64,000 bases of DNA from Nigrospora sphaerica (Eukaryota > Ascomycota > Sordariomycetes > Amphisphaeriales > Apiosporaceae), in NCBI GenBank assembly GCA_018287875.1, contig JAGVVL010000009.1, positions 434,001 to 498,000 on the forward strand, in the 5' to 3' direction. Numbering within the stretch: position 1 is the stretch's first letter; every line of letters begins with the position of its first letter. Positions 1 to 64,000 of the stretch are shown piece after piece. A program made the translations under genes and the position numbers. The notes beneath the pieces were generated by a model, which was not told the DNA's origin, made no database searches, and was given only the letters and a program-made list of their open reading frames with translations.

Positions 1-633
1 TTCAAATGTGGCTTTGTCGGTCGATCCGGGGAATACACGAGCTAGCTTGACGCCTCGCTGCGTGTATGCCGCGAGGATTTGCACCCGATCCTCGCGCTGA
101 AATCGAGCCTTCTGTACCGGCGCCGTCCCTTCCTTAGCCCATCCCTTTCGTCGAAATACGCACGGCTTATCGATGCCCGACTCGTCTATGAACACTAAAT
201 GGTATGACCGGCAGCCTGCCATCTTGAGTCTGTATTGATAGAAGTGTCGCAGCTCGGGCTTCTGCTGTTGCGCGACACGGCGCATCGTCTTCCAGGTCAT
301 TCGGTCGGCCTGCAGCGCCCGGGTGATGCTCGTCACCGAGACGTCTTCGTCAAACTTGTCGCGGACAAAAGCGACCATCTCACGCCGCACCATATCAGGT
401 TCTTTTATAAGCTGGCTACAAAGCGCATCGCGTATCACGGGGGTAATCGTAGGGTCCGGGCCGGTGCGGCTCGAAGGAACGGTCGTGGTGCCGAATCGGG
501 AGTGCGTCGATCGGGCGCGGCGAACGGCGCGTGTCGTGCAGGGAACACTTTCGGCAATGTCTTCGTTCGAGAATCCGCGGAGGATCATAGAGAGGATCTG
601 CTCGTGATGAACTTTGGATAGCCGGGGCGCCAT
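1..633 (-). CDS. Tc1/mariner (IS630-type) transposase, C-terminus outside window
   Basis: Reading the minus strand from the ATG at 631-633 gives 211 open codons up to the window edge. The first 120 or so residues form an HTH region with a basic stretch (motif RAVRRARSTHSRFG). Around residue 148 comes the first catalytic aspartate in the motif FIDESG, followed by the RRKGW...APVQ pattern of Tc1/IS630 transposases. It is clearly related to the transposases at 16788 and 50483 but belongs to another subfamily. The second aspartate and the glutamate lie beyond base 1, so intactness is unknown. The enzyme would excise and reinsert the element at TA dinucleotides in the nucleus. Confidence 0.8.
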   Translation of the reverse strand, partial: MAPRLSKVHHEQILSMILRGFSNEDIAESVPCTTRAVRRARSTHSRFGTTTVPSSRTGPDPTITPVIRDALCSQLIKEPDMVRREMVAFVRDKFDEDVSVTSITRALQADRMTWKTMRRVAQQQKPELRHFYQYRLKMAGCRSYHLVFIDESGIDKPCVFRRKGWAKEGTAPVQKARFQREDRVQILAAYTQRGVKLARVFPGSTDKATFE

Positions 634-897
634 AATAATGCTTTTGATGCTTACGCGCTTTCTAGACTTGTCAGAGTCCGGAAGCGGCTGGCGAACAAGG
701 AAGAAAAACGGTGCCGCAACTAGGTGGTCAGCGCTGTGAGTCATCTTTGGAATGGACCTGAAACCAGCCGCTGTTAGGCGGTGGTCAGCAGCAGTACCTC
801 CCGCTACTAGCGCCGCACTGTCCATAAGCTTACCCCGGGCCCCACATTCCATAAAAGTCCATTTTTTGGACCTGGACGCTGAACATGAACCCCACTG
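1..897 (-). mobile_element. Tc1-like DNA transposon, cut by window edge
   Basis: The element runs off the left edge. Its right end is placed at 897 because the reverse strand there starts CAGTGGGGTTCATGTTCAGC, a Tc1-type terminus, next to a TA at 898-899. The transposase reads inward on the minus strand from 633. The other end is outside the window, so the TIR pair and target duplication cannot be confirmed. The MITE at 39689-40056 has a similar terminus. Confidence 0.6.
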
Positions 898-899
898 TA

Positions 900-1748
900 G
901 CGATAGACTTCATTTCTATACAAAACTTTCGTTAGTCACGAATATTTCACTTGGGTACATAACTTCTGAATTGATCGTATTATCGGATCAAACTGAGGTT
1001 CCAGCTAAGCTATGTGACATAATTCTTGAATCTATCCATCCCACTCAGCCCTCCTGGACCTCTTTCACCTGTTGTGACAAAGGGAGTCGAAGGCAGAAGG
1101 CGGGCATGCGTGCGGAAGAATGAACGAAACCACCCAGGGGCGTTAAAAAATAAGCGAAAGACTCCAGGACCTGTCTCTCAATATGCCCACTTAAGGTAAA
1201 ACGCGAGGATTTGATGCCCACTCTTGATATTACGTATGTATGTATATACTGTATCTACGCATACGTGTACGTGCATATTGGCAGGGTCGAGTAACCAAGG
1301 TCGAGCGTCCGATTAGTGAAATAACTCATTAGCGGAAGAAACGGAGGAGAAGAAAGAAGCGCCGTCTCTTGAGGGTGTGCAGAACGGCAGTCGGACAGGC
1401 GGGGCAGGTGATGTACACGAACCAAAGCGACCAAAACCAGAGCAGGGTCGTTTTGGGCACCATAGCGGCTGTATCACCTCACCTACAGGGCTGGGCTCCA
1501 CTGTCGACGCCGGAATGGACAGCGGCCAAGGTGGGAACTGAGCCACTTCCGACCCAGCGCGGGGTGCGTCGCTTCCAACTCAGCCTCTCGTGCGCAACCT
1601 CTCCCGCTACAACGACGTCCAGGCAATATCAACACTTAGTCGCCTTTGAACCCGGCGTGGGGCAACTATTTCAGCATGGGCGCCGCAACGAGCATCACGC
1701 CGACTATCGTACGGCCTAGAAGCCGATTCCGTCAACCCTAGCGCGACC
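900..1748. other. No supported gene
   Basis: Only short overlapping ORFs without recognisable motifs occur here, on both strands. A TGTATG-rich AT stretch lies near 1230-1270. The last 200 bases may be the 5' region of the MADS-like ORF that begins at 1749, but no promoter element is convincing. Confidence 0.4.
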
Positions 1749-1919
1749 ATGGCCCATAGCAAGGGCCAGAAGGACAAGATTCGGAAGAGCGGCCTGTCTC
1801 TTCGGAACAAAGCAATCAAGCTGGGCCAACAGTGTGATGTCTTCAGCGTGCTCGCGTACTGGAACCCAACGCATAAGAGGATGGAGGCGGTGATGCATCT
1901 CCCGCGCGGCCAGACATTA

Positions 1920-3779
1920 AGTTAGAGGACCCCCATTTGGCCCCCCCCCACATTTGGCCCCCCTTAGCTTAATCGTACGAAAATCAACCTTGCTACTTCA
2001 ACCGACTACATATTCCTAATTCATAACAACCAGGATACAAGAACCAGCCTCACTTAGGCTTTCGCTATCGCTCTCTTGATCTAGACCACTTTCAGCCTCC
2101 CCGACCGCCAATTGAGCTCGGTAGATGTCTTCGATGTTCGCGAACTTCGAATTAGGGCTCAAATCTACCTTCTTCCTCTTCCTTAGTTTCATAGTCTCAA
2201 TCCTAGCTTCGAGAGCCTGAATTTGCCTTTGCGCAGTAGCTAATTGGACATTATTCTCATCAAAGGCCTTTTGGATCTTCCGGAAGAGTAACCGTTATGT
2301 GGTTGAGTGTTCCGCTAGCTGGTTCGAAAGTTGTACTTGATCCTTAAAGTCTGACGTCTTCTTTAGAGTCGACTAAACCACTGTAGAAGTATGGGATCTC
2401 TTTAGGGGTGTTAAGAAGGCTCTGTTCGAGTAGGATTACTTTAATTTTGTTGTATCGGGTGTTGTTTGGTGTGTATTTTAAACTAGATTCCGGCTTAGAA
2501 GCGGTTTGGCCATACTCACTAGCTAAAGACCGGCTGCTTTCCACCCATTCCGGATATTCTGACTAGTAAGCCCGGCTAAACGAGCCTTCTAATAGCAGGT
2601 AAGGAAATTTCGCTTGCCAACTACTGTTGAGTCCGTTAATTAAGTTAGAAATCCGAGCTTTTTCCGGTACGCCGATTTTAAAGAACTGAAAACGGCTAGA
2701 TCGAGAGGTTAAAGAACGTGAGAGGTATGAGGAGGCAAGAAAAGAAGATATATCCTATGCGAGAAGCATTGGAACATAAAATCAGTGGTTATGTGGCTGC
2801 CATGGCCGTCCATAACGAGTAGGCGGTGCTCGGAAGGGTCCCCGGGGGCGGTATTCGGGATAAAGACTTTCTCGAGCCACTCGAGCGCTGTTTAGTCTGT
2901 AATCCATCCGTTTTCAGTTGCAGTGAACTGCTAGCCTCCGAAATGGCTTAAATCGAGCGGAAACCATTGCTGTTGAACTGTCTTGCCCTTAAAAATGACC
3001 AAGGGGGGAAGGGCATGGGCTTAAGTGGAGATGCATTCAACGAAGGAGGTCTAAGCACGAGAACCAGGCTGTTTCTTTCGGACTGAGCGTTTTTCTGAAC
3101 CTCCAAGTACTAGACCGTTCGATCCAGCACCTTCTAGGAGTCCTGCTTCATCCATGTTGTAGCGGTTAGCCGGCTTCACCTTCCGGATCTCCGGTAGCTG
3201 AAGATATCGGAACCACGAGCGAATTACCTCGACTGAGGCGCCATTAACACGCTGCGAGTCGATAGACCGGCTCTTCTAGACCTGTATAGCTGGGTTCCTG
3301 CGTAGGAAGGCCTGTAGCCACCTCTTTCCGAGTGGCTCGCTGTCGCCTTGAGCCCGGAGGATACGTTCGGCGAACTCCTTAACTTGGGCATGTGAAGGCG
3401 GAAGCCCTAGGGCAGCTTGGGTTAGGATCCAAGTCGTAAGTAGCTCTTCCTGGACTGGTCTAAGCCTCTGCTAGTATGCGAAGGCTTCTAACCTGCGTTG
3501 ATGCCCTTTAATTCGGTTTCGAAGTGTCGACCTTGGTATCCCATATTCTTAAGCGGATTAATGGATTGAAGCTCCACTAGCGACGGCATCGAGAGCACCT
3601 TGTAGATCTTGTTCGTTATATGGCTTCATCTTTATTTATTATACTTCTAAATTAAATTATAGCTAATTCGAAGTAAAATTGGCGAAGAAATAGAAGATAT
3701 TAATTCGGGTGGCTGGGATGGCGGTGAATATTTTGGGGGGGCCAAATGTGGGGGGGGGCCAAATGGGGGTCCTCGAACT
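1920..3779 (-). mobile_element. pogo/Fot1-like DNA transposon, decayed copy 1
   Basis: The element is 1860 bp with TIRs of about 45 bp (start AGTTAGAGGACCCCCATTTG, end reverse-complementary), flanked by TA at 1918-1919 and 3780-3781. Length and termini match the intact copies at 25714 and 61802. It lies in opposite orientation to them and inside a MADS-like reading frame. The terminus differs from the other copies (AGTTAGAGG against AGTTCGAGG). Confidence 0.9.
2016..3629 (-). pseudogene. pogo/Fot1-like transposase remnant
   Basis: The reverse strand from the ATG at 3629 aligns along its whole length with the 537-residue transposase at 25865, ending at a TAG at 2016. Stops appear within the first 30 codons: glutamine and arginine codons of the intact copy are TAA here. 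Further stops and small indels follow. The psq-type HTH, the CENP-B-like DNA-binding region and the DDE core can all be traced but none is in one open frame. This copy could only move in trans. Confidence 0.85.
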
Positions 3780-3852
3780 TACCTGACATGAACAGACTGG
3801 TTTGTGTTCTCCCCGACGGTCCTCTTCATCGGCCGGTGGCTGACAGCAATAG

Positions 3853-4690
3853 CTACGCCGGCTAGCAACCGACGACGCTCGTTCTCGAGCAGGAGCTCGC
3901 GTGACCCGATCAAGCGCCGCCGCCCAACCAGTTGAGCCCGAGCACGCGCGGGTCGCCGACCATGCCCTGAATGCCGGCGACGAACCAATAGTCGACCCCG
4001 ATGCGAACGCTGATTCCGACATGGACGCCGAGTACGAAACCGACCCCGACTACAATCCAGGCGTGGTCGCTGTTTCAGGCCCCGTGTCGGCCTACGATGA
4101 CTTTCCTAACGATGAGGGCGTTACCGCGGGTACCGACAACCCCCGAAGCAGACAGCGAAGGCTCTTGCACCAGAGGCTTATGCAGCAGAGGCCCATGCAA
4201 CAAGAACAGAGAGGTAGGCACGGCCAGGGTTGAATCTAGGGCCGTCAGAGCATGGATTGCTAACCATTGTCTCGCAGAACATCAACCGGTCGTCAGCCAG
4301 CCTTCCAACGCCGCATCGAGCGATACGATCAACAATGCGACGCAATCGGTACCATCAAGAAAGCATACTCCCGACAGCAGAGGTGGACTTCTGCGGTCGG
4401 GCGTAAGTAGAAAATACCGGCGACCGCTACGACGGCAATCGGTATCGCTCGCGTCCCTTGAGCCGACGGGACGGCAGCGCATGGCCGTGGATGGATTCGG
4501 TTGCCCAAGACCGCCGGCTGCAGGGGCAGACCTACGGAGAGGGGAGACGGGGCTGGCGTGTAGGCCCATGCAGACGTTTGCGGCTGGCCGGCGGCCTCGG
4601 GTTAGGATGCAGCGAGATCAGGTAGTGAAGATTCTCAGCTTGTTCGACGAGCTGAGCACAGGCTTAGAAAACGTTCAGTTTGGGTAGGAC
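3853..4690 (+). other. Possible exons of an unidentified gene
   Basis: An open frame from 3853 to 4213 encodes an acidic, proline- and alanine-rich stretch (DADSDMDAEYETDPDYNPG) and then a glutamine-rich basic tail. It is followed by a good fungal intron candidate at 4214-4277 (GTAGGC donor, TTGCTAAC branch, CGCAG acceptor). Downstream reading is ambiguous between two frames. It may be the 3' part of the MADS-like gene broken by the pogo element, or a separate gene. No family was recognised and no start codon is evident. Confidence 0.25.
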
Positions 4691-5206
4691 CCATCTCTAA
4701 GTAGGACGTATAACTATGAAACGCTTTGTTCTTTTTGGAGTTGGGTCTCGCCGACTATATGCTCATGAATGGGTACCACTTCATGCCACGGACTACAAGC
4801 TCGTGGCCGACAGGTCTCGTACTGACGGTGGTGTACGAAGCCCAAAATCTTCCATCGCGCCCTACCGTCATGCTGATGGCCAGGTCATCGAACGGTCAGT
4901 GCGGCCATGAGTTGGATCGTCCACACGACCGATGTCGACAGATTAGTCGCCTAGAAGGACTTTTTTTCATGGTTGTCGCCCTGACTGCCACAGAGTTATG
5001 GCTTGCCACTGGTGTGATAAATAGTCAGATACGAAAGCCGCCGTATCTTTCAAACATTCATTTCTCTCCCTCCAAGACCTCGATGGCGGCTGCAACAACA
5101 CAACCATGGCCCACGTGCTGGGTGGTCTCCGCTGCATCGTATCCCTCTTTTCTACCGGTATTCCATCATCGCCGAACCCGAGGTTCTAAGATAGAGTCAC
5201 CAAGAT

Positions 5207-5946
5207 CTACGGCTGAGCCCACAAACCGTCGTCCTGAATATCCTCTTCGCTACGCGTGGCTACCCCCCGCTCGAATACCGCCTTGACCTGCGATAACCAG
5301 CCCATGAGCCGCTTCATCTGCTGTTGCAACCTAGTCGCACCGTGTGAGAAAGAAGGGACGATGACGGACAATCCAGAACTTACATGCGCTCTATCTTTTG
5401 CGTGCTACGGAACACAGAACGGTCAGCTCGGCCCCTTCCTAGGGTTCAGACAACCTACAAATTCTGAATGCTGCGAGAGTCGCCGATTACGCTGAGCGAA
5501 TGCGGTTAACGGGTTCGGGTCGACTTACGCCTGGCCGCAACGGTCCAGTTCGGCTTCTTGGCCACTAAACCGATGCGAAAGTTCGTGGAGCTCGTGCAGG
5601 ATCATATCGAGTTTTCGGGACACGTCGGTGGCACCGTGGGAAGATCTGTATCTCCATCAGCACAACCTTCGCCTGGGGCCCAGAGAAGGGAAGGCTCATA
5701 CGTGGGCGACGGGCCGAAGAGGCCGTCCCCGAACCCCTCCTGATCGCCATCGTACAGGCCAGGGACGGCCGGTAAAGACAGGTGAGGCTGGGAGGTTGGT
5801 GCTGGCACGGGACGAGACGAGGCGGGCACGGATACAGGCGCAGCGGTCGAGAAAGCTATACCCTCGCCCTTAGCACTGTAGCCAGCCGACCTACGAACGT
5901 GCCGCGAAGGGCCCTGGCGCTGACCACTGTACTTCTGAGAGCTCAT
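5207..5946 (-). CDS. Spliced coiled-coil protein, 4 exons (168 aa)
   Basis: This gene appears only after splicing. Exons on the minus strand are 5946-5702, 5645-5529, 5404-5384 (a 21-nt micro-exon) and 5330-5207. The introns are 56, 124 and 53 bp, with GTATGA or GTAAGT donors, AG acceptors and mostly visible CTGAC/CTGAT branch sites. Reading frame is kept across all three junctions, to TAG at 5207-5209. The N-terminal 80 residues are low-complexity and Pro/Ser/Gly-rich. Residues from about 90 to 150 are amphipathic and heptad-like (LDMILHELHELSHRFSGQEA, then MLQQQMKRLMGWLSQV), suggesting a coiled coil. No signal peptide or membrane segment is visible. The exon pattern matches the gene ending at 25526. 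Function unknown; transcript data would settle the model. Confidence 0.55.
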
Positions 5947-6189
5947 ATTGTCTGTGGAAGGGTTCCAGGCAGAGAAGAAACAGAAATATGAGCTGGAAGT
6001 TCTCTAAGGGTGACAAAACATGGCTGACGATTGTCTACCATAAGCTTAATATAGGAATCGATTCAGTACATACGCTCCTCCGGTGGAACTAGGCAAAGAT
6101 TAAGCCAGAAACGATTAGCCATAGGTCCTTCCTGAAAGATTGCGTCCCGGGTGTATTACTCTGCCCACGTTCGAACAGGCACATCGCAC

Positions 6190-8420
6190 CTACAATAGGA
6201 GTAGCGGGTGGGATACAAAAGAACAGCAAGAACGAGCTGAGAACGGCCGGAAAGAACTATGGCGGAGTGGATGTTGCCACGGACAGAAGCTATGGAGGAC
6301 AAAAGTTACTACTAGAAGACTCTGCGAAGGGCAGAAGCTACAGCATACTGAAAGAAGCTGCCACGGACAGAAGCTGTTACGGGTGGAAGCTGCTATGGGC
6401 GGAAGCTTCGACTGGTGGATATTATCACGGGAAGAAGCTACTACTACAGAAGCTGCACAGACAAAGGCTGCACAGGTGGGTGCTGCGACGGCGTCAATGT
6501 TGGCATAGATAGAAATTGCTACTAACAGAAGCTGGCAAGGACACAAGCTACGATTGAAGAACCTGCTACTGAAAGCAGATGTGACGGATGAATGTTGCCA
6601 CAGGTAGAATCTGCGACGGCTAAGAGTTTCGCCGGAAAACAGGATGGTATGAAACAGAGCAAGCTCAAACAGGACAGGCGTCCAGCCAGTTCCAGGCCTA
6701 AATCTCGCCCATCGCATGCCAAACAAAAGGGTCTTTCGGCGCGGGCGACCGGGAGCTGGTACGGTACCGACACCGGAGCAAAACACAAGGAACGAAACAG
6801 AGGAAGCAGAAAAGAAACCTTCGCAGCAACAGCGCCCTTAAAACCACCGTCAAGCAGGAGCCGGCGCAGACGGCAGGTGCGAGATGGTACGTTTTGTGCC
6901 CAAGACTGAAAGCTGATACAGGCATATGCAGGGGGGTCTAAGATGAAGCAAGAAGCGGACAAAGAAGGAAGTGGACGAGACCATACCGGCCGCACTGCCC
7001 TACGAGCGCCAAGCACCGCTAGACACAGCCCATGGCCACACGTCATAACAGATGCGATCCAGAACGCCCACAACCAACATGGGATGGCTGTGTGTGGGCA
7101 GGATCGGCAGCTGAGGTCAGACGCGGCGTGGTGTACATTAGCATGTGAGCAGGAAGCAGATGAAGCAGAAGCGGACGCAGTGGGAACGGGAGGGAGCAGT
7201 AAGCAGTCGAAGCAGGAAGCAGTAACCAGACGAAGTAGGAACGGGAAGAAGCAGGAAACAGAAACCATTCGAAGCAGGAACAAGACAAAGGATGCGGAAG
7301 CAGGAAGTGGACGGAGTAGGAAGAGTGGAGTATGCTCGACCCGGTCGGCGCCCGTACGAAATGAAGCCGCGTCAGAAGTAGCACCAGGCCCCATCCGCCG
7401 CCGTTTAAGAGCCCCAACCACAGCCAAAGAAAGCCAATGAACACGCGTCAGAAGAGACCTGATCCGGAACGGCCACGGCCATAGAAGAAGTAGCAATCAG
7501 CCAAATATAGGCAGTGGACGGAGCAGGAACCAGAGGAAGCAGGAGCCAGTTGAAACAGGAAGCAGGAACCAGTTAAAGCAGGAAATTGCTCCAGGCCGCA
7601 TCTGCCGCTGTCCCGACAGTGCCAGGCACAGCCCAAAACAGCTAACGAGCATGCATTAGAATGGACCACACCCAGACCGGCCACTGCCCAACCAGGAGGG
7701 CCAGGAGGGCCATGCTGGGTGCGAGTCGGGGACCGGAACCAGACGCAGCGCGGCATAAGCAGAACGCGCGCAAAAAGTAGATGAAGAACGAAGTGAGGCA
7801 GAAGCAGATGAAGCAGAAGCAGGCAAAGCAGAAGAGTGGAGTACGCCGGATTCGGTCCGCGCCCACGAGGGGATGCACACACCGAAGCTGATCCAGGCCC
7901 TCTCTGTCGGGCTATGCTAAAAGAGCCAGGCACAGCCAGAAACAGCGAACGAGCATGCGTCACAATAGACCCGACCGAAAATGGCCGCAGCCCAATCGGA
8001 AGGGCCATACGTGGGACAGCATCAACAGCGGGCATCGGACACAGCGCGGCCTACAAGCAGACGCGAGCAGCAAACCCCGCTGGGCACAAACTCCTAGACG
8101 CGGTGGCACGCCCACAATGGCACCCAGCTGGTGAAAGTGCACCGAGCCCAAGCGGGTGCATACACGTTGAGGGAGAGGTCGGTATACGCAGGCTGGCATA
8201 GAGAAGGCCGTCGATAGAGACAAACAGCAGCACAGATAAGCCCGGCGTCGCAAGAGGCTCGGTCGCTACTATATACCACAAGGCATCCAGGACGGCAACC
8301 ATCAATCCGGTGAGGCAAAAAAAAGGAACAGAAATGGAGCTCAAGGAATTGACCGACGAAATGATAATGTAGCGCAATGATGAGCCGAGCACGGCTACAG
8401 ACATACAGACATACAGACAT
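6190..8420 (-). repeat. Purine-rich long repeat, copy C1
   Basis: The stretch is dominated by imperfect units such as GGAAGCAGAAGCAGACG and GGACAGAAGCTGCTACGG. The order of sub-blocks matches, in reverse complement, the segment 46660-48276 (C2). Long ORFs occur on both strands (for example 6522-7496) because of the biased composition; their products are Ser/Cys/Leu-rich without domain signatures, so I do not call genes. Its right end adjoins the inverted arm at 8421-8545, suggesting an old non-autonomous element. It contains the sequence resembling an empty target of element B near 6494-6512. Confidence 0.7.
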
Positions 8421-8882
8421 ACAGCCATCCGCGAAATCAGTGTCCTCTGGTTTACTCTCTTATTTTTTGATGCATAGGCCACAATTGGCACTCTTGGCGC
8501 TAACCATGTACCTGGAATACTTCGCCTGTACTGTACATGGATTTGACACGTAGGCGTCCCATTTCTGGCCCCAAATGTAGCATACACAGGTCTAACAGAC
8601 CTCCATATACACAAGCAAACCTCCCATTAATGACCCGTACCGTTTTCTTTCGACAGGCACAGTACATACGCCCCATTAATGAAAGGTTTAATGTAATCTA
8701 TAGGGGGCTGCCAACCCTCTGTACAATACATCAAGAGCTAGAAATGGAATGCTTACATGTCAGATCCATGTACACTACGTCCAAGGTACTCAGGGTACAT
8801 GGTCAGCGCCAAGAGTGCCGATTGTGGCCTGTGCACTAAAAAATAAGAGAGTGAACTAGAGGACACTGATTTCGCGGATGGC
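8421..8882. repeat. Pair of inverted arms of a repeat family
   Basis: Bases 8421-8545 and 8752-8882 are inverted copies of each other. Both contain CCATCCGCGAAATCAGTGTC, then a TTACTCTCTTATTTTTT-like stretch, then TTGGCGCT(A/G)ACCATGTAC. The same arm occurs at 40089-40210, 40327-40449 and 40620-40720. The (CAGACATA) repeats abut the outer side of both arms. The 200 bases between the arms show no gene. Confidence 0.75.
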
Positions 8883-8886
8883 GGTA

Positions 8887-9006
8887 CAGACATACAGACA
8901 TACAGACATACAGACATACAGACATACAGACATACAGACATACAGACATACAGACATACAGACATACAGACATACAGACATACAGACATACAGACATACA
9001 GACATA
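8887..9006 (+). repeat. (CAGACATA)15 microsatellite
   Basis: Fifteen perfect copies of an 8-bp unit in 120 bp directly follow the inverted arm ending at 8882. Three more units lie at 8397-8420, beside the other arm. Confidence 0.97.
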
Positions 9007-9291
9007 AAGAACACACGGAGCAGTTGCAGCCACCCAGCCCAAACAGAATGGCGGCTACATGGCCCAAGGTGGAAGCTATGTTACACGGTACGAGGAAAGC
9101 CACAGAGGACGAGGAATACTACACGGTAGAAAGCTACACGGCACGAAGATGGGTATTATGGTATGAGCAGTGGCATCACGCCAAGTATATTGCTTGCTCT
9201 CAAACTACCATCAAAACGTCCGGGATAGGAGCGACTCCACAGCCTCGAGGGACACAGCCTTCTGGCTATACTGCATGAAGGTCTCAGACAG

Positions 9292-9590
9292 GAGGTGCTC
9301 AACTGTCGTGGCAAGAGATGCTCTGCCGTCATGGACAGGAGTCTCAACCGCCATGGGGCAGGCGATGCTCGACTGTCGTGGAACAGGAGGTCTCGATTGC
9401 CGTATAAAGAAATACTCGACTGTCGTACACAAGGGATGCTCGACTGTCATGGGACAGGAGACCTTGATTGCCATGGACAAGAGATTACGACTGTCACGGA
9501 CAAGAGATCTCGATTTTCGTGGCAAGAGATGCTTGTCGGTCATGGGCAGGAGTCTTGACCTTCATGAGACAGGAGAGCTCGACTGTCTCA
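9292..9590 (+). repeat. Degenerate ~27-bp minisatellite
   Basis: About eleven imperfect units of the type TGCTCGACTGTCGTGGAACA followed by GGAG. ORFs across it on both strands (for example 9170-10018) are products of the tandem structure and carry no domain. Confidence 0.75.
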
Positions 9591-9737
9591 GAGGGAATGT
9601 GCCACGCCGGAGACACACAACAGAAGAAACAAAAAGCTCGACCCAGGACATCCGCCGTGGGAAGGAGCAGGCCACACGAGGGTCGAACCGAGCACTCTAC
9701 AGGAATGGTAAATCGGTAGGAAGACAACCGACTGGCA

Positions 9738-10620
9738 GAGCCTGTCGTGCCGGGCGACGAATCTGCCTACAGGAGAACCTCGACTGTAAGGGAAGCCTCA
9801 AGAACGCAAGAGAGGATCCATCGACCGCGGTTCATACGGAGAAATCCCGTACGGAGTGCACGTCAGAGTTCGTCGTGCCGGAAGGCGAATCTGCCTACAG
9901 GAGAGTCTCGACTGTAGGGGCCCCCTCGCTAACGCAGGAGAGTCTCGACTGCGACCAAGGCGGACTACCAGGAGCGTATCGACTGTGTGGATCGTGGGCC
10001 CTCCATGGAGGCGCATAGCCCTCGCCTGGTTGTTGCGCCTCGCGGCACGTGTGCGCCAAATGCGTCTCTACATCAGCTCTCCCTACCTCAAGGGAAGTAG
10101 GAAGATTTCCAGCCGGCGCCACGAGGAGGCTGTAGAGTCCGGCTTCGCCCGCCGCCCATGGAGCGTATCCGCTGCATGGTTGTTGCGCCTACCACCGGGA
10201 GCGAATCACCGTATGGATCGTTGGCCAGCCACCAGGGTAAAAGGCGTCTATATGGCTGTCGGCCTACCACCTGAGACGAGGTCTCGGGGCGGATCACTGG
10301 CCTCCCGTGGGGTGCGAACACCCCATGGTTGTTGCGCCTACCACTGGAAGCGAATCGCCGCGTGGATCGTTGGCTGGCTGCCCGCTAAGGCAGCCGTTGG
10401 CCTACCGCCCGGATGCGGATCGTCAGCCCCCATGGAGTGTGCCCACTGCATGGTTGTTGTGCCTACCATCGGGAGCGAATCACCGTATGGGTCGTTGGCC
10501 AGCCACCAGGGTAAAAAGCGTCTCCATGGCTGTCGGCCTACCGCCCGGACGCGGATCGCTGGCCTCCCGTGGGGTGTACACACCCCATGGTTGTTGGCCT
10601 ACCACCCGATGTTCAACGTT
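9738..10620 (+). repeat. Tandem GC-rich repeats of ~80-150 bp
   Basis: Two units sharing CGAATCTGCCTACAGGAGA lie near 9758 and 9890. From 10168 to about 10610 there are three and a half units of 125-155 bp, each starting near CATGGTTGTTG(C/T)GCCTACCA and containing GGATCGTTGGCCAGCCACCA or a variant. Long ORFs here are repeat-driven. From 10620 to 11083 I see no supported gene. Confidence 0.7.
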
Positions 10621-11085
10621 CAACACCGGGCGGATCCTGGGCCAGCTACCACAAGGACCAAGGTCAACTCTGAATGGCAACATACGTCCACTTGGACGGG
10701 CGAACCTGACGGAAGCACAAGGAGGAAAGGAAATCTCCTTCTCTACGGGGACGGCGACCCCCTTATATAGCTGTCTCGCACTAGCGTCGCCGTGCTTTCG
10801 GTGCCCGCCAAGACCTTGGCCGCCGACAGGCCCTAACCTCGTCCAGACACCGAAAGCCTTCCATAACTGACTTCAACTTAGCTGGATCGATTTGACTAGG
10901 TCGACATGGCGGATTCGATTTGGTGTCATGGCCCACTTTTGCTCTGCTCTCCTTCTGGATCGGCCGCCTATCCGGCTCCTGGCACTTATTCAGCTCTTGT
11001 CGCCTGGTTGAGCTTTTGGCCGGGCTGAAAGCTACGGTTCTTGCGCTGACCTGCTTAACAGAGCTCGGCATCTAGTCTGCCATTA

Positions 11086-11690
11086 CAGTAGGTAACAAAA
11101 TCGGCCTCCTATGTGCGCAGCAAGGGGACAAACTCTCCGCTTGGTCCACTTCTATTTATGGATCGTATACCGTGTCCCTGAAAGCTGACCAACTGTGTCA
11201 TCGGGTCGCCCTGTTAGCCTTGGCAGGTACCTGTCATCGCTGTTTGTACTCGAACGCTAGGCCAGATTCGTTCTACTGTAAGTAGTAAGGCAGCGATAAC
11301 TTACAGTCATACAAAAGCCTAGCTATTCACGATATGATGGTTTCGTACATGAACCTCTCTGGATAGTATTCTTTATTACTGGTCCCTCGGTTGTCTATCC
11401 ACTTGGAGTGTTGTGCCATTGGTCGTAGTTGGCCCAGTCTAGCGGGAGATCGTCAGGATCACCTAAGTAGAGGCCCCCCCTTAGGTACTTGCCGGACTAG
11501 TAAGCCATGTGGCGTATCAGAGTGTGGCTTGTTTACCCCGCAGATACAGTCATTGACGTTAGATCGCAGCGTTTGGGAATCACATCAATCGATCCTCATA
11601 GGTAGATGCAATCCACTTCCGGCCCCTGTCCATTTTTGGGCCTTGTCTATGCTGGGTACATATTTTCTAGAAGTTTCTACGTTCTAGGCC
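11086..11690 (+). repeat. Left TIR of element A
   Basis: About 600 bp, inverted relative to 19215-19829. It includes the terminal CAGTAGGTAAC block, an ACAAAAGCCTAGC promoter-like stretch near 11315, and the TCTAGCGGGAGATCGTCAGG block shared by all long TIR copies. It lies beyond the 3' end of the NLR. Between 11690 and 12037 only the NLR 3' region is present, also found in element B (ATGTGTAATATAAGA block). Confidence 0.85.
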
Positions 11691-12037
11691 TGTAAGGATG
11701 TGTAATATAAGATCCGAATGCCTCGCTAAGTGTGGGTATCATATGTCTACCCATGGCCCAACCTAGAGACGATCTTTTTAAATAGTTGGATCCACCGCAA
11801 AATAACCTGCTCGACCGAGTACCTAGTTACGATCACTCGTATAGAATTGTCTCCGGTTAAAATATGTTATTAGGAACATATATCAGAAATAGAAAAACGG
11901 AGAGAAGGCTATAGAAACACAGCTGAGAATATAAATTTATCAGGTCCCTTAGAACCCCCTTTTGCAAACCTATTAGAAAATAAGGTGGAGTTATAAAGGA
12001 CCGAATTCAGAAAGTAAGAGGAATAGGCATTTTTTAC

Positions 12038-15000
12038 CTACGATAGAGTGTCTTGTGCAAATTCCATGATCGTAACCTTTCCTGACCCGTTACCGAGCGC
12101 CACCACATAATTATGCACAGCTGAAAAATCTGGCCGTATATCCGCCGGTAGCCAGAGCAGATTACGATCACCTTGAGTAATCCAGCAACGATCCTCACTG
12201 ATCCCAAGACCAAGGCGAACTCCTCCTGCTTGAGTAGGGTTAGCTAAACGCGGTGAGACAGTGTCCTTAACGATAGGACCCGTGTTTGCAGGTTGTGACC
12301 CGCTAGCTATAGTAATGGTGCCAATGTCAGTGGTAAGTGACGAACTATCCTTACTAAAGGATAGGTCCTGCAAAGTGGTGCCAACATTCGTTGTTTGAAA
12401 ACAAATACCCGTTGCCGCGTTCCAAAGCCGGACGGTCTGGTCGTCCGACGCCGACGCCACGACGGCGCCGTCGGGCGAGAACGCGACCAAGTTGACGCTT
12501 TTGCTATGGCCCTCGAGCGTCTGCAGAGGCGCGCCCGTCGCGGCGTTCCAGTACTGGACGGTCCCGTAGCATAGATTCTTTATGTGAAACCAAATACCGG
12601 TCGCGGCGTTCCAGAGCCGGACGGTCCCGTCGTGCGACGCCGATGCCACGACGGCGCCGTCGGGCGAGAACGCGACCGAGTTGACCGAACCGCTATGGCC
12701 CTTGAGCGTCCGCATAGGCGCGCCCGTCGCGGCGTTCCAGAGCCGAACGGTCTGGTCCCACGACGCCGACGCCACGACGGCGCCGTCGGGCGAGAACGCG
12801 ACCGATGTGACGCTTTCGCTATGGCTCTCGAGCGTCTGCAGAGGCGCGCCCGCCGCCGCGTTCCAGAGCCGGACGGTCCGGTCGCCCGACGCCGACGCCA
12901 CGACGGCGCCGTCGGGCGAGAACGCGACCGAGTTGACTGAAGTGCTATGGCCCTCGAGCGTCCGCAGAGGCGCGCCCGTCGCGGCGTTCCAGAGCCGGAC
13001 GGTCTGGTCCCACGACGCCGACGCCACGACGGCGCCGTCGGGCGAGAACGCGACCGAGTTGACAAACTTGCTATGGCCCTCGAGCGTCTGCAAAGGCGCG
13101 CCCGTCGCCGCGTTCCAGAGCCGAACGGTCCAGTCGCCCGATGCCGACGCCACGACGGCGCCGTCGGGCGAGAACGCGACCGAGTTGACAAAATCGCTAT
13201 GGCCCTCGAGCGTCTGCAGAGGCGCGCCCGTCGCGGCGTTCCAGAGCCGAACGGTCTGGCCCCACGACGCCGACGCCAAGACGGCGCCGTCAGGCGAGAA
13301 CGCGACCGAGTTGACGCTTTTGCTATGGCCCTCGAGCGTCTGCAGAGGCGCGCCCGTCGCGGCGTTCCAGAGCCGAACGGTCTGGTCCCACGACGCCGAC
13401 GCCACGACGGCGCCGTCGGGCGAGAACGCGACCGACCTGACGCTTTCGCTATGGCCCTCGAGCGTCTGCAGAGGCGCGCCCGTCGCCGCGTTCCAGAGCC
13501 GGACGGTCCCGTCGTCCGACGCCGACGCCACGACGGCGCCGTCGGGCGAGAACGCGACCGAGTTGACCAAATCGCTATGGCCCTCGAGCGTCTGTAGAGG
13601 CGCGCCCGTCGCCGCGTTCCACAGCCGGACGGTCCTGTCGCCCGATGCCGACGCCACGACGGCGCCGTCGGGCGAGAACGCGACTGAGTGGACCCAACCG
13701 CTATGACCCTCAAGCGTCCGCTCGCAGGTGTTCCAGCCATCTTCCACCCTTGGCTGCAGCTTTATCCATTTAGGGATTTCGCTACTGAAGGTAGTGCGTA
13801 TAACACTCCTCTTTGGTGCAAACAGGAGACCAGATGAGTATGCTTGGAGAGGTGCAAGTTCAACTCTTAAGGTCGTACTAGAGGCAAAGCGCCGTGCATC
13901 ATGTAAGAAGGCGAGAAGGTAACTGCCGGCATCAGCCTGTAAATGTTAGACCCGGCCGTTCTTTAGCGACACTTAGCACTTACATCAACAAGGTTCCGCA
14001 GTGCGTCCAACATACCTAAGCTTTCCGAAGCTCGTCGTATCCAGCTAAGTGCCTCCAACCAGTGCAGGAAATGGGCGGTAAGAAACGAATACACTTCACC
14101 ACTGTCAGATAGGCTTGCTTTAGACTGTACTACGTGGTGCACCCAGAACCGGCAGGCATATTGCATCTCTAGTCGTAGAGCGTCGCCAATCTGCTTGGGA
14201 GTAACCTCTGTGAAGAGCGTCCCAGGTGCCTGGACTCCACAAATGTCCATGCGTAGCGACTTGTGTAGAAGTCGTAGGCAGTCGGTTGCTAGGCGTTTAT
14301 GGGTGTCCGTTTCGTTGACTGAGAACATATTGCCCGCTGTTGGTGGGCCTAGTAGAAAGTCGCGGAATGAGAGGTGTAAGAGCTTAATAGGTACCTCAGC
14401 TCGTGAGGGCACGCTCAGGACGGAGTGGAGTAGATTCAGGTTCTCCGAGATATCTTCTGAAGTCGTGTCGAGTAACCCTGCGAGAGTAGATATTGAGAGA
14501 GGGTCGGCTAACACCACAATTGAACCGACGACACGACGGAAGTCCCCGAGAGCCTCTTCTTGGTCCGGCGGCGAGAGACCTTCGACGAGTTGTTCGAGGA
14601 TAGGTAAGTATGTCGCATTGAGCTTCGACCCCTCGTTCTTCGTCCGATGCTCTAGGACCTTCTGCAGCTTTCTACGTGGGCCGCCGCATTTCGGATCGGA
14701 TGTGAAACGGCAGACTGTTGCGGCAAAAATGAACAACGGGACTGCCATCTCGACCAGTGTCCGAATGTTTGCCTCGCCCGGCCATCCAGAGGGCAAGTTG
14801 TATTGTTTCCTGATATGTTCCATCTCGTGGACGAGGAAGGCATGTATGTCGTGTTCAATAATTGGCTCGGGCACCTCGTGAAGGATGAAGTCCTGGTACG
14901 TGCCTTGGACAGCGGTGAAGCCAAGACGAATAGGTAACTCGGGTCGACTCGTGAGGAAGACCTTGAGCCTTGGGTGCTGTAGATCTTTCGAGCTGGAGAA

Positions 15001-16275
15001 GAGGCCGATGAGACGCTTGACATCGTCATCGTTGTCGCATTCGTCTAGTGCGTCAATAACAATGAGTAATACCCTGCTATCAGCACTAGCTCTAGATGCC
15101 CTCGAAAGGGGTTCGAGAACAAGCTTCTGAAACTGTTCTTGTATCTTCTTATCCAAGATCGAGGGATCAGTATCGATAGCAGCCTGTATGTGAGGGATGA
15201 TCGCAGGATGCCGTGAAGCGAGCTGAGCTGTGATGGTGGTGAAGAACTTGGAAGCGCTATCTCGATCGCTCTCGCCTCGCTTGAAGAAGAACGTTGCGCC
15301 AAGGTAGCCCTTGACCTGCGCCGAATGTGCCAATGTTCGCGAAATCGTGGATTTACCTGTTCCAGCCATGCCGTTCAGCCAAAACATTCCCTCGGCTGTC
15401 GGATCCTGAATCCATTGGTTAATACCATCGAGGAGCTCGACACGCGTATTTGGGAGGCAGGTCGGGTTATATTCTTCAGCGTGGGAGTCGAAGGAAGCGC
15501 CGTACGCGGTAGGCAACTTCGCAAGCACGGCCGCCCGGGCGTCCTGTATTGCGGATATTTCTCTCCATAACCGAGACATTGCGCTTTTCCCCCCTTCGCC
15601 GTAAATTGGTGGTAGGAAGACACCGAATATTCCGAACAGGGAATACGCTATGTCTTCTTCGCAGGTGGTAACGCGGCCTTTCGACCATGCCATCCGTTCG
15701 CCTATACTGAAATCGGACAGGCTGCCTCCTCGTAGGGCTGCTTCGGGGATGTGTGTGATATCGACGAGCAGTTGTTCGAGGGATCTTCGGTCGCCTAGGC
15801 GCTGGCCCTCCCGAGAGAAGAATTCCACGGAAGCCGGCGCAATCAGCTCTTGAAGTGTCCATCCGCGGGTAAACCACCTGCTCTTTCGGAAATCCAGCTC
15901 CCACGTCGATCGCGATAGTTCGGCGGTTTCATTATCGTGGTCTTTTAAAACATCTGCAAGGTATGCGTAGCATTTGGCCGATTGCTGATACCAGCGAAAC
16001 ATGGAGTTGATGGCCTCTGAAAGTTCGACGCTGTTCGATTTGTCGATACAGCAGGTGTCTATCCAGAAGTAGGGGATGCCGTCGCTGGCGGCTTGTCTTG
16101 CGCAAAAGTCAAGCTTCTGGTAGCCATTCTTATGTCGCCCGGTGCGTTCTGTGATGTCTCGGAACGTGACTTCCTCGTCATTCCAAGTATGCGAAAGTAT
16201 CGCGTACGGGGGGATGCCTTGCGACACTTCGGTGAGGCTGAATTCGCCATCTGTTCGTCGTTGCAGGAGGCGCAT
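12038..16275 (-). CDS. HET-NACHT-WD40 NLR (HNWD type), copy A, 1396 aa
   Basis: Exon 1 runs from 16275 to 13984 and exon 2 from 13936 to 12038. The 47-bp intron (13937-13983) has GTAAGT, a CTAAC branch 10 bases before the end, and ACAG. Splicing keeps frame and restores the linker typical of fungal NACHT-WD proteins (APLQAYSSGLLFAPK). Domains: HET at about 24-153 (YAILSHTW, WIDTCCIDKSN, SRWFTRGWTLQELI); NACHT with P-loop GMAGTGKST at 302-310 and Walker B VLLIVIDALDEC near 402-413; from about 839, ten 42-residue WD40 repeats plus one partial unit; then a 110-residue tail. HNWD proteins such as HET-E/HET-D of Podospora trigger heterokaryon-incompatibility cell death; a role here is inferred. 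No stop or frameshift is seen, so it may be functional. Confidence 0.9.
12400..13722 (-). repeat. Array of 126-bp WD40-coding repeats, copy A
   Basis: Ten near-identical 126-bp units plus one partial unit (12540-12600) sit in NLR exon 2. Differences cluster at the residues just after GHS and around the last ASAS-x-D-x-T positions, while the rest is almost invariant. This pattern is known from HNWD genes, where it reflects unit exchange and selection on the ligand face. Large ORFs on the other strand are shadows of this array. Confidence 0.9.
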
Positions 16276-16787
16276 AGTGATCGATAGCCTCAGCGGCGAG
16301 AATCAAGACGGTTTGGACGGACGGTTTCGATCGTAGAACGTATGGATGGCCTACAGAGGGCCTGGGAAGGCTTGAGGCAAATGTTCTGGATTGCCATAGC
16401 AGGCTGCCACGTCAGCTCAGGCGGCACAAAGCGGGGTTCTTAACAACCGCAGTTTTCTAGCACATTAAGCCGTGCCTCTCTATTCTTGGTCGCAACATCC
16501 CGCAATCACTAAGGCAGACCAAGCTATTTAATTGATTAGTTATATACCAACGGCTCACGAGAGGTCCTGGCGTAAAATGCGTACGCCTTGTGCAGAATAT
16601 AGTACAGTGGGTTGATTTTCGTGCTACGCAGACCCTAGGCTATTTCTGGGCCGAGACACTAGGCTTTTGAGTGCGCTAGTCATAGAAGAGGTGCTGAGGG
16701 GCGGCCTAGGCTTTCCCCGCCCCTTTGAGGCCACATTAAAGGATCTAGAAATCCATCGTGCTTCACCCACCGTCAGCGGAGTCCAGC
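16276..16787. promoter_or_regulatory. Shared divergent 5' region of NLR and transposase
   Basis: The 512 bp between the two ATGs are non-coding and conserved in element B (51474-51969). At 16608 a Tc1-like terminus CAGTGGGTTGATTTTCGTGC follows TA. It shares only CAGT(A/G)GGT with the outer TIR, and no inverted partner was found downstream of the transposase. It may be a fossil end of the original smaller transposon or a transposase binding site. The core promoters were not identified. Confidence 0.5.
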
Positions 16788-17774
16788 ATGGCACCCAACC
16801 TCGCCGCCTCCCAGCACGAACTGGTCCAAGGTATGATCGAAGGAGGCAGCACGACCGATACACAGATTGCGAAAACAGTTGGCTGCAGCACGCGATGCAT
16901 CCGGGCGATTCGAGCGAACCTGCGATGCTTCGGATCCACGACAGCACCCCGAACCACGGTCGGCCGACCTCGATCCATCACGCCGCCCATGCTCGACGCA
17001 CTACGACACCAGCTGCTCACGAAACCCGACATGTACCAACACGAGATGGCCGAGTTCCTGAAGCGCGAGTTTGACGTGATAGTGACCAAGATGAGCATTA
17101 GTAGAGCGCTAGCCTCGGTTGGGTGGTCGAGGAAAACCACACGAAACATAGCGAAAGAGCGAAATGCCGATCTGCGTGATTCCTTTAGCTATGCACTCTC
17201 CGACTTCCGATCGTATCACCTAGTCTACATCGACGAGTCGGGATGCGACCGGCGCGTTGGCGTCCGGCGGACAGGCTGGGCTCCTCTTGGAGTAACGCCG
17301 GCCCAGGTCAGTCGGTTCCATCGCGATGAACGATACCAGATCCTGCCTGCGTATGCACAAGACGGGATCGTGTTTTCGCGCGTCTTTAAGGGATCCACGA
17401 ACAGCGACGTGTTCGAAGAGTTTATACAGGAGCTCCTGCCGCTCTGCGGGAGGTGGCCAGAGCCGAAGTCGGTTCTCATCATGGACAATGCTGGATTCCA
17501 CCAGCCCGAGAGACTGCAACAGCTGTGCAACGACGCCGGTGTTAAGCTACTCTTTTTACCGCCCTACTCACCCGATTTAAATCCCATCGAGGAGTTCTTC
17601 TCCGAAGTTAAAGCATTTATTAAACGAAACTGGCATCTCTACAATGTGCAACAAGACTTCGGCCACTTCCTGGAGTGGTGCGTACACGTTGTCGGATCTA
17701 GGAAGGCCAGTGCGGAAGGTCATTTCCGGCATGCCGGCGTGTCTATTAAGGTACTAGAGAAAAAGGAAGAGTAG
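16788..17774 (+). CDS. Tc1/mariner DD34E transposase of element A (328 aa)
   Basis: The ATG at 16788 is chosen because an upstream GTG-initiated extension is not needed and the related transposase at 633 also starts MAP. An N-terminal HTH region (residues 1-115, with QIAKTVGCSTRCIRAIRANL) precedes a DDE core: D149 in YIDESG, D233 in IMDNAGFHQPE and E268 in YSPDLNPIEEFFSEVK, with 34 residues between the last two. Length is normal for the family and the frame is intact. The last 29 bases overlap the 3' end of the convergent unknown gene at 17746. The nearly identical copy in element B is also intact. It is the best candidate to recognise the outer TIRs, because TA targets are characteristic of this superfamily. 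Confidence 0.9.
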   Translation: MAPNLAASQHELVQGMIEGGSTTDTQIAKTVGCSTRCIRAIRANLRCFGSTTAPRTTVGRPRSITPPMLDALRHQLLTKPDMYQHEMAEFLKREFDVIVTKMSISRALASVGWSRKTTRNIAKERNADLRDSFSYALSDFRSYHLVYIDESGCDRRVGVRRTGWAPLGVTPAQVSRFHRDERYQILPAYAQDGIVFSRVFKGSTNSDVFEEFIQELLPLCGRWPEPKSVLIMDNAGFHQPERLQQLCNDAGVKLLFLPPYSPDLNPIEEFFSEVKAFIKRNWHLYNVQQDFGHFLEWCVHVVGSRKASAEGHFRHAGVSIKVLEKKEE

Positions 17775-19113
17775 AATGAAGACTGTAATCGAATGTTTCC
17801 TGTTGCCGGGCCCACGTCTTGATATCGCGCACAAAGCGCCTAGCGATGCCACGCTTGACACCCTTCTCTACGAGGAACTGGTGCTCGTGCTCTTCATACA
17901 GCTGCTCGAGGTCGAGACCCTCCGCTAGCGTCAGGTCTCGCGCCTTCTGAAACTCCAGCTTCAGATCGTTATCACCAACGTTGGAGCACTGCCACTCGGA
18001 ATACTTTCGGACGGCTTGGTCCCTCAGCCCTACAATCGTGACAGGGCTTCGAGGCGTGCCTGTGCGGCCTTCTTCTAGCGTGCGAGGAAGCTGTGTGGGC
18101 AGGACTACTTGAATTGGCGCGACACCCTTAGTCGGAGATGAGTCGCGCTTTCGCTTTCGTTCGGTCTTCTGCTGTTCCTCTGCGTACAGCTGGTTACGGA
18201 TGTAGTTGGGCACATCATCGTGGCACTGGATAGGATGGCCTAGCTCAATATGCTTGACAAGACTCGTGAGGTGGTGCGTAAGAAGCTTATAGTGCCTCTT
18301 CCCTTCGGTATCGCGCCAGCAGTAGGGCCCGAGATGGCAGGGCGACCCGGGACACCGCATCAGTTGGTAGAGTTCGCTCCAGGTCGACTGTTGTCCTGAG
18401 GCTTGTTCCGCATCGAGCTGCCCCGCCCGGTCGGACAGCATCGACCGTGTCGCCGAGATTCGCCCACGTTTCCTGCTTTGTACAGGGGCAGTGCCCTGTG
18501 TTTCGGACTCGGCGTAGTTAAAAGACACAACCAGCCGGAGGGGCTTGCCCTCAAGGAACAGCGCTGCCCATGCGCAGAGCTGTCTCTCGATGAGCTTCCA
18601 ATCGACGTCGAATCCATCAAAGCATTTCACTAGGTCGCGTTCGGAGCGGTCGCGCACCGAAACCGTTACGTCCGTATCGTCAATCTCGGCCGAGTCTCGT
18701 GCTCGCAGCTTGTTCCTAGCCAGTTTCTCCAGCTTAGGCTGCAAGAACTTCCGCCAGTACACGCCGGGGGCGAGGACGAGGTTAGGTTCGGTATCCTTTC
18801 GCAAGGTTTTTCCGTTGCAGGTGAGCTTCCATTCGATCGAGTAGTGAAGGCAAGTAGGAGGTTGTTCTTCGTACGCCTCGCCTTCATCCCAATCAGCGAG
18901 CTGCAGCAACGGCAGCGTTGCCGGGATGCTGCCGTTTTGTCTGCCGTTAGCGCAGTAAGCAGACTCTCCTACATCTGACCCAATAAACGGCGCAGGCGAT
19001 GATCGCTCGCTCTCCCCCTCTACCCAGGGCAACGAAGATGGCTCAACCGGTTCGTGATACCATGAGTCGAATTCGTCCAGGAAGCTATCCTGGGGGTTAA
19101 CGTGGCGGTCCAT
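17746..19113 (-). CDS. Conserved unknown protein of the NLR element, copy A (455 aa)
   Basis: Starts at the ATG at 19111-19113 and ends in a 29-bp tail-to-tail overlap with the transposase. No signal peptide or transmembrane segment is visible. The N-terminal 70 residues are acidic and Ser-rich. The core (about 85-280) carries motifs IEWKLTCNGKTLRKDTE, YWRKFLQPKLEKLARN, VSVRDRSERDLVKCFDGFDV and a Cys/His cluster (MRCPGSPCHLGPYCW...HHLTSLVKHIELGH) that might bind zinc. A basic patch KRKRD could be a nuclear signal. The last 70 residues (LDLEQLYEEHEHQFLVEKG, GIARRFVRDI) form a helical, SAM-like segment. Similar repeated hypothetical proteins are known to me from other ascomycetes but have no assigned function. 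Its fixed position beside the transposase suggests an accessory role in transposition or regulation (inference). Confidence 0.75.
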   Translation of the reverse strand: MDRHVNPQDSFLDEFDSWYHEPVEPSSLPWVEGESERSSPAPFIGSDVGESAYCANGRQNGSIPATLPLLQLADWDEGEAYEEQPPTCLHYSIEWKLTCNGKTLRKDTEPNLVLAPGVYWRKFLQPKLEKLARNKLRARDSAEIDDTDVTVSVRDRSERDLVKCFDGFDVDWKLIERQLCAWAALFLEGKPLRLVVSFNYAESETQGTAPVQSRKRGRISATRSMLSDRAGQLDAEQASGQQSTWSELYQLMRCPGSPCHLGPYCWRDTEGKRHYKLLTHHLTSLVKHIELGHPIQCHDDVPNYIRNQLYAEEQQKTERKRKRDSSPTKGVAPIQVVLPTQLPRTLEEGRTGTPRSPVTIVGLRDQAVRKYSEWQCSNVGDNDLKLEFQKARDLTLAEGLDLEQLYEEHEHQFLVEKGVKRGIARRFVRDIKTWARQQETFDYSLHSTLPFSLVP

Positions 19114-19214
19114 TTTAGGGCATGGGGAAAAGGAAGGTGGCGACCTGACAGACCCATGGCGGCAAACAGCGCGATAGTCGCAATCGGATCCAGCGTGTGA
19201 CTCATCTTCACTGG

Positions 19215-19829
19215 AATGTAGAAACTTCTAGAAAGCCAGTCAAGAACCTTGACTGACATGGTCTAGATATGGACGTGATCCGAAAATGGATCGTACCTGC
19301 CCAGGGTGTTGGTTGATGAAGGCCAACAACGGATGCGCTCAGTGATTGCAGACGGTCGCGTTCTAACGCTGGACAGCTCTGTCGGCGGGGCAGGCAAATC
19401 ACATAGTCCGCGGATTCAGCGGGTCTGCACTAGGGCTACAGAGGTCTTGACGATCTCCCGCTAGACTAGGGCCAACTAGGCCAATGGTCAAACACGTCCA
19501 AGTGGATAGACAAATGAGGGACTAGGAATTAAGAATATTATTCCGAGAGGGTCATGTACGAAGCCGTCACATCGTGAATAGGCAGGCTTTTATATAGCTG
19601 CAAATCATGGGATGAGACTACGCTACCTTACTGCTTACAGTAGAAAGGATTTGGCCTAGCGCCGGGTACAAATGCGGATGGCAGATACCTGCCAAGGCTG
19701 ACCGGGCGACTGGATTACACAGTTGGTCAGCATTCGAGGGACACAGTATACAATCCAAAAATAGAAGTGGTCCAAGCGGAGACTCTATCTTCGATTGCGC
19801 ACATAGGAGGCCGATTTCGTTACCTACTG
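19215..19829 (-). repeat. Right TIR of element A with embedded promoter
   Basis: Inverted counterpart of 11086-11690. Reading the minus strand inward there is a GCTATATAAAAGCC TATA-like box near 19590, about 480 bases upstream of the ATG at 19113. The TIR therefore probably carries the promoter of the unknown gene. In the opposite TIR the same region points toward the 3' end of the NLR. Confidence 0.8.
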
Positions 19830-19840
19830 TATTGGTTTGC

Positions 19841-21145
19841 TGTGTCACGAGACTGGTGCCGGCGGTGACCCGGGTGCAGAACGTGGGCGCGCAAGCGATC
19901 GTCGGCACATTCGGGAACGTAACCACAGCGGTGGCCGAAGCCGAAGCCAGTATCCCGTCGGTGGAGGACCGGTGGGCTCGCCGTGCCTTAAAGCTTTGGA
20001 TCGATGTCTGCACACTGCCGAAGACCCATCCCCTTCGCACCGTGGGGTTCCGAATGTTCACGCGATTTATGTCCCCTATGCAACGGCTGGCCTGGGATAT
20101 GCAGTCCGTCCCGGTTGACCGGATCGAGACTATCCACCCATTCGCGATCGAGCCATGGACGGAACGGGTGGCGGCGTCGGTGGAGGCGGACGACCCGAAC
20201 CTCGCCGAGCTAGCGCAGGCTGGCTGGGCGGTACGGATCGCCACGAGTAGCTCTGCCAGGAACGGGCTCGTCGGCATGGGCATTGCAACGCGACTCCCCG
20301 ACTCGGTGTCCGGCGCCGAACCGTTTACACTGAAATCGATGACGCTAGGCGCGAGAGAAGAGCAGAACCCATACACGGCCGAGCTGGCGGCGCTAGCAGA
20401 CGCCCTACACTCGCTGCCGAGGCGTATGGCCCACAGGGTCATAGCGATCTTCACGAGTAATAAAGCCGCAGTCCTAACGCTCCGTCGCCCACAACAACAA
20501 TCGGGCCAAAGAGAAGTCACGCGCATCTACGAAGCGATTCAAGAACTAAGATGCAAAGGGAACAGAGTCAAAGTGCTATGGGCGCCCCCTAATAGCGAAG
20601 TTCTCTCGGGGCTCGCTCGGATGGCGAAATGTGCGGCGCAGCAGAGCACGTTGCCGAACTCTAGCCCAGCAAAGAAATCGTATCGGGCTAAGGCAACCAC
20701 ATTGAATACTGCAAGACGGGGACAACAAGCCAATAGGTCGCTTCCGGATAAGAGCGGCATGTTCTCGAAGCGAGTGGACGCCGCCCTCCCAGGTCCGCAC
20801 ACGCGCTTACTCTACGATCCGTTATCATACCAAGAGGCACGCGTGCTCATCCAACTACGGACGGGTAAGGCGCGACTGAACTTTTACCTAGCACAAATTG
20901 GAGCCGTTCCGTCGGCGGAGTGCGCATGCGGCCAAGCAGAAGAAACCGTGGAGCACTTTCTGTTCCGATGCCAACTATGGACAAGGCACCGAAAGCAATT
21001 ACTAGAGTGGACAGAGATGAAGAGAGGGAACCTATCCTTTTACCTCGGAGGGAAGGAAAAGAACGTGAAGGAGAATTGGAAGCCCGATCTGGACGCTGTC
21101 AAGGCGGCGATCAAATACGCCATGGCCACAGGGCGGCTTCAGTAG
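19841..21145 (+). pseudogene. LINE ORF2 C-terminal part (RNase H and zinc region)
   Basis: An open frame without a start codon, continuous from the 5' truncation point to TAG at 21145. It aligns with the C-terminal third of the LINE A/B ORF2 (RVQNVGAQAIVGTFGNV against RIQKIGAQAIIGTF). It contains an RNase H domain (SSARNGLVGMGIATR, EEQNPYTAELAALADAL, IFTSNKAAVLTL) and a terminal CCHC-like motif (CACGQAEETVEHFLFRC). Endonuclease and RT domains are missing, so it cannot move itself. The open frame indicates a fairly recent insertion. Confidence 0.9.
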
Positions 21146-21479
21146 AAGAGGGGACGAAGTAAAAGTGCCGCTTGATCGGCACTTACTGAGGAGGCCCGAA
21201 AGCAGCTCTGCGCTTAGATACTAACCTAGCAGGTCGCGCTTCAGTCGCCGCGGATAGGACTCTGAACACTCGGGGAAGCGGCCCCGAGTAGATTTGCTAC
21301 TAACGGCTCGACGAGCCAGGCAGGGTGCATCTAGGGAACAATTAGGAAGACCGAGCGAACAGTATGACAGGAAGGGCTTTGGGGAGTGCTGACGGAAGTG
21401 TCAGATGGGGCATGTAGCTAGCGATAGTTGCCCTCTAGGGTCATCCCGGGCGTAATAAACGTGTGTGTGTGTGTGTGTG
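19841..21479 (+). mobile_element. 5'-truncated Tad-type LINE (LINE C)
   Basis: Flanked by a 13-bp direct duplication TGTATTGGTTTGC at 19828-19840 and 21480-21492. The 3' end is a (GT)n tract at 21461-21482 preceded by AATAAA. The left duplication begins in the last bases of the TIR of element A, so the LINE landed exactly at the element junction. It belongs to a different family from LINEs A and B but ends in the same type of TG tail. Confidence 0.9.
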
Positions 21480-21731
21480 TGTATTGGTTTGCCACTCATT
21501 CTGTCTCTTCCTAGCTTTCCTGTCTTGCCCTTCCTTCCCTCTTTCTGTCTCCCGCGTTCCCTCTCTCCATCCCCGTCTCCCTTACTATCTTTCAACTCTC
21601 GCTCTCTTGCTCTTCCTCCCTCCGCACGCTGGCTGTGCCTGCTTTGATCAGTTTCCCGTTGGTCCTTCACCGTTCTTATTCCTCTCACTCTACCTTTCTG
21701 CTCTCATCTGCATTCTTTCTATCCACTAGCG

Positions 21732-22559
21732 ATGTCGCCGGCCTCCCCATCTTATCCTATCAGCAAACTGGGATTGTACGACGTGCGACCATATTCATCG
21801 TCATTCAGGTTTGATGATCAGCCACCGCAGTACCGTGTTAAGCTCGTGCCGATGCTCGTCAAGACGAGCGAGCAAGCTATGCCTTGGCAAGAGAGGCAAA
21901 ACCCCCAGTTTATCGATCAGCAATGGCAGCAGCGACACGAGCTGCAGCAGCAACCAGAGAAGACGCACGGCCCGCATCAAAGAACACCACAAGTACCACA
22001 CGGGAATTCATCTGCTCGTCGTTCCCGAGGTACTCATCCCCACCACTCACGCACCAGCTCCACTCTGTCGTACTCAGAAAAAGATAACCGCGCACGCCGC
22101 GGGCAGAAAAGAGGGCGCCCACAAGGAGGGCAGGTCCGGCGCCCGAGACGACCACGTCGGCGCTTGCCGGGCATCTCGTTGATAACGCCGACGGCCCCAC
22201 CACTGGCGATCAAGCTCGAGCCGCCCATTGCCCCACGCGAAATAACCTTTACTATGCTGGGACGGCCTGCCTCCGCGTCGAGTGGCGCACTAGACGTTCC
22301 AATTAGACAGACCGAGTGGACGGACCAGAGGAGTAACAGCCAAGAGTTACGGTCGAATGGGCGTCACTGTCCCGGCAGGCATGCGTCTCCCCTTGTTCAC
22401 CATGGGCGGCACAGTAGCAGCCCTGGTATGACGCCGATCGATCCGGAGGGCGTCCAAGAGCCGACTTTGGGCCATGACAAGGTGGAGGGGTCTCGGCTGG
22501 GAGACGCGGAGACGAGGCTGCCCTCTGTGGGGGGGAAAGGGCCGGAAGGGTGTTTTTAG
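21732..22559 (+). CDS. Hypothetical protein, possible host gene
   Basis: An ATG in a favourable context (AGCGATGTC) follows 230 bases of pyrimidine-rich DNA, as is common in fungal promoters and leaders. The 275-residue frame starts with a plausible coding segment (GLYDVRPYSSSFRFDDQPPQ, then a Gln-rich stretch) and continues into a very basic region (RRGQKRGRPQGGQVRR). Other frames over 21880-22180 are also open, so introns are likely and the 3' part is uncertain. No domain is recognised. Elements A and LINE C sit directly upstream. Confidence 0.3.
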   Translation: MSPASPSYPISKLGLYDVRPYSSSFRFDDQPPQYRVKLVPMLVKTSEQAMPWQERQNPQFIDQQWQQRHELQQQPEKTHGPHQRTPQVPHGNSSARRSRGTHPHHSRTSSTLSYSEKDNRARRGQKRGRPQGGQVRRPRRPRRRLPGISLITPTAPPLAIKLEPPIAPREITFTMLGRPASASSGALDVPIRQTEWTDQRSNSQELRSNGRHCPGRHASPLVHHGRHSSSPGMTPIDPEGVQEPTLGHDKVEGSRLGDAETRLPSVGGKGPEGCF

Positions 22560-24936
22560 CCTAGTGTCATTTTTTAATCCAACCCACACGGCTCAAGTAT
22601 CTCGCAGGCAGTATGACTTGCCGATACATCGTGCCCGTCATGCTTTGTGGTCTTCTCATCGGCGAATGTGTGAATCTCGTAAACGTTAACGTACTGTCCT
22701 TGATGTTACGTTGGTCCCCGACGCTGTCGTCCGATGCTGAGCTCCAGAGGAGAGAATTCGACCCACCCGACCTAGCAATCCTACAAGTGGCGGGGCTTTT
22801 AGACTCGCTTACCCGACACCTGCGGAGCTGCACCCACTTATGTTAGCTCGTCTAGTGGATTCCACGAGCGGCGGCTCCTACAACCGGTTGTTTAGCAGCA
22901 GCCCCGACGCAATAAGCGCGTACAGCGGGGCTGTTGTTGGTTTGGGGTTCGTTAGGGATCCTGGCAACTGCGCCTAGAACCGCTCGATAACACTCTCCGC
23001 TAAAGCGAATGCAAAGATGTCTACTTCGTCCACCTTGGACCTTGGCGAGGACTCCACAGCCCATGACGACCAGTCAGCCTTGGCATTTCCCGCAAACCTG
23101 TCGTGTTCCCTGTTCATCGCTCGCCTCTTCGGTGGTAGACCAGACAGCCGGGACGTGATTTCTCCCCTTATTGGCCATTCGCCCAAGCAATAGAGAGCCT
23201 TGGCCAGCTTCCCCCCTCTCCCTCTGCCTCACTGGAGAAGCCAGCCACATGGACTAACTCAAGCTAGGGTCGGTCACATCGCCACGAGGGTGTTCGGAGG
23301 TCAAAGATGCAGACCGTACCCAACAAAGCGTTGCCAAAACAGGTTGTGGCCGCTATCCCTGCGTGGGTTGTAAGTCGTTTCTTCCCGCGTCGGATCAGAA
23401 CGGGCCTTGTTGTGTCCTGTCGGCTGGTTTGCCTACTAATACCAATACGGAATATGGGCCCGTCAAGGGCCCTGCAGTAGCAACCAAATGAGTCAACACC
23501 TGGAGCGCTAACATTCCTCAGCCTTTACCATGGCGTCTTCCTTCCAGCCTGGTAGGTATTGAAGGTCAAGCCTATTCATAATGTGACATATGACGTGCCT
23601 TCGCATCTAGAACGCTCAACGCTAGGGTTCTGTCGGTAAGCACCTTAACGTCAGTTTTTAAAGAGTGGATCTCTAGCGCGTCGAGGGCTTCCTTGGGGGC
23701 TACGACCGTTTACACCGGATGAAGTGATGCTGCCCCAGGGCGCTCATATCAACGGGTTGCCGGGAGGATTCTTGCGGTGTCTCGTGGGTCATGGGCGCTT
23801 CATTGCTCTGACAGGGGTGCAGGCCTTGTTCTTGCTGAAATGGACCCGTTCTGTGTCATGCCCACCCCGAACTCGAGTGAATACAGTTAAGCACATGGTT
23901 CGATCGAGTCCATCGATAGTCTGATGGCTCCCTAAAAAGCGATCACGGAACATAAAGAGGGGAAAGAGGAGAATCTACTAATTTTGGAATGCATGGCGGC
24001 TGTTGCGCCAATCCGATGATCTTTGCCTAATGAAAACTGGGTCAGGAATGTGGTTTTCAGGGCGGCCTCTACAAGAACGGCGACTTAAGGTAATCCCCGG
24101 CGTTCCATGTATGCAGCTTTGACCAACGGCCAGTATTCCCGCCTTAGAACCATGCAGTGGGACATATTCAGCAGTCATGTCGAGCGGGTTCGTTCAGCCC
24201 GTAATAGGGTTGCTCGTTTCTACCACGCTAAGCTCTAGAAACCGGGCTTCTGGAAGGATTTGTAATTGAGACCCGTAAAGTAGAAAGGGAATCAAACCCT
24301 CCGCCACGTATCTGGAGGCTCGATCTTACGATACAAAGGACGAACCCCAAACTGAGTAAGGCAAAGTAAGGGCGACTACGGCCAAGATAAAGGAATTCGT
24401 CGATTTGAATAGTAGATCAAGCTCTGCGATGAAGGGATACACAAAGTCAAGAGTACTGATATTTCACTACTGACAATGATTGATGTACGAGACCCGCCGG
24501 TGGCTCGTAAAATCTACATTGCCGAGTCCCATGAGGCGCAGGTCACGTCAACCGCGATCATCAAACAAGGAATGTATCAATACGTGCCACGGCACCACAA
24601 GCCTGAAATAGTTTGCAGTGTTAGCCCGAGCAAGGGGCGTAGAAACCGGGGTCAACGGCCCAAACCTCTATTTAAAGACGACTAGGTCCAGGTTTTGAGA
24701 GCTCTACAATATCCATCGAGCCACCTCGCCATTATGGACCACTATCAGCATCACTCTGGACGCACGCCTGGGGAACAAGCCACTGGGGGTCGCCTGCACC
24801 ACCGGCGACGGCCCCGACAGGTGCAGTATCCTCATTTCATGGAAAATAACATCGACTTTGACCCAGGGCAAGTCCCACGAGTACCTATCAGTCACTCGCC
24901 TAGCATAAGCGAGAGCAACGCCGGAAATAGAACAGC
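22560..24936. other. No firmly supported gene
   Basis: Short ORFs only, none with a family motif. The open frame from the ATG near 24734 to 24936 (GRTPGEQATGGRLHHRRRP) ends at a good splice donor GTAAGT (24937) and is probably a 5' exon of the gene described at 24992-25526, but its frame does not join that exon directly. Confidence 0.35.
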
Positions 24937-24991
24937 GTAAGTTATGTCGCAGCAGACTACACAGAACTATGCTAACATTACCAAAGTACAG

Positions 24992-25526
24992 ACATGCCGC
25001 TTATAGCAGAGCTAAGACGCCTCGAGGAGAAACTCAGCGGGCAGCTCGCAAGGATCGAAGCCAAGTGAGTTCATCCGCCGTCAAACGGTAGGGTCAGTAT
25101 AACTTATAGCGCCACCGATTTGGAGGGTCGACGATATGTATGTGAATCTTAGAGGGGACTCATCTCAGCTTCGTTAGAACTGACAGAGAATTTAGGTCAC
25201 AGGAAAACAGAGAAGGGTAAGCAATTGCGGATGGTCATGGAAGGTGCTGTTACGGACGCACATTTAGTCCCTGTGCGGGGTAGCGCTTATAGTGCAGAAC
25301 TGGACAGAATGATCCTACGAGGTGGATTATTCCCGAAGCTTTTGCTTTGTGCCTCAGCGGGCAGTTGGTCCAGACGCGCTATAACAGGTGATAACCAGTA
25401 TACAGACTTGAGAATGTGGTGAAGAAGCAGAGAGACTGGGCTGAAGACTTGAAACAGACGATGGAGCGAGCCATGATGTCCTTCGACCAGGAGGAGGTAC
25501 TGGATCCAACATTGTTACAATTTTGA
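24992..25526 (+). CDS. 3' exons of a spliced coiled-coil protein
   Basis: Three exons join in frame: 24992-25064, a 21-nt micro-exon at 25196-25216, and 25406-25526 ending in TGA. Introns 24937-24991, 25065-25195 and 25217-25405 have GTAAGT, GTGAGT and GTAAGC donors and AG acceptors. Branch sites GCTAAC and CTGAC are visible in the first two. The product (PLIAELRRLEEKLSGQLAR..., LENVVKKQRDWAEDLKQT...) is strongly heptad-like, 70 residues if started at the internal ATG 24994. The first exon is unresolved. The exon pattern, including the micro-exon, parallels the gene at 5207-5946, so the two are probably paralogues. Function unknown. Confidence 0.5.
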
Positions 25527-25713
25527 CACAATGGGAATGGCCTTTAAGGGGATACGTGTGATTTACATGAAGGAAATTGCCTTGGGATTCTGTTTTGTGT
25601 GAGTGCTGTTTACGTATCCTTAAGAGCTATACTGATAACATCGAAGGTGTGCTGGCATGGTGTTACGGCATGGGTACATAGGTACAAGGGCATGGGAACG
25701 CATGGGCGACTTA

Positions 25714-27574
25714 AGTTCGAGGACCCCCATTCGGGCCCCCCCCACTTTCGGGCCCCCCAAAAACCAGCCACCGAATTTTCGGCCTTTCGAACGTTCTTTC
25801 TATTTCTGAACTCAATTGGCGTCCAATCTTTCTATAAACTCATATTATAACAGTTATAGCTAATATGAAACAGTATTCCGAAGAAGATATGCAAAGGGCC
25901 CTTAGCTCCGTTACGAGTGGGCACGGAATTAAGCAGACTGCGCGAGAATACGGTATACCGAAATCAACACTACAAAACAGACTTCGAGGCCAACAAAGCA
26001 GGTCAGATGCGTTCGCATACCAACAGAGGCTCAGACCAGTCCAGGAAGAGTTGCTTACGACCTGGATCCTTACCCAAGCTGCCCTAGGGCTTCCACCTTC
26101 GCACGCCCAAGTGAAGGAGTTCGCTGAACGTATCCTCCGGGCTCAGGGCGACAGTGAGCCACTCGGAAAGAGGTGGCTGCAGGCCTTCCTACGTAGGAAC
26201 CCAGCTGTACAGGTCCATAAGAGCCGGTCTATCGACTCACAGCGTGTTAATGGCGCCTCAGTCGAGGTAATTCGACCATGGTTCCGGTATCTTCAGTTGC
26301 CGGAGATCCAAAGGGTGAAGCCGGCTAACCGCTACAATATGGATGAAGCAGGGCTCCTAGAAGGTGCTGGATCTAATGGTCTAGTACTTGGAGGTTCGGA
26401 AAAGCGCTCAGTCCGAAAGAAGCAGCCTGGTTCTCGTGTCTGGACATCCTTTATCGAATGCATCTCCGCCCAAGGCCATGCCCTGCCCCCATTGGTCATT
26501 TTTAAGGGCAAGACGGTTCAGCAGCAATGGTTTCCGCTCGATTTAAGCCAATTCAGAGGCTGGCAGTTCACTGCAACCGAAAACGGATGGATTACAGACC
26601 AAACAGCGCTCGAGTGGCTCGAGAAGGTCTTTATCCCGAATACCGCCCCCGAGGACCCTTCCGAGTACCGCCTACTCGTTATGGACGGCCATGGCAGCCA
26701 TACAACAACTGATTTTATGTTCCAATGCTTCTCGCATCGGATCTATCTTCTTTTCTTGCCTCCTCATACCTCTCACGTCCTCCAACCTCTCGATTTAGCC
26801 GTTTTCAGTTCCTTAAAATCGGCGTATCGGAAAGAGCTCGGATTTCTGACTCAGTTAACGGACTCAACGGTAGTTGGCAAACGGAATTTTCTTGCCTGCT
26901 ATAAGAAGGCTCGCTTAGCCGGCCTTACCGGTCAGAATATCCGGAATGGGTGGAAAGCTGCCGGTCTCTGGCCGGTTAATATAGCTAAACCGCTTCTCAG
27001 TCGGAATTTGGTTCAAAATACACAACAAACAACACCCGATACAACAAATTCGAAGAGATCCTACTTAAATAGAGAGTTCTCAACACCTCCAAAGACATCC
27101 CATACTTCTACAGTGGTTTGGTCGACTCCAAAGAAGACGTCGGACTTTAAGGACCAAGTACAGCTTTCGAACCAGCTAGCTAAACACTCAACCACACAAC
27201 GACTACTATTCCGGAAGATCCAAAAGGCCTTTGATGAGAAGAACGTCCAATTAGCTACTGCTCAAAGGCAAATTCAGGCTCTCGAAGCTAGGATTGATAC
27301 TATCAGACCAAGGAAAAGGAAGAAGGTGGATTTAAGCCCTAATTCGAAGTTCGCGAATATCGAAGACGTCCACCGGGCTCAATTGGCGGTCGGAGAAGCC
27401 GAAAGTGGTCTAGATGAAGAGAGTGACAGCGAAAGCCTAAGTGAGGCTGGTTCTTGTATTAGAGTTATCATTAATTAAGGCTATATTTGAAGTTCTATTG
27501 ATAGGGCTGGTTTTCGCTGGCTGATTTTTGGGGGGCCCGAAAGTGGGGGGGGCCCGAATGGGGGTCCTCGAACT
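25714..27574 (+). mobile_element. pogo/Fot1-like DNA transposon, intact copy 2
   Basis: 1861 bp, TIR start AGTTCGAGGACCCCCATTCG, flanked by TA at 25712-25713 and 27575-27576. Each TIR holds two short C-run blocks. It contains one intact transposase gene. Termini differ at a few bases from copy 3 (TTCGGG against TTTGGG). Confidence 0.95.
25865..27478 (+). CDS. pogo/Fot1-like transposase (537 aa)
   Basis: Starts at the ATG at 25865. A psq-type HTH (residues 1-45, IKQTAREYGIPKSTLQNRL) and a CENP-B-like HTH (about 55-125, HAQVKEFAERILRAQ, KRWLQAFLRRNP) are followed by the DDE_1 core with D160 (YNMDEAG), D274 (VMDGHGSH) and D310 (HVLQPLDLAVF), 35 residues separating the last two. The C-terminus has a coiled-coil-like segment (LFRKIQKAFDEKNVQLATAQ) and an acidic end. 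No stop or frameshift: predicted active. It would act on its own TIRs and possibly on copy 1. Confidence 0.95.
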   Translation: MKQYSEEDMQRALSSVTSGHGIKQTAREYGIPKSTLQNRLRGQQSRSDAFAYQQRLRPVQEELLTTWILTQAALGLPPSHAQVKEFAERILRAQGDSEPLGKRWLQAFLRRNPAVQVHKSRSIDSQRVNGASVEVIRPWFRYLQLPEIQRVKPANRYNMDEAGLLEGAGSNGLVLGGSEKRSVRKKQPGSRVWTSFIECISAQGHALPPLVIFKGKTVQQQWFPLDLSQFRGWQFTATENGWITDQTALEWLEKVFIPNTAPEDPSEYRLLVMDGHGSHTTTDFMFQCFSHRIYLLFLPPHTSHVLQPLDLAVFSSLKSAYRKELGFLTQLTDSTVVGKRNFLACYKKARLAGLTGQNIRNGWKAAGLWPVNIAKPLLSRNLVQNTQQTTPDTTNSKRSYLNREFSTPPKTSHTSTVVWSTPKKTSDFKDQVQLSNQLAKHSTTQRLLFRKIQKAFDEKNVQLATAQRQIQALEARIDTIRPRKRKKVDLSPNSKFANIEDVHRAQLAVGEAESGLDEESDSESLSEAGSCIRVIIN

Positions 27575-27832
27575 TACCGCTGCCTGGCGGTACGTACCGC
27601 CGCTGGCTGGATATATTCCTGCCAAACAGTGACTGAGAGGAGCCTGTTCCTCTTCTTTTCCTCTTCACCTGTAGTTTTCGCATCTCAATAGAACCCTTGG
27701 GTCATCAACAGACTCCTCGTTCCTTGAACCGTGACACATGGAGGATCATCGATGTTATCTCTCTTTAATCGTATAATGTACACTAAAGCTGCGCCGCAGC
27801 CTGTTGTCCACATAATGGATCATTTTGAAAAG

Positions 27833-28885
27833 ATTATTATTATTATTGTTCTTACACCTAGCGACCTATCTAGGCCATGAGGACCCCCTGCGCATCTTAG
27901 CCTAGGAAAACCGTTCCGGGCTAACGTCCGGCCGGGTGAAAAACCTAGGTTCCGCTGCGTCGTACCGCTTCTATCTACTCTTTGACCTGCCATACCGAGA
28001 TCGGGCTCAGCGCGCCCGCTTCCTAGCTGATAAGTTGATTTGCTAGCTGGAACATGTCCAGCCTTCCGGAGCGGAGTAGCCATCTCGCAATGATTCCTGC
28101 TTTTCCTGGGGTGTCGAGCATCCTATCCGTGTCTATCGGTCCTCCTAGAGCTTGGACGAGATGCTCTCGTCTTTCTCTTTCCCGTGGGCAGAAAACGAGG
28201 ATATGCCGGACGGTCTCCCTGCCCTGTCCGCAGACGCACCAGGGGCTGTCGAAGCCTGGGACCCTACGCTTAAAAAGGAAGTCTCGCAGCCCAATCTTGC
28301 CAGTCCTCGCTTGGACGAGGATGGAGCTCTCGGCCTTATGGAGTCCCTTATGGAGCTTGAGGACGTGCTTGTCTGGCGGCATCTTAGTTGCTGCCGGGGT
28401 TCGTGCTGTTCGATTTTGCTGCGCTTGTTGCCATCTTTGAAGCCAGTCTCTCTCCTCAGCCTTATGTGCTGAGTCTCCAGCTAGCCATTCGTCTAGCCAC
28501 TTCTTACGATCGGGAGCGTCGGGGCCTTTCGGTCTGCGCCGGTGAGTCGGTCTTGTTCGGATCCATCTAGCTGCGCTTTCGCATCTCGCTTGGATGAGTG
28601 ATGCGATACGCGGCTGTTGGAGCCTCTCTTCCGATGCCGCCACCCTTCTGTTGAGCCACGTGTCTAAGGGGGACACGTAAGCTTCCGTTTCTAGTACTGC
28701 GGTGGCCGTGGCTTTGAAAGCTCCTGTGACCTTTCGGAGGCACTCTGTCTGGACGTCGTTGAGTGCCTTGGCTCTATTTTTCGAGATCTGGCGGTGCCAC
28801 TCTGAAGCTCCATAGCCTATCGCAGACCGTACGACAGCTGTGTAGACTTGGCGGCCTCCTATTCCCCGGGTCAAGTTCTCTGCGC
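27833..28885 (-). mobile_element. 5'-truncated LINE fragment with TAA-type tail (LINE D)
   Basis: Reading on the minus strand, the fragment ends in a short (AAT)n tract at 27833-27848. Its 5' boundary lies near a G-run at about 28885. A target duplication was not identified with confidence. It differs from LINEs A-C in sequence and tail. Confidence 0.7.
28023..28885 (-). pseudogene. LINE reverse-transcriptase C-terminal region
   Basis: Open frame on the minus strand resembling the thumb and C-terminal part of fungal non-LTR RTs: TAVVRSAIGYGASEWH, NDVQTECLRKVTGAFKATAT, VLETEAYVSPLDTWLNRR, then a cysteine motif (CVCGQGRETVRHILVFC). There is no RT catalytic core. The frame stays open upstream of 28885 but the family resemblance stops there. 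Ends with a stop at 28023. Confidence 0.75.
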
Positions 28886-28889
28886 TTTC

Positions 28890-31054
28890 CATAGAAAAGG
28901 GGGGGGGAATAGAAGGTTTGCACCTTAAGCAGCCCGCAAGGGCATATCCCTCTCTAGGACCACCGACATGCGCATCCGTCCTCTCGAGCCATAGCACGAC
29001 CTCCTCGACCTGCAGCCTCCTAGGATAGCACCTACGCCAGCGACACTCCGACAGAGAAGATGCCCTTTGGCACAATCGAAGGCAGTCCGTCTCATCCTTG
29101 TCTCCAGGTCCCTGGGCTGGCCCAATCCAGCTGTTCATCCCCTTCCACGGCAAGTCCTCGAACCGGTTCCATCTCTAGTCGACCCTAGTGCGAGTAGGGG
29201 ACGTAGGGGCTACCCTATTCTTCTGCCGGTCCCGCGGTCGTCGTGCTATGCTACGGCCCACCGGTATCCTAGGGTGGCGAGCCCTAGACCGGCTTCCCGT
29301 TGCTCGCCGCCATCTCTGCCGGCGAGCCGACCATGTCTTGCCGCAGGCCTTCGGTAGGGGGTACCACCACGCCGGCATAGTACCCCGTAAGGCCTCGACT
29401 AACCTGCCCTGATCCACCATATGTTCGTCTCCGGAGCGGTGCGCTGTCACCCCGAAGGGCGACACGGGCGGCCAGCCGTAGCTACTATCGCCTTAACGAC
29501 TCCGTTCCCGTGTTCTTAACAACTTCCATTACTCCGTACGCACGTCCACTTAGGTATTCGTTCGATGCCCTCGCGGCTGTTCGCTGTAAGCCGTCTCAGA
29601 GCAATGAGCACAAAATCTGGAATGCCAGCATTCCTACACCCTTGCCGCTACGCCTTCCTCGCAGCCTGGTGGGACATGTCGAAGGTCAAGCACACCCATG
29701 ACGCGGCCCATGGTTCATGACTCGCGCTCTCGTCTAGATGCTCCGCGTCAGGGATGTTGGCAGTGAGTAGTTGCGCCTGATGACGCGGCGCTCTCCCGGC
29801 CCTGAGACCCGACGCGCCGTTAGACGATCATACGCGCTTCTGGGCTCCGCCAGCTATGCAAATTCCATTCCTATTGGTGCATGACAGCTCCGCACCATGT
29901 CCATTGTGGCCTCGAACGAATGCCGCCAAGCGGTTGGTTTATCCGCGTCCGTTTCTTGCCCTATAATAGCTCTATGACGCCCAAAGACAGGGTCATGTTG
30001 CCAATAGTCGCATGCGCAATGCAACGTCCTACAACCGTGAGCGGGGCCACGTTATGCAGAACCGCCATTCCGGCTCGTATAAAGACCACAGCCCTTGCTC
30101 ACACCAGGTTCGTGAACCATTCTGTCGGTACGCACGACATGCGTTCCAACACACGTAGATCCATTCCTGATTAATAGCGGGCAGCCGGGGTTACAGAAAC
30201 AACCAAATTCCAGTGCCACCCCTGTCCGGCCCGTACAACTACGCGAGGGGAGTGTCTCGGCCCCGAAGCCAACGGAATTAGAGCGGACGAGAGCGCCCGA
30301 AGACGCGAGATCTGGCATCGGTGATACTAGTAGCCTGCCCCGTAACCAGACAAAAGAGGGCATTGTGGCTACGAACCGTGTCGATTCGAATCCTTGCAGT
30401 ACCTATCGACCGCTCGCATGAGGTGTTGACGTTGGTGTTTCGTTCCGGACGATCACTTGGACGGCAGTTGGGCGTCGCTTGGACGACTAATTCCGCCTTC
30501 CCCAAACCGGGGGCTCGTTGCTAGCTCCGCACCCGTCGCAACGAAGCCAAGCAGTCTGATTCCTTGGACCCCAGCCGAAAATGGCGACCCCTGACGGTTG
30601 GGGTAAGGATGCCCTCGTGACACCGGACGCAGGCAGCGCATCGCCCGGCCGACAGGCGAAGCAAGTGCTAGGCGCCCATTGCGGAAGGAGGAGGAGAGAG
30701 CACCCACTGTTGTTGGAATGTAAGGTGGCTGTCGCACCTGTCCGATGGCCTTGGCAAAGTGGAAACCTAGTCAGGTGAGGTGTTTTCGCTGCGGTCCTTA
30801 TGACTAGGGAGGCTGAAGGCAGGCGCAGGCGCACTAGAGTGCAGTTGCACCATTGGGATAGCTGTCACAAACAGCGAGTACTTTCGTCTTAACCCCAACC
30901 CTTTCCTAGTCTATGATGCCGTACTGTTTATTGCTAAAGTGTATCGCTAAGCGGCGAGTGGCCTGGTAGAATACTGAACCGCACATCGTGACGTAGAGGC
31001 TTCCTATGGTGTACGCGGTCTAGCTAAGCGCATGCCGTATGGATATTCACCGAC
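28890..31054. other. No supported gene
   Basis: Several 60-115-codon ORFs occur on both strands. None shows a family motif, convincing splice pattern or repeat relationship to the rest of the window. Some sequence may be degraded transposon or an intron-rich gene I cannot resolve. Confidence 0.35.
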
Positions 31055-32698
31055 CTAGTACACTCTTACCACACTGGGCCTCACCCATTGCACCTCGTCA
31101 CAAGTATGTTCCCGCGCCCAGGAATCGACATGGTCCATGTTCCAGCCACTCATAACTTGGGTCTGCGGAGATGGCGATCCTTGGCCCTCCCCAGAACTGC
31201 CCACAGTGCCCTTCACATCCTCCGCTATTGTGGCGCTGCCGAGGTCAAATGCTTCCCGCAACACGCATGTCCCGTGGTCGAGCTTGTATTGGAAGCATCG
31301 GGTGTCCAGCTGACACAACTTCCGACATTCGAGTGAAGACCCTGCTTGTGTACGCTGATACTCCCCCCGGGCCCCGTTATCCCAGTTTACCCTTTCCCCA
31401 TCCAAAGGCTTCCACTCGGCTCGTGTACGTTCAAAGAGGTGACGGAACAAGAGTGGTGTCTGGAGGCGGCCTGTTAGCAAAAACCAATTACGCGAGGGCT
31501 CCGAACCAAAGAGATGAACCCACACTCCGTTCTCGCCGGCTCTGTTCCCACCGCCACAGCTTCACCATCTCCTCTGGCTCTGTTTGTGCAATGTCAAGAC
31601 AGGCTGGCACCAGTGGCCTGACAAGTAGGGGATCCTATCCAGCGGATAGGGATTGATCATGGGCCAAAATCCAGACACACGGATCCCGACATGAAGCAGG
31701 GCCCAACCTAGTACTGCGTCACCACAGCAATCGTGACGTACCCTGTCCTCCCAGCGTTGACTAAGGGGCGCCTCGAGGTAGTCTCCATCCTGGCCCACCT
31801 GGCGATCTAGTAGCTTCACCATGGCCGCCTGGCTCAGAATGAAGCCGGAGCCGCCATAAGCAAAGTGTGACATCTTCCCATTCTTGAGACCCCCAGGCGA
31901 TGGGCTGCCGATGTAAAGGGGTGTGTTGGCATCCAGGTTCTCCAGGAAGCGGAACAGGTTATCCCACACAACGTACGTGTCCGACTCGTAGAAGAAATAC
32001 CATGGTTTGTGGGGTCGCATAGCCCAGGCCCGTTCCACCATGGGCAAGAATTTGAACTTGTCCATGACCCAACCATCAAGAAGATGAGTTCTTACGTCTC
32101 CCTTCCGTAAGGTGCCTCTATCGTACAGCTCATGCAGGCGGGTATAATTGGCAAACTCGGGGTTACCCGTGCGGTATGAATCGGGGAGGTCGGCGAGCAC
32201 ATCATAAACAGGATGGCCGTCGATCGTGTCGTCGACGTCGGAGAAGATAAGGAGGTCGTCAACACAGGCCGAAACGCTGGCGAATTGGGCCTTCATTCGT
32301 GCTGGAACGTCGAAATAGCCCGTTCGGAGAACGGGTTGAACAAGTTCGTCCACAAGCCGCTGTGGAAATAACGCACACAATTCCTTGGTCGTAGTCTTGT
32401 CATGAATGGGGCCGGATACCGGCCGGAAGTGGCTCACCGTGTCCCATCGGAAGAATTGCGGTCTGTTTGGCCCGTCTTCGTTGGGTGCCTGGGGAAAGCG
32501 GTCGGGAGCCTTTGGTTTGGCCGAGAATGACCAGTGTGAAACAATAAGCAAAAGATAGAGGAAACACGTGGTAAGGGAAAGGAACAAAAGCCGTCGAAGC
32601 CGCCCACTGGATAGCATCGTGTCCCACTTGCACATATAGTAGGTGGTCGACGAGCGAAGTGCGATAACAGAACGTGTCTTCTCATCGACGCCGTGCAT
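31055..32698 (-). CDS. Glycosyltransferase family 31-like type II membrane protein (frameshift in assembly)
   Basis: Starts at the ATG at 32696-32698. A short cytoplasmic tail is followed by one membrane anchor at about residues 36-56 (LLFLSLTTCFLYLLLIVS), as in Golgi glycosyltransferases. The luminal part has the DxD-like ESDTYV motif in FYESDTYVVWDNLFRFLENLD, plus YGGSGFILS and DCCGDAVLGWAL, typical of fringe/C1GalT-like GT31 proteins. The frame breaks at about 31576, where a CC run appears one base short relative to the expected reading. Coding resumes, possibly after a small intron near 31475-31530, in a frame with a cysteine-rich PAN/apple-like segment (CRKLCQLDTRCFQYKL), ending at 31055. 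Acceptor sugar unknown. Probably a normal host gene. Confidence 0.65.
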
Positions 32699-33400
32699 TA
32701 TGGAAAAAGCATTAGTGGGTAAGTGGTTGTGAGAGAAGAGAGGAAAGCATCGGGCGCATTAACAACGCTTGTGCGAAGGATCCACGAGTACAGAATCATT
32801 ACAAACCCAGGGAGGTGGGGGTGAGGAGGGCAAGAATCGTCTTCGTGCTATTGCTTGGAAATGGGTCTTCCTGCTGGAATCCCTGCTGCGATCCCTGCTG
32901 CGTTGGAAGATCCTTTTCACACCGGCCGGCGCTTGTCATTTCCATTCCTAACTAACGGAATGGCAGTTCCGCTATAAGGTTCTGGAGGGCCACGACCCGT
33001 TGTGTCGGTAGCCAACCGGATGCGCCGCGTCCTGGCGTTGCTCGAGAAAAAATTCGATTAATTGTAGGCACGTCCACACGGGTCGCGAGAACGAGTCGAA
33101 AAGTGACCAGCCGCAGGATGCACAATGCTATTAGAGACAGCGTTTCGACGCCTTGATGGTAAGAAAAGCGCAGCCTGTCTTTGTTACTACTAACGACAAT
33201 GTGTAGCGCGGCACTGGTACTGGACAAACAATAAAGCCGAGGCATGTTTAGTTATGTCGAATGACCAGGTAGGCATCAGTCAGGTTGTGGAAAATGCATG
33301 GCTTGCTTCGGCAGGTTTGTCCAGCGTAGATCCATTTGTCCCACCCCAAGCCCCATTGAGAAGCGAATTGAGGTCCTTTGTGACCTGAACGATTCAGAAT
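32699..33400. other. Intergenic, no supported gene
   Basis: Probably the 5' region of the glycosyltransferase gene and the 3' region of the secreted-protein gene. No motif is convincing. Confidence 0.4.
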
Positions 33401-33807
33401 CTAGCATTCGATCGACACCGAAGCGAACAGGACGCTGTTACATCCGTCGCGTACCATATAACTGTTGCCCCGGCAGTTGTTCCCGCTCCAGGCCCGGACC
33501 TTGCACCCACTGGAGATGGTTAGAACTCTGCCTGCAAATGTCTCGGATTACGCCAGTGTGCGACTGACCTGTTGTCTGCGAAAACAGAACGAACATTACT
33601 GTATGGAAGGCATCGATACCCGCCCTGGAAAAGCGTCACGGCATCGACCTGGTTCGTACAGGTATCGCTGCGGTAGACGCGGACGGTTGCTTCGCCCAGC
33701 TCTTGGACGGTGCCGTCGGTGTTGGCAGAAGCCTTGGGTGGGGCAGGCACAGCGCTGGCAAAAGCGCCAACGAGGGCAATAACGGAAGTGATGTGGAAGA
33801 ACTGCAT
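33401..33807 (-). CDS. Small secreted cysteine-rich protein (115 aa)
   Basis: Exon 1 is 33807-33569 and exon 2 is 33509-33401. The 59-bp intron has GTCAGT, a TTCTAAC branch and CCAG, and splicing keeps frame to TAG. The ATG at 33807 opens a signal peptide (FFHITSVIALVGAFASA) followed by a Pro/Ala-rich stretch. The mature part has six cysteines (residues 50, 66, 82, 92, 103, 115), consistent with three disulfides, and motifs TVRVYRSDTC, GYRCLPYSNVRSVF and WSGNNCRGNSY. The size and pattern fit secreted effector-like or antimicrobial proteins of filamentous fungi; no named family is claimed. LINE A starts 380 bp upstream. Simple ORF calling misses exon 2. Confidence 0.75.
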
Positions 33808-34496
33808 TGCGGCGAAGGTAACGGGGAATAAAGGCGACTGTGGTGAAGATCGAAATCCAATGTTCAAGCTAATAGAATCCGTTGGACCTGGTGGTGATGC
33901 GGTGCACGGAAAGGGGAGCTGAGGAGATGACTTATGTTGTCTGCTCTGATACGGATACCGTTGGCAAGCAGAGAGCATACATGAGCCAGCGAACCGAAGC
34001 CTCGGGACGGACCACGGCTGATGACGCCCCTAGAAGGCGATGGATCTCACGAAAGTCGACCGAACCTGGCGTACTTGACGTTCTCCGTGCAGTTTCCGGC
34101 CGTCGTAGCTTTTACTCGTGGTAACATTCGGCCCGTTACACATGATCTAGATAGGTCGCTAGGTATGTATATGAATCTACTACACACACACACACAATTT
34201 ATTGATGCCCGGGCGGCGGAGCCGAAAGGGCAACTAACGCTACTGTGCTTACACTGCCAACACTTCTCTTGTCACTCAAAGCCCTTACATGATCCTGTTT
34301 TGGCCTGTCTTCTTCTTTCTGCCGTTCCTCTACTGACCAAGTCCCCGTATTTCTCGTCTTGTATCTGTCTTCGCAAGCTAGCTTAAAGGCCTTTCTTTAA
34401 GTGTCCAGCATCCTACCTTCGGCAGCTGAAGCGGCGCCTGCGTTCGGAGGCACGGGGCAATAGTGGATGTTAGTTAGGTTGTTTGTTTCTATATTC

Positions 34497-37400
34497 TTAG
34501 TGCGCTTCCCTCACGGGCTGTTGCGCGTCGAGTCGGCCCGTCGCCATGGCGAATCGTATGGTGGCCCGAACGGCGTCTATGTCCGGGGTCCAGAATTGGT
34601 CGTCGGACGCTGACTTCCCTCCGAGGTAAAAAAGTGAGGTTGCTTCGATGGGTTTCGGTGCATTGTAGCATGTCTCGTCGCTGTTCTATTCACTGGTGGC
34701 ATCGGAAGAGGAAGTGGTCTACCGTTTCTCTTGCTTGCCCGCAGGCGCACAGGTCGGACGGCGCTACCTCGATTCGGTGGAGGTATGCGTTTAACCTGGC
34801 CATCCCCGTCCGCAGCTGGGCGAGTACGCTTGCTTCTTTCGAGGAGAGGGGGTCGTATAGTGCTCTCGTGTGTTTGCCTGGTAATGCTGTATCGATCTTT
34901 TTCGAGTATTTTCCGACGTCTTCTGGTAGCCTGTTCGACGGCATCCTCTCGCGCCACGCATTGTTCAGGATCTTCGATCGTGCTCCGGATATCGGTGTCG
35001 GCGGACTAGCGCCCAGACGTGTCGATATTTTCGCTTCCTTCTTTGCCAGGTCTATGCGTTCGTCGCACTCGTCTGTTGGGAACCAAGTAATGGTGATACT
35101 GCTTCCCTCTCTTCGTAGTCTCCGCATCGCCTCGTAGGCCTGTCGGACGTGTCTTTGGCCAGACTGCTAGCGGGGTTTGTTTAATGTAAGCACAGCTGCT
35201 TTGTTCCGTGTTAGCAGTATGATGTTGCGGTACCGCATCCTCGGCAGCGAATCCAAGGCACTGGCTATGCCTGCTAGCTCGCCCGTAAACGGGTTCTGTT
35301 CCGATCATGGGCCGAGAGTCGCACACCAGGTGTTCGTCGTGGACTCGCTATGAACCGACGTCTTTGTTTCGGTGGCCACGCCATAGCCAACGAGGCCGTT
35401 CCGTGCCGAGCTGCTTACGGCAATGCATACCGCGCAGACGGTGGCGGACTCTTTTGCCGGTTCGTCGGTCACTGTCCGTACTCGGCTCTCCCAGGGGGCC
35501 AGCGTAAACGGGTCGACCGTCTCAAGGCATTCCATAGGCATCTCTTTCAGCGCATCAGCCACTTGGTAGAGGGGCGACCGGTGGTACCGCCTAAACTTGC
35601 GCATACGGCCGATGCAACTGCGCAGGGGGTTCGTGTCGGGTAGTGTGTGAATGTCCGTCCAGGACTTGATCGCTTTCCGCCAGAACCGCCCTTGGAGGGT
35701 AGCGATGTGGGCTTCGGCCTCCGCCACACTGGTGGCCACCGTCATGAACGTCCCTATGATTGCCTGGGCCCCGATCTTCTGGATCCGGTGGATCGGTCTT
35801 GCTGCTTTATATTGGCATTCGTGCATCCACACGCTCGAGGCATAGTCCACAACGGGTGCTACTGTCGCTGTGAAGAGCTGCCGTGCCGTTGCCGGCGACA
35901 GCCCTTTCAACCGCTTCAGTTCTAGCACCGCCTCGAGTCCCTTAGCCCCAGCGCGCGCGATGTGTTCTCTGTACTTGAGCTTGGTGTCCATGATGACTCC
36001 GAGGATCTTAACATGGTCTCGGGGCCGTACGGTTTGTCCTTTGATCGTGAAGGGCTCCTCACTGGCCTTGTACGCTTTACGGGCGAAGTGGATAACGGCC
36101 GTCTTCTCGGCTTCGAACGTTGCGCCGCTCCTCTTTTCCCAGTCAAGGGCGTCTTTGATGATGGCCTCTATGCCGGCACGGTTGTCCTGAGCCGTCGGGC
36201 CGACAACCCAGGCTGTGAAGTCGTCCACAAAGGCGATCGCGCCCCGTAGCAGTCGATCCGTCGCTGGACCAAATCTGCATTAAAGAAGAGGAACAAGATG
36301 GGGGACAGCGGCGATCCTTGCGGGAGGCCAGCCTGCGGTAGCGCTCGAACTTCTGAGACGTGTCCGTTGACCATGATCGTCGCGGTTCGGTTAGAACAGA
36401 ACGCCTCGATCCACTGGAGCAGTTCATTCGGCACGCCGCGCGCTTTCATCCTTTGAAGCAGCCGTTCCTTGCATACCCCATTGTATGCTCCTTGACGTCG
36501 AAGCTCACGAGACTGAGGACCTTTCGGCCCCGCCAAGCAGCATAGACCTGCTCCTGCAGGAGTAGCAGTGCCTGCTCGGCGGACCGCCGTTTACGGGCCC
36601 CGAAGTGGTTCGTGGGCAGGAGGCCGTAGGTCTCGACCATGTGTGAGATCCTCTCAGCAACAACCGACTCCAATACCTTGCCCAGGGTTGCGAGGAGCGA
36701 GATCGGTCTCCAGGCTTTCGCTTTCGTGTAATCGTCTTTCCCCGGCTTCTGGAGCGGGACGATTCTCGCATGGAGCCACTGGGTGGGCAGTTCTCCGGTT
36801 TTGAGAGACGCGCGGAATAGCGTCAGGACCCGGTCCTTCACCACGGGCCATGTTTCTTTCCAGACGATGGCCGGCAAGCCGTCCTCTCCTGGTGCTTTCC
36901 ATGGTTTGGCTGCGAATAGTTGCCTCTCCACCTCTTCCATCGTGATGGCGCGCATGTTGATAGGGGTCCTCCGGGGTCTGTCGCCCTCGTCGGCAATCTC
37001 ACTCGGAAGGGGAGGGAAGAACGTGGCGAGCAGTTCTTCCGCCTGTTCCTTGTGGCCCGTCGTCGTTGTGCCGTCCGCCCTCGCGAGTTGCGGCACTTTC
37101 CCGAACGCCGACGCGTCGCCCGACTTCAGGTATTTGGCCGCCTTCCAGATGTTGTCGTTGTCCGCGAGAAACTCGTTCCAGTGCTTCTTCTTCTGTTGGC
37201 GGATGGCCTCATGGTACTGCTTGGCTGCGCCTCTCGCCGTTTCCTCCAGGTCTGTCCGGGTCCGCCCCGCTCTTCGCTCGGCCCTGCTCTTGTTTCTCCA
37301 GTACGTGTAGATGCGTCGCAGCTGTGTCAGGTCAGTCGTCCACCAGCGCTTTGCGTACGGTGATGGTTTGGCACGGGGGTAAGCGTGTGCACGGCTTCCC

Positions 37401-38267
37401 GCACTGCGCTCATCAGGCGGTCGGCTTGCTGCTGCACACTACCTCCCGTCGGGGTTGTCGCCAGTGCATTCGCGATCCTGGCCTTGATGTCTTTCCATGG
37501 GGCGTTTTTAAATAGGAGTCGCTCCTGGTAGTTCGAGGAGGGCCCTACCACGTCAAAGACCGTCTCGATGGACCGGTGGTCCGACCCATGTTCCGTCTCT
37601 AGTGTCCTACATTTAATCATTGCGTCCCTTAACTCTCCCGAGGCGAGAACAAGGTCGATTGTCGTGCTGTTCTCCCCGTCGCTCCACGTCTTCGTGCCCC
37701 GCGGTAGCAAGCTTGCGAGGCCGTATTCGTTCATCAGGTCGATGATCGGATCCGCCTCGCCCTGCCGCTCTAGTCGTATCTCGTCTCCTCCCCAGAGTTG
37801 GTCGTGCCGGTTGAAATCCCCCATGATGGCCAGTTCGACGGCCTCCCGGCGCTGCCTCGTACCGTCTCAATCGTCCTGCGGAGCTCCTCGCACGTATCCT
37901 TAAGTGCCTGAGCATCTGTCACTGGCACGTAGACCGACGCTACCAGGATCGTGCGCTCGGCTAACCGTACGATCGCAGCCGTGAGGTCGGGAGAGTGAAT
38001 GGGGACTTGCTTCGCCTCCGCATGTTTGTTAATCCAGAGCATGCTCCGGATGGCCCATCTCCCCTCCCTGCATATAGTCGGGATCATCTTGACCCACTCC
38101 TGATGCCCCATAGGCGTCGTGAGGAGTCGTCCCTGGATCTTCCTCGCGTGTGGTTCTTGTATCGCTATAACTGTTGCGCCCCTTGTTGTCTCGTCGTTCA
38201 TTAGGCTGTCCAGCACCGGTCCTTGCTTCCGTACGTTGTGTTGAATCATGCGAACCGCTTTACTCAT
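34497..38267 (-). pseudogene. LINE A ORF2 (APE endonuclease, RT, RNase H), broken
   Basis: The ATG at 38265-38267 overlaps the ORF1 stop by 8 bases (ATGAGTAA); the ancestral stop is at 34497. Domains in order: APE-type endonuclease ([33 protein letters not shown]), RT ([20 protein letters not shown], motif FVDD region near 36230), RNase H and a CCHC end. Compared with LINE B there are one-base length differences at homopolymers near 37846, 37376, 36492, 36246 and 34632. There are also nonsense changes near 35309 (TGA), 35169 (TAG) and 34668 (TGG to TGA). The homopolymer differences may be assembly errors; the substitutions probably are not. Confidence 0.9.
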
Positions 38268-39561
38268 GACGGACCGGGTACAGCTTCGGGCAGTTGCGGC
38301 TGAACGATTCGTGCGGGCCTCCACACGGGACGCACTTCAAGATAGGCTCTTCGCAGCCGCGGTGGCTGTGGCCCTGCTTCGCGCATCGTCCGCAGGTCTC
38401 CGCGTTCTTACACTGGAAGGCCTTGTGCCCAACCTGCTGGCAGTTGTAGCACTGCTCCGGCCGGTCGCGTCGCTCAAACACGCGTGTGTAGCCCGATTCG
38501 CCCCCGGCGTAGAAGAAACCCTCGTCCAGGAACCGGCGGGCGTCGGCCGCTTTCGTCAGGTAGACGACCATCGAGCCGTACGCCTTCATGTTGTCCTTCT
38601 TGCTCAGCCATACGATCTTAGCCACACTCGTTTCGTTCTCTTGCCCAAATGCCTCGGCCGCGCCGTCTCGTAGTTGGTTGTTTTCGTCCAGGACCGCCGT
38701 GCGCTTCACGCTGTCCACCTTGATCGGATACAGTTCGTCTCGCAGCACGCGTGCCCCGGAGACGGCTGTCTTCTCCGCGGCTCGTTTGACTAGTCGGTGC
38801 TCGTCTTCGTTTCGGCAGATGATCTTGATCCGTTGCGGCTTCTTAGGGTCCGTCGTGACCGCGCGGCATCGCCACTCCTTGTGTTCTTCCATTGCTCGCA
38901 TTTCCTTCTCAATGGCGTTTCGGACTGTGCCGGCTGAGACGTTGGCTCGTTCGTCATCTCCTAGGTGGGATGTATCGATAGTGCAGTACAGTGTGTCGGT
39001 GAACGACGTCGGCGTCGTGTTCATCGAGCTAAGCGTGCGGACGTTGCTGGGCTGGCTCGTCGGCGGCGTTCGAGCGATCCCCGCATAGGACGCCTGTGGG
39101 CTGGTCTGGGCGCTGATATTGAGGGCCGCGCTGTTCTGAATCTCCTCCAGTTGCTCCCGGACGAGCTTTAATTCCTCTGCCATACGTTGATTCTCTTGCT
39201 TCGATGCTTCATATTGTTCGGAAAGCCCACGGATTAACCCCTCTTGACTGCCGATGGTCTCGCTTTGGGCCGTCACCATCTGCTTCAGGTCCTGGATTTC
39301 GGTTCGGGAGTGCGCGACGAGCTCCAGGATCTTCTGGAGGTACGTCCTAGCGGCGCCTCCATCGCGGCTCTTCTCGGTCGGTTCGGGTGTCCCGGCTTCT
39401 CCGTCGTCTTCTGCGTCTTGGTTCGCTTTCCCTTGGATTTTGGCCGTCGGCTTCGTCGCGCGGTTCGATCGCCTGCTGGCCGCCGTGGCGGGCTTCGCGA
39501 TGGTCGTCGCGTTTGAGTTTTGCGACCCCACCACAATCGATTTCTCGGCACGGGCCGCCAT
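38260..39561 (-). CDS. LINE A ORF1 (Gag-like, zinc knuckles, 433 aa)
   Basis: The first ATG in frame is at 39559-39561. The N-terminal third is basic and disordered, followed by a coiled-coil-like segment ([19 protein letters not shown]), an RRM-like middle part and three Cys clusters near the C-terminus ([43 protein letters not shown]). This is the RNA-binding protein of Tad-clade LINEs. Almost identical to the ORF1 at 57418. Confidence 0.9.
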   Translation of the reverse strand: MAARAEKSIVVGSQNSNATTIAKPATAASRRSNRATKPTAKIQGKANQDAEDDGEAGTPEPTEKSRDGGAARTYLQKILELVAHSRTEIQDLKQMVTAQSETIGSQEGLIRGLSEQYEASKQENQRMAEELKLVREQLEEIQNSAALNISAQTSPQASYAGIARTPPTSQPSNVRTLSSMNTTPTSFTDTLYCTIDTSHLGDDERANVSAGTVRNAIEKEMRAMEEHKEWRCRAVTTDPKKPQRIKIICRNEDEHRLVKRAAEKTAVSGARVLRDELYPIKVDSVKRTAVLDENNQLRDGAAEAFGQENETSVAKIVWLSKKDNMKAYGSMVVYLTKAADARRFLDEGFFYAGGESGYTRVFERRDRPEQCYNCQQVGHKAFQCKNAETCGRCAKQGHSHRGCEEPILKCVPCGGPHESFSRNCPKLYPVRHE

Positions 39562-39688
39562 GGTCGCGTCTTCGCGCCACCTCAGCTCCCTCAATTCACC
39601 ACCTTTCCGGCTTAACGAAAAACCAATATCGCAACAGTGGGATGGCTCCTGCAGCGCTCCGTAAACGATGCCCAGTGAAAAAGCTATA

Positions 39689-40056
39689 CAGTGAGGTTCA
39701 TGTTCAGCGTCCGGTTTCTAGTGATAGCACTTCTGGAGCTGAAGGTAAAAGTGCAGTACCTGCATAGTACGAGCAGGGGCATTGGAAGTACCTTTCATCA
39801 GCCTTAGCAACATCTAGATGAAACACCACCATAATATGCTAATAACTTTCTGGAGAGAATATTGAGGCTCGGATTCTGTTTAGTTTCAAATTATTATGCC
39901 CCTATTTTCGTTTTAATAGAGTTAAAATCCTTTCTCCTTGAGATCAAAGGTACCTCATTGGCTCTACTTCCCACTGTACGGCTACCCCACAATACCATGA
40001 GCTCCAAAAGTGATGATGCTAGAAAGCGGACGCTGAACCTGAACTTCCCTGTACTG
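39689..40056. mobile_element. MITE with Tc1-like ends (368 bp)
   Basis: Left end CAGTGAGGTTCATGTTCAGC and right end (reverse) CAGTACAGGGAAGTTCAGG form imperfect TIRs of about 55-60 bp sharing TTCAGCGTCCG and TTTCTAG. TA flanks both sides (39687-39688 and 40057-40058). There is no coding capacity. The terminus resembles that of the Tc1-like element at 897, its likely source of transposase. Confidence 0.8.
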
Positions 40057-40088
40057 TAATTAGAATCCTTAAGAGGCATAATTAAACG

Positions 40089-40449
40089 TATGTACATAAG
40101 GTACTTAGTACCGGTAGTACATGGTCAGCGCTAAGGATGTACTTAGCAGAGCCTGACTATAAAATTAAAAAAAAATAAACAAGAGGACGCTGGTTTCGCG
40201 GATGGCTGTACGCAGACCTTCATATAGATAGAAACTACGATAAACAGAAGCTCCACCAGGCCTGGGCCATTATAAATCGAGGCTATTACGGACAGAAGCT
40301 GTGACGGAACACGCTGTAACGGAAATACAGTCGTCCGCGCAGTCAGTGTCCTCTTGTTTGCTCTTTCAATTTTGTTATTAGGCTCTGCCAAGTACATTCC
40401 TAGCGCTGACCATGTATTACCGGTACCTAATACGTTTTCTACATACATC
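40089..40449. mobile_element. Foldback element with ~125-bp inverted arms
   Basis: Arms 40089-40210 and 40327-40449 are inverted copies (shared blocks ACATGGTCAGCGCTA, GGCAGAGCCT or AGCAGAGCCT, AACAAGAGGAC). The 115-base centre contains GGACAGAAGCTG units like those of the C repeats. No gene. Confidence 0.8.
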
Positions 40450-40619
40450 TGATTTTGCCTCTCAAGCGTTCCATTCACAGCCTTTCGTTAATTCACGGTG
40501 TAAAAAGCCCTGCCATCTATTGCTGTGCACTTCAGAAGCCAGACACAGAATTCTGGCGTAAGAGTCGGATATGGTTGTTTCTTTCCAAGTACAACGTTTT
40601 AGAGGGTACGTACTTTGTT

Positions 40620-40720
40620 TGTTCAGTACTTTATTAATGCCAAGAAGCGCTAAAACCTCTGCTGTATAAGAAATAAGAGAGCAAACCAGAGGACACTGAT
40701 TTCGCGGATGGCTGTAACAG
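40620..40720 (+). repeat. Single arm of the foldback repeat family
   Basis: Contains AATAAGAGAGCAAACCAGAGGACACTGATTTCGCGGATGGCTGT in pieces that match the arms at 8421-8882. It probably marks one end of the C2 repeat, which then continues to the LTR element insertion at 40800 and beyond 46656. Confidence 0.65.
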
Positions 40721-40799
40721 TCTCTTTGAGCTAATCGGTTTGTCTGTATCTATTGTGGTTGTCAAGATAATTGGTTTTGTTTGCTTTAATGTTACATGG

Positions 40800-41088
40800 T
40801 GTCACGGGGTGGACCGTGACAGGCCCTACCGGCACAGGGAAGCCCCTGAGACATCCTAAACTAGCTACGGATTAGTCGTCCCGCGATGGAGTTCTGTCAA
40901 GACCGCTCGGTACGGACCTCCGTTGGGGATTTAGATAAGAAGTCTGCGACCGAGAAGACTTCAGTTGTAGCTCTTCAAGCTACGTCCTGTCTGCTAGCCT
41001 GACCTGTACCGAACAGAATAGGAACCTGGACCTGTAGCATAGAACCTGAATCGACTCCATTGCCTGCCTGCCTGCCCGCGCCTTGACA
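40800..41088 (+). repeat. 5' LTR
   Basis: 289 bp, starts TGTCACGGGG and ends GCCTTGACA. It contains a (CCTG)n-like run near the end. Confidence 0.97.
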
Positions 41089-41126
41089 TTACGTAGCTTC
41101 CTCCTAAGCTCGACACTGCTTTCGAA

Positions 41127-42420
41127 ATGTCGAACCGCCCGATTGCCCCTGCTGACACCGAAGACCCCGACGAACTGCTTGCCAGTGTTCAAAGCGACGC
41201 CGCCGGATGGCTGATGTACCTACGCACGCTGCACGGCTATATCTCGTCCCTGGAAGTCTCCCTGTCCGAGAAGGACACCGCCCTCGCCTCGGCCCGGACT
41301 GCTCTCATAGAGAAAGAAGGGGTAGTCCGATACCAAGAAGATCGACTGGAGAAGGAACAGAAGGCGCTCATCCAACTGAGTGTTGAGAATGAACGACTCC
41401 TCCACTCCGCCCGCCCTGCCGTACAGACCCCCAACCGAACTGTCTCCCGTCCTGAACCTGCTGCTGAAGCGCAGGAAGATCATGCTCCGCGAACGCCTGC
41501 ACCTGCTCCTACCTCACGTTCGGAGCCCGCTTCCCTCAGTGAGAAGATCCCTGACCCAAAGGAGTTTGATGGAACTCGAAGCGACCTTCGAAGATTCGTC
41601 CAACAAGTCCACTCGAAAATGGTCTCTAACGCCGACCGGTTCCCGTCCGCTGTTTCCCGCCTGAACTATGTCGCCAGCCGCCTGTCCGGAAAAGCCTACG
41701 ACCTGATCCTGCCCCGTATCCAGTACGGAATCCCGCAGTTCCTAGACTACACCAATATGCTGTCATACTTAGAAGAAGCCTTTGGAGACCCCGACCGGAA
41801 ACAGAACGCCGAGAATAAGCTGTACAACCTGAAGCAACGCTATCTAGACTTCAGCGTCTTCTTCGCAGAGTTCGAGAGACTCGCGTTAGAGAGCGAAGTT
41901 CCCGAAGCTGCCCTGCCCCCTACTGTCCCAAGGCGTGTCCCGCGAGATCCAGGACATGCTCCTACATAACCCGGCCCCCACGAGAGAGTATCGTGCGTTT
42001 GCTCGTCATCTTCAGACTCTCGACAACCGATTCCGCCAGCACCAGCGTCAGGTTAACGGTCATAAAGGAACGACTAAGATTAACAGTACCGCCAGTCCTT
42101 ACGTACCTCCCTGGAACGAATCCCGCCAGCCCGCTGCTAAGACCGACGCCGGTGACCCTATGGATTTGAGTCACCAGCGTAGCCGCCCCCGCTCTCCGTC
42201 AGGCCGTAAAGAGAGAGGAGAGTGCTTCCGTTGTGGCCGGCAAGACCATAAGGTAGCCCAATGCCCTAAACCCGACTTACGCTCCGTTCCGTTCCGTTAC
42301 GCCCGAGCAACCAGCCCCGGAATAGCCCGCCCCCGGCTCCTGTTACCGCCACGCCCGCTCTACCATCGCCCCCGCCGATCCAGTCTCCGCAGCCTGTCTC
42401 GTACTCCCTACGCCTACTAA
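41127..42420 (+). pseudogene. LTR retrotransposon gag, one frameshift
   Basis: The ATG at 41127 opens a frame with a coiled-coil N-terminus (SLEVSLSEKDTALASARTAL), a Gag capsid core (FDGTRSDLRRFVQQVHSKM, YNLKQRYLDFSVFFAEFERL) and then a shift to a second frame at a run of five C near 41911-41915. The second frame holds a CCHC zinc knuckle (CFRCGRQDHKVAQC) and ends in TAA at 42418-42420. The single one-base difference in a C run could be an assembly error. Confidence 0.9.
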
Positions 42421-45400
42421 CCGGTTCCAAGCCCTACGGAACGACAGTCCTCACTCGTTAAACGGAGTGAGCCTGTATTAAGTCGCTTACAGGCTCCCGA
42501 GCCCAGCGCCCCGACTCCGCTGCCCTTACCGATATCTGCCCGTTCCGTCCACGGCCTATCTATCCGCGAAGAGGAAGATATGCGTGGAAAACTTATGGTT
42601 TTACCTGTCACCCTGGCCACCGATGACTACACCCTGCCGACTTACGCCCTGACTGATTCTGGAGCCGCTGCGAAAGCGTTCATCGACCGTAGTTGGGCCG
42701 AAGCCCATGAGCTGCCTATGAGACCCCTGAGAAGGTCATTTGAGATCGAAGTGATCGATGGCCGCCCTAGCGAAAGCGGGAAGGTCACTCACTTCGTTGA
42801 GTGCTCAATGCGGATAAACGACCATTACGAGAAACGACTACGCTTCTTCGTAACCCAGCTAGCTTACTTTCCTGTTGTCCTCGGAATCCCTTGGCTTAAG
42901 ATGCACGATCCTCGTATAGGGTTCGCGAGCCACACGTTCATGTTCGACAGCGAGTTCTGTCGCCAAAACTGCAACACACCGGAGAGACCTATGAAGGTCA
43001 CCGCCCTGCATGACGTTCCAGCCCGAGCCCGTCCTGAGAACCTGCCGAACCGCCCCGAGGCCTTATCCCGTTGGGACATTGCCCAGGTTTCCCCGCGCCT
43101 GTCCAGCGTACCTAAGAAGAGGATACGCTGCGTTCCCCGTCACCGTCGAAAAGATCGAAGAACGCCTATCAGAGGCCCCCGAACTTACCCTATCTAAACA
43201 ACTGCCGCCTGAACTGAGAGATTTTGAGGACGTCTTCTCGCTTAAAGAAGCGGAGAGGTTACCACCGCATAGAACTCACGACCACGAGATCAAACTGATA
43301 GAAGGGAAGACGCCCCCTTCGGCCCCTTATACGCCATGTCCCGCAATGAACTAGCCGCATTAAAAGAGTGGCTGCAAGAGAACCTTCGGAAGGGTTTCGT
43401 ACGACCGAGCTCGTCCCCTGCCGCGTCCCCCGTCCTGTTCGTTAAGAAGCCTGGAGGAGGCCTCCGTTTCTGTGTCGACTACCGCGCCCTAAACAACATC
43501 ACTATTAAGGACCGTTACCCGCTGCCCCTAGTTAAGGAGACCCTGAATAACCTAAAGGGAATGAAGTATTTCTCTAAGGTCGACATCATTGCGGCATTCA
43601 ACGAGATCAGGGTTAAAGAGGGACAAGAATACCTGACCGCATTCCGCACCCGTTTTGGCTTATTCGAGTCATTAGTTATGCCTTTCGGACTAACTGGAGC
43701 CCCTGCCACATTTCAAAGGTTTATTAACGATACCTTACGACACCACCTAGACATCTGCTGCACTGCGTACCTAGACGACATCCTAATTTACAGCCGGACC
43801 CGCGAGGAACACGTCGAACACCTACGGAAGGTGCTTCAAGCATTAAGAGAGGCCGGCTTATTCGCGAAAATGTCGAAGTGCGAATTCTTTAAAACTGAGA
43901 CCACATTCCTAGGGATGATTGTTGGCCGCGATGGCCTACGCATGGACCCCGCTAAGATTGAGACAGTCAAGAACTGGGCCACTCCGTCCTGCTTAACCGA
44001 CGTACAAGCGTTTATCGGCTTTGGGAACTTCTACCGCCGGTTCATTCGGGACTTTTCGAAGATTGTCGCCCCGCTAGTCAACCTCACAAGGAAAGGGGTT
44101 GAATTCGCTTGGACAGAAGAATGTGAGAATGCATTCGTTGCGCTAAAGAACGCGTTCACATCGGCCCCGATCCTGGCTCCCTTCGACTGGGAGAAAGAAG
44201 TGATTTTAGAGACCGATGCCTCTGACTATGTCTCTGCTGGTGTGCTGTCACAGTACGGAGACGACGGAATTCTACGCCCAGTTGCCTTCTTCTCAAAAAG
44301 CACTCTTCGACAGAGTGTAACTACGAGATTTACGATAAGGAACTTCTAGCCATCATTCGTTGCTTCGAAGAATGGCGTCCTGAACTGGAAGGCGCGTTGT
44401 CGCCGATTAAGGTCATCACCGACCACCGGAACCTGGAATACTTCACAACGACAAAGTTGCTAAACCGCCGACAAGCAAGATGGTCTGAATTCTTATCTCG
44501 ATTTAACTTTAAGATCGTGTACCGACCCGGGAAGCAAGGAATAAAACCCGACGCCCTGACCAGGAGGTCAGAGGACCTACCTAAAGAGGGGGATGAACGA
44601 CTGCTACACCAAAGTAGAGTCGTCCTAAAGAAAGAGAACTTCGAACCGCAAAGGAAATCAGTCCGCTTCGAGGAAATCCCGACCCGAGCCAACGCCGTAA
44701 CTAGATCGCAATCCGCTCCTAGCCGTCCCCTAGAACTAAGCGCCGTCGACCTAGACCCCCAGCCTGTTATTATACCATCTCTACGACAAGAACGCCACGC
44801 CCCATTACTGCCGCCAGCTATTCAGAACCTCATGACCCGAGGATACGAGTCGGACGAGACCGTTCACTCCATCTTAAAGGCACTGCGCACCGGAAACCCC
44901 CGCCACCCCTTAATCTCCCTTGCCGAGTGCGAGGAACGAGCTGGTATGCTATACTACCGCGACCGCCTTTATGTCCCTGACTTACCCGAACTCCGCGCTG
45001 AACTGACTCGCTCGTACCACGACACTGCCGTGGCTGGACACCTAAAGAGAGCCCGCACGTACGAGACCCTGTCCCGAGACTACTACTGGCCGCGGATGTA
45101 CGCCTTCGTGGAGCAATGGACTAACAACTGTCACACCTGCCGCCGGACCACTTCTTCCCGCGAAGCTAAGCAAGGGTGCTCCGCCCGCTGCCCGTACCCG
45201 AACGAGCATGGCAGGACATTTCGATGGACTTCGTCGTACACCTACCGAAGAGTGACGGCTACGACGCTATCTTAGTCGTGGTCTGCCGCTTAACGAAGAT
45301 GAAACACTTCATCGCCTGCCGAGACACCTGTGGCGCCGACGAGGTCGCGCGCCTATACCTGAATAACGTCTGGAAACTACACGGCCTACCGAGAACCGTA

Positions 45401-46312
45401 ATCTCCGACCGAGGTCCCCAATTTGTGGGACGATTCTGGGGACACCTAACCCACCGACTAGGTATTCAAAGCCTGCTGTCGACTGCCTTTCACCCCGAGA
45501 CCGATGGCCAGACCGAACGAGCGAACTCGTTCCTAGAACAGTACCTCCGCGCCCAAGTGTCGTACTTACAAGACGATTGGAGCCGCTGGCTCCCCTTAGC
45601 TGAATTCGCGTTAAACAATGCCCTGAATGAGAGCATTAAGACCACACCGTTCTTCGCGAACTACGGATTCCACCCGAGAATCGGGTTTGAACCACTGGAC
45701 CCCGACCGTACCCCTGCAGCCCTAGACGCTGAGCGCGTCGCCCAGAAGATTCAGGAAGTCCACGAGATGTTAAAGTCGGAGATCTGTTTAGCGCAAGCCC
45801 GCCACGAGGAATACGCCAACCGTAAAAGACGCCCCGCCCGCCGATACCAAGTAGGCCAGAAAGTCTGGCTTGACGCCCGAAATATACGGACGAAACGCCC
45901 TCAGAAGAAACTCGACTGGAAGCAACTCGGACCCTTCACCATTACGAAGGTCGTGAGCCCGTACGCTTATCAATTAAACCTGCCCCCGTCTATGAGAAAC
46001 CACCCGGTATTCCATGTTAGCCTACTCCGTCCTGATCCTGACGATCCTGCCCCCGGTCAAGTACAACCACCGCCCCCGCCTATAGAGGTCGACGGCGTCG
46101 AAGAGTTCGAAGTCGAAGACATCCTGGATTCCCGTCTGGACAACCGAGGCGGAGGCCGAGGCTCCCGTTTAAAATACACCGTGAAGTGGGCTGGATACGA
46201 CCAACTAACCGAGGAGCCTGCGGAATACGTCGCTAACGCCAGCGAGGTAGTGGCAAACTTCCACCGGAGATACCCAGAGAAACCGAGACCTATTAACCTA
46301 CGGAAGGCTTAG
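42421..46312 (+). pseudogene. LTR retrotransposon pol with chromodomain, four frameshifts
   Basis: Order: aspartic protease (ALTDSGAAAKAFID near 42640), reverse transcriptase ([20 protein letters not shown], catalytic YLDDILIYS near 43770), RNase H ([16 protein letters not shown]), integrase zinc-binding region (CHTCRR) and DDE core ([34 protein letters not shown]), then a C-terminal chromodomain ([19 protein letters not shown]). Pol follows the gag stop in the same frame. Four frame changes lie near 43093 (CCCC), 43313 (CCCCC), 44297 (AAAAA) and 45175 (GGG), all in homopolymer runs. Chromodomains of this class guide integration to heterochromatin. Confidence 0.92.
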
Positions 46313-46366
46313 CCGTCCGCCCTTCAGAACCGCGTCGATGGAACTCCGCCTTAAGGAGGGGAGTAC

Positions 46367-46655
46367 TGTCACGGGGTGGACCGTGACAGGCCCTACCGGC
46401 ACAGGGAAGCCCCTGAGACATCCTAAACTAGCTACGGATTAGTCGTCCCGCGATGGAGTTCTGTCAAGACCGCTCGGTACGGACCTCCGTTGGGGATTTA
46501 GATAAGAAGTCTGCGACCGAGAAGACTTTAGTTGTAGCTCTTCAAGCTACGTCCTGTCTGCTAGCCTGACCTGTACCGAACAGAATAGGAACCTGGACCC
46601 GTAGCATAGAACCTGAATCGACTCCATTGCCTGCCTGCCTGCCCGCGCCTTGACA
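46367..46655 (+). repeat. 3' LTR
   Basis: 289 bp, two substitutions relative to the 5' LTR (ACTTTAG against ACTTCAG; GGACCCGTAG against GGACCTGTAG). Confidence 0.97.
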
Positions 46656-46659
46656 CATG

Positions 46660-48276
46660 GCGATGTCTTAAAACGCGTGGCGGTTTGATGGGCCTGTCCC
46701 TTGATCGACCCCCTAGCTTATGCTTTGTCTGCTTCTGCTTCGTCTGCTTTTGCTTCGTCTGGTTCTGCCTTATCCGGTTCCCTCCCCTTCTACTTTTTGC
46801 GCGCCTTCTGCTTGTGTGCCGCTCCGCGTCTGGTTTCGGCCCCCGATTCGGACCCCAGCATAGTTTTCCCGGTTGGGCCGTGGCCGTTTTGGATCGGGTC
46901 TGTTCTGACGCATGCTCATTGGCTGTTTTGGGTTGTGTCTGGTACTGTCATGGCAACTTCTTGCTTCCCCTGGTTCCTGCTCCGTCCACTTCTTGCATTT
47001 GGCTGATTGCTGCTTCTTCCAGGGTCGTGACCGTTCCGTATCGGACCTCTTCTGCCGCGTGTTCATTGGCTCTCTTTAGCTGTGGTTGGTGCTTATGGGT
47101 GCTGACCGGATTGAGCGTACTCCACTTTTCCTACTCCGTCCACTTCCTGCTTCCTGCTTCTTCCAGTTCCTACTTGATCTGGTTCTGCCTCGTCTGCTTG
47201 TGCTTCGTCTGGTTCTGCTTCGTCTGGTTACTGCTTCTTGCCCCGTCCGCTTCTGCTTCGGTTAGTTGTTACTTCCCGTTTCGACTGCTTACTGCTTCTT
47301 CCGGTTCCTACTTCGTCCGTTTCTTCCTCGTCTGCTTCCTGCTCGCATGCTGCTTACACACCACGCCGCATCTGACCCCGGCTCCCCATCCTGCCACATA
47401 GAGCCCTCCCATGTTAGTTGTGGCCGTTGTGGATCGCATCTGTTGTGACACGTGCGCTCGGGATATTCTAGCTGTGTTTGGCGCTCGTAGGGTAGTGCGG
47501 CCGATATTGTCTCGTGTCGCTTCTGGATGTGCTCCATTTCTCGTGGACGCCGACCAGATCTGGCACACTCAACTCTTCCTACTCCGCCTTCCTGCTCCGT
47601 TTACTTCCTGCTTTCTGGCTGTCTGATTCCTGCTTCGACTGATTTCCACTTCCTCTAATTCCCGCTTCCTGCTTCCTGCGTCTTGCTTCGCTCGCTTTCT
47701 GTTCCATTCACTTCTTGCTTCGCCCGTTTCGTACTTTGTCTGCTCCCACTCCATCCGATCCCTGCCCCATCCGCTTCCTGCGTCCTCTAGTCCCTTGCTC
47801 CTCTTCCTTCTTCGTCCACTCTCTCCTTCATCCGCTTCCTGCTTCATCTTAGACCCCCCTGCATATGCCAGTATCAGCTTTCAGTCCTGGGCTCAAAACG
47901 TACCATCTCGCGCTTGCCGTCTGTGTCGGCTCCTGCTTGATGGTTGTTTTGAAGGGCGCTGTAGCTGCGACGGTTCTTTTTCTTGCTTCGTCGGTTTCGC
48001 CCCTTGTGCCTTGCTCCAATGTCGGCACCGTACGAGCTTCTGGACACTCGCGCCCTAAAGACCCTTCGCCCGGCACGCGATGGGCGAGGTTTAGGCCCGG
48101 AACTGGCTGGACGCATGTCCTATCTGAACCTGCTCTTTTTCATACTATGCTGTTTTCCGGCGAAGCTTCCAGCCGTCGAAGCTTCTACCTGTGGCAATAC
48201 TCACCCATCACATCTTCTTTCAGTAGCAACTTCTTCAGTCGTAGCTTCTGTCCTTGTCAGTTTCTGTTCGTAGCAA
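46660..48276 (+). repeat. Pyrimidine-rich long repeat, copy C2
   Basis: Reverse-complement counterpart of 6190-8050 with the same block order. Imperfect units of the TTCTGCTTCGTCTGCTTC type alternate with less repetitive blocks (for example CCCCTGCATATGCCAGTATC near 47857). ORFs on both strands are compositional. It hosts the LTR element at its left and element B at its right. Confidence 0.75.
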
Positions 48277-48290
48277 TTCCTATCTGTACA

Positions 48291-48373
48291 CACACACACA
48301 CACACAATTTATTGACGCCCGGGCGGCGGAGCCGAAAGGGCAACTAACGCTACTGTGCTTACACTGCCAACAC
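48291..48373 (-). mobile_element. 83-bp 3' end of a LINE A/B-type element
   Basis: Carries the LINE 3' terminus (reverse strand: GCCCGGGCGTCAATAAATTG then (TG)n). It is flanked by a perfect 14-bp duplication TTCCTATCTGTACA at 48277-48290 and 48374-48387. The right duplication includes the TA and the first two bases of element B, so this LINE landed after element B and at its very edge. Confidence 0.9.
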
Positions 48374-48385
48374 TTCCTATCTGTA

Positions 48386-49020
48386 CAGTAGGTAACGAAA
48401 TCGGCCTCCTATGTGCGCAGCAAGGGGACAAACTCTCCGCTTGGGCCACCTCTATTTTTGGATCGTATACTGTGTCCCTCGAATGTTGACCAACTGTGTC
48501 ATCGAGTCGCCCGGTCAGCCTTGGCAGGTATCTGCCATCAGCATTTGTACCCGGCGCTAGTCTGAATTCGTCGTTTTTAGGCAGTCAGATAATGTAGTCT
48601 CACCCCATTACTTGCAGCCCTACAAAAGCCTGGCCATTCACACTATCACGGCTTCGTACATGACCCTCACTAGATAATCTTCTTAATTCCTGGTCCCTCA
48701 GTTGTCTATCCACTTGGACGTGTTTTGCCATTGGCCTCAGCTGGCCCCTGTCTAGCGGGAGATCGTCAGGATCACCTCAGTGGCCCTTCTGCGTACCCGC
48801 CGGATCCGCGGATAATGTGGCGTCCAAGGATGTGGCTTGCTTGCTCCACAGACAGCCGTTCAGCTTTGGAACGCGAACGTCTGCAGTCACTGAGCGCATC
48901 CGTTGTTGGCTTTCATCAACCAACACCCGCGTAGGCAGGTACGATCCATCTTCGGATCACGTCCATATCCAAAATATGCCAGCCAAGGTGCTTGATTGGC
49001 TTTCTAGAACTTTCTACATT
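48386..49020 (+). repeat. Left TIR of element B with embedded promoter
   Basis: About 635 bp, homologous to both TIRs of element A and to 57070-57292. It includes a CTACAAAAGCCTGG TATA-like stretch near 48630 and the TCTAGCGGGAGATCGTCAGG block. It reads toward the unknown gene at 49141. Confidence 0.85.
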
Positions 49021-49140
49021 TCAGTGCGAGCCTTGCATTCCAGCGAAGATGAGTCACACGCTGGGTCCGATTGCGACCATCGCGCTGTTTGCCGCCATGG
49101 GTCTGTCAGGTCGCCACCTCTCTTTTCCTCATGCCCCAAA

Positions 49141-50454
49141 ATGGACCGCCACGTTAGCCCCCAGGATAGCTTCCTGGACGAATCTGACTCATGGTATCGC
49201 GAACCGGTTGAGCCATCTTCGCAGCCCTGGGTAGAGGTGGAAAGCGTGCGATCATCGCCTGCGCCATTTGCCGGGTCAGATGTAGGAGAGTCTGCTTACT
49301 GCGCTAACGGCAGACACTACGGCAGCATCCCGGCAACGCTGCCGTTGCTGCAGCTCGCCGATTGGGATGAAGACGAGGTGTACGAAGAACAACCTCCTAC
49401 TTGCCTTCACTACTCGATCGAATGGAAGCTCACCTGCAACGGCAAAACCCTGCGAAAAGATACCGAACCTAACCTCGTCCTCGTCCCCGGCGCGTACTGG
49501 CGGAAGTTCCTGCAGCCCAAGCTGGAGAAACTGGCTAGGAACAAGCTGCGAGCGCGGGACTCGGCCGAGATTGACGATACGGACGTAACGGTTTCGGTGC
49601 GCGACCGCTCCGAACGCGACCTTGTGAAATGCTTCGATGGATTCGACGTCGATTGGAAGCTCATCGAGAGACAGCTCTGCGCGTGGGCAGCGTTGTTTCT
49701 CGAGGGCAAGCCTCTTCGGCTAATTGTCTCTTTCAACTACGCCGAGTCCGAAACACAGGGCACTGCCCCTATCCAAAGCAGGAAACGTGGGCGGATCTCG
49801 GCGACACGATCGATGCTGTCCGACCGGGCGGGGCAGCTCGATGCGGAACAAGCCTCCGGACAACAGTCGACCTGGAGCGAACTCTACCAACTGATGCGGT
49901 GTCCCGGGCCGCCCTGCCATCTTGGGCCCTACTGCTGGCGCGATAACGAAGGGAAGAGGCACTATAAACTTCTTACGCACCATCTCACGAGCCTTGTCAA
50001 GCACATTAAGCAAGGCCATCCTATCCAGTGCCACGATGATGTGCCCAACTACATCCGTAATTAGTTGTACGCAGAGGAACAGCAGAAGACCGAACGAAAG
50101 CGAAAGCGCGATTCGTCTCCGACTCAGGGTGTTGCGCCGATTCAAGTAGTCCTGCCCACACAGCTTCCTCACACGCTAGAAGAAGGGCGCACAGGCACGC
50201 CTCGAAGTCCCGTCACAATTGTAGGGCTGAGGGACCAAGCCGTCCGAGAGTATTGCGAGTGGCAGTGCTCCAACGTCGGTGATAACGATCTGAAGCTGGA
50301 GTTTCAAAAGGCGCGAGACCTAACGCTGGCGGAGGGTCTCGACCTCGAGCAGCTGTATGAAGAGCACGAGCATCAGTTCCTCGTAGAGAAGGGTGTCAAG
50401 CGCGGTATCGCTAGGCGCCTTGTGCGCGACGTCAAGATTTGGGCACGACAATAG
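49141..50454 (+). pseudogene. Conserved unknown protein of the NLR element, copy B, two stops
   Basis: Homologue of the 455-residue protein at 17746, starting at the ATG 49141. Relative to copy A, a CAG codon is TAG at 50062-50064, after about 307 codons, next to two other C-to-T changes. A second glutamine codon near the end is TAG at 50452-50454. The rest of the frame is open and well conserved (YWRKFLQPKLEKLARN, the Cys/His cluster, KRKRD, the SAM-like end). CpA-to-TpA changes are the RIP signature. The shortened product would lack the basic and SAM-like C-terminal parts. Confidence 0.85.
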
Positions 50455-50482
50455 GAGAAAACATTCAATTCCAGTCTTCGTT

Positions 50483-51469
50483 CTACTCTTCATTATTCTC
50501 TAGTACTTCAATAGACACGCCAGCATGCCGGAAATGACCTTCCGCACTGGTCTTCCTAGATCCGACGATGTGTACGCACCACTCTAGGAAGTGGCCGAAG
50601 TCTTGTTGCGCATCGTAGAGATGCCAGTTCCGTTTGATAAATGCTTTCACTTCGGAGAAGAACTCCTCGATTGGATTCAGATCGGGTGAATAGGGCGGCA
50701 AGAAGAGTAGCTTGACACCGGCGTCGTTGCACAGCTGTTGCAGTCTCTCGGGCTGGTGAAATCCAGCGTTATCCATGACGAGAACCGACTTCGGTTCTGG
50801 CCACCTCCCGCAGAGCGGCAGAAGCTCCTGTATAAACTCTTCGAACACGTCGCTGTCTGTGGATCCCTTGAAGACGCGCGAAAACACAATCCCGTCTTGT
50901 GCGTATGCAGGCAGGATCTGGTATCGTTCATCGCGATGGAACCGACTGACCTGAGCTGGCGTCACTCCGAGAGGAGCCCAGCCTGTCCGCCGGACACCAA
51001 CACGCTGATCGCACCCTGACTCGTCGATGTAGACTAGGTGATACGATCGGAAGTCGGAGAGTGCATGGCTATAGAAATCACGTAGATCGGGATTTCGCTC
51101 TTTCGCTATGTTTCGCGTGGTTTTCTTCGACCACCCGACCGAGGCCAGCGCTCTACTAATGCTCATCTTGGTCATTATCACGTCGAACTCGCTTTTCAGG
51201 AACTCGGCCATCTCGTGTTGATACATGTCGGGTTTCGTGAGCAGCCGATTGCGTAATGCGTCGAGCATGGGCGGCGTGATGGATCGAGTTCGGCCGACCG
51301 TGGTTCGGGGTGCTTTCGTGGATCCGAAGCATCGCAGGTTCGCTCGAATCGCCCGAATACATCGCGTGCTGCAACCGACCGTTTTCGCAATCTGTGTATC
51401 AGTAGCGCTGCCTCCTTTAATCATGCCTTGCACCAGTTCGTGTTGAGAGGCGGCGAGATTGGGTGCCAT
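50483..51469 (-). CDS. Tc1/mariner DD34E transposase of element B (328 aa)
   Basis: Starts at the ATG 51467-51469, aligned with copy A. The same catalytic motifs are intact: YIDESG, VMDNAGFHQPE and YSPDLNPIEEFFSEV. Only scattered substitutions separate it from the copy at 16788. It no longer overlaps the unknown gene, because that gene ends earlier through a nonsense codon. Predicted active. Confidence 0.9.
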   Translation of the reverse strand: MAPNLAASQHELVQGMIKGGSATDTQIAKTVGCSTRCIRAIRANLRCFGSTKAPRTTVGRTRSITPPMLDALRNRLLTKPDMYQHEMAEFLKSEFDVIMTKMSISRALASVGWSKKTTRNIAKERNPDLRDFYSHALSDFRSYHLVYIDESGCDQRVGVRRTGWAPLGVTPAQVSRFHRDERYQILPAYAQDGIVFSRVFKGSTDSDVFEEFIQELLPLCGRWPEPKSVLVMDNAGFHQPERLQQLCNDAGVKLLFLPPYSPDLNPIEEFFSEVKAFIKRNWHLYDAQQDFGHFLEWCVHIVGSRKTSAEGHFRHAGVSIEVLENNEE

Positions 51470-51969
51470 GCTGGACTCTGCTGACGGTGGAGGAAGCACG
51501 ATGAATTTCTAGATCCTTCAATGTGGCCTCAAATGGGCGGGGAAAGCCTAGGCCTAGCCTCAGCACCTCTCACCTGACTAGCCTACTGAAAAGCCTATTG
51601 TCTCGGCCCAGGCACTGAGTAGCACCAAAATCAACCCACTGTAATCCTGCATAAGGCGTACGCATTTCACGTCAGGACCTATCGTGAGCAGTTAGTATAT
51701 AATTAATCAATAAATGGCTTGGTCTGCCTCAGCGATTGCGGGATGTTGCGACCAAGAATAGAGGCACGGCTTGACTTGCTAGAAAACCGCTATTGTTAAG
51801 AACCCCGCTTTGTGCCGCCTGGGCTGACAACGTGGCAGCCTGCTATGGCAATCCAGAACATTTGCCTCGAGCCTTCCCAGATCCTCTATAGGCCATCCAT
51901 CCACCCTAGGATGGTCGTAATCGTCCGTCTGAACCGTCCTGATTCTCGAAGCTGAGGCTATCGATCACT

Positions 51970-54900
51970 ATGCGCCTCTTGCAACGACGGACAGATGGCG
52001 AATTCAGCCTCACCGACGTGTCGCAAGACATCCCCCCGTACGCGATACTTTCGCATACTTGGAATGACGAGGAAGTCACATTCCCAGACGTCACAGAACG
52101 CACCTGGCGATACAAGAAAGGCTACCAGAAGCTTGAATTTTGCGCAAAACAAGCCGCCAGCGACGGCATCCCCTACTTTTGGGTGGACACCTGTTGTATC
52201 GATAAATCGAACAGCGTCGAACTTTCCGAGGCCATCAACTCCATGTTTCGCTGGTATCAACAATCGGCCAAATGCTACGTATACCTTACAGACGTTTCGA
52301 AAGACCACGATAGCGAGACCGACGAACCATCACGATCGACATGGGAACTGGATTTCCGAAAGAGCAGGTGGTTTACCCGCGGATGGACACTTCAAGAGTT
52401 GGTTGCGCCGGCTTCCGTAGAGTTCTTCTCTCGGGAGGGCCGGCGCCTAGGCGACCGAAGATCCCTCGAACAACTGGTCGTCGATATCACACACATCCCC
52501 GAAGCAGCCCTGCGAGGAGGCAGCCTGTACGATTTCGGCATAGGCGAACGTATGGCATGGTCGAAAGGCCGCGTTACTACCCGCGAGGAAGACATGGCGT
52601 ATTCCCTCTTCGGAATATTCGGTGTCTTTCTACCACCAATCTACGGCGAAGGGGGGAAAAGCGCGATGTCTCGGTTATGGAGAGAGATATCCGCAATACA
52701 GGACTCCCGGGCGGCCGTGCTTATGAAGCTGCCTACCGCGTACGGCGCTGCCTTCGATTCCCACGCCGAAGAACATAACCCGACCTGCCTCCCCAATACG
52801 CGCGTCGAGCTCCTCCACGATATCAACCAATGGATCCAGGATCCGACAACCGAGGGGATGTTCTGGCTGAACGGCATGGCTGGAACGGGCAAATCAACGA
52901 TTTCGCGAACATTAGCACACTCGGCGCAGGTCAAGGGCTACCTCGGCGCAACGTTCTTCTTTAAGCGAGGCGAGAGCGATCGAGATGGCGCTTCTAAGTT
53001 CTTCACAACCATCACTGCTCAGCTCGCTTCACGCTATCCGGCGATCGTCCCTCACATACAAGCTGCTATCGATACCGATCCCTCGATCTTTCATAAGAAG
53101 ATGCAAGAACAGTTTCAGAAGCTTATTCTCGAGCCCCTTTCGAGGGCATCTAGAGTCAGTGCTGATGGCAGCATATTACTAATTATTATTGACGCACTAG
53201 ACGAATGCGACAATAATGACGATGTTAAGCGCCTTATCGGCCTTTTCTCTAACGCGAAAGATCTACAGCATCTAAGACTCAAAGTCTTCCTCACGAGCCG
53301 ACCCGAGTTACCTATTCGTCTCGGCTTCACTGCAGTCCAAGGCACGTACCAGGATCTCATCCTTCACGAGGTGCCTGAACTGATTATCGAACACGACATA
53401 CATGCCTTCCTCGTCCACGAGATGGAACACATCAGGAAACAATACAACTTGCCCTTTGGATGGCCGGGTGAGGCAAACATTCGGACACTAGTCGAGATGT
53501 CAGTGCCGTTGTTCATTTTCGCCGCAACAGTCTGCCGTTTCACATCCGATCCTAAATGCGGCGGCCCACGCAGAAAGTTGCAGAAGGTCCTGGAGCACCG
53601 AACGAAGAACGAGGGGTCAAAGCTCAATGCGACATACCTGCCTATCCTCGAACAACTCATCGAAGGTCTCTCGCCGTCGGACCAAGAAGAGGCTCTCGGG
53701 GACTTCCGTCGTGTCGTCGGTTCAATTGTGGTGTTAGCCGACCCTCTCTCAACATCTGCCCTCGCAGGGTTACTCGACTCGGCTCCAGAGGATGTCTCGG
53801 AGAACCTGAATCTACTCCACTCCGTCCTGAGCGTGCCCTTGCGAGCTGAGGTACCTATCAAGCTCTTGCACCTCTCATTCCGCGACTTTCTGCTAGACCC
53901 AACAACAACGGGCAATATGTTCCTGATTAACGAAACGGACACCCATAAACGCCTAGCAACAGACTGCCTACGACTTCTGCATAAGTCGTTACGCATGGAC
54001 ATCTGTGGAGTCCAGGCACCTGGGACGCTCTTCACGGAGGTTACTCCTAAGCAGATCGGCGACGCTCTACGACTAGAGATACAATATGCCTGCCGGTTCT
54101 GGGTGCACCATATAGTACAGTCTAAAGCAAGCCTATCTGACAGTAGCGAAGTATATTCGTTTCTTACCGCCCATTTCCTGCACTGGTTAGAGGCACTCAG
54201 CTGGATACGACGAGCTTCGGAAAGCTTAGGCATGTTAGACGTACTGCGAGACCTTGTCGACGTAAGTGCTAATCGTTACTTCAGAACGGCTGGATCTAAC
54301 ATATACAGACTAATGTTGGCAGCCGTCTTCTTGCCTTCCTATACGATGCGCGGCGCTTTACCTCTAGTACGATCTTCAGAGTTGAGCTCGCACCTCTGCA
54401 AGTATACTCATCAGGTCTCCTGTTTGCACCAAAAAGCAGTGTTATACACACTACCTTCACTAGCGAAATTCCTTATTGGATAACGTTACAGCCAAGGGTG
54501 GAGGATGCCTGGGACGCCTGCGAGCGGACGCTTGAGGGCCATAGCGATTGGGTCTGCTCGGTCGCGTTCTCTCCCGACGGCGCCGTTATAGCGTCGGCGT
54601 CGCACGACCACACCGTCTGGCTCTGGAACGCCGCGACGGGCACGCTTATCGAGACGCTCGAGGGCCATAGCAGTATAGTCAGCTCAGTCGCGTTCTCGCC
54701 CGACGGCGCTATCGTGGCGTCGGCGTCAGAGGACCACACCGTCCGGCTCTGGAACGCCGCGACGGGCGTGCTTATACAGACGCTCGAGGGCCATAGCAGT
54801 ATGGTTAACTCAGTCGCGTTCTCGCCCGACGGCGCCGTCGTAGCGTCGGCGTCGCGGGACCACACTATCCGGCTTTGGAACGCCGTAACAGGCGCGCCTA

Positions 54901-56522
54901 TACAGACGCTTAAGGGCTATAACCGTCCAGTTGACTGGGTTGCGTTCTTACCCGACGGCGCTGTCGTGGCGTCGGAGTTAGGGGTCTTCACCGTCCAGCT
55001 CTGGAACGCTGTGACGGGCGCGCCTATGCAGACGCTCGAGGGCCATAGCGGATGGGTCAGCTCGGTCGCGTTCTCTCCCGACGGCGCCGTCGTGGCGTCG
55101 GCGTCGGATGACCACACCGTCCGGCTCTGGGACGCGGCGACGGGCGCACCTCTGCAGACGCTCGAGGGCCATAGCAGTTCGGTTACATCAGTCGCGTTCT
55201 CGCCCGACGGCGCCGTCGTGGCGTCGGCGTCGATGGATCACACCGTCCGGCTTTGGAGCGCCGCGACGGGCGCGCCTATGCAGACGCTCGTGGGCCATAA
55301 CGGTGGCATAATCTCGGTCGCGTTCTCGCCCGACGGTGCTGTCGTGGCGTCGGCGTCGTACGACCACACCGTCCGGCTCTGGAACGCCGCGACGGGCGCG
55401 CCCATGCAGACGCTCGAGGGCCATAGCAGTTCGGTCAACTCGGTCGCGTTCTTGCCCAACGGCGCTGTCGTGACGTCGGCGGATTACGACCACGCCGTCC
55501 GGCTCTGGAACGCCGCGACGGGCGCGCCCATGCAAACGCTCGAGGGCCATAGCGATGACATTATCTCAGTCGCGTTCTCGCCCGACGGCGCTGTCGTGGC
55601 GTCGGCGTCGTCCGACCACACCGTCCGGCTCTGGAACGCCGCGACGGGCGCGCCTATGCAAACGCTCGAGGGCCATAGCGATTTGGTCTTCTCGGTCGCG
55701 TTCTCGCCCGACGGCGCTGTCGTGGCGTCGGCGTCGCGGGACCACACCGTCCGGCTCTGGAACGCCGCGACGGGCGCGCCTATGCAAACGCTCGAGGGCC
55801 ATAGCGATATCATCATCTCGGTCGCGTTCTCGCCCGACGGCGCTGTCGTGGCGTCGGCGTCGTCCGACCACACCGTCCGGCTCTGGGACGCCGCGACGGG
55901 CGCGCCTCTGCAGACGCTTGAGGGCCATAGCAGTTTGGTTAGATCAGTCGCGTTCTCGCCCGACGGCGCCGTCGTGGCGTCGGCGTCGTACGACCAGACC
56001 GTCCGGCTCTGGGACGCGGCGACGGGCGCGCCTCTGCAGACGCTCGAGGGCCATAGCGATGGCATCCACTCGTTCGCGTTCTCTCCCGACGGCGCTGTCG
56101 TGGCGTCGGCGTCGCACGACCACACCGTCCGGCTCTGGAACTCCGCGACGGGTATTTGCTTTCAAACAACAAATGTCGGCGCCATTTTGCAGAACCTAGC
56201 CTTTAGTGAGGATGGCTCGTCACTTACCACTGACATTGGCACTATTGCTATAGCTAGCGGGACCCAACCTGCGAGCACCAGTCCTGTCGCTATAGACACT
56301 GTCTCGTCACGTTTGGCCAAACCTACGCAATCAGGAGGATGTCGCCTTGGTCTTAGTATCAGTGAGGATCGTTGCTGGATTACTCAAGGTGATCGTAATC
56401 TACTTTGGCTACCTGCAGATATTCGGCCAGGCAGATCAGCTGTGCATGGCTCTATGGTAGCTCTCGGCAACGGGTCAGGAAAGGTTACGATCATGCAATT
56501 TGCAACACTACCTTGTAGGTAA
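51970..56522 (+). CDS. HET-NACHT-WD40 NLR (HNWD type), copy B, 1501 aa
   Basis: Exon 1 is 51970-54261 and exon 2 is 54309-56522. The 47-bp intron (54262-54308) has GTAAGT, CTAAC and ACAG and sits at the same codon as in copy A, phase 0. HET domain at 24-153 (YAILSHTW, WVDTCCIDKSN, SRWFTRGWTLQELV), NACHT with GMAGTGKST at 302-310 and Walker B ILLIIIDALDEC, and thirteen 42-residue WD40 repeats from about 839. The tail matches copy A (ISEDRCWITQGDRNLLWLP). The fourth repeat is the most divergent (LKGYNRPVDWVAFLPDG). No disabling change is seen. A possible role is nonself recognition and induction of cell death, by analogy to HET-E/HET-D/HET-R. Confidence 0.9.
54531..56156 (+). repeat. Array of 126-bp WD40-coding repeats, copy B
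   Basis: Thirteen units of 126 bp. Variation is concentrated in the three to four residues after GHS and in the residue before D-H/Q-T-V. Many units are identical over most of their length, indicating recent unit exchange. Antisense and +1 ORFs across this array are shadows. Confidence 0.9.
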
Positions 56523-56561
56523 GAAATGCCTACTCTCGTCTTGCTTTCTGAATGTGGTCAT

Positions 56562-57069
56562 TTACAATCTTACCTTGTTCTCCAATAACTCTGCAAACGG
56601 GGGTTCTAAGGGACTTGATAAATTTATATTATCAGCTCTATTTTCATAGCTTTCTCTCCGTTTCTGTATTTCTGATATCCTGCTAAGGAACCTGTCGCAC
56701 TGCAGTGGCTGTGGGATGCGAGGCTCAAGTTGTCCATTAAAAGAAACAAGAGAAATGATCTTTAGGTACATTAGTACATATAATAGCACAGGACCCTGTC
56801 CTTAGGCGAGTCCTGGTCTGTGGGGAGGAACCACGTGACTCGGCAGGCCAATGCTCAGATGCCAAGACTTGTGAATAGCCTCATTTACGACAGAACTTCG
56901 ACCAGAGGCAATTCTATTCGAGTTATCGTGACCAGTTACTTGGTTAGGTACTTTCTTGCGGTGGATCCAACCATTTAGGAGATCATCTCTGGGTTGGGGC
57001 GTGGAGAACATGTAATGCCTACACTCAACGAGGCATTCGGGTCTTATATTACACATTCTCATAGACTAG
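56562..57069. other. NLR 3' region of element B
   Basis: No gene. It shares with 11695-12010 (inverted) the blocks ATGTGTAATATAAGACCCG and TAAATTTATATTATCAG-like sequence, so it belongs to the element rather than to host DNA. Confidence 0.6.
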
Positions 57070-57292
57070 ACTGTAAAGGCTGTGCTACCTCAGTGCTTGC
57101 AGCAAGACGAATTCAGTTTAGTGTGGAGTACAAATAGTACTAACAGGTACCTGCTAAAGCAGAAAGGATGACTTGATGGCACAGTTAGTCAGCATTCAAC
57201 GGACACGGTATACGATCCAAAAATAGAAGTGGCCCAAGCGGAGAGTTTGTCCCCTTGCTGCGCACATAGGAGGCCGATTTCGTTACCTACTG
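57070..57292 (-). repeat. Right TIR of element B
   Basis: About 220 bp, inverted to 48386-48610. It is shorter than the other three TIRs, as the promoter-bearing inner part seen at 11086-11690 is absent. The terminal 60 bases match 48386 onward almost perfectly. Confidence 0.88.
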
Positions 57293-57417
57293 TACCAACA
57301 TTGACCACCAAATTAGAGCGAACATAGGGACCGGCAATCGACTGTTGCAATATTGGTTTTTCGTTAAGCCAGAAAGGTGGTGAATTGAGCGAGTTGAGGT
57401 GGCGCAAAGACGCGACC

Positions 57418-58719
57418 ATGGCGGCCCGTGCCGAGAAATCGATTGTGGTGGGGTCGCAAAACTCAAACGCGACGACCATCGCGAAGCCCGCCACGGCGGC
57501 CAGCAGGCGATCGAACCGCGCGACGAAGCCGACGGCCAAAATCCAAGGGAAAGCGAACCAAGACGCAGAAGACGACGGAGAAGCCGGGACACCCGAACCG
57601 ACCGAGAAGAGCCGCGATGGAGGCGCCGCTAGGACGTACCTCCAGAAGATCCTGGAGCTCGTCGCGCACTCCCGAACCGAAATCCAGGACCTGAAGCAGA
57701 TGGTGACGGCCCAAAGCGAGACCATCGGCAGTCAAGAGGGGTTAATCCGTGGGCTTTCCGAACAATATGAAGCATCGAAGCAAGAGAATCAACGTATGGC
57801 AGAGGAATTAAAGCTCGTCCGGGAGCAACTGGAGGAGATTCAGAACAGCGCGGCCCTCAATATCAGCGCCCAGACCAGCCCACAGGCGTCCTATGCGGGG
57901 ATCGCTCGAACGCCGCCGACGAGCCAGCCCAGCAACGTCCGCACGCTTAGCTCGATGAACACGACGCCGACGTCGTTCACCGACACACTGTACTGCACTA
58001 TTGATACATCCCACCTAGGAGATGACGAACGAGCCAACGTCTCAGCCGGCACAGTCCGAAACGCCATTGAGAAGGAAATGCGAGCAATGGAAGAACACAA
58101 GGAGTGGCGATGCCGCGCGGTCACGACGGACCCTAAGAAGCCGCAACGGATCAAGATCATCTGCCGAAACGAAGACGAGCACCGACTGGTCAAACGTGCC
58201 GCGGAGAAGACAGCCGTCCCCGGGGCACGCGTGCTGCGAGACGAACTGTATCCGGTCAAGGTGGACAGCGTGAAGCGCACGGCGGTCCTGGACGAGAACG
58301 ACCAACTACGAGACGGCGCGGCCGAGGCATTTGGGCAAGAGAACGAAACGAGTGTGGCTAAGATCGTATGGCTGAGCAAGAAGGACAACATGAAGGCGTA
58401 CGGCTCGATGGTCGTCTACCTGACGAAAGTGGCCGACGCCCGCCGGTTCCTGGACGAGGGTTTCTTCTACGCCGGGGGCGAATCGGGCTACACACGCGTG
58501 TTTGAGCGACGCGACCGGCCGGAGCAGTGCTACAACTGCCAGCAGGTTGGGCACAAGGCTTTCCAGTGCAAGAACGCGGAGACCTGCGGACGATGCGCGA
58601 AGCAGGGCCACAGTCACCGCGGCTGCGAAGAGCCTGTCTTGAAGTGCGTCCCGTGCGGAGGCCCGCACGAATCGTTCAGCCGCAACTGTCGGAAGCTTTA
58701 CCCGGTCCGTCATGAGTAA
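57418..58719 (+). CDS. LINE B ORF1 (Gag-like, zinc knuckles, 433 aa)
   Basis: First ATG in frame at 57418. Basic disordered N-terminus, a coiled-coil-like stretch, then three Cys clusters ([14 protein letters not shown] and two more) at the C-terminus. Only a few residues differ from LINE A ORF1. The stop overlaps the ORF2 start by 8 bases (ATGAGTAA), which suggests coupled reinitiation for ORF2. Confidence 0.92.
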
Positions 58720-61700
58720 AGCGGTTCGCATGATTCAACACAACGTCAGGAAGCAAGGACCAGTGCTGGACAGCCTGATGAACGACGAGACGATACGGGA
58801 CGCAACAGTCATAGCGATACAAGAGCCACACGCAAGGAAGATTCAAGGGCGGCTGCTCACAACGCCTATGGGACATCAGGGATGGGTCAAAATGGTCCCG
58901 CCCGTGTGCAGGGAAGGGAGATGGGCCATCCGGAGCATGCTATGGATCAACAAACATGCGGAGGCGAAACAAGTTCCCATCCACTCACCCGATCTCACGG
59001 CTGCGATCGTACGGTTAACCGAGCGCACGATCCTGGTGGCGTCGGTCTACGTGCCAGTGACGGATGCTCAGGCACTTAAGGATACGTGCGAGGAGCTCCG
59101 CAGGACGATTGAGACGGTACGAGGCAGCGCCGGGGAGGCCGTCGAACTGGCCATCATGGGGGATTTCAACCGGCACGACCAACTCTGGGGAGGAGACGAG
59201 ATACGACTAGAGCGGCAGGGCGAGGCGGATCCGATCATCGACCTGATGAACGAATACGGCCTTGCAAGCTTGCTACCGCGGGGCACGAAGACGTGGAGCG
59301 ACGGGGAGAACAGCACAACAATCGACCTTGTTCTCGCCTCGGGAGAGTTAAGGGACGCAATGATTAAATGCAGGACACTAGAGACGGAACATGGGTCGGA
59401 CCACCGGTCCATCGAGACGGTCTTTGACGTGGCAGGGCCCTCCTCGAACTACCAGGAGCGACTCCTATTTAAAAACGCCCCATGGAAAGACATCAAGGCC
59501 AGGATCGCGAATGCACTGGCGACAGCCCCGACGGGAGGTAGTGTGCAGCAGCAAGCCGACCGCCTGATGAGCGCAGTGCGGGAAGCCGTGCACACGCTTA
59601 CCCCCCGGGCCAAACCATCACCGTACGCGAAGCGCTGGTGGACGACTGACCTGACACAGCTGCGACGCATCTACACGTACTGGAGAAACAAGAGCAGGGC
59701 CGAGCGAAGAGCGGGGCGGACCCGGACAGACCTGGAGGAAACGGCGAGAGGCGCAGCCAAGCAGTACCATGAGGCCATCCGCCAACAGAAGAAGAAGCAC
59801 TGGAACGAGTTTCTCGCGGACAACGACAACATCTGGAAGGCGGCCAAATACCTGAAGTCGGGCGACGCGTCGGCGTTCGGGAAAGTGCCGCAACTCGCGA
59901 GGGCGGACGGCACAACGACGACGGACCACAAGGAACAGGCGGAAGAACTGCTCGCCACGTTCTTCCCTCCCCTTCCGAGTGAGATTGCCGACGAGGGCGA
60001 CAGACCCCGGAGGGCCCCTATCAACATGCGCGCCATCACGATGGAAGAGGTGGAGAGGCAACTATTCGCAGCCAAACCATGGAAAGCACCAGGAGAGGAC
60101 GGCTTGCCGGCCATCGTCTGGAAAGAAACATGGCCCGTGGTGAAGGACCGGGTCCTGACGCTATTCCGCGCGTCTCTCGAAACCGGAGAACTGCCCACCC
60201 AGTGGCTCCATGCGAGAATCGTCCCGCTCCAGAAGCCGGGGAAAGACGATTACACGAAAGCGAAAGCCTGGAGACCGATCTCGCTCCTCGCAACCCTGGG
60301 CAAGGTATTGGAGTCGGTTGTTGCTGAGAGGATATCACACATGGTCGAGACCTACGGCCTCCTGCCCACGAACCACTTTGGGGCCCGTAAACGGCGGTCC
60401 GCCGAGCAGGCACTGCTACTCCTGTAGGAGCAGGTCTATGCTGCTTGGCGGGGCCGAAAGGTCCTCAGTCTCGTGAGCTTCGACGTCAAGGGAGCATACA
60501 ATGGGGTATGCAAGGAACGGCTGCTTCAGAGGATGAAAGCGCGCGGCGTGCCGAATGAACTGCTCCAGTGGATCGAGGCGTTCTGTTCTAACCGAACCGC
60601 GACGATCATGGTCAACGGACACGTCTCAGAAGTTCGAGCGCTACCGCAGGCTGGCCTCCCGCAAGGATCGCCGCTGTCTCCCGTCTTGTTCCTCTTCTTT
60701 AATGCAGATTTGGTCCAGCGACGGATCGACTGCTACGGGGGCGCGATCGCCTTTGTGGACGACTTCACAGCTTGGGTTGTCGGCCCGACGGCTCAGGACA
60801 ACCGTGTCGGCATAGAGGGCATCATCAAAGACGCCCTTGACTGGGAAAAGAGGAGCGGCGCAACGTTCGAAGCCGAGAAGACGGCCGTTATCCACTTCGC
60901 CCGTAAAGCGTACAAGGCCAGTGAGGAGCCCTTCACGATCAAAGGACAAACCGTACGGCCCCGAGACCATGTTAAGATCCTCGGAGTCATCATGGACACC
61001 AAGCTCAAGTACAGAGAACACATCGCGCGCGCTGGGGCTAAGGGACTCGAGGCGGTGCTAGAACTGAAGCGTTTGAAAGGGCTGTCGCCGGCAACGGCAC
61101 GGCAGCTCTTCACAGCGACAGTAGCACCCGTTGTGGACTATGCCTCGAGCGTGTGGATGCATGAATGCCAATATAAAGCAGCAAGACCGATCCACCGGAT
61201 CCAGAAGATCGGGGCCCAGGCAATCATCGGGACGTTCATGACGGTGGCCACCAGTGTGGCGGAGGCCGAAGCCCACATCGCTACCCTCCAAGGGCGGTTC
61301 TGGCGGAAAGCGATCAAGACCTGGACGGACATTCACACACTACCCGACACGAACCCCCTGCGCAGTTGCATCGGCCGCATCCGCAAGTTTAGGCGGTACC
61401 ACCGGTCGCCCCTCTACCAAGTGGCTGATGCGCTGAAAGAGATGCCTATGGAATGCCTTGAGACGGTCGACCCGTTTACGCTGGCCCCCTGGGAGAGCCG
61501 AGTACGGACAGTGACCGACGAACCGGCAAAAGAGTTCGCCACCGACTGCGCGGTATGCATTGCCGTAAGCAGCTCGGCACGGAACGGCCTCGTTGGCTAT
61601 GGCGTGGCCACCGAAACAAAGACGTCGGTTCATAGCGAGTCCACGACGAACACCTGGTCTGCGACTCTCGGCCAAAGATCGGAACAGAACCCGTTTACGG

Positions 61701-61801
61701 GCGAGCTAGCAGGCATAGCCAGTGCCTTGGATTCGCTGCCGAGGATGCGGTACCGCAACATCATACTGCTAACACGGAACAAAGCAGCTGTGCTTACATT
61801 A

Positions 61802-63661
61802 AGTTCGAGGACCCCCATTTGGGCCCCCCCCACATTTGGGCCCCCCAAAAACCAGCCACCGAATTTCCAGCCCCTCGACTTCTTTTTAAATTTACTTCAG
61901 TAAATTGGCTTCAATCTGTCTAAAACTTAGTATCTACATTTCATTTCTTATTATGAAACAATATTCAGAAGCTGAACTTCAACAAGCCCTAACTGCTATC
62001 GCAGCAGGGGGTGGAATTAAGCAGACCTCTCGAGATTACGGTATACCGAAGTCAACACTACAGAACCGAATTAAAGGTCATCAACCTAGACCCGAAGCCT
62101 TCGCAGACCAACAGAGGCTCAGACCGGTCCAGGAAGAGTTACTTACGACTTGGATCCTGACCCAAGCTGCCCTTGGGCTTCCGCCTTCACACGCCCAAGT
62201 CAAGGAGTTCGCCGAACGAATCCTCCGGGCTCAGGGCGACAGCGAGCCACTCGGAAAGAGGTGGCTGCAGGCCTTCCTACGCAGGAACCCAGCTGTACAG
62301 GTCCAGAAGAGTCGATCCATTGACTCGCAGCGTGTTAATGGCGCCTCAGTCGAGGTAATTCGTCCATGGTTCCGATATCTTCAGCTGCCGGAGATCCAGA
62401 GGGTGAAGCCGGCTAACCGCTACAACATGGATGAAGCAGGACTCCTAGAAGGTGCTGGATCGAACGGTCTAGTGATAGGAGGTTCCGAAAAACGCTCAGT
62501 CCGAAAGAAACAGCCTGGTTCTCGTGCTTGGACGTCCTTCATTGAATGCATCTCCGCCCAGGGCCATGCCCTGCCCCCATTGGTCATTTTTAAGGGCAAG
62601 ACGGTTCAACAGCAATGGTTCCCGGTCAATTTAAGCCAATTTGGAGGCTGGCAGTTCACTGCAACCGAAAATGGATGGGTTACAGACCAAACAGCGCTCG
62701 AGTGGCTTGAGAAAGTCTTCATCCCGAATACCGCCCCCAGAGACCCTTCCGAGTACCGCCTACTTATTATGGACGGCCATGGAAGCCATACAACGACTGA
62801 TTTCATGTTCGAATGCTTCTCCAACCGGATCTATCTTCTTTTTTTGCCCCCTCATACCTCTCACGTCCTCCAACCGCTCGATTTAGCCGTTTTCAGTGCT
62901 TTGAAATCGGCGTACCGGAAAGAGCTCGGATTTCTAACTCAGCTAACGGACTCAACGGTAGTTGGCAAGCGAAATTTCCTTGCTTGCTATCAGAAGGCTC
63001 GTTTAGCCGGCCTTACTGGCCAGAATATCCGGAATGGGTGGAAAGCAGCCGGTCTCTGGCCAGTGAGTATAGCTAAACCGCTTTTAAGCCGGAATTTAGT
63101 TCAAAATACACACCAAACAACACCCGATACGACAAAATCGAAGCAATCCTACTCGAACAGGGTCTTATTAACACCTCCAAAAAGATCCCATACTTCTATA
63201 GTGGTTTGGTCGACTCCAAAGAAGACATCGGACTTCAAGGACCAAGTACAGCTTTCGAACCAGCTAGCAGAACACTCAACCACACAACGGCTACTCTTCC
63301 GGAAGATTCAAAAGGCCTTTGATGAGAAGAATGTCCAATTGGCTACTGCTCAAAGGCAGATTCAGGCTCTCGAAGCTAAGATTGAGACTATCAGACCAAG
63401 GAAGAGGAGGAAGGTAGATTTAAGCCCTAATTCGAAGTTCGCAAACATCGAAGACATCCACCGAGCTCAATTGGCGGTCGGGGAGGCTGAAAGTGGTCTA
63501 GATGAAGAGAGCGATAGCGAAAGCCTAAGTGAGGCTGGTTCTTGTATTCGAGTTATTATTAATTGAGGCTGCATGTGAAGTTCTGTTGATAGGGTTGGTT
63601 TTGAGCGTGGTTTTTTGGGGGGCCCAAATGTGGGGGGGGCCCAAATGGGGGTCCTCGAACT
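61802..63661 (+). mobile_element. pogo/Fot1-like DNA transposon, intact copy 3, nested in LINE B
   Basis: 1860 bp, TIR start AGTTCGAGGACCCCCATTTG, flanked by TA at 61800-61801 and 63662-63663. LINE A holds the uninterrupted site (ACATTAAACAAACC), so insertion and target duplication can be read directly. Confidence 0.97.
61953..63566 (+). CDS. pogo/Fot1-like transposase (537 aa)
   Basis: The ATG at 61953 is preferred over an upstream in-frame start at 61905, because it aligns with the start of copy 2. Same domain order: psq HTH, CENP-B-like HTH, DDE core with YNMDEAG, IMDGHGSH and HVLQPLDLAVF. It differs from copy 2 mainly in the N-terminal 40 residues (AELQQALTAIAAGGG against EDMQRALSSVTSGHG), while the core is nearly identical. 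Intact, probably active. Confidence 0.95.
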   Translation: MKQYSEAELQQALTAIAAGGGIKQTSRDYGIPKSTLQNRIKGHQPRPEAFADQQRLRPVQEELLTTWILTQAALGLPPSHAQVKEFAERILRAQGDSEPLGKRWLQAFLRRNPAVQVQKSRSIDSQRVNGASVEVIRPWFRYLQLPEIQRVKPANRYNMDEAGLLEGAGSNGLVIGGSEKRSVRKKQPGSRAWTSFIECISAQGHALPPLVIFKGKTVQQQWFPVNLSQFGGWQFTATENGWVTDQTALEWLEKVFIPNTAPRDPSEYRLLIMDGHGSHTTTDFMFECFSNRIYLLFLPPHTSHVLQPLDLAVFSALKSAYRKELGFLTQLTDSTVVGKRNFLACYQKARLAGLTGQNIRNGWKAAGLWPVSIAKPLLSRNLVQNTHQTTPDTTKSKQSYSNRVLLTPPKRSHTSIVVWSTPKKTSDFKDQVQLSNQLAEHSTTQRLLFRKIQKAFDEKNVQLATAQRQIQALEAKIETIRPRKRRKVDLSPNSKFANIEDIHRAQLAVGEAESGLDEESDSESLSEAGSCIRVIIN

Positions 63662-64000
63662 TAAATAAACCCCGCCAGCAGTCGGGCCAAAGACACGTCC
63701 GACAGGCCTACGAGGCGATGCGGAGGCTACGAAGAGAGGGAAGCAGCATCACTATTACTTGGTTCCCAACAGACGAATGCGACGAACGCATAGACCTGGC
63801 AAAGAAGGAAGCGAAAATTTCGACACGTCTGGGCGCTAGTCCGCCGACACCGATATCCGGAGCACGATCGACAATCCTGAACAATGCGTGGCGCGAGAAG
63901 ATGCCGTCGAACAGGCTACCAGAAGACGTCGGAAAATACTCGAAAAAGATCGATACAGCATTACCAGGCAAACACACGAGAACACTATACGACCCCCTCT

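What the first reader, a model, noticed from the sequence alone, without database searches (positions are those of the whole stretch)
48386..57292. An 8.9-kb TIR-bounded DNA element that carries a complete HET-NACHT-WD40 NLR gene
Both ends are inverted copies starting CAGTAGGTAACGAAATCGGC and are flanked by TA. Between them lie an intact DD34E transposase, a conserved unknown gene and an intact 1501-residue NLR. Tc1/mariner elements normally contain one gene and are 1-2 kb, so an NLR as internal cargo is unusual. If real, incompatibility or defence genes are being spread by a cut-and-paste transposon, and the NLR might favour retention of the element. It is not a Starship by what I can see: no tyrosine-recombinase captain is recognisable and both ends have TIRs.
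Basis: partly seen in the sequence, partly recalled or inferred. Interest (0 to 1): 0.95.

Follow-up and report, generated by a model that had tools for sequence, protein, structure and literature searches.

The report
Transposon carrying a fungal immune-receptor gene
In this fungal genome a cut-and-paste transposon of the Tc1/mariner type carries, besides its transposase and one accessory gene, a complete self/non-self receptor gene, and copies of the package sit at several unrelated places, so receptor genes here appear to be spread and remixed by a transposon.

Summary
Confirmed and extended. Window 48386-57292 (B) is a TIR-bounded element at a TA site with 190-bp TIRs, a DD34E transposase, a conserved accessory gene (ORF2; one in-frame stop in B, open in A) and a 1501-residue HET-NACHT-WD40 NLR. 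Genome-wide, 33 TIR tips give six convergent pairs 1-20 kb apart (A-F); all six hold an NLR of this family, flanks are unrelated and 11 of 12 ends are at TA. The other 21 tips are MITE ends, one relic, or single. dN/dS between copies is 0.11-0.21 for all three genes. Copies carry two effector domains (HET or HeLo-like) and two NACHT clades; the WD40 repeats vary at five sites matching Podospora HNWD sites. A diverged second element (C18) has the same gene order with a NACHT-ankyrin NLR inside its own TIRs, but 7 of 8 other transposase/ORF2 loci have no NACHT within 5 kb. Precedents exist: ToxTA, a TA-site element with an NLR-like gene, and Starships carrying NLRs. So: a new variant of a known kind. 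Transposition, NLR function and strain polymorphism were not testable.

The parts
48386..48572 (+). Element B, left terminal inverted repeat (tip CAGT, preceded by TA)
   Evidence: arm 48383-48572, 85% complementary to 57106-57295
57106..57292 (-). Element B, right terminal inverted repeat (followed by TA)
49141..50454 (+). Element B ORF2 (accessory gene), interrupted by an in-frame TAG at 50062-50064
   Evidence: family with 286 relatives
50483..51469 (-). Element B DD34E transposase, 328 aa, open
51970..54261 (+). Element B NLR exon 1: HET + NACHT
54262..54308 (+). Predicted NLR intron, 47 nt, same length in copy A
   Evidence: prediction, no RNA evidence
54309..56522 (+). Element B NLR exon 2: WD40 repeats of 42 aa (13 by the pattern) and C-terminal tail
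11086..19829 (-). Element A: second full copy, opposite orientation
12038..16275 (-). Element A NLR (HET-NACHT-WD40), 1396 aa with one predicted 47-nt intron
16788..17774 (+). Element A DD34E transposase, 328 aa, open
17746..19113 (-). Element A ORF2, 455 aa, open
1..899 (-). Right part of a diverged transposase/ORF2 core (C33:432283-434909) with its own TIR end TACAGTGGGG; a relative of the B core, nearest NACHT 14 kb away

Best explanation
A and B are copies of a Tc1/mariner-type (DD34E, TA target) transposon whose full form in this genome has three genes: ORF2, transposase and an NLR. The transposase is inferred to act on the ~190-bp TIRs and to cut and paste everything between them into TA sites. 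The NLR rides as cargo and is multiplied and dispersed. Its copies were kept under purifying selection as receptors and diverged partly by exchange of modules: HET or HeLo-like effector, two NACHT clades, and WD40 units with five hypervariable sites. Loss of the transposase gene leaves TIR + NLR elements (F) and, further reduced, MITEs. Shown by sequence: boundaries, unit structure, six dispersed TIR-paired copies, purifying selection, module assortment, and a second, diverged element with the same gene order and a NACHT-ankyrin NLR. Inferred: transposition by this transposase, and that the NLR acts in self/non-self recognition or defence, with cell death as output.
For: Six of six convergent TIR-tip pairs 1-20 kb apart hold an NLR of this family (contents). 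Flanks of 1 kb are unrelated in all 15 pairings on both sides (best local scores 21-34; one shuffle per pairing 19-28; for D the right stretch used began about 190 bp inside the element). Homology to B stops at the tips in A and C. 11 of 12 ends are TA. A/B dS: ORF2 0.20, transposase 0.29, NACHT 0.28, HET 0.21 (SE 0.03-0.04). dN/dS among copies A, B, C, F is 0.11-0.21, Fisher p at most 5e-8. F has TIRs and open frames of 873 and 689 codons for the two NLR exons but no transposase or ORF2. WD40: 56 units, entropy above 1.8 bits only at positions 8, 9, 11, 27, 29; with a constant shift of 3 these are five of the seven high-dN/dS sites of Podospora HNWD (10, 11, 12, 14, 30, 32, 39; passage). Second element C18:1423087-1431535: 222-bp TIRs at 78%, TA at both ends, NLR, transposase and ORF2 in the same relative order.
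Against: No transposition, excision footprint or empty site was seen: 0 of 5 joined flanks. Copies are not young (dS 0.19-0.33); C, D, E and F have a broken, remnant or absent transposase, and ORF2 is broken in B and C. Divergence is not uniform: A and C are closer to each other than to B in the left 640 bp (0.09 against 0.16) and the transposase (0.19 against 0.29) but not in NACHT (0.26; B/C 0.23), which points to exchange between copies and weakens a simple tree of whole units; non-coding divergence A/B (0.12-0.16) is below dS. Five related NLR loci (C18:642085, C12:4873462, C18:461038, C33:410464, C1:1604) show no TIR tip within 3 mismatches, so part of the family may duplicate otherwise or be the source. 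Of 8 other transposase/ORF2 loci only one has a NACHT within 5 kb. A second TIR pair of the C18 family (C12:8768114-8775727) holds an ORF2 fragment and no PF24883 match. Two close relatives of the C18 NLR lie at places without a TIR hit. Purifying selection between copies cannot say whether host or element benefits.
Confidence: 0.85

Rival explanations
1. The NLRs are an ordinary dispersed host gene family; transposons or MITEs of one family happened to insert on both sides of some of them, and the copies arose by segmental duplication.
For: TIR-like ends occur alone and as MITEs; some NLRs of the family lack TIR tips; the genome duplicates segments (MITE flanks shared).
Against: Flanks of A-F are unrelated; A, B and C align from tip to tip apart from replaced or inserted stretches; all six long pairs contain an NLR of the family. 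A double insertion could still have created the first unit.
Confidence: 0.06
2. NLRs were captured several times independently by elements sharing TIRs, rather than once followed by transposition.
For: D has a different NACHT clade (70% to B, 88% to C18:461038) and a HeLo-like domain next to a 94% transposase remnant. The C18 element has a NACHT-ankyrin NLR, and its transposase is not in the supported A/B + P0126 group of the tree.
Against: A, B, C, E and F share NACHT clade I and the WD40 tail, and A, B, C have all three genes with dS of 0.19-0.29. Exchange between copies explains D as well. Independent capture is likely for the C18 element but not for A, B, C, F.
Confidence: 0.25
3. The element is cargo or debris of a Starship.
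For: Starships carry NLRs, and one carries a TA-site element (passages); the genome has DUF3435 genes.
Against: No DUF3435 match in the window; the nearest to any copy is about 66 kb from F. Each copy has its own TIRs, TA sites and unrelated flanks.
Confidence: 0.02
4. The NLR is a non-functional passenger, conserved only because copies are recent.
For: The HeLo-like domain of C has one stop and that of E three.
Against: NLR dS between copies is 0.21-0.33 with dN/dS 0.14-0.21; NLR frames are open over 1396 and 1501 codons in A and B; diversity is concentrated at five WD40 sites.
Confidence: 0.08

Closest known systems
ToxTA (formerly ToxhAT) of Bipolaris sorokiniana and other wheat pathogens
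   Same: TIR-bounded DNA transposon with TA target duplication, placed near Tc1/mariner, whose cargo includes a Patatin-TPR gene described as an NLR-family member (passages of PMC6737239 and PMC12506042)
   Different: 14 kb, eight ORFs, 74-bp TIRs, regarded as non-autonomous; here the full element encodes its own DD34E transposase, is about 9 kb with three genes, the NLR is HET-NACHT-WD40, and six TIR-paired copies carry an NLR of the family
Starships carrying NLRs (a SesA-NACHT-WD40 in Gaeumannomyces; three NLRs in Sanctuary)
   Same: Mobile elements moving fungal NLR genes (passages of PMC12134995 and PMC12506042)
   Different: Tyrosine-recombinase captain and very large size; no DUF3435 in or beside the copies here
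HNWD family of Podospora anserina (het-e, het-d, het-r)
   Same: NACHT-WD40 NLRs with HET domain, nearly identical WD40 units with hypervariable sites at matching spacing, two NACHT clades with shared WD40 (passages of PMC1805685, PMC2873952, PMC12222747)
   Different: No carrier transposon appears in the passages seen: 'transposon' occurs once in PMC1805685 (reference list), 'transpos' 0 times in PMC2873952; the single match in PMC12222747 was not displayed. Function of the present NLR is untested
Tc1 family transposons (DD34E)
   Same: DD34E (Tc1 signature in a passage of PMC7325037), TA site, TIRs
   Different: Usually one transposase gene and 1-3 kb (recalled); here ORF2 and an NLR are added and TIRs are about 190-222 bp

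Membership tests
Tc1/mariner superfamily, Tc1-like | DDE transposase with D-D-34-E | tested here: met
   spacing 34; DDE_3 1.5e-30, weak HTH hits
Tc1/mariner superfamily, Tc1-like | TA target site and TIRs | tested here: met
   11 of 12 ends of six copies at TA, one TG; TIR arms 190 nt in B
Tc1/mariner superfamily, Tc1-like | Transposition by the encoded transposase | not testable with these tools
   no strain series, no assay; 0 of 5 empty sites in own genome
HNWD-type NLR | HET-NACHT-WD40 order | tested here: met
   Pfam for B; A and F by alignment. C, D and E have a HeLo-like domain instead of HET
HNWD-type NLR | 42-residue WD40 units of high internal conservation with hypervariable sites | tested here: met
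   56 units; five sites above 1.8 bits match five of seven HNWD sites, sites 10 and 39 do not vary here; within-copy identity 0.923 against 0.911 between, 0 of 300 shuffles
HNWD-type NLR | Controls heterokaryon incompatibility | not testable with these tools
   needs strains
Starship | DUF3435 tyrosine-recombinase captain at one edge | tested here: not met
   31 DUF3435 matches genome-wide, none in the window, nearest about 66 kb from copy F
ToxTA | Shared sequence with ToxTA | not tested
   no ToxTA sequence was fetched; the comparison rests on passages
Known fold for ORF2 | Match to a solved structure | tested here: inconclusive

The most novel reading that the evidence does not exclude
A lineage of autonomous three-gene Tc1/mariner elements uses NLRs as a standing third gene: it repeatedly takes up NLRs of different build (HET-NACHT-WD40, HeLo-NACHT-WD40, NACHT-ankyrin), spreads them to new sites, and lets the copies swap effector, NACHT and repeat modules. 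Each insertion would then be a new, presence/absence-polymorphic recognition locus, and the NLR would reward nuclei that keep the element or punish fusion with those that lack it.
Probability: 0.2. Interest if true: 0.93.

Novelty: new variant of a known kind. Interest (0 to 1): 0.7.

Why it matters
How families of near-identical allorecognition receptors such as HNWD come to lie scattered over fungal chromosomes is not explained in the passages read here. A compact transposon with an NLR in each of its six long copies gives a concrete vehicle for dispersal and, by creating dispersed homologous copies, for module shuffling. It makes a test possible: look for these TIRs, or relics of them, around NLRs in population genomes, and ask whether element insertions coincide with incompatibility polymorphism. 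It also shows a widespread two-gene fungal Tc1 core (transposase plus ORF2) as a platform that takes cargo.

Tried and rejected
Empty sites: joined flanks of A, B, C, E and F searched in the own genome; only separate flank matches, 0 of 5 junctions spanned, 40 of 85 candidates scored. D was left out; its right end was misplaced at that stage (2182860) and was corrected to 2183052.

General NLR linkage of the transposase/ORF2 lineage: of 8 loci outside the A-F family only the C18 core has a PF24883 match within 5 kb; the chance for a random site on that contig is 6.5-9.2% for 1-2 kb. Six weaker transposase fragments were not in that count; one of them (C18:1165559-1165984) lies about 2.7 kb from a NACHT at C18:1168717. 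The link was kept for the C18 core because its NLR proved to lie inside TIRs, after searches with shorter flanks had found no TIR.

No tool gave fungal contigs beyond this genome.

RIP: transitions are 71% of A/B differences with a mild excess before A; not strong enough to call RIP.

ORF2 function by fold: no assignable match; the listed chains share a small beta arrangement and were given no weight.

C11 core: a 343-bp stretch beside its ORF2 is 90% like DNA just upstream of the C18:642085 NLR; no TIR could be defined for either; left unexplained.

Literature: ten searches (one search found nothing). Among the listed papers none, by title and start of abstract, describes an autonomous Tc1/mariner element with a NACHT NLR. 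Passages of 12 papers were seen, none was read whole. Subscription papers and most preprints are missing from the library. [quoted passage not shown]
Full report
The window lies at C33:434001-498000 of an unnamed 51.6-Mb genome in 33 contigs. The closest named relatives of the NLR are from Apiospora (57%) and Xylariaceae (56%), and of ORF2 from Apiospora marii (59%), so the fungus probably belongs in or near Xylariales (inference); no tool named it.

Observation. The exact 20-base end occurs at 48386 and, inverted, at 57273-57292, each beside TA, with no matches in shuffles. The inverted arms extend over 190 nt at 85%. Inside are ORF2 (plus), a DD34E transposase (minus, 328 aa, open) and an NLR (plus, 1501 aa after a predicted 47-nt intron). 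ORF2 of B has one in-frame TAG; that of A has none. A (11086-19829) is the same unit in the opposite orientation, with an NLR of 1396 aa.

Copies. A 190-bp TIR query gave 40 hits, the 40 scored of 52 candidates. A 21-base tip pattern with up to 3 mismatches gave 33 tips and 0 for the reversed control. Pairing a plus tip with the next minus tip within 20 kb, 12 tips form six pairs more than 1 kb apart: A C33:445085-453830, B C33:482385-491293, C C13:3420691-3430147, D C33:2175153-2183052, E C5:2879915-2884478, F C18:126979-132482 (4.6 to 9.5 kb). Ten tips form five MITEs of 504-559 bp, four of which share at least one flank with another and so are partly copies by segmental duplication; one belongs to an NLR relic (G, C18:982553-987882) and ten are single, some of them with a more diverged second end about 500 bp away. 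All six long pairs contain an NLR of the family. A, B and C also have transposase and ORF2 (in C interrupted and with stops); D has a transposase remnant; E and F have neither. The 1-kb flanks are unrelated in all 15 pairings (for D the right stretch began about 190 bp inside the element because its end was still misplaced). Eleven of twelve ends are at TA; one end of E reads TG. No empty site was found (0 of 5).

Divergence and selection. A/B synonymous divergence is 0.20 in ORF2, 0.29 in the transposase, 0.28 in NACHT and 0.21 in HET (SE 0.03-0.04); A/C is 0.21, 0.19 and 0.26; B/C is 0.20, 0.29 and 0.23. So all three genes have been separating for a similar, long time, but not uniformly: A and C are closer in the transposase and in the left 640 bp (0.09 against 0.16 for A/B and B/C) and not in NACHT, which suggests exchange between copies. 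Non-coding divergence A/B is lower, 0.12-0.16. dN/dS between copies is 0.14-0.17 for ORF2, 0.11-0.20 for the transposase, 0.14-0.20 for NACHT and 0.14-0.21 for HET. The NLR was thus kept as a working coding sequence on the lineages that separate the copies.

Modules. Two N-terminal domains and two NACHT clades occur (the clade labels I and II are mine): HET with NACHT I in A, B, F; HeLo-like (PF17111; 25.1 bits in D, just under its cut-off of 27.2) with NACHT I in C and E; HeLo-like with NACHT II in D and in two loci without a TIR tip (C12, C18:461038); HET with NACHT II in two loci without a TIR tip (C18:642085, C1:1604). Three of the four combinations are inside TIR pairs. The HeLo-like domain of C has one stop and that of E three. 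The WD40 units of A, B, C, D and F (56 units; E and units with stops were left out) are nearly invariant except positions 8, 9, 11, 27 and 29, whose spacing equals HNWD sites 11, 12, 14, 30 and 32 (passage of PMC12222747); HNWD sites 10 and 39 do not vary here. Outside these five sites units are slightly more alike within than between copies (0.923 against 0.911; 0 of 300 shuffles), a weak sign of homogenisation within genes.

Core and relatives. ORF2 has 286 relatives among 7989 scored candidates and the transposase 1930 among 2784. Thus transposase plus ORF2 is a widespread two-gene core. In this genome three diverged cores exist. One, on C18, is bounded by 222-bp TIRs (78%) at 1423087-1431535 with TA at both ends and contains a NACHT plus ankyrin NLR upstream of the transposase, the same order as in B. 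In a 61-row tree the A/B transposases group with P0126 (97/98) and the place of the C18 one is unresolved; its NLR has two close relatives (80-86%) at places without TIR hits, so this NLR was probably taken up separately. Against a general rule: another TIR pair of that family on C12 has an ORF2 fragment and no PF24883 match, and 7 of 8 transposase/ORF2 loci outside the A-F family have no NACHT within 5 kb. The C33 core at the left edge of the window has a HeLo-like protein gene about 0.3 kb beyond ORF2 (C33:431028-431973; PigL_N 5.8e-20), but no left TIR was found.

ORF2 protein. The model is good in parts (pLDDT 78, pTM 0.43); residues 78-204 have a beta-grasp-like arrangement with no significant match. 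Cysteines 254, 259, 265 and histidine 274 are invariant in 42 sequences, which would fit a metal site; this is inference.

Known systems. ToxTA is a TA-site, TIR-bounded element carrying a Patatin-TPR gene counted with the NLRs and considered non-autonomous (passages of PMC6737239 and PMC12506042). A Starship with a SesA-NACHT-WD40 gene is described in PMC12134995 (passage). PMC9815663 states that fungal NLRs can be carried by transposons (passage). HNWD papers describe concerted evolution of WD40 units and two NACHT clades (passages of PMC1805685, PMC2873952, PMC12222747). So the kind, a cargo transposon with an NLR, is known. The autonomous three-gene Tc1/mariner form with an HNWD-like NLR in each long copy, and a second family with another NLR, did not appear in the listings of the ten searches made.

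Verdict. The unit is real, was mobile by all sequence signs available, and carries a selected receptor gene. Whether it still moves, what the NLR recognises and who benefits remain open.

Noticed in passing
window 1-899 (C33:432283-434909): A diverged transposase/ORF2 core (48% to the B transposase, 33% to the A ORF2) ends in the window with TIR end TACAGTGGGGTTCATG; the same end occurs at C33:154846 and C1:7645566. A HeLo-like (PigL_N) protein gene lies beside its ORF2.
   Followed up: partly
window 25712-27576 and 61799-63664: Two recent-looking Fot1/pogo-type elements (DDE_1 + HTH_Tnp_Tc5) with TIRs of 64 bp at 97% and 53 bp at 100%; ends of the second resemble, by eye, the inverted repeats at 1918-1963 and 3736-3781.
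   Followed up: no
window 57385-60427 and 38260-39594: A non-LTR retrotransposon (zinc knuckle, endonuclease, start of reverse transcriptase) begins just right of element B; a protein of the same length with the same zinc-knuckle match lies at 38260-39594 in the other orientation (not compared directly). Gypsy-type genes lie at 43336-46309.
   Followed up: no
C11:73609-74167, C13:337087-337645, C33:174153-174711, C11:728896-729454: 559-bp MITEs with these TIRs, 98-99% identical, in duplicated segments; similar ends recur at about 2-kb spacing on C32:79831-84234 and C13:1206500-1210907.
   Followed up: partly
C18:641702-642045 and C11:82964-83306: A 343-bp sequence, 90% identical, found only at these two places in the search: just upstream of a HET-NACHT-WD40 NLR and just upstream of the ORF2 of a diverged core.
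   Followed up: partly
C11:83708-84535: Hydrolase-like reading frames beside the C11 ORF2 that resemble SesB-type NLR effector domains by eye; Pfam gave no hit.
   Followed up: partly
C18 contig: NACHT genes are clustered: 22 of 91 PF24883 matches are on the 1.6-Mb contig C18 (13.6 per Mb). A weak transposase fragment at C18:1165559 lies about 2.7 kb from one of them.
   Followed up: no
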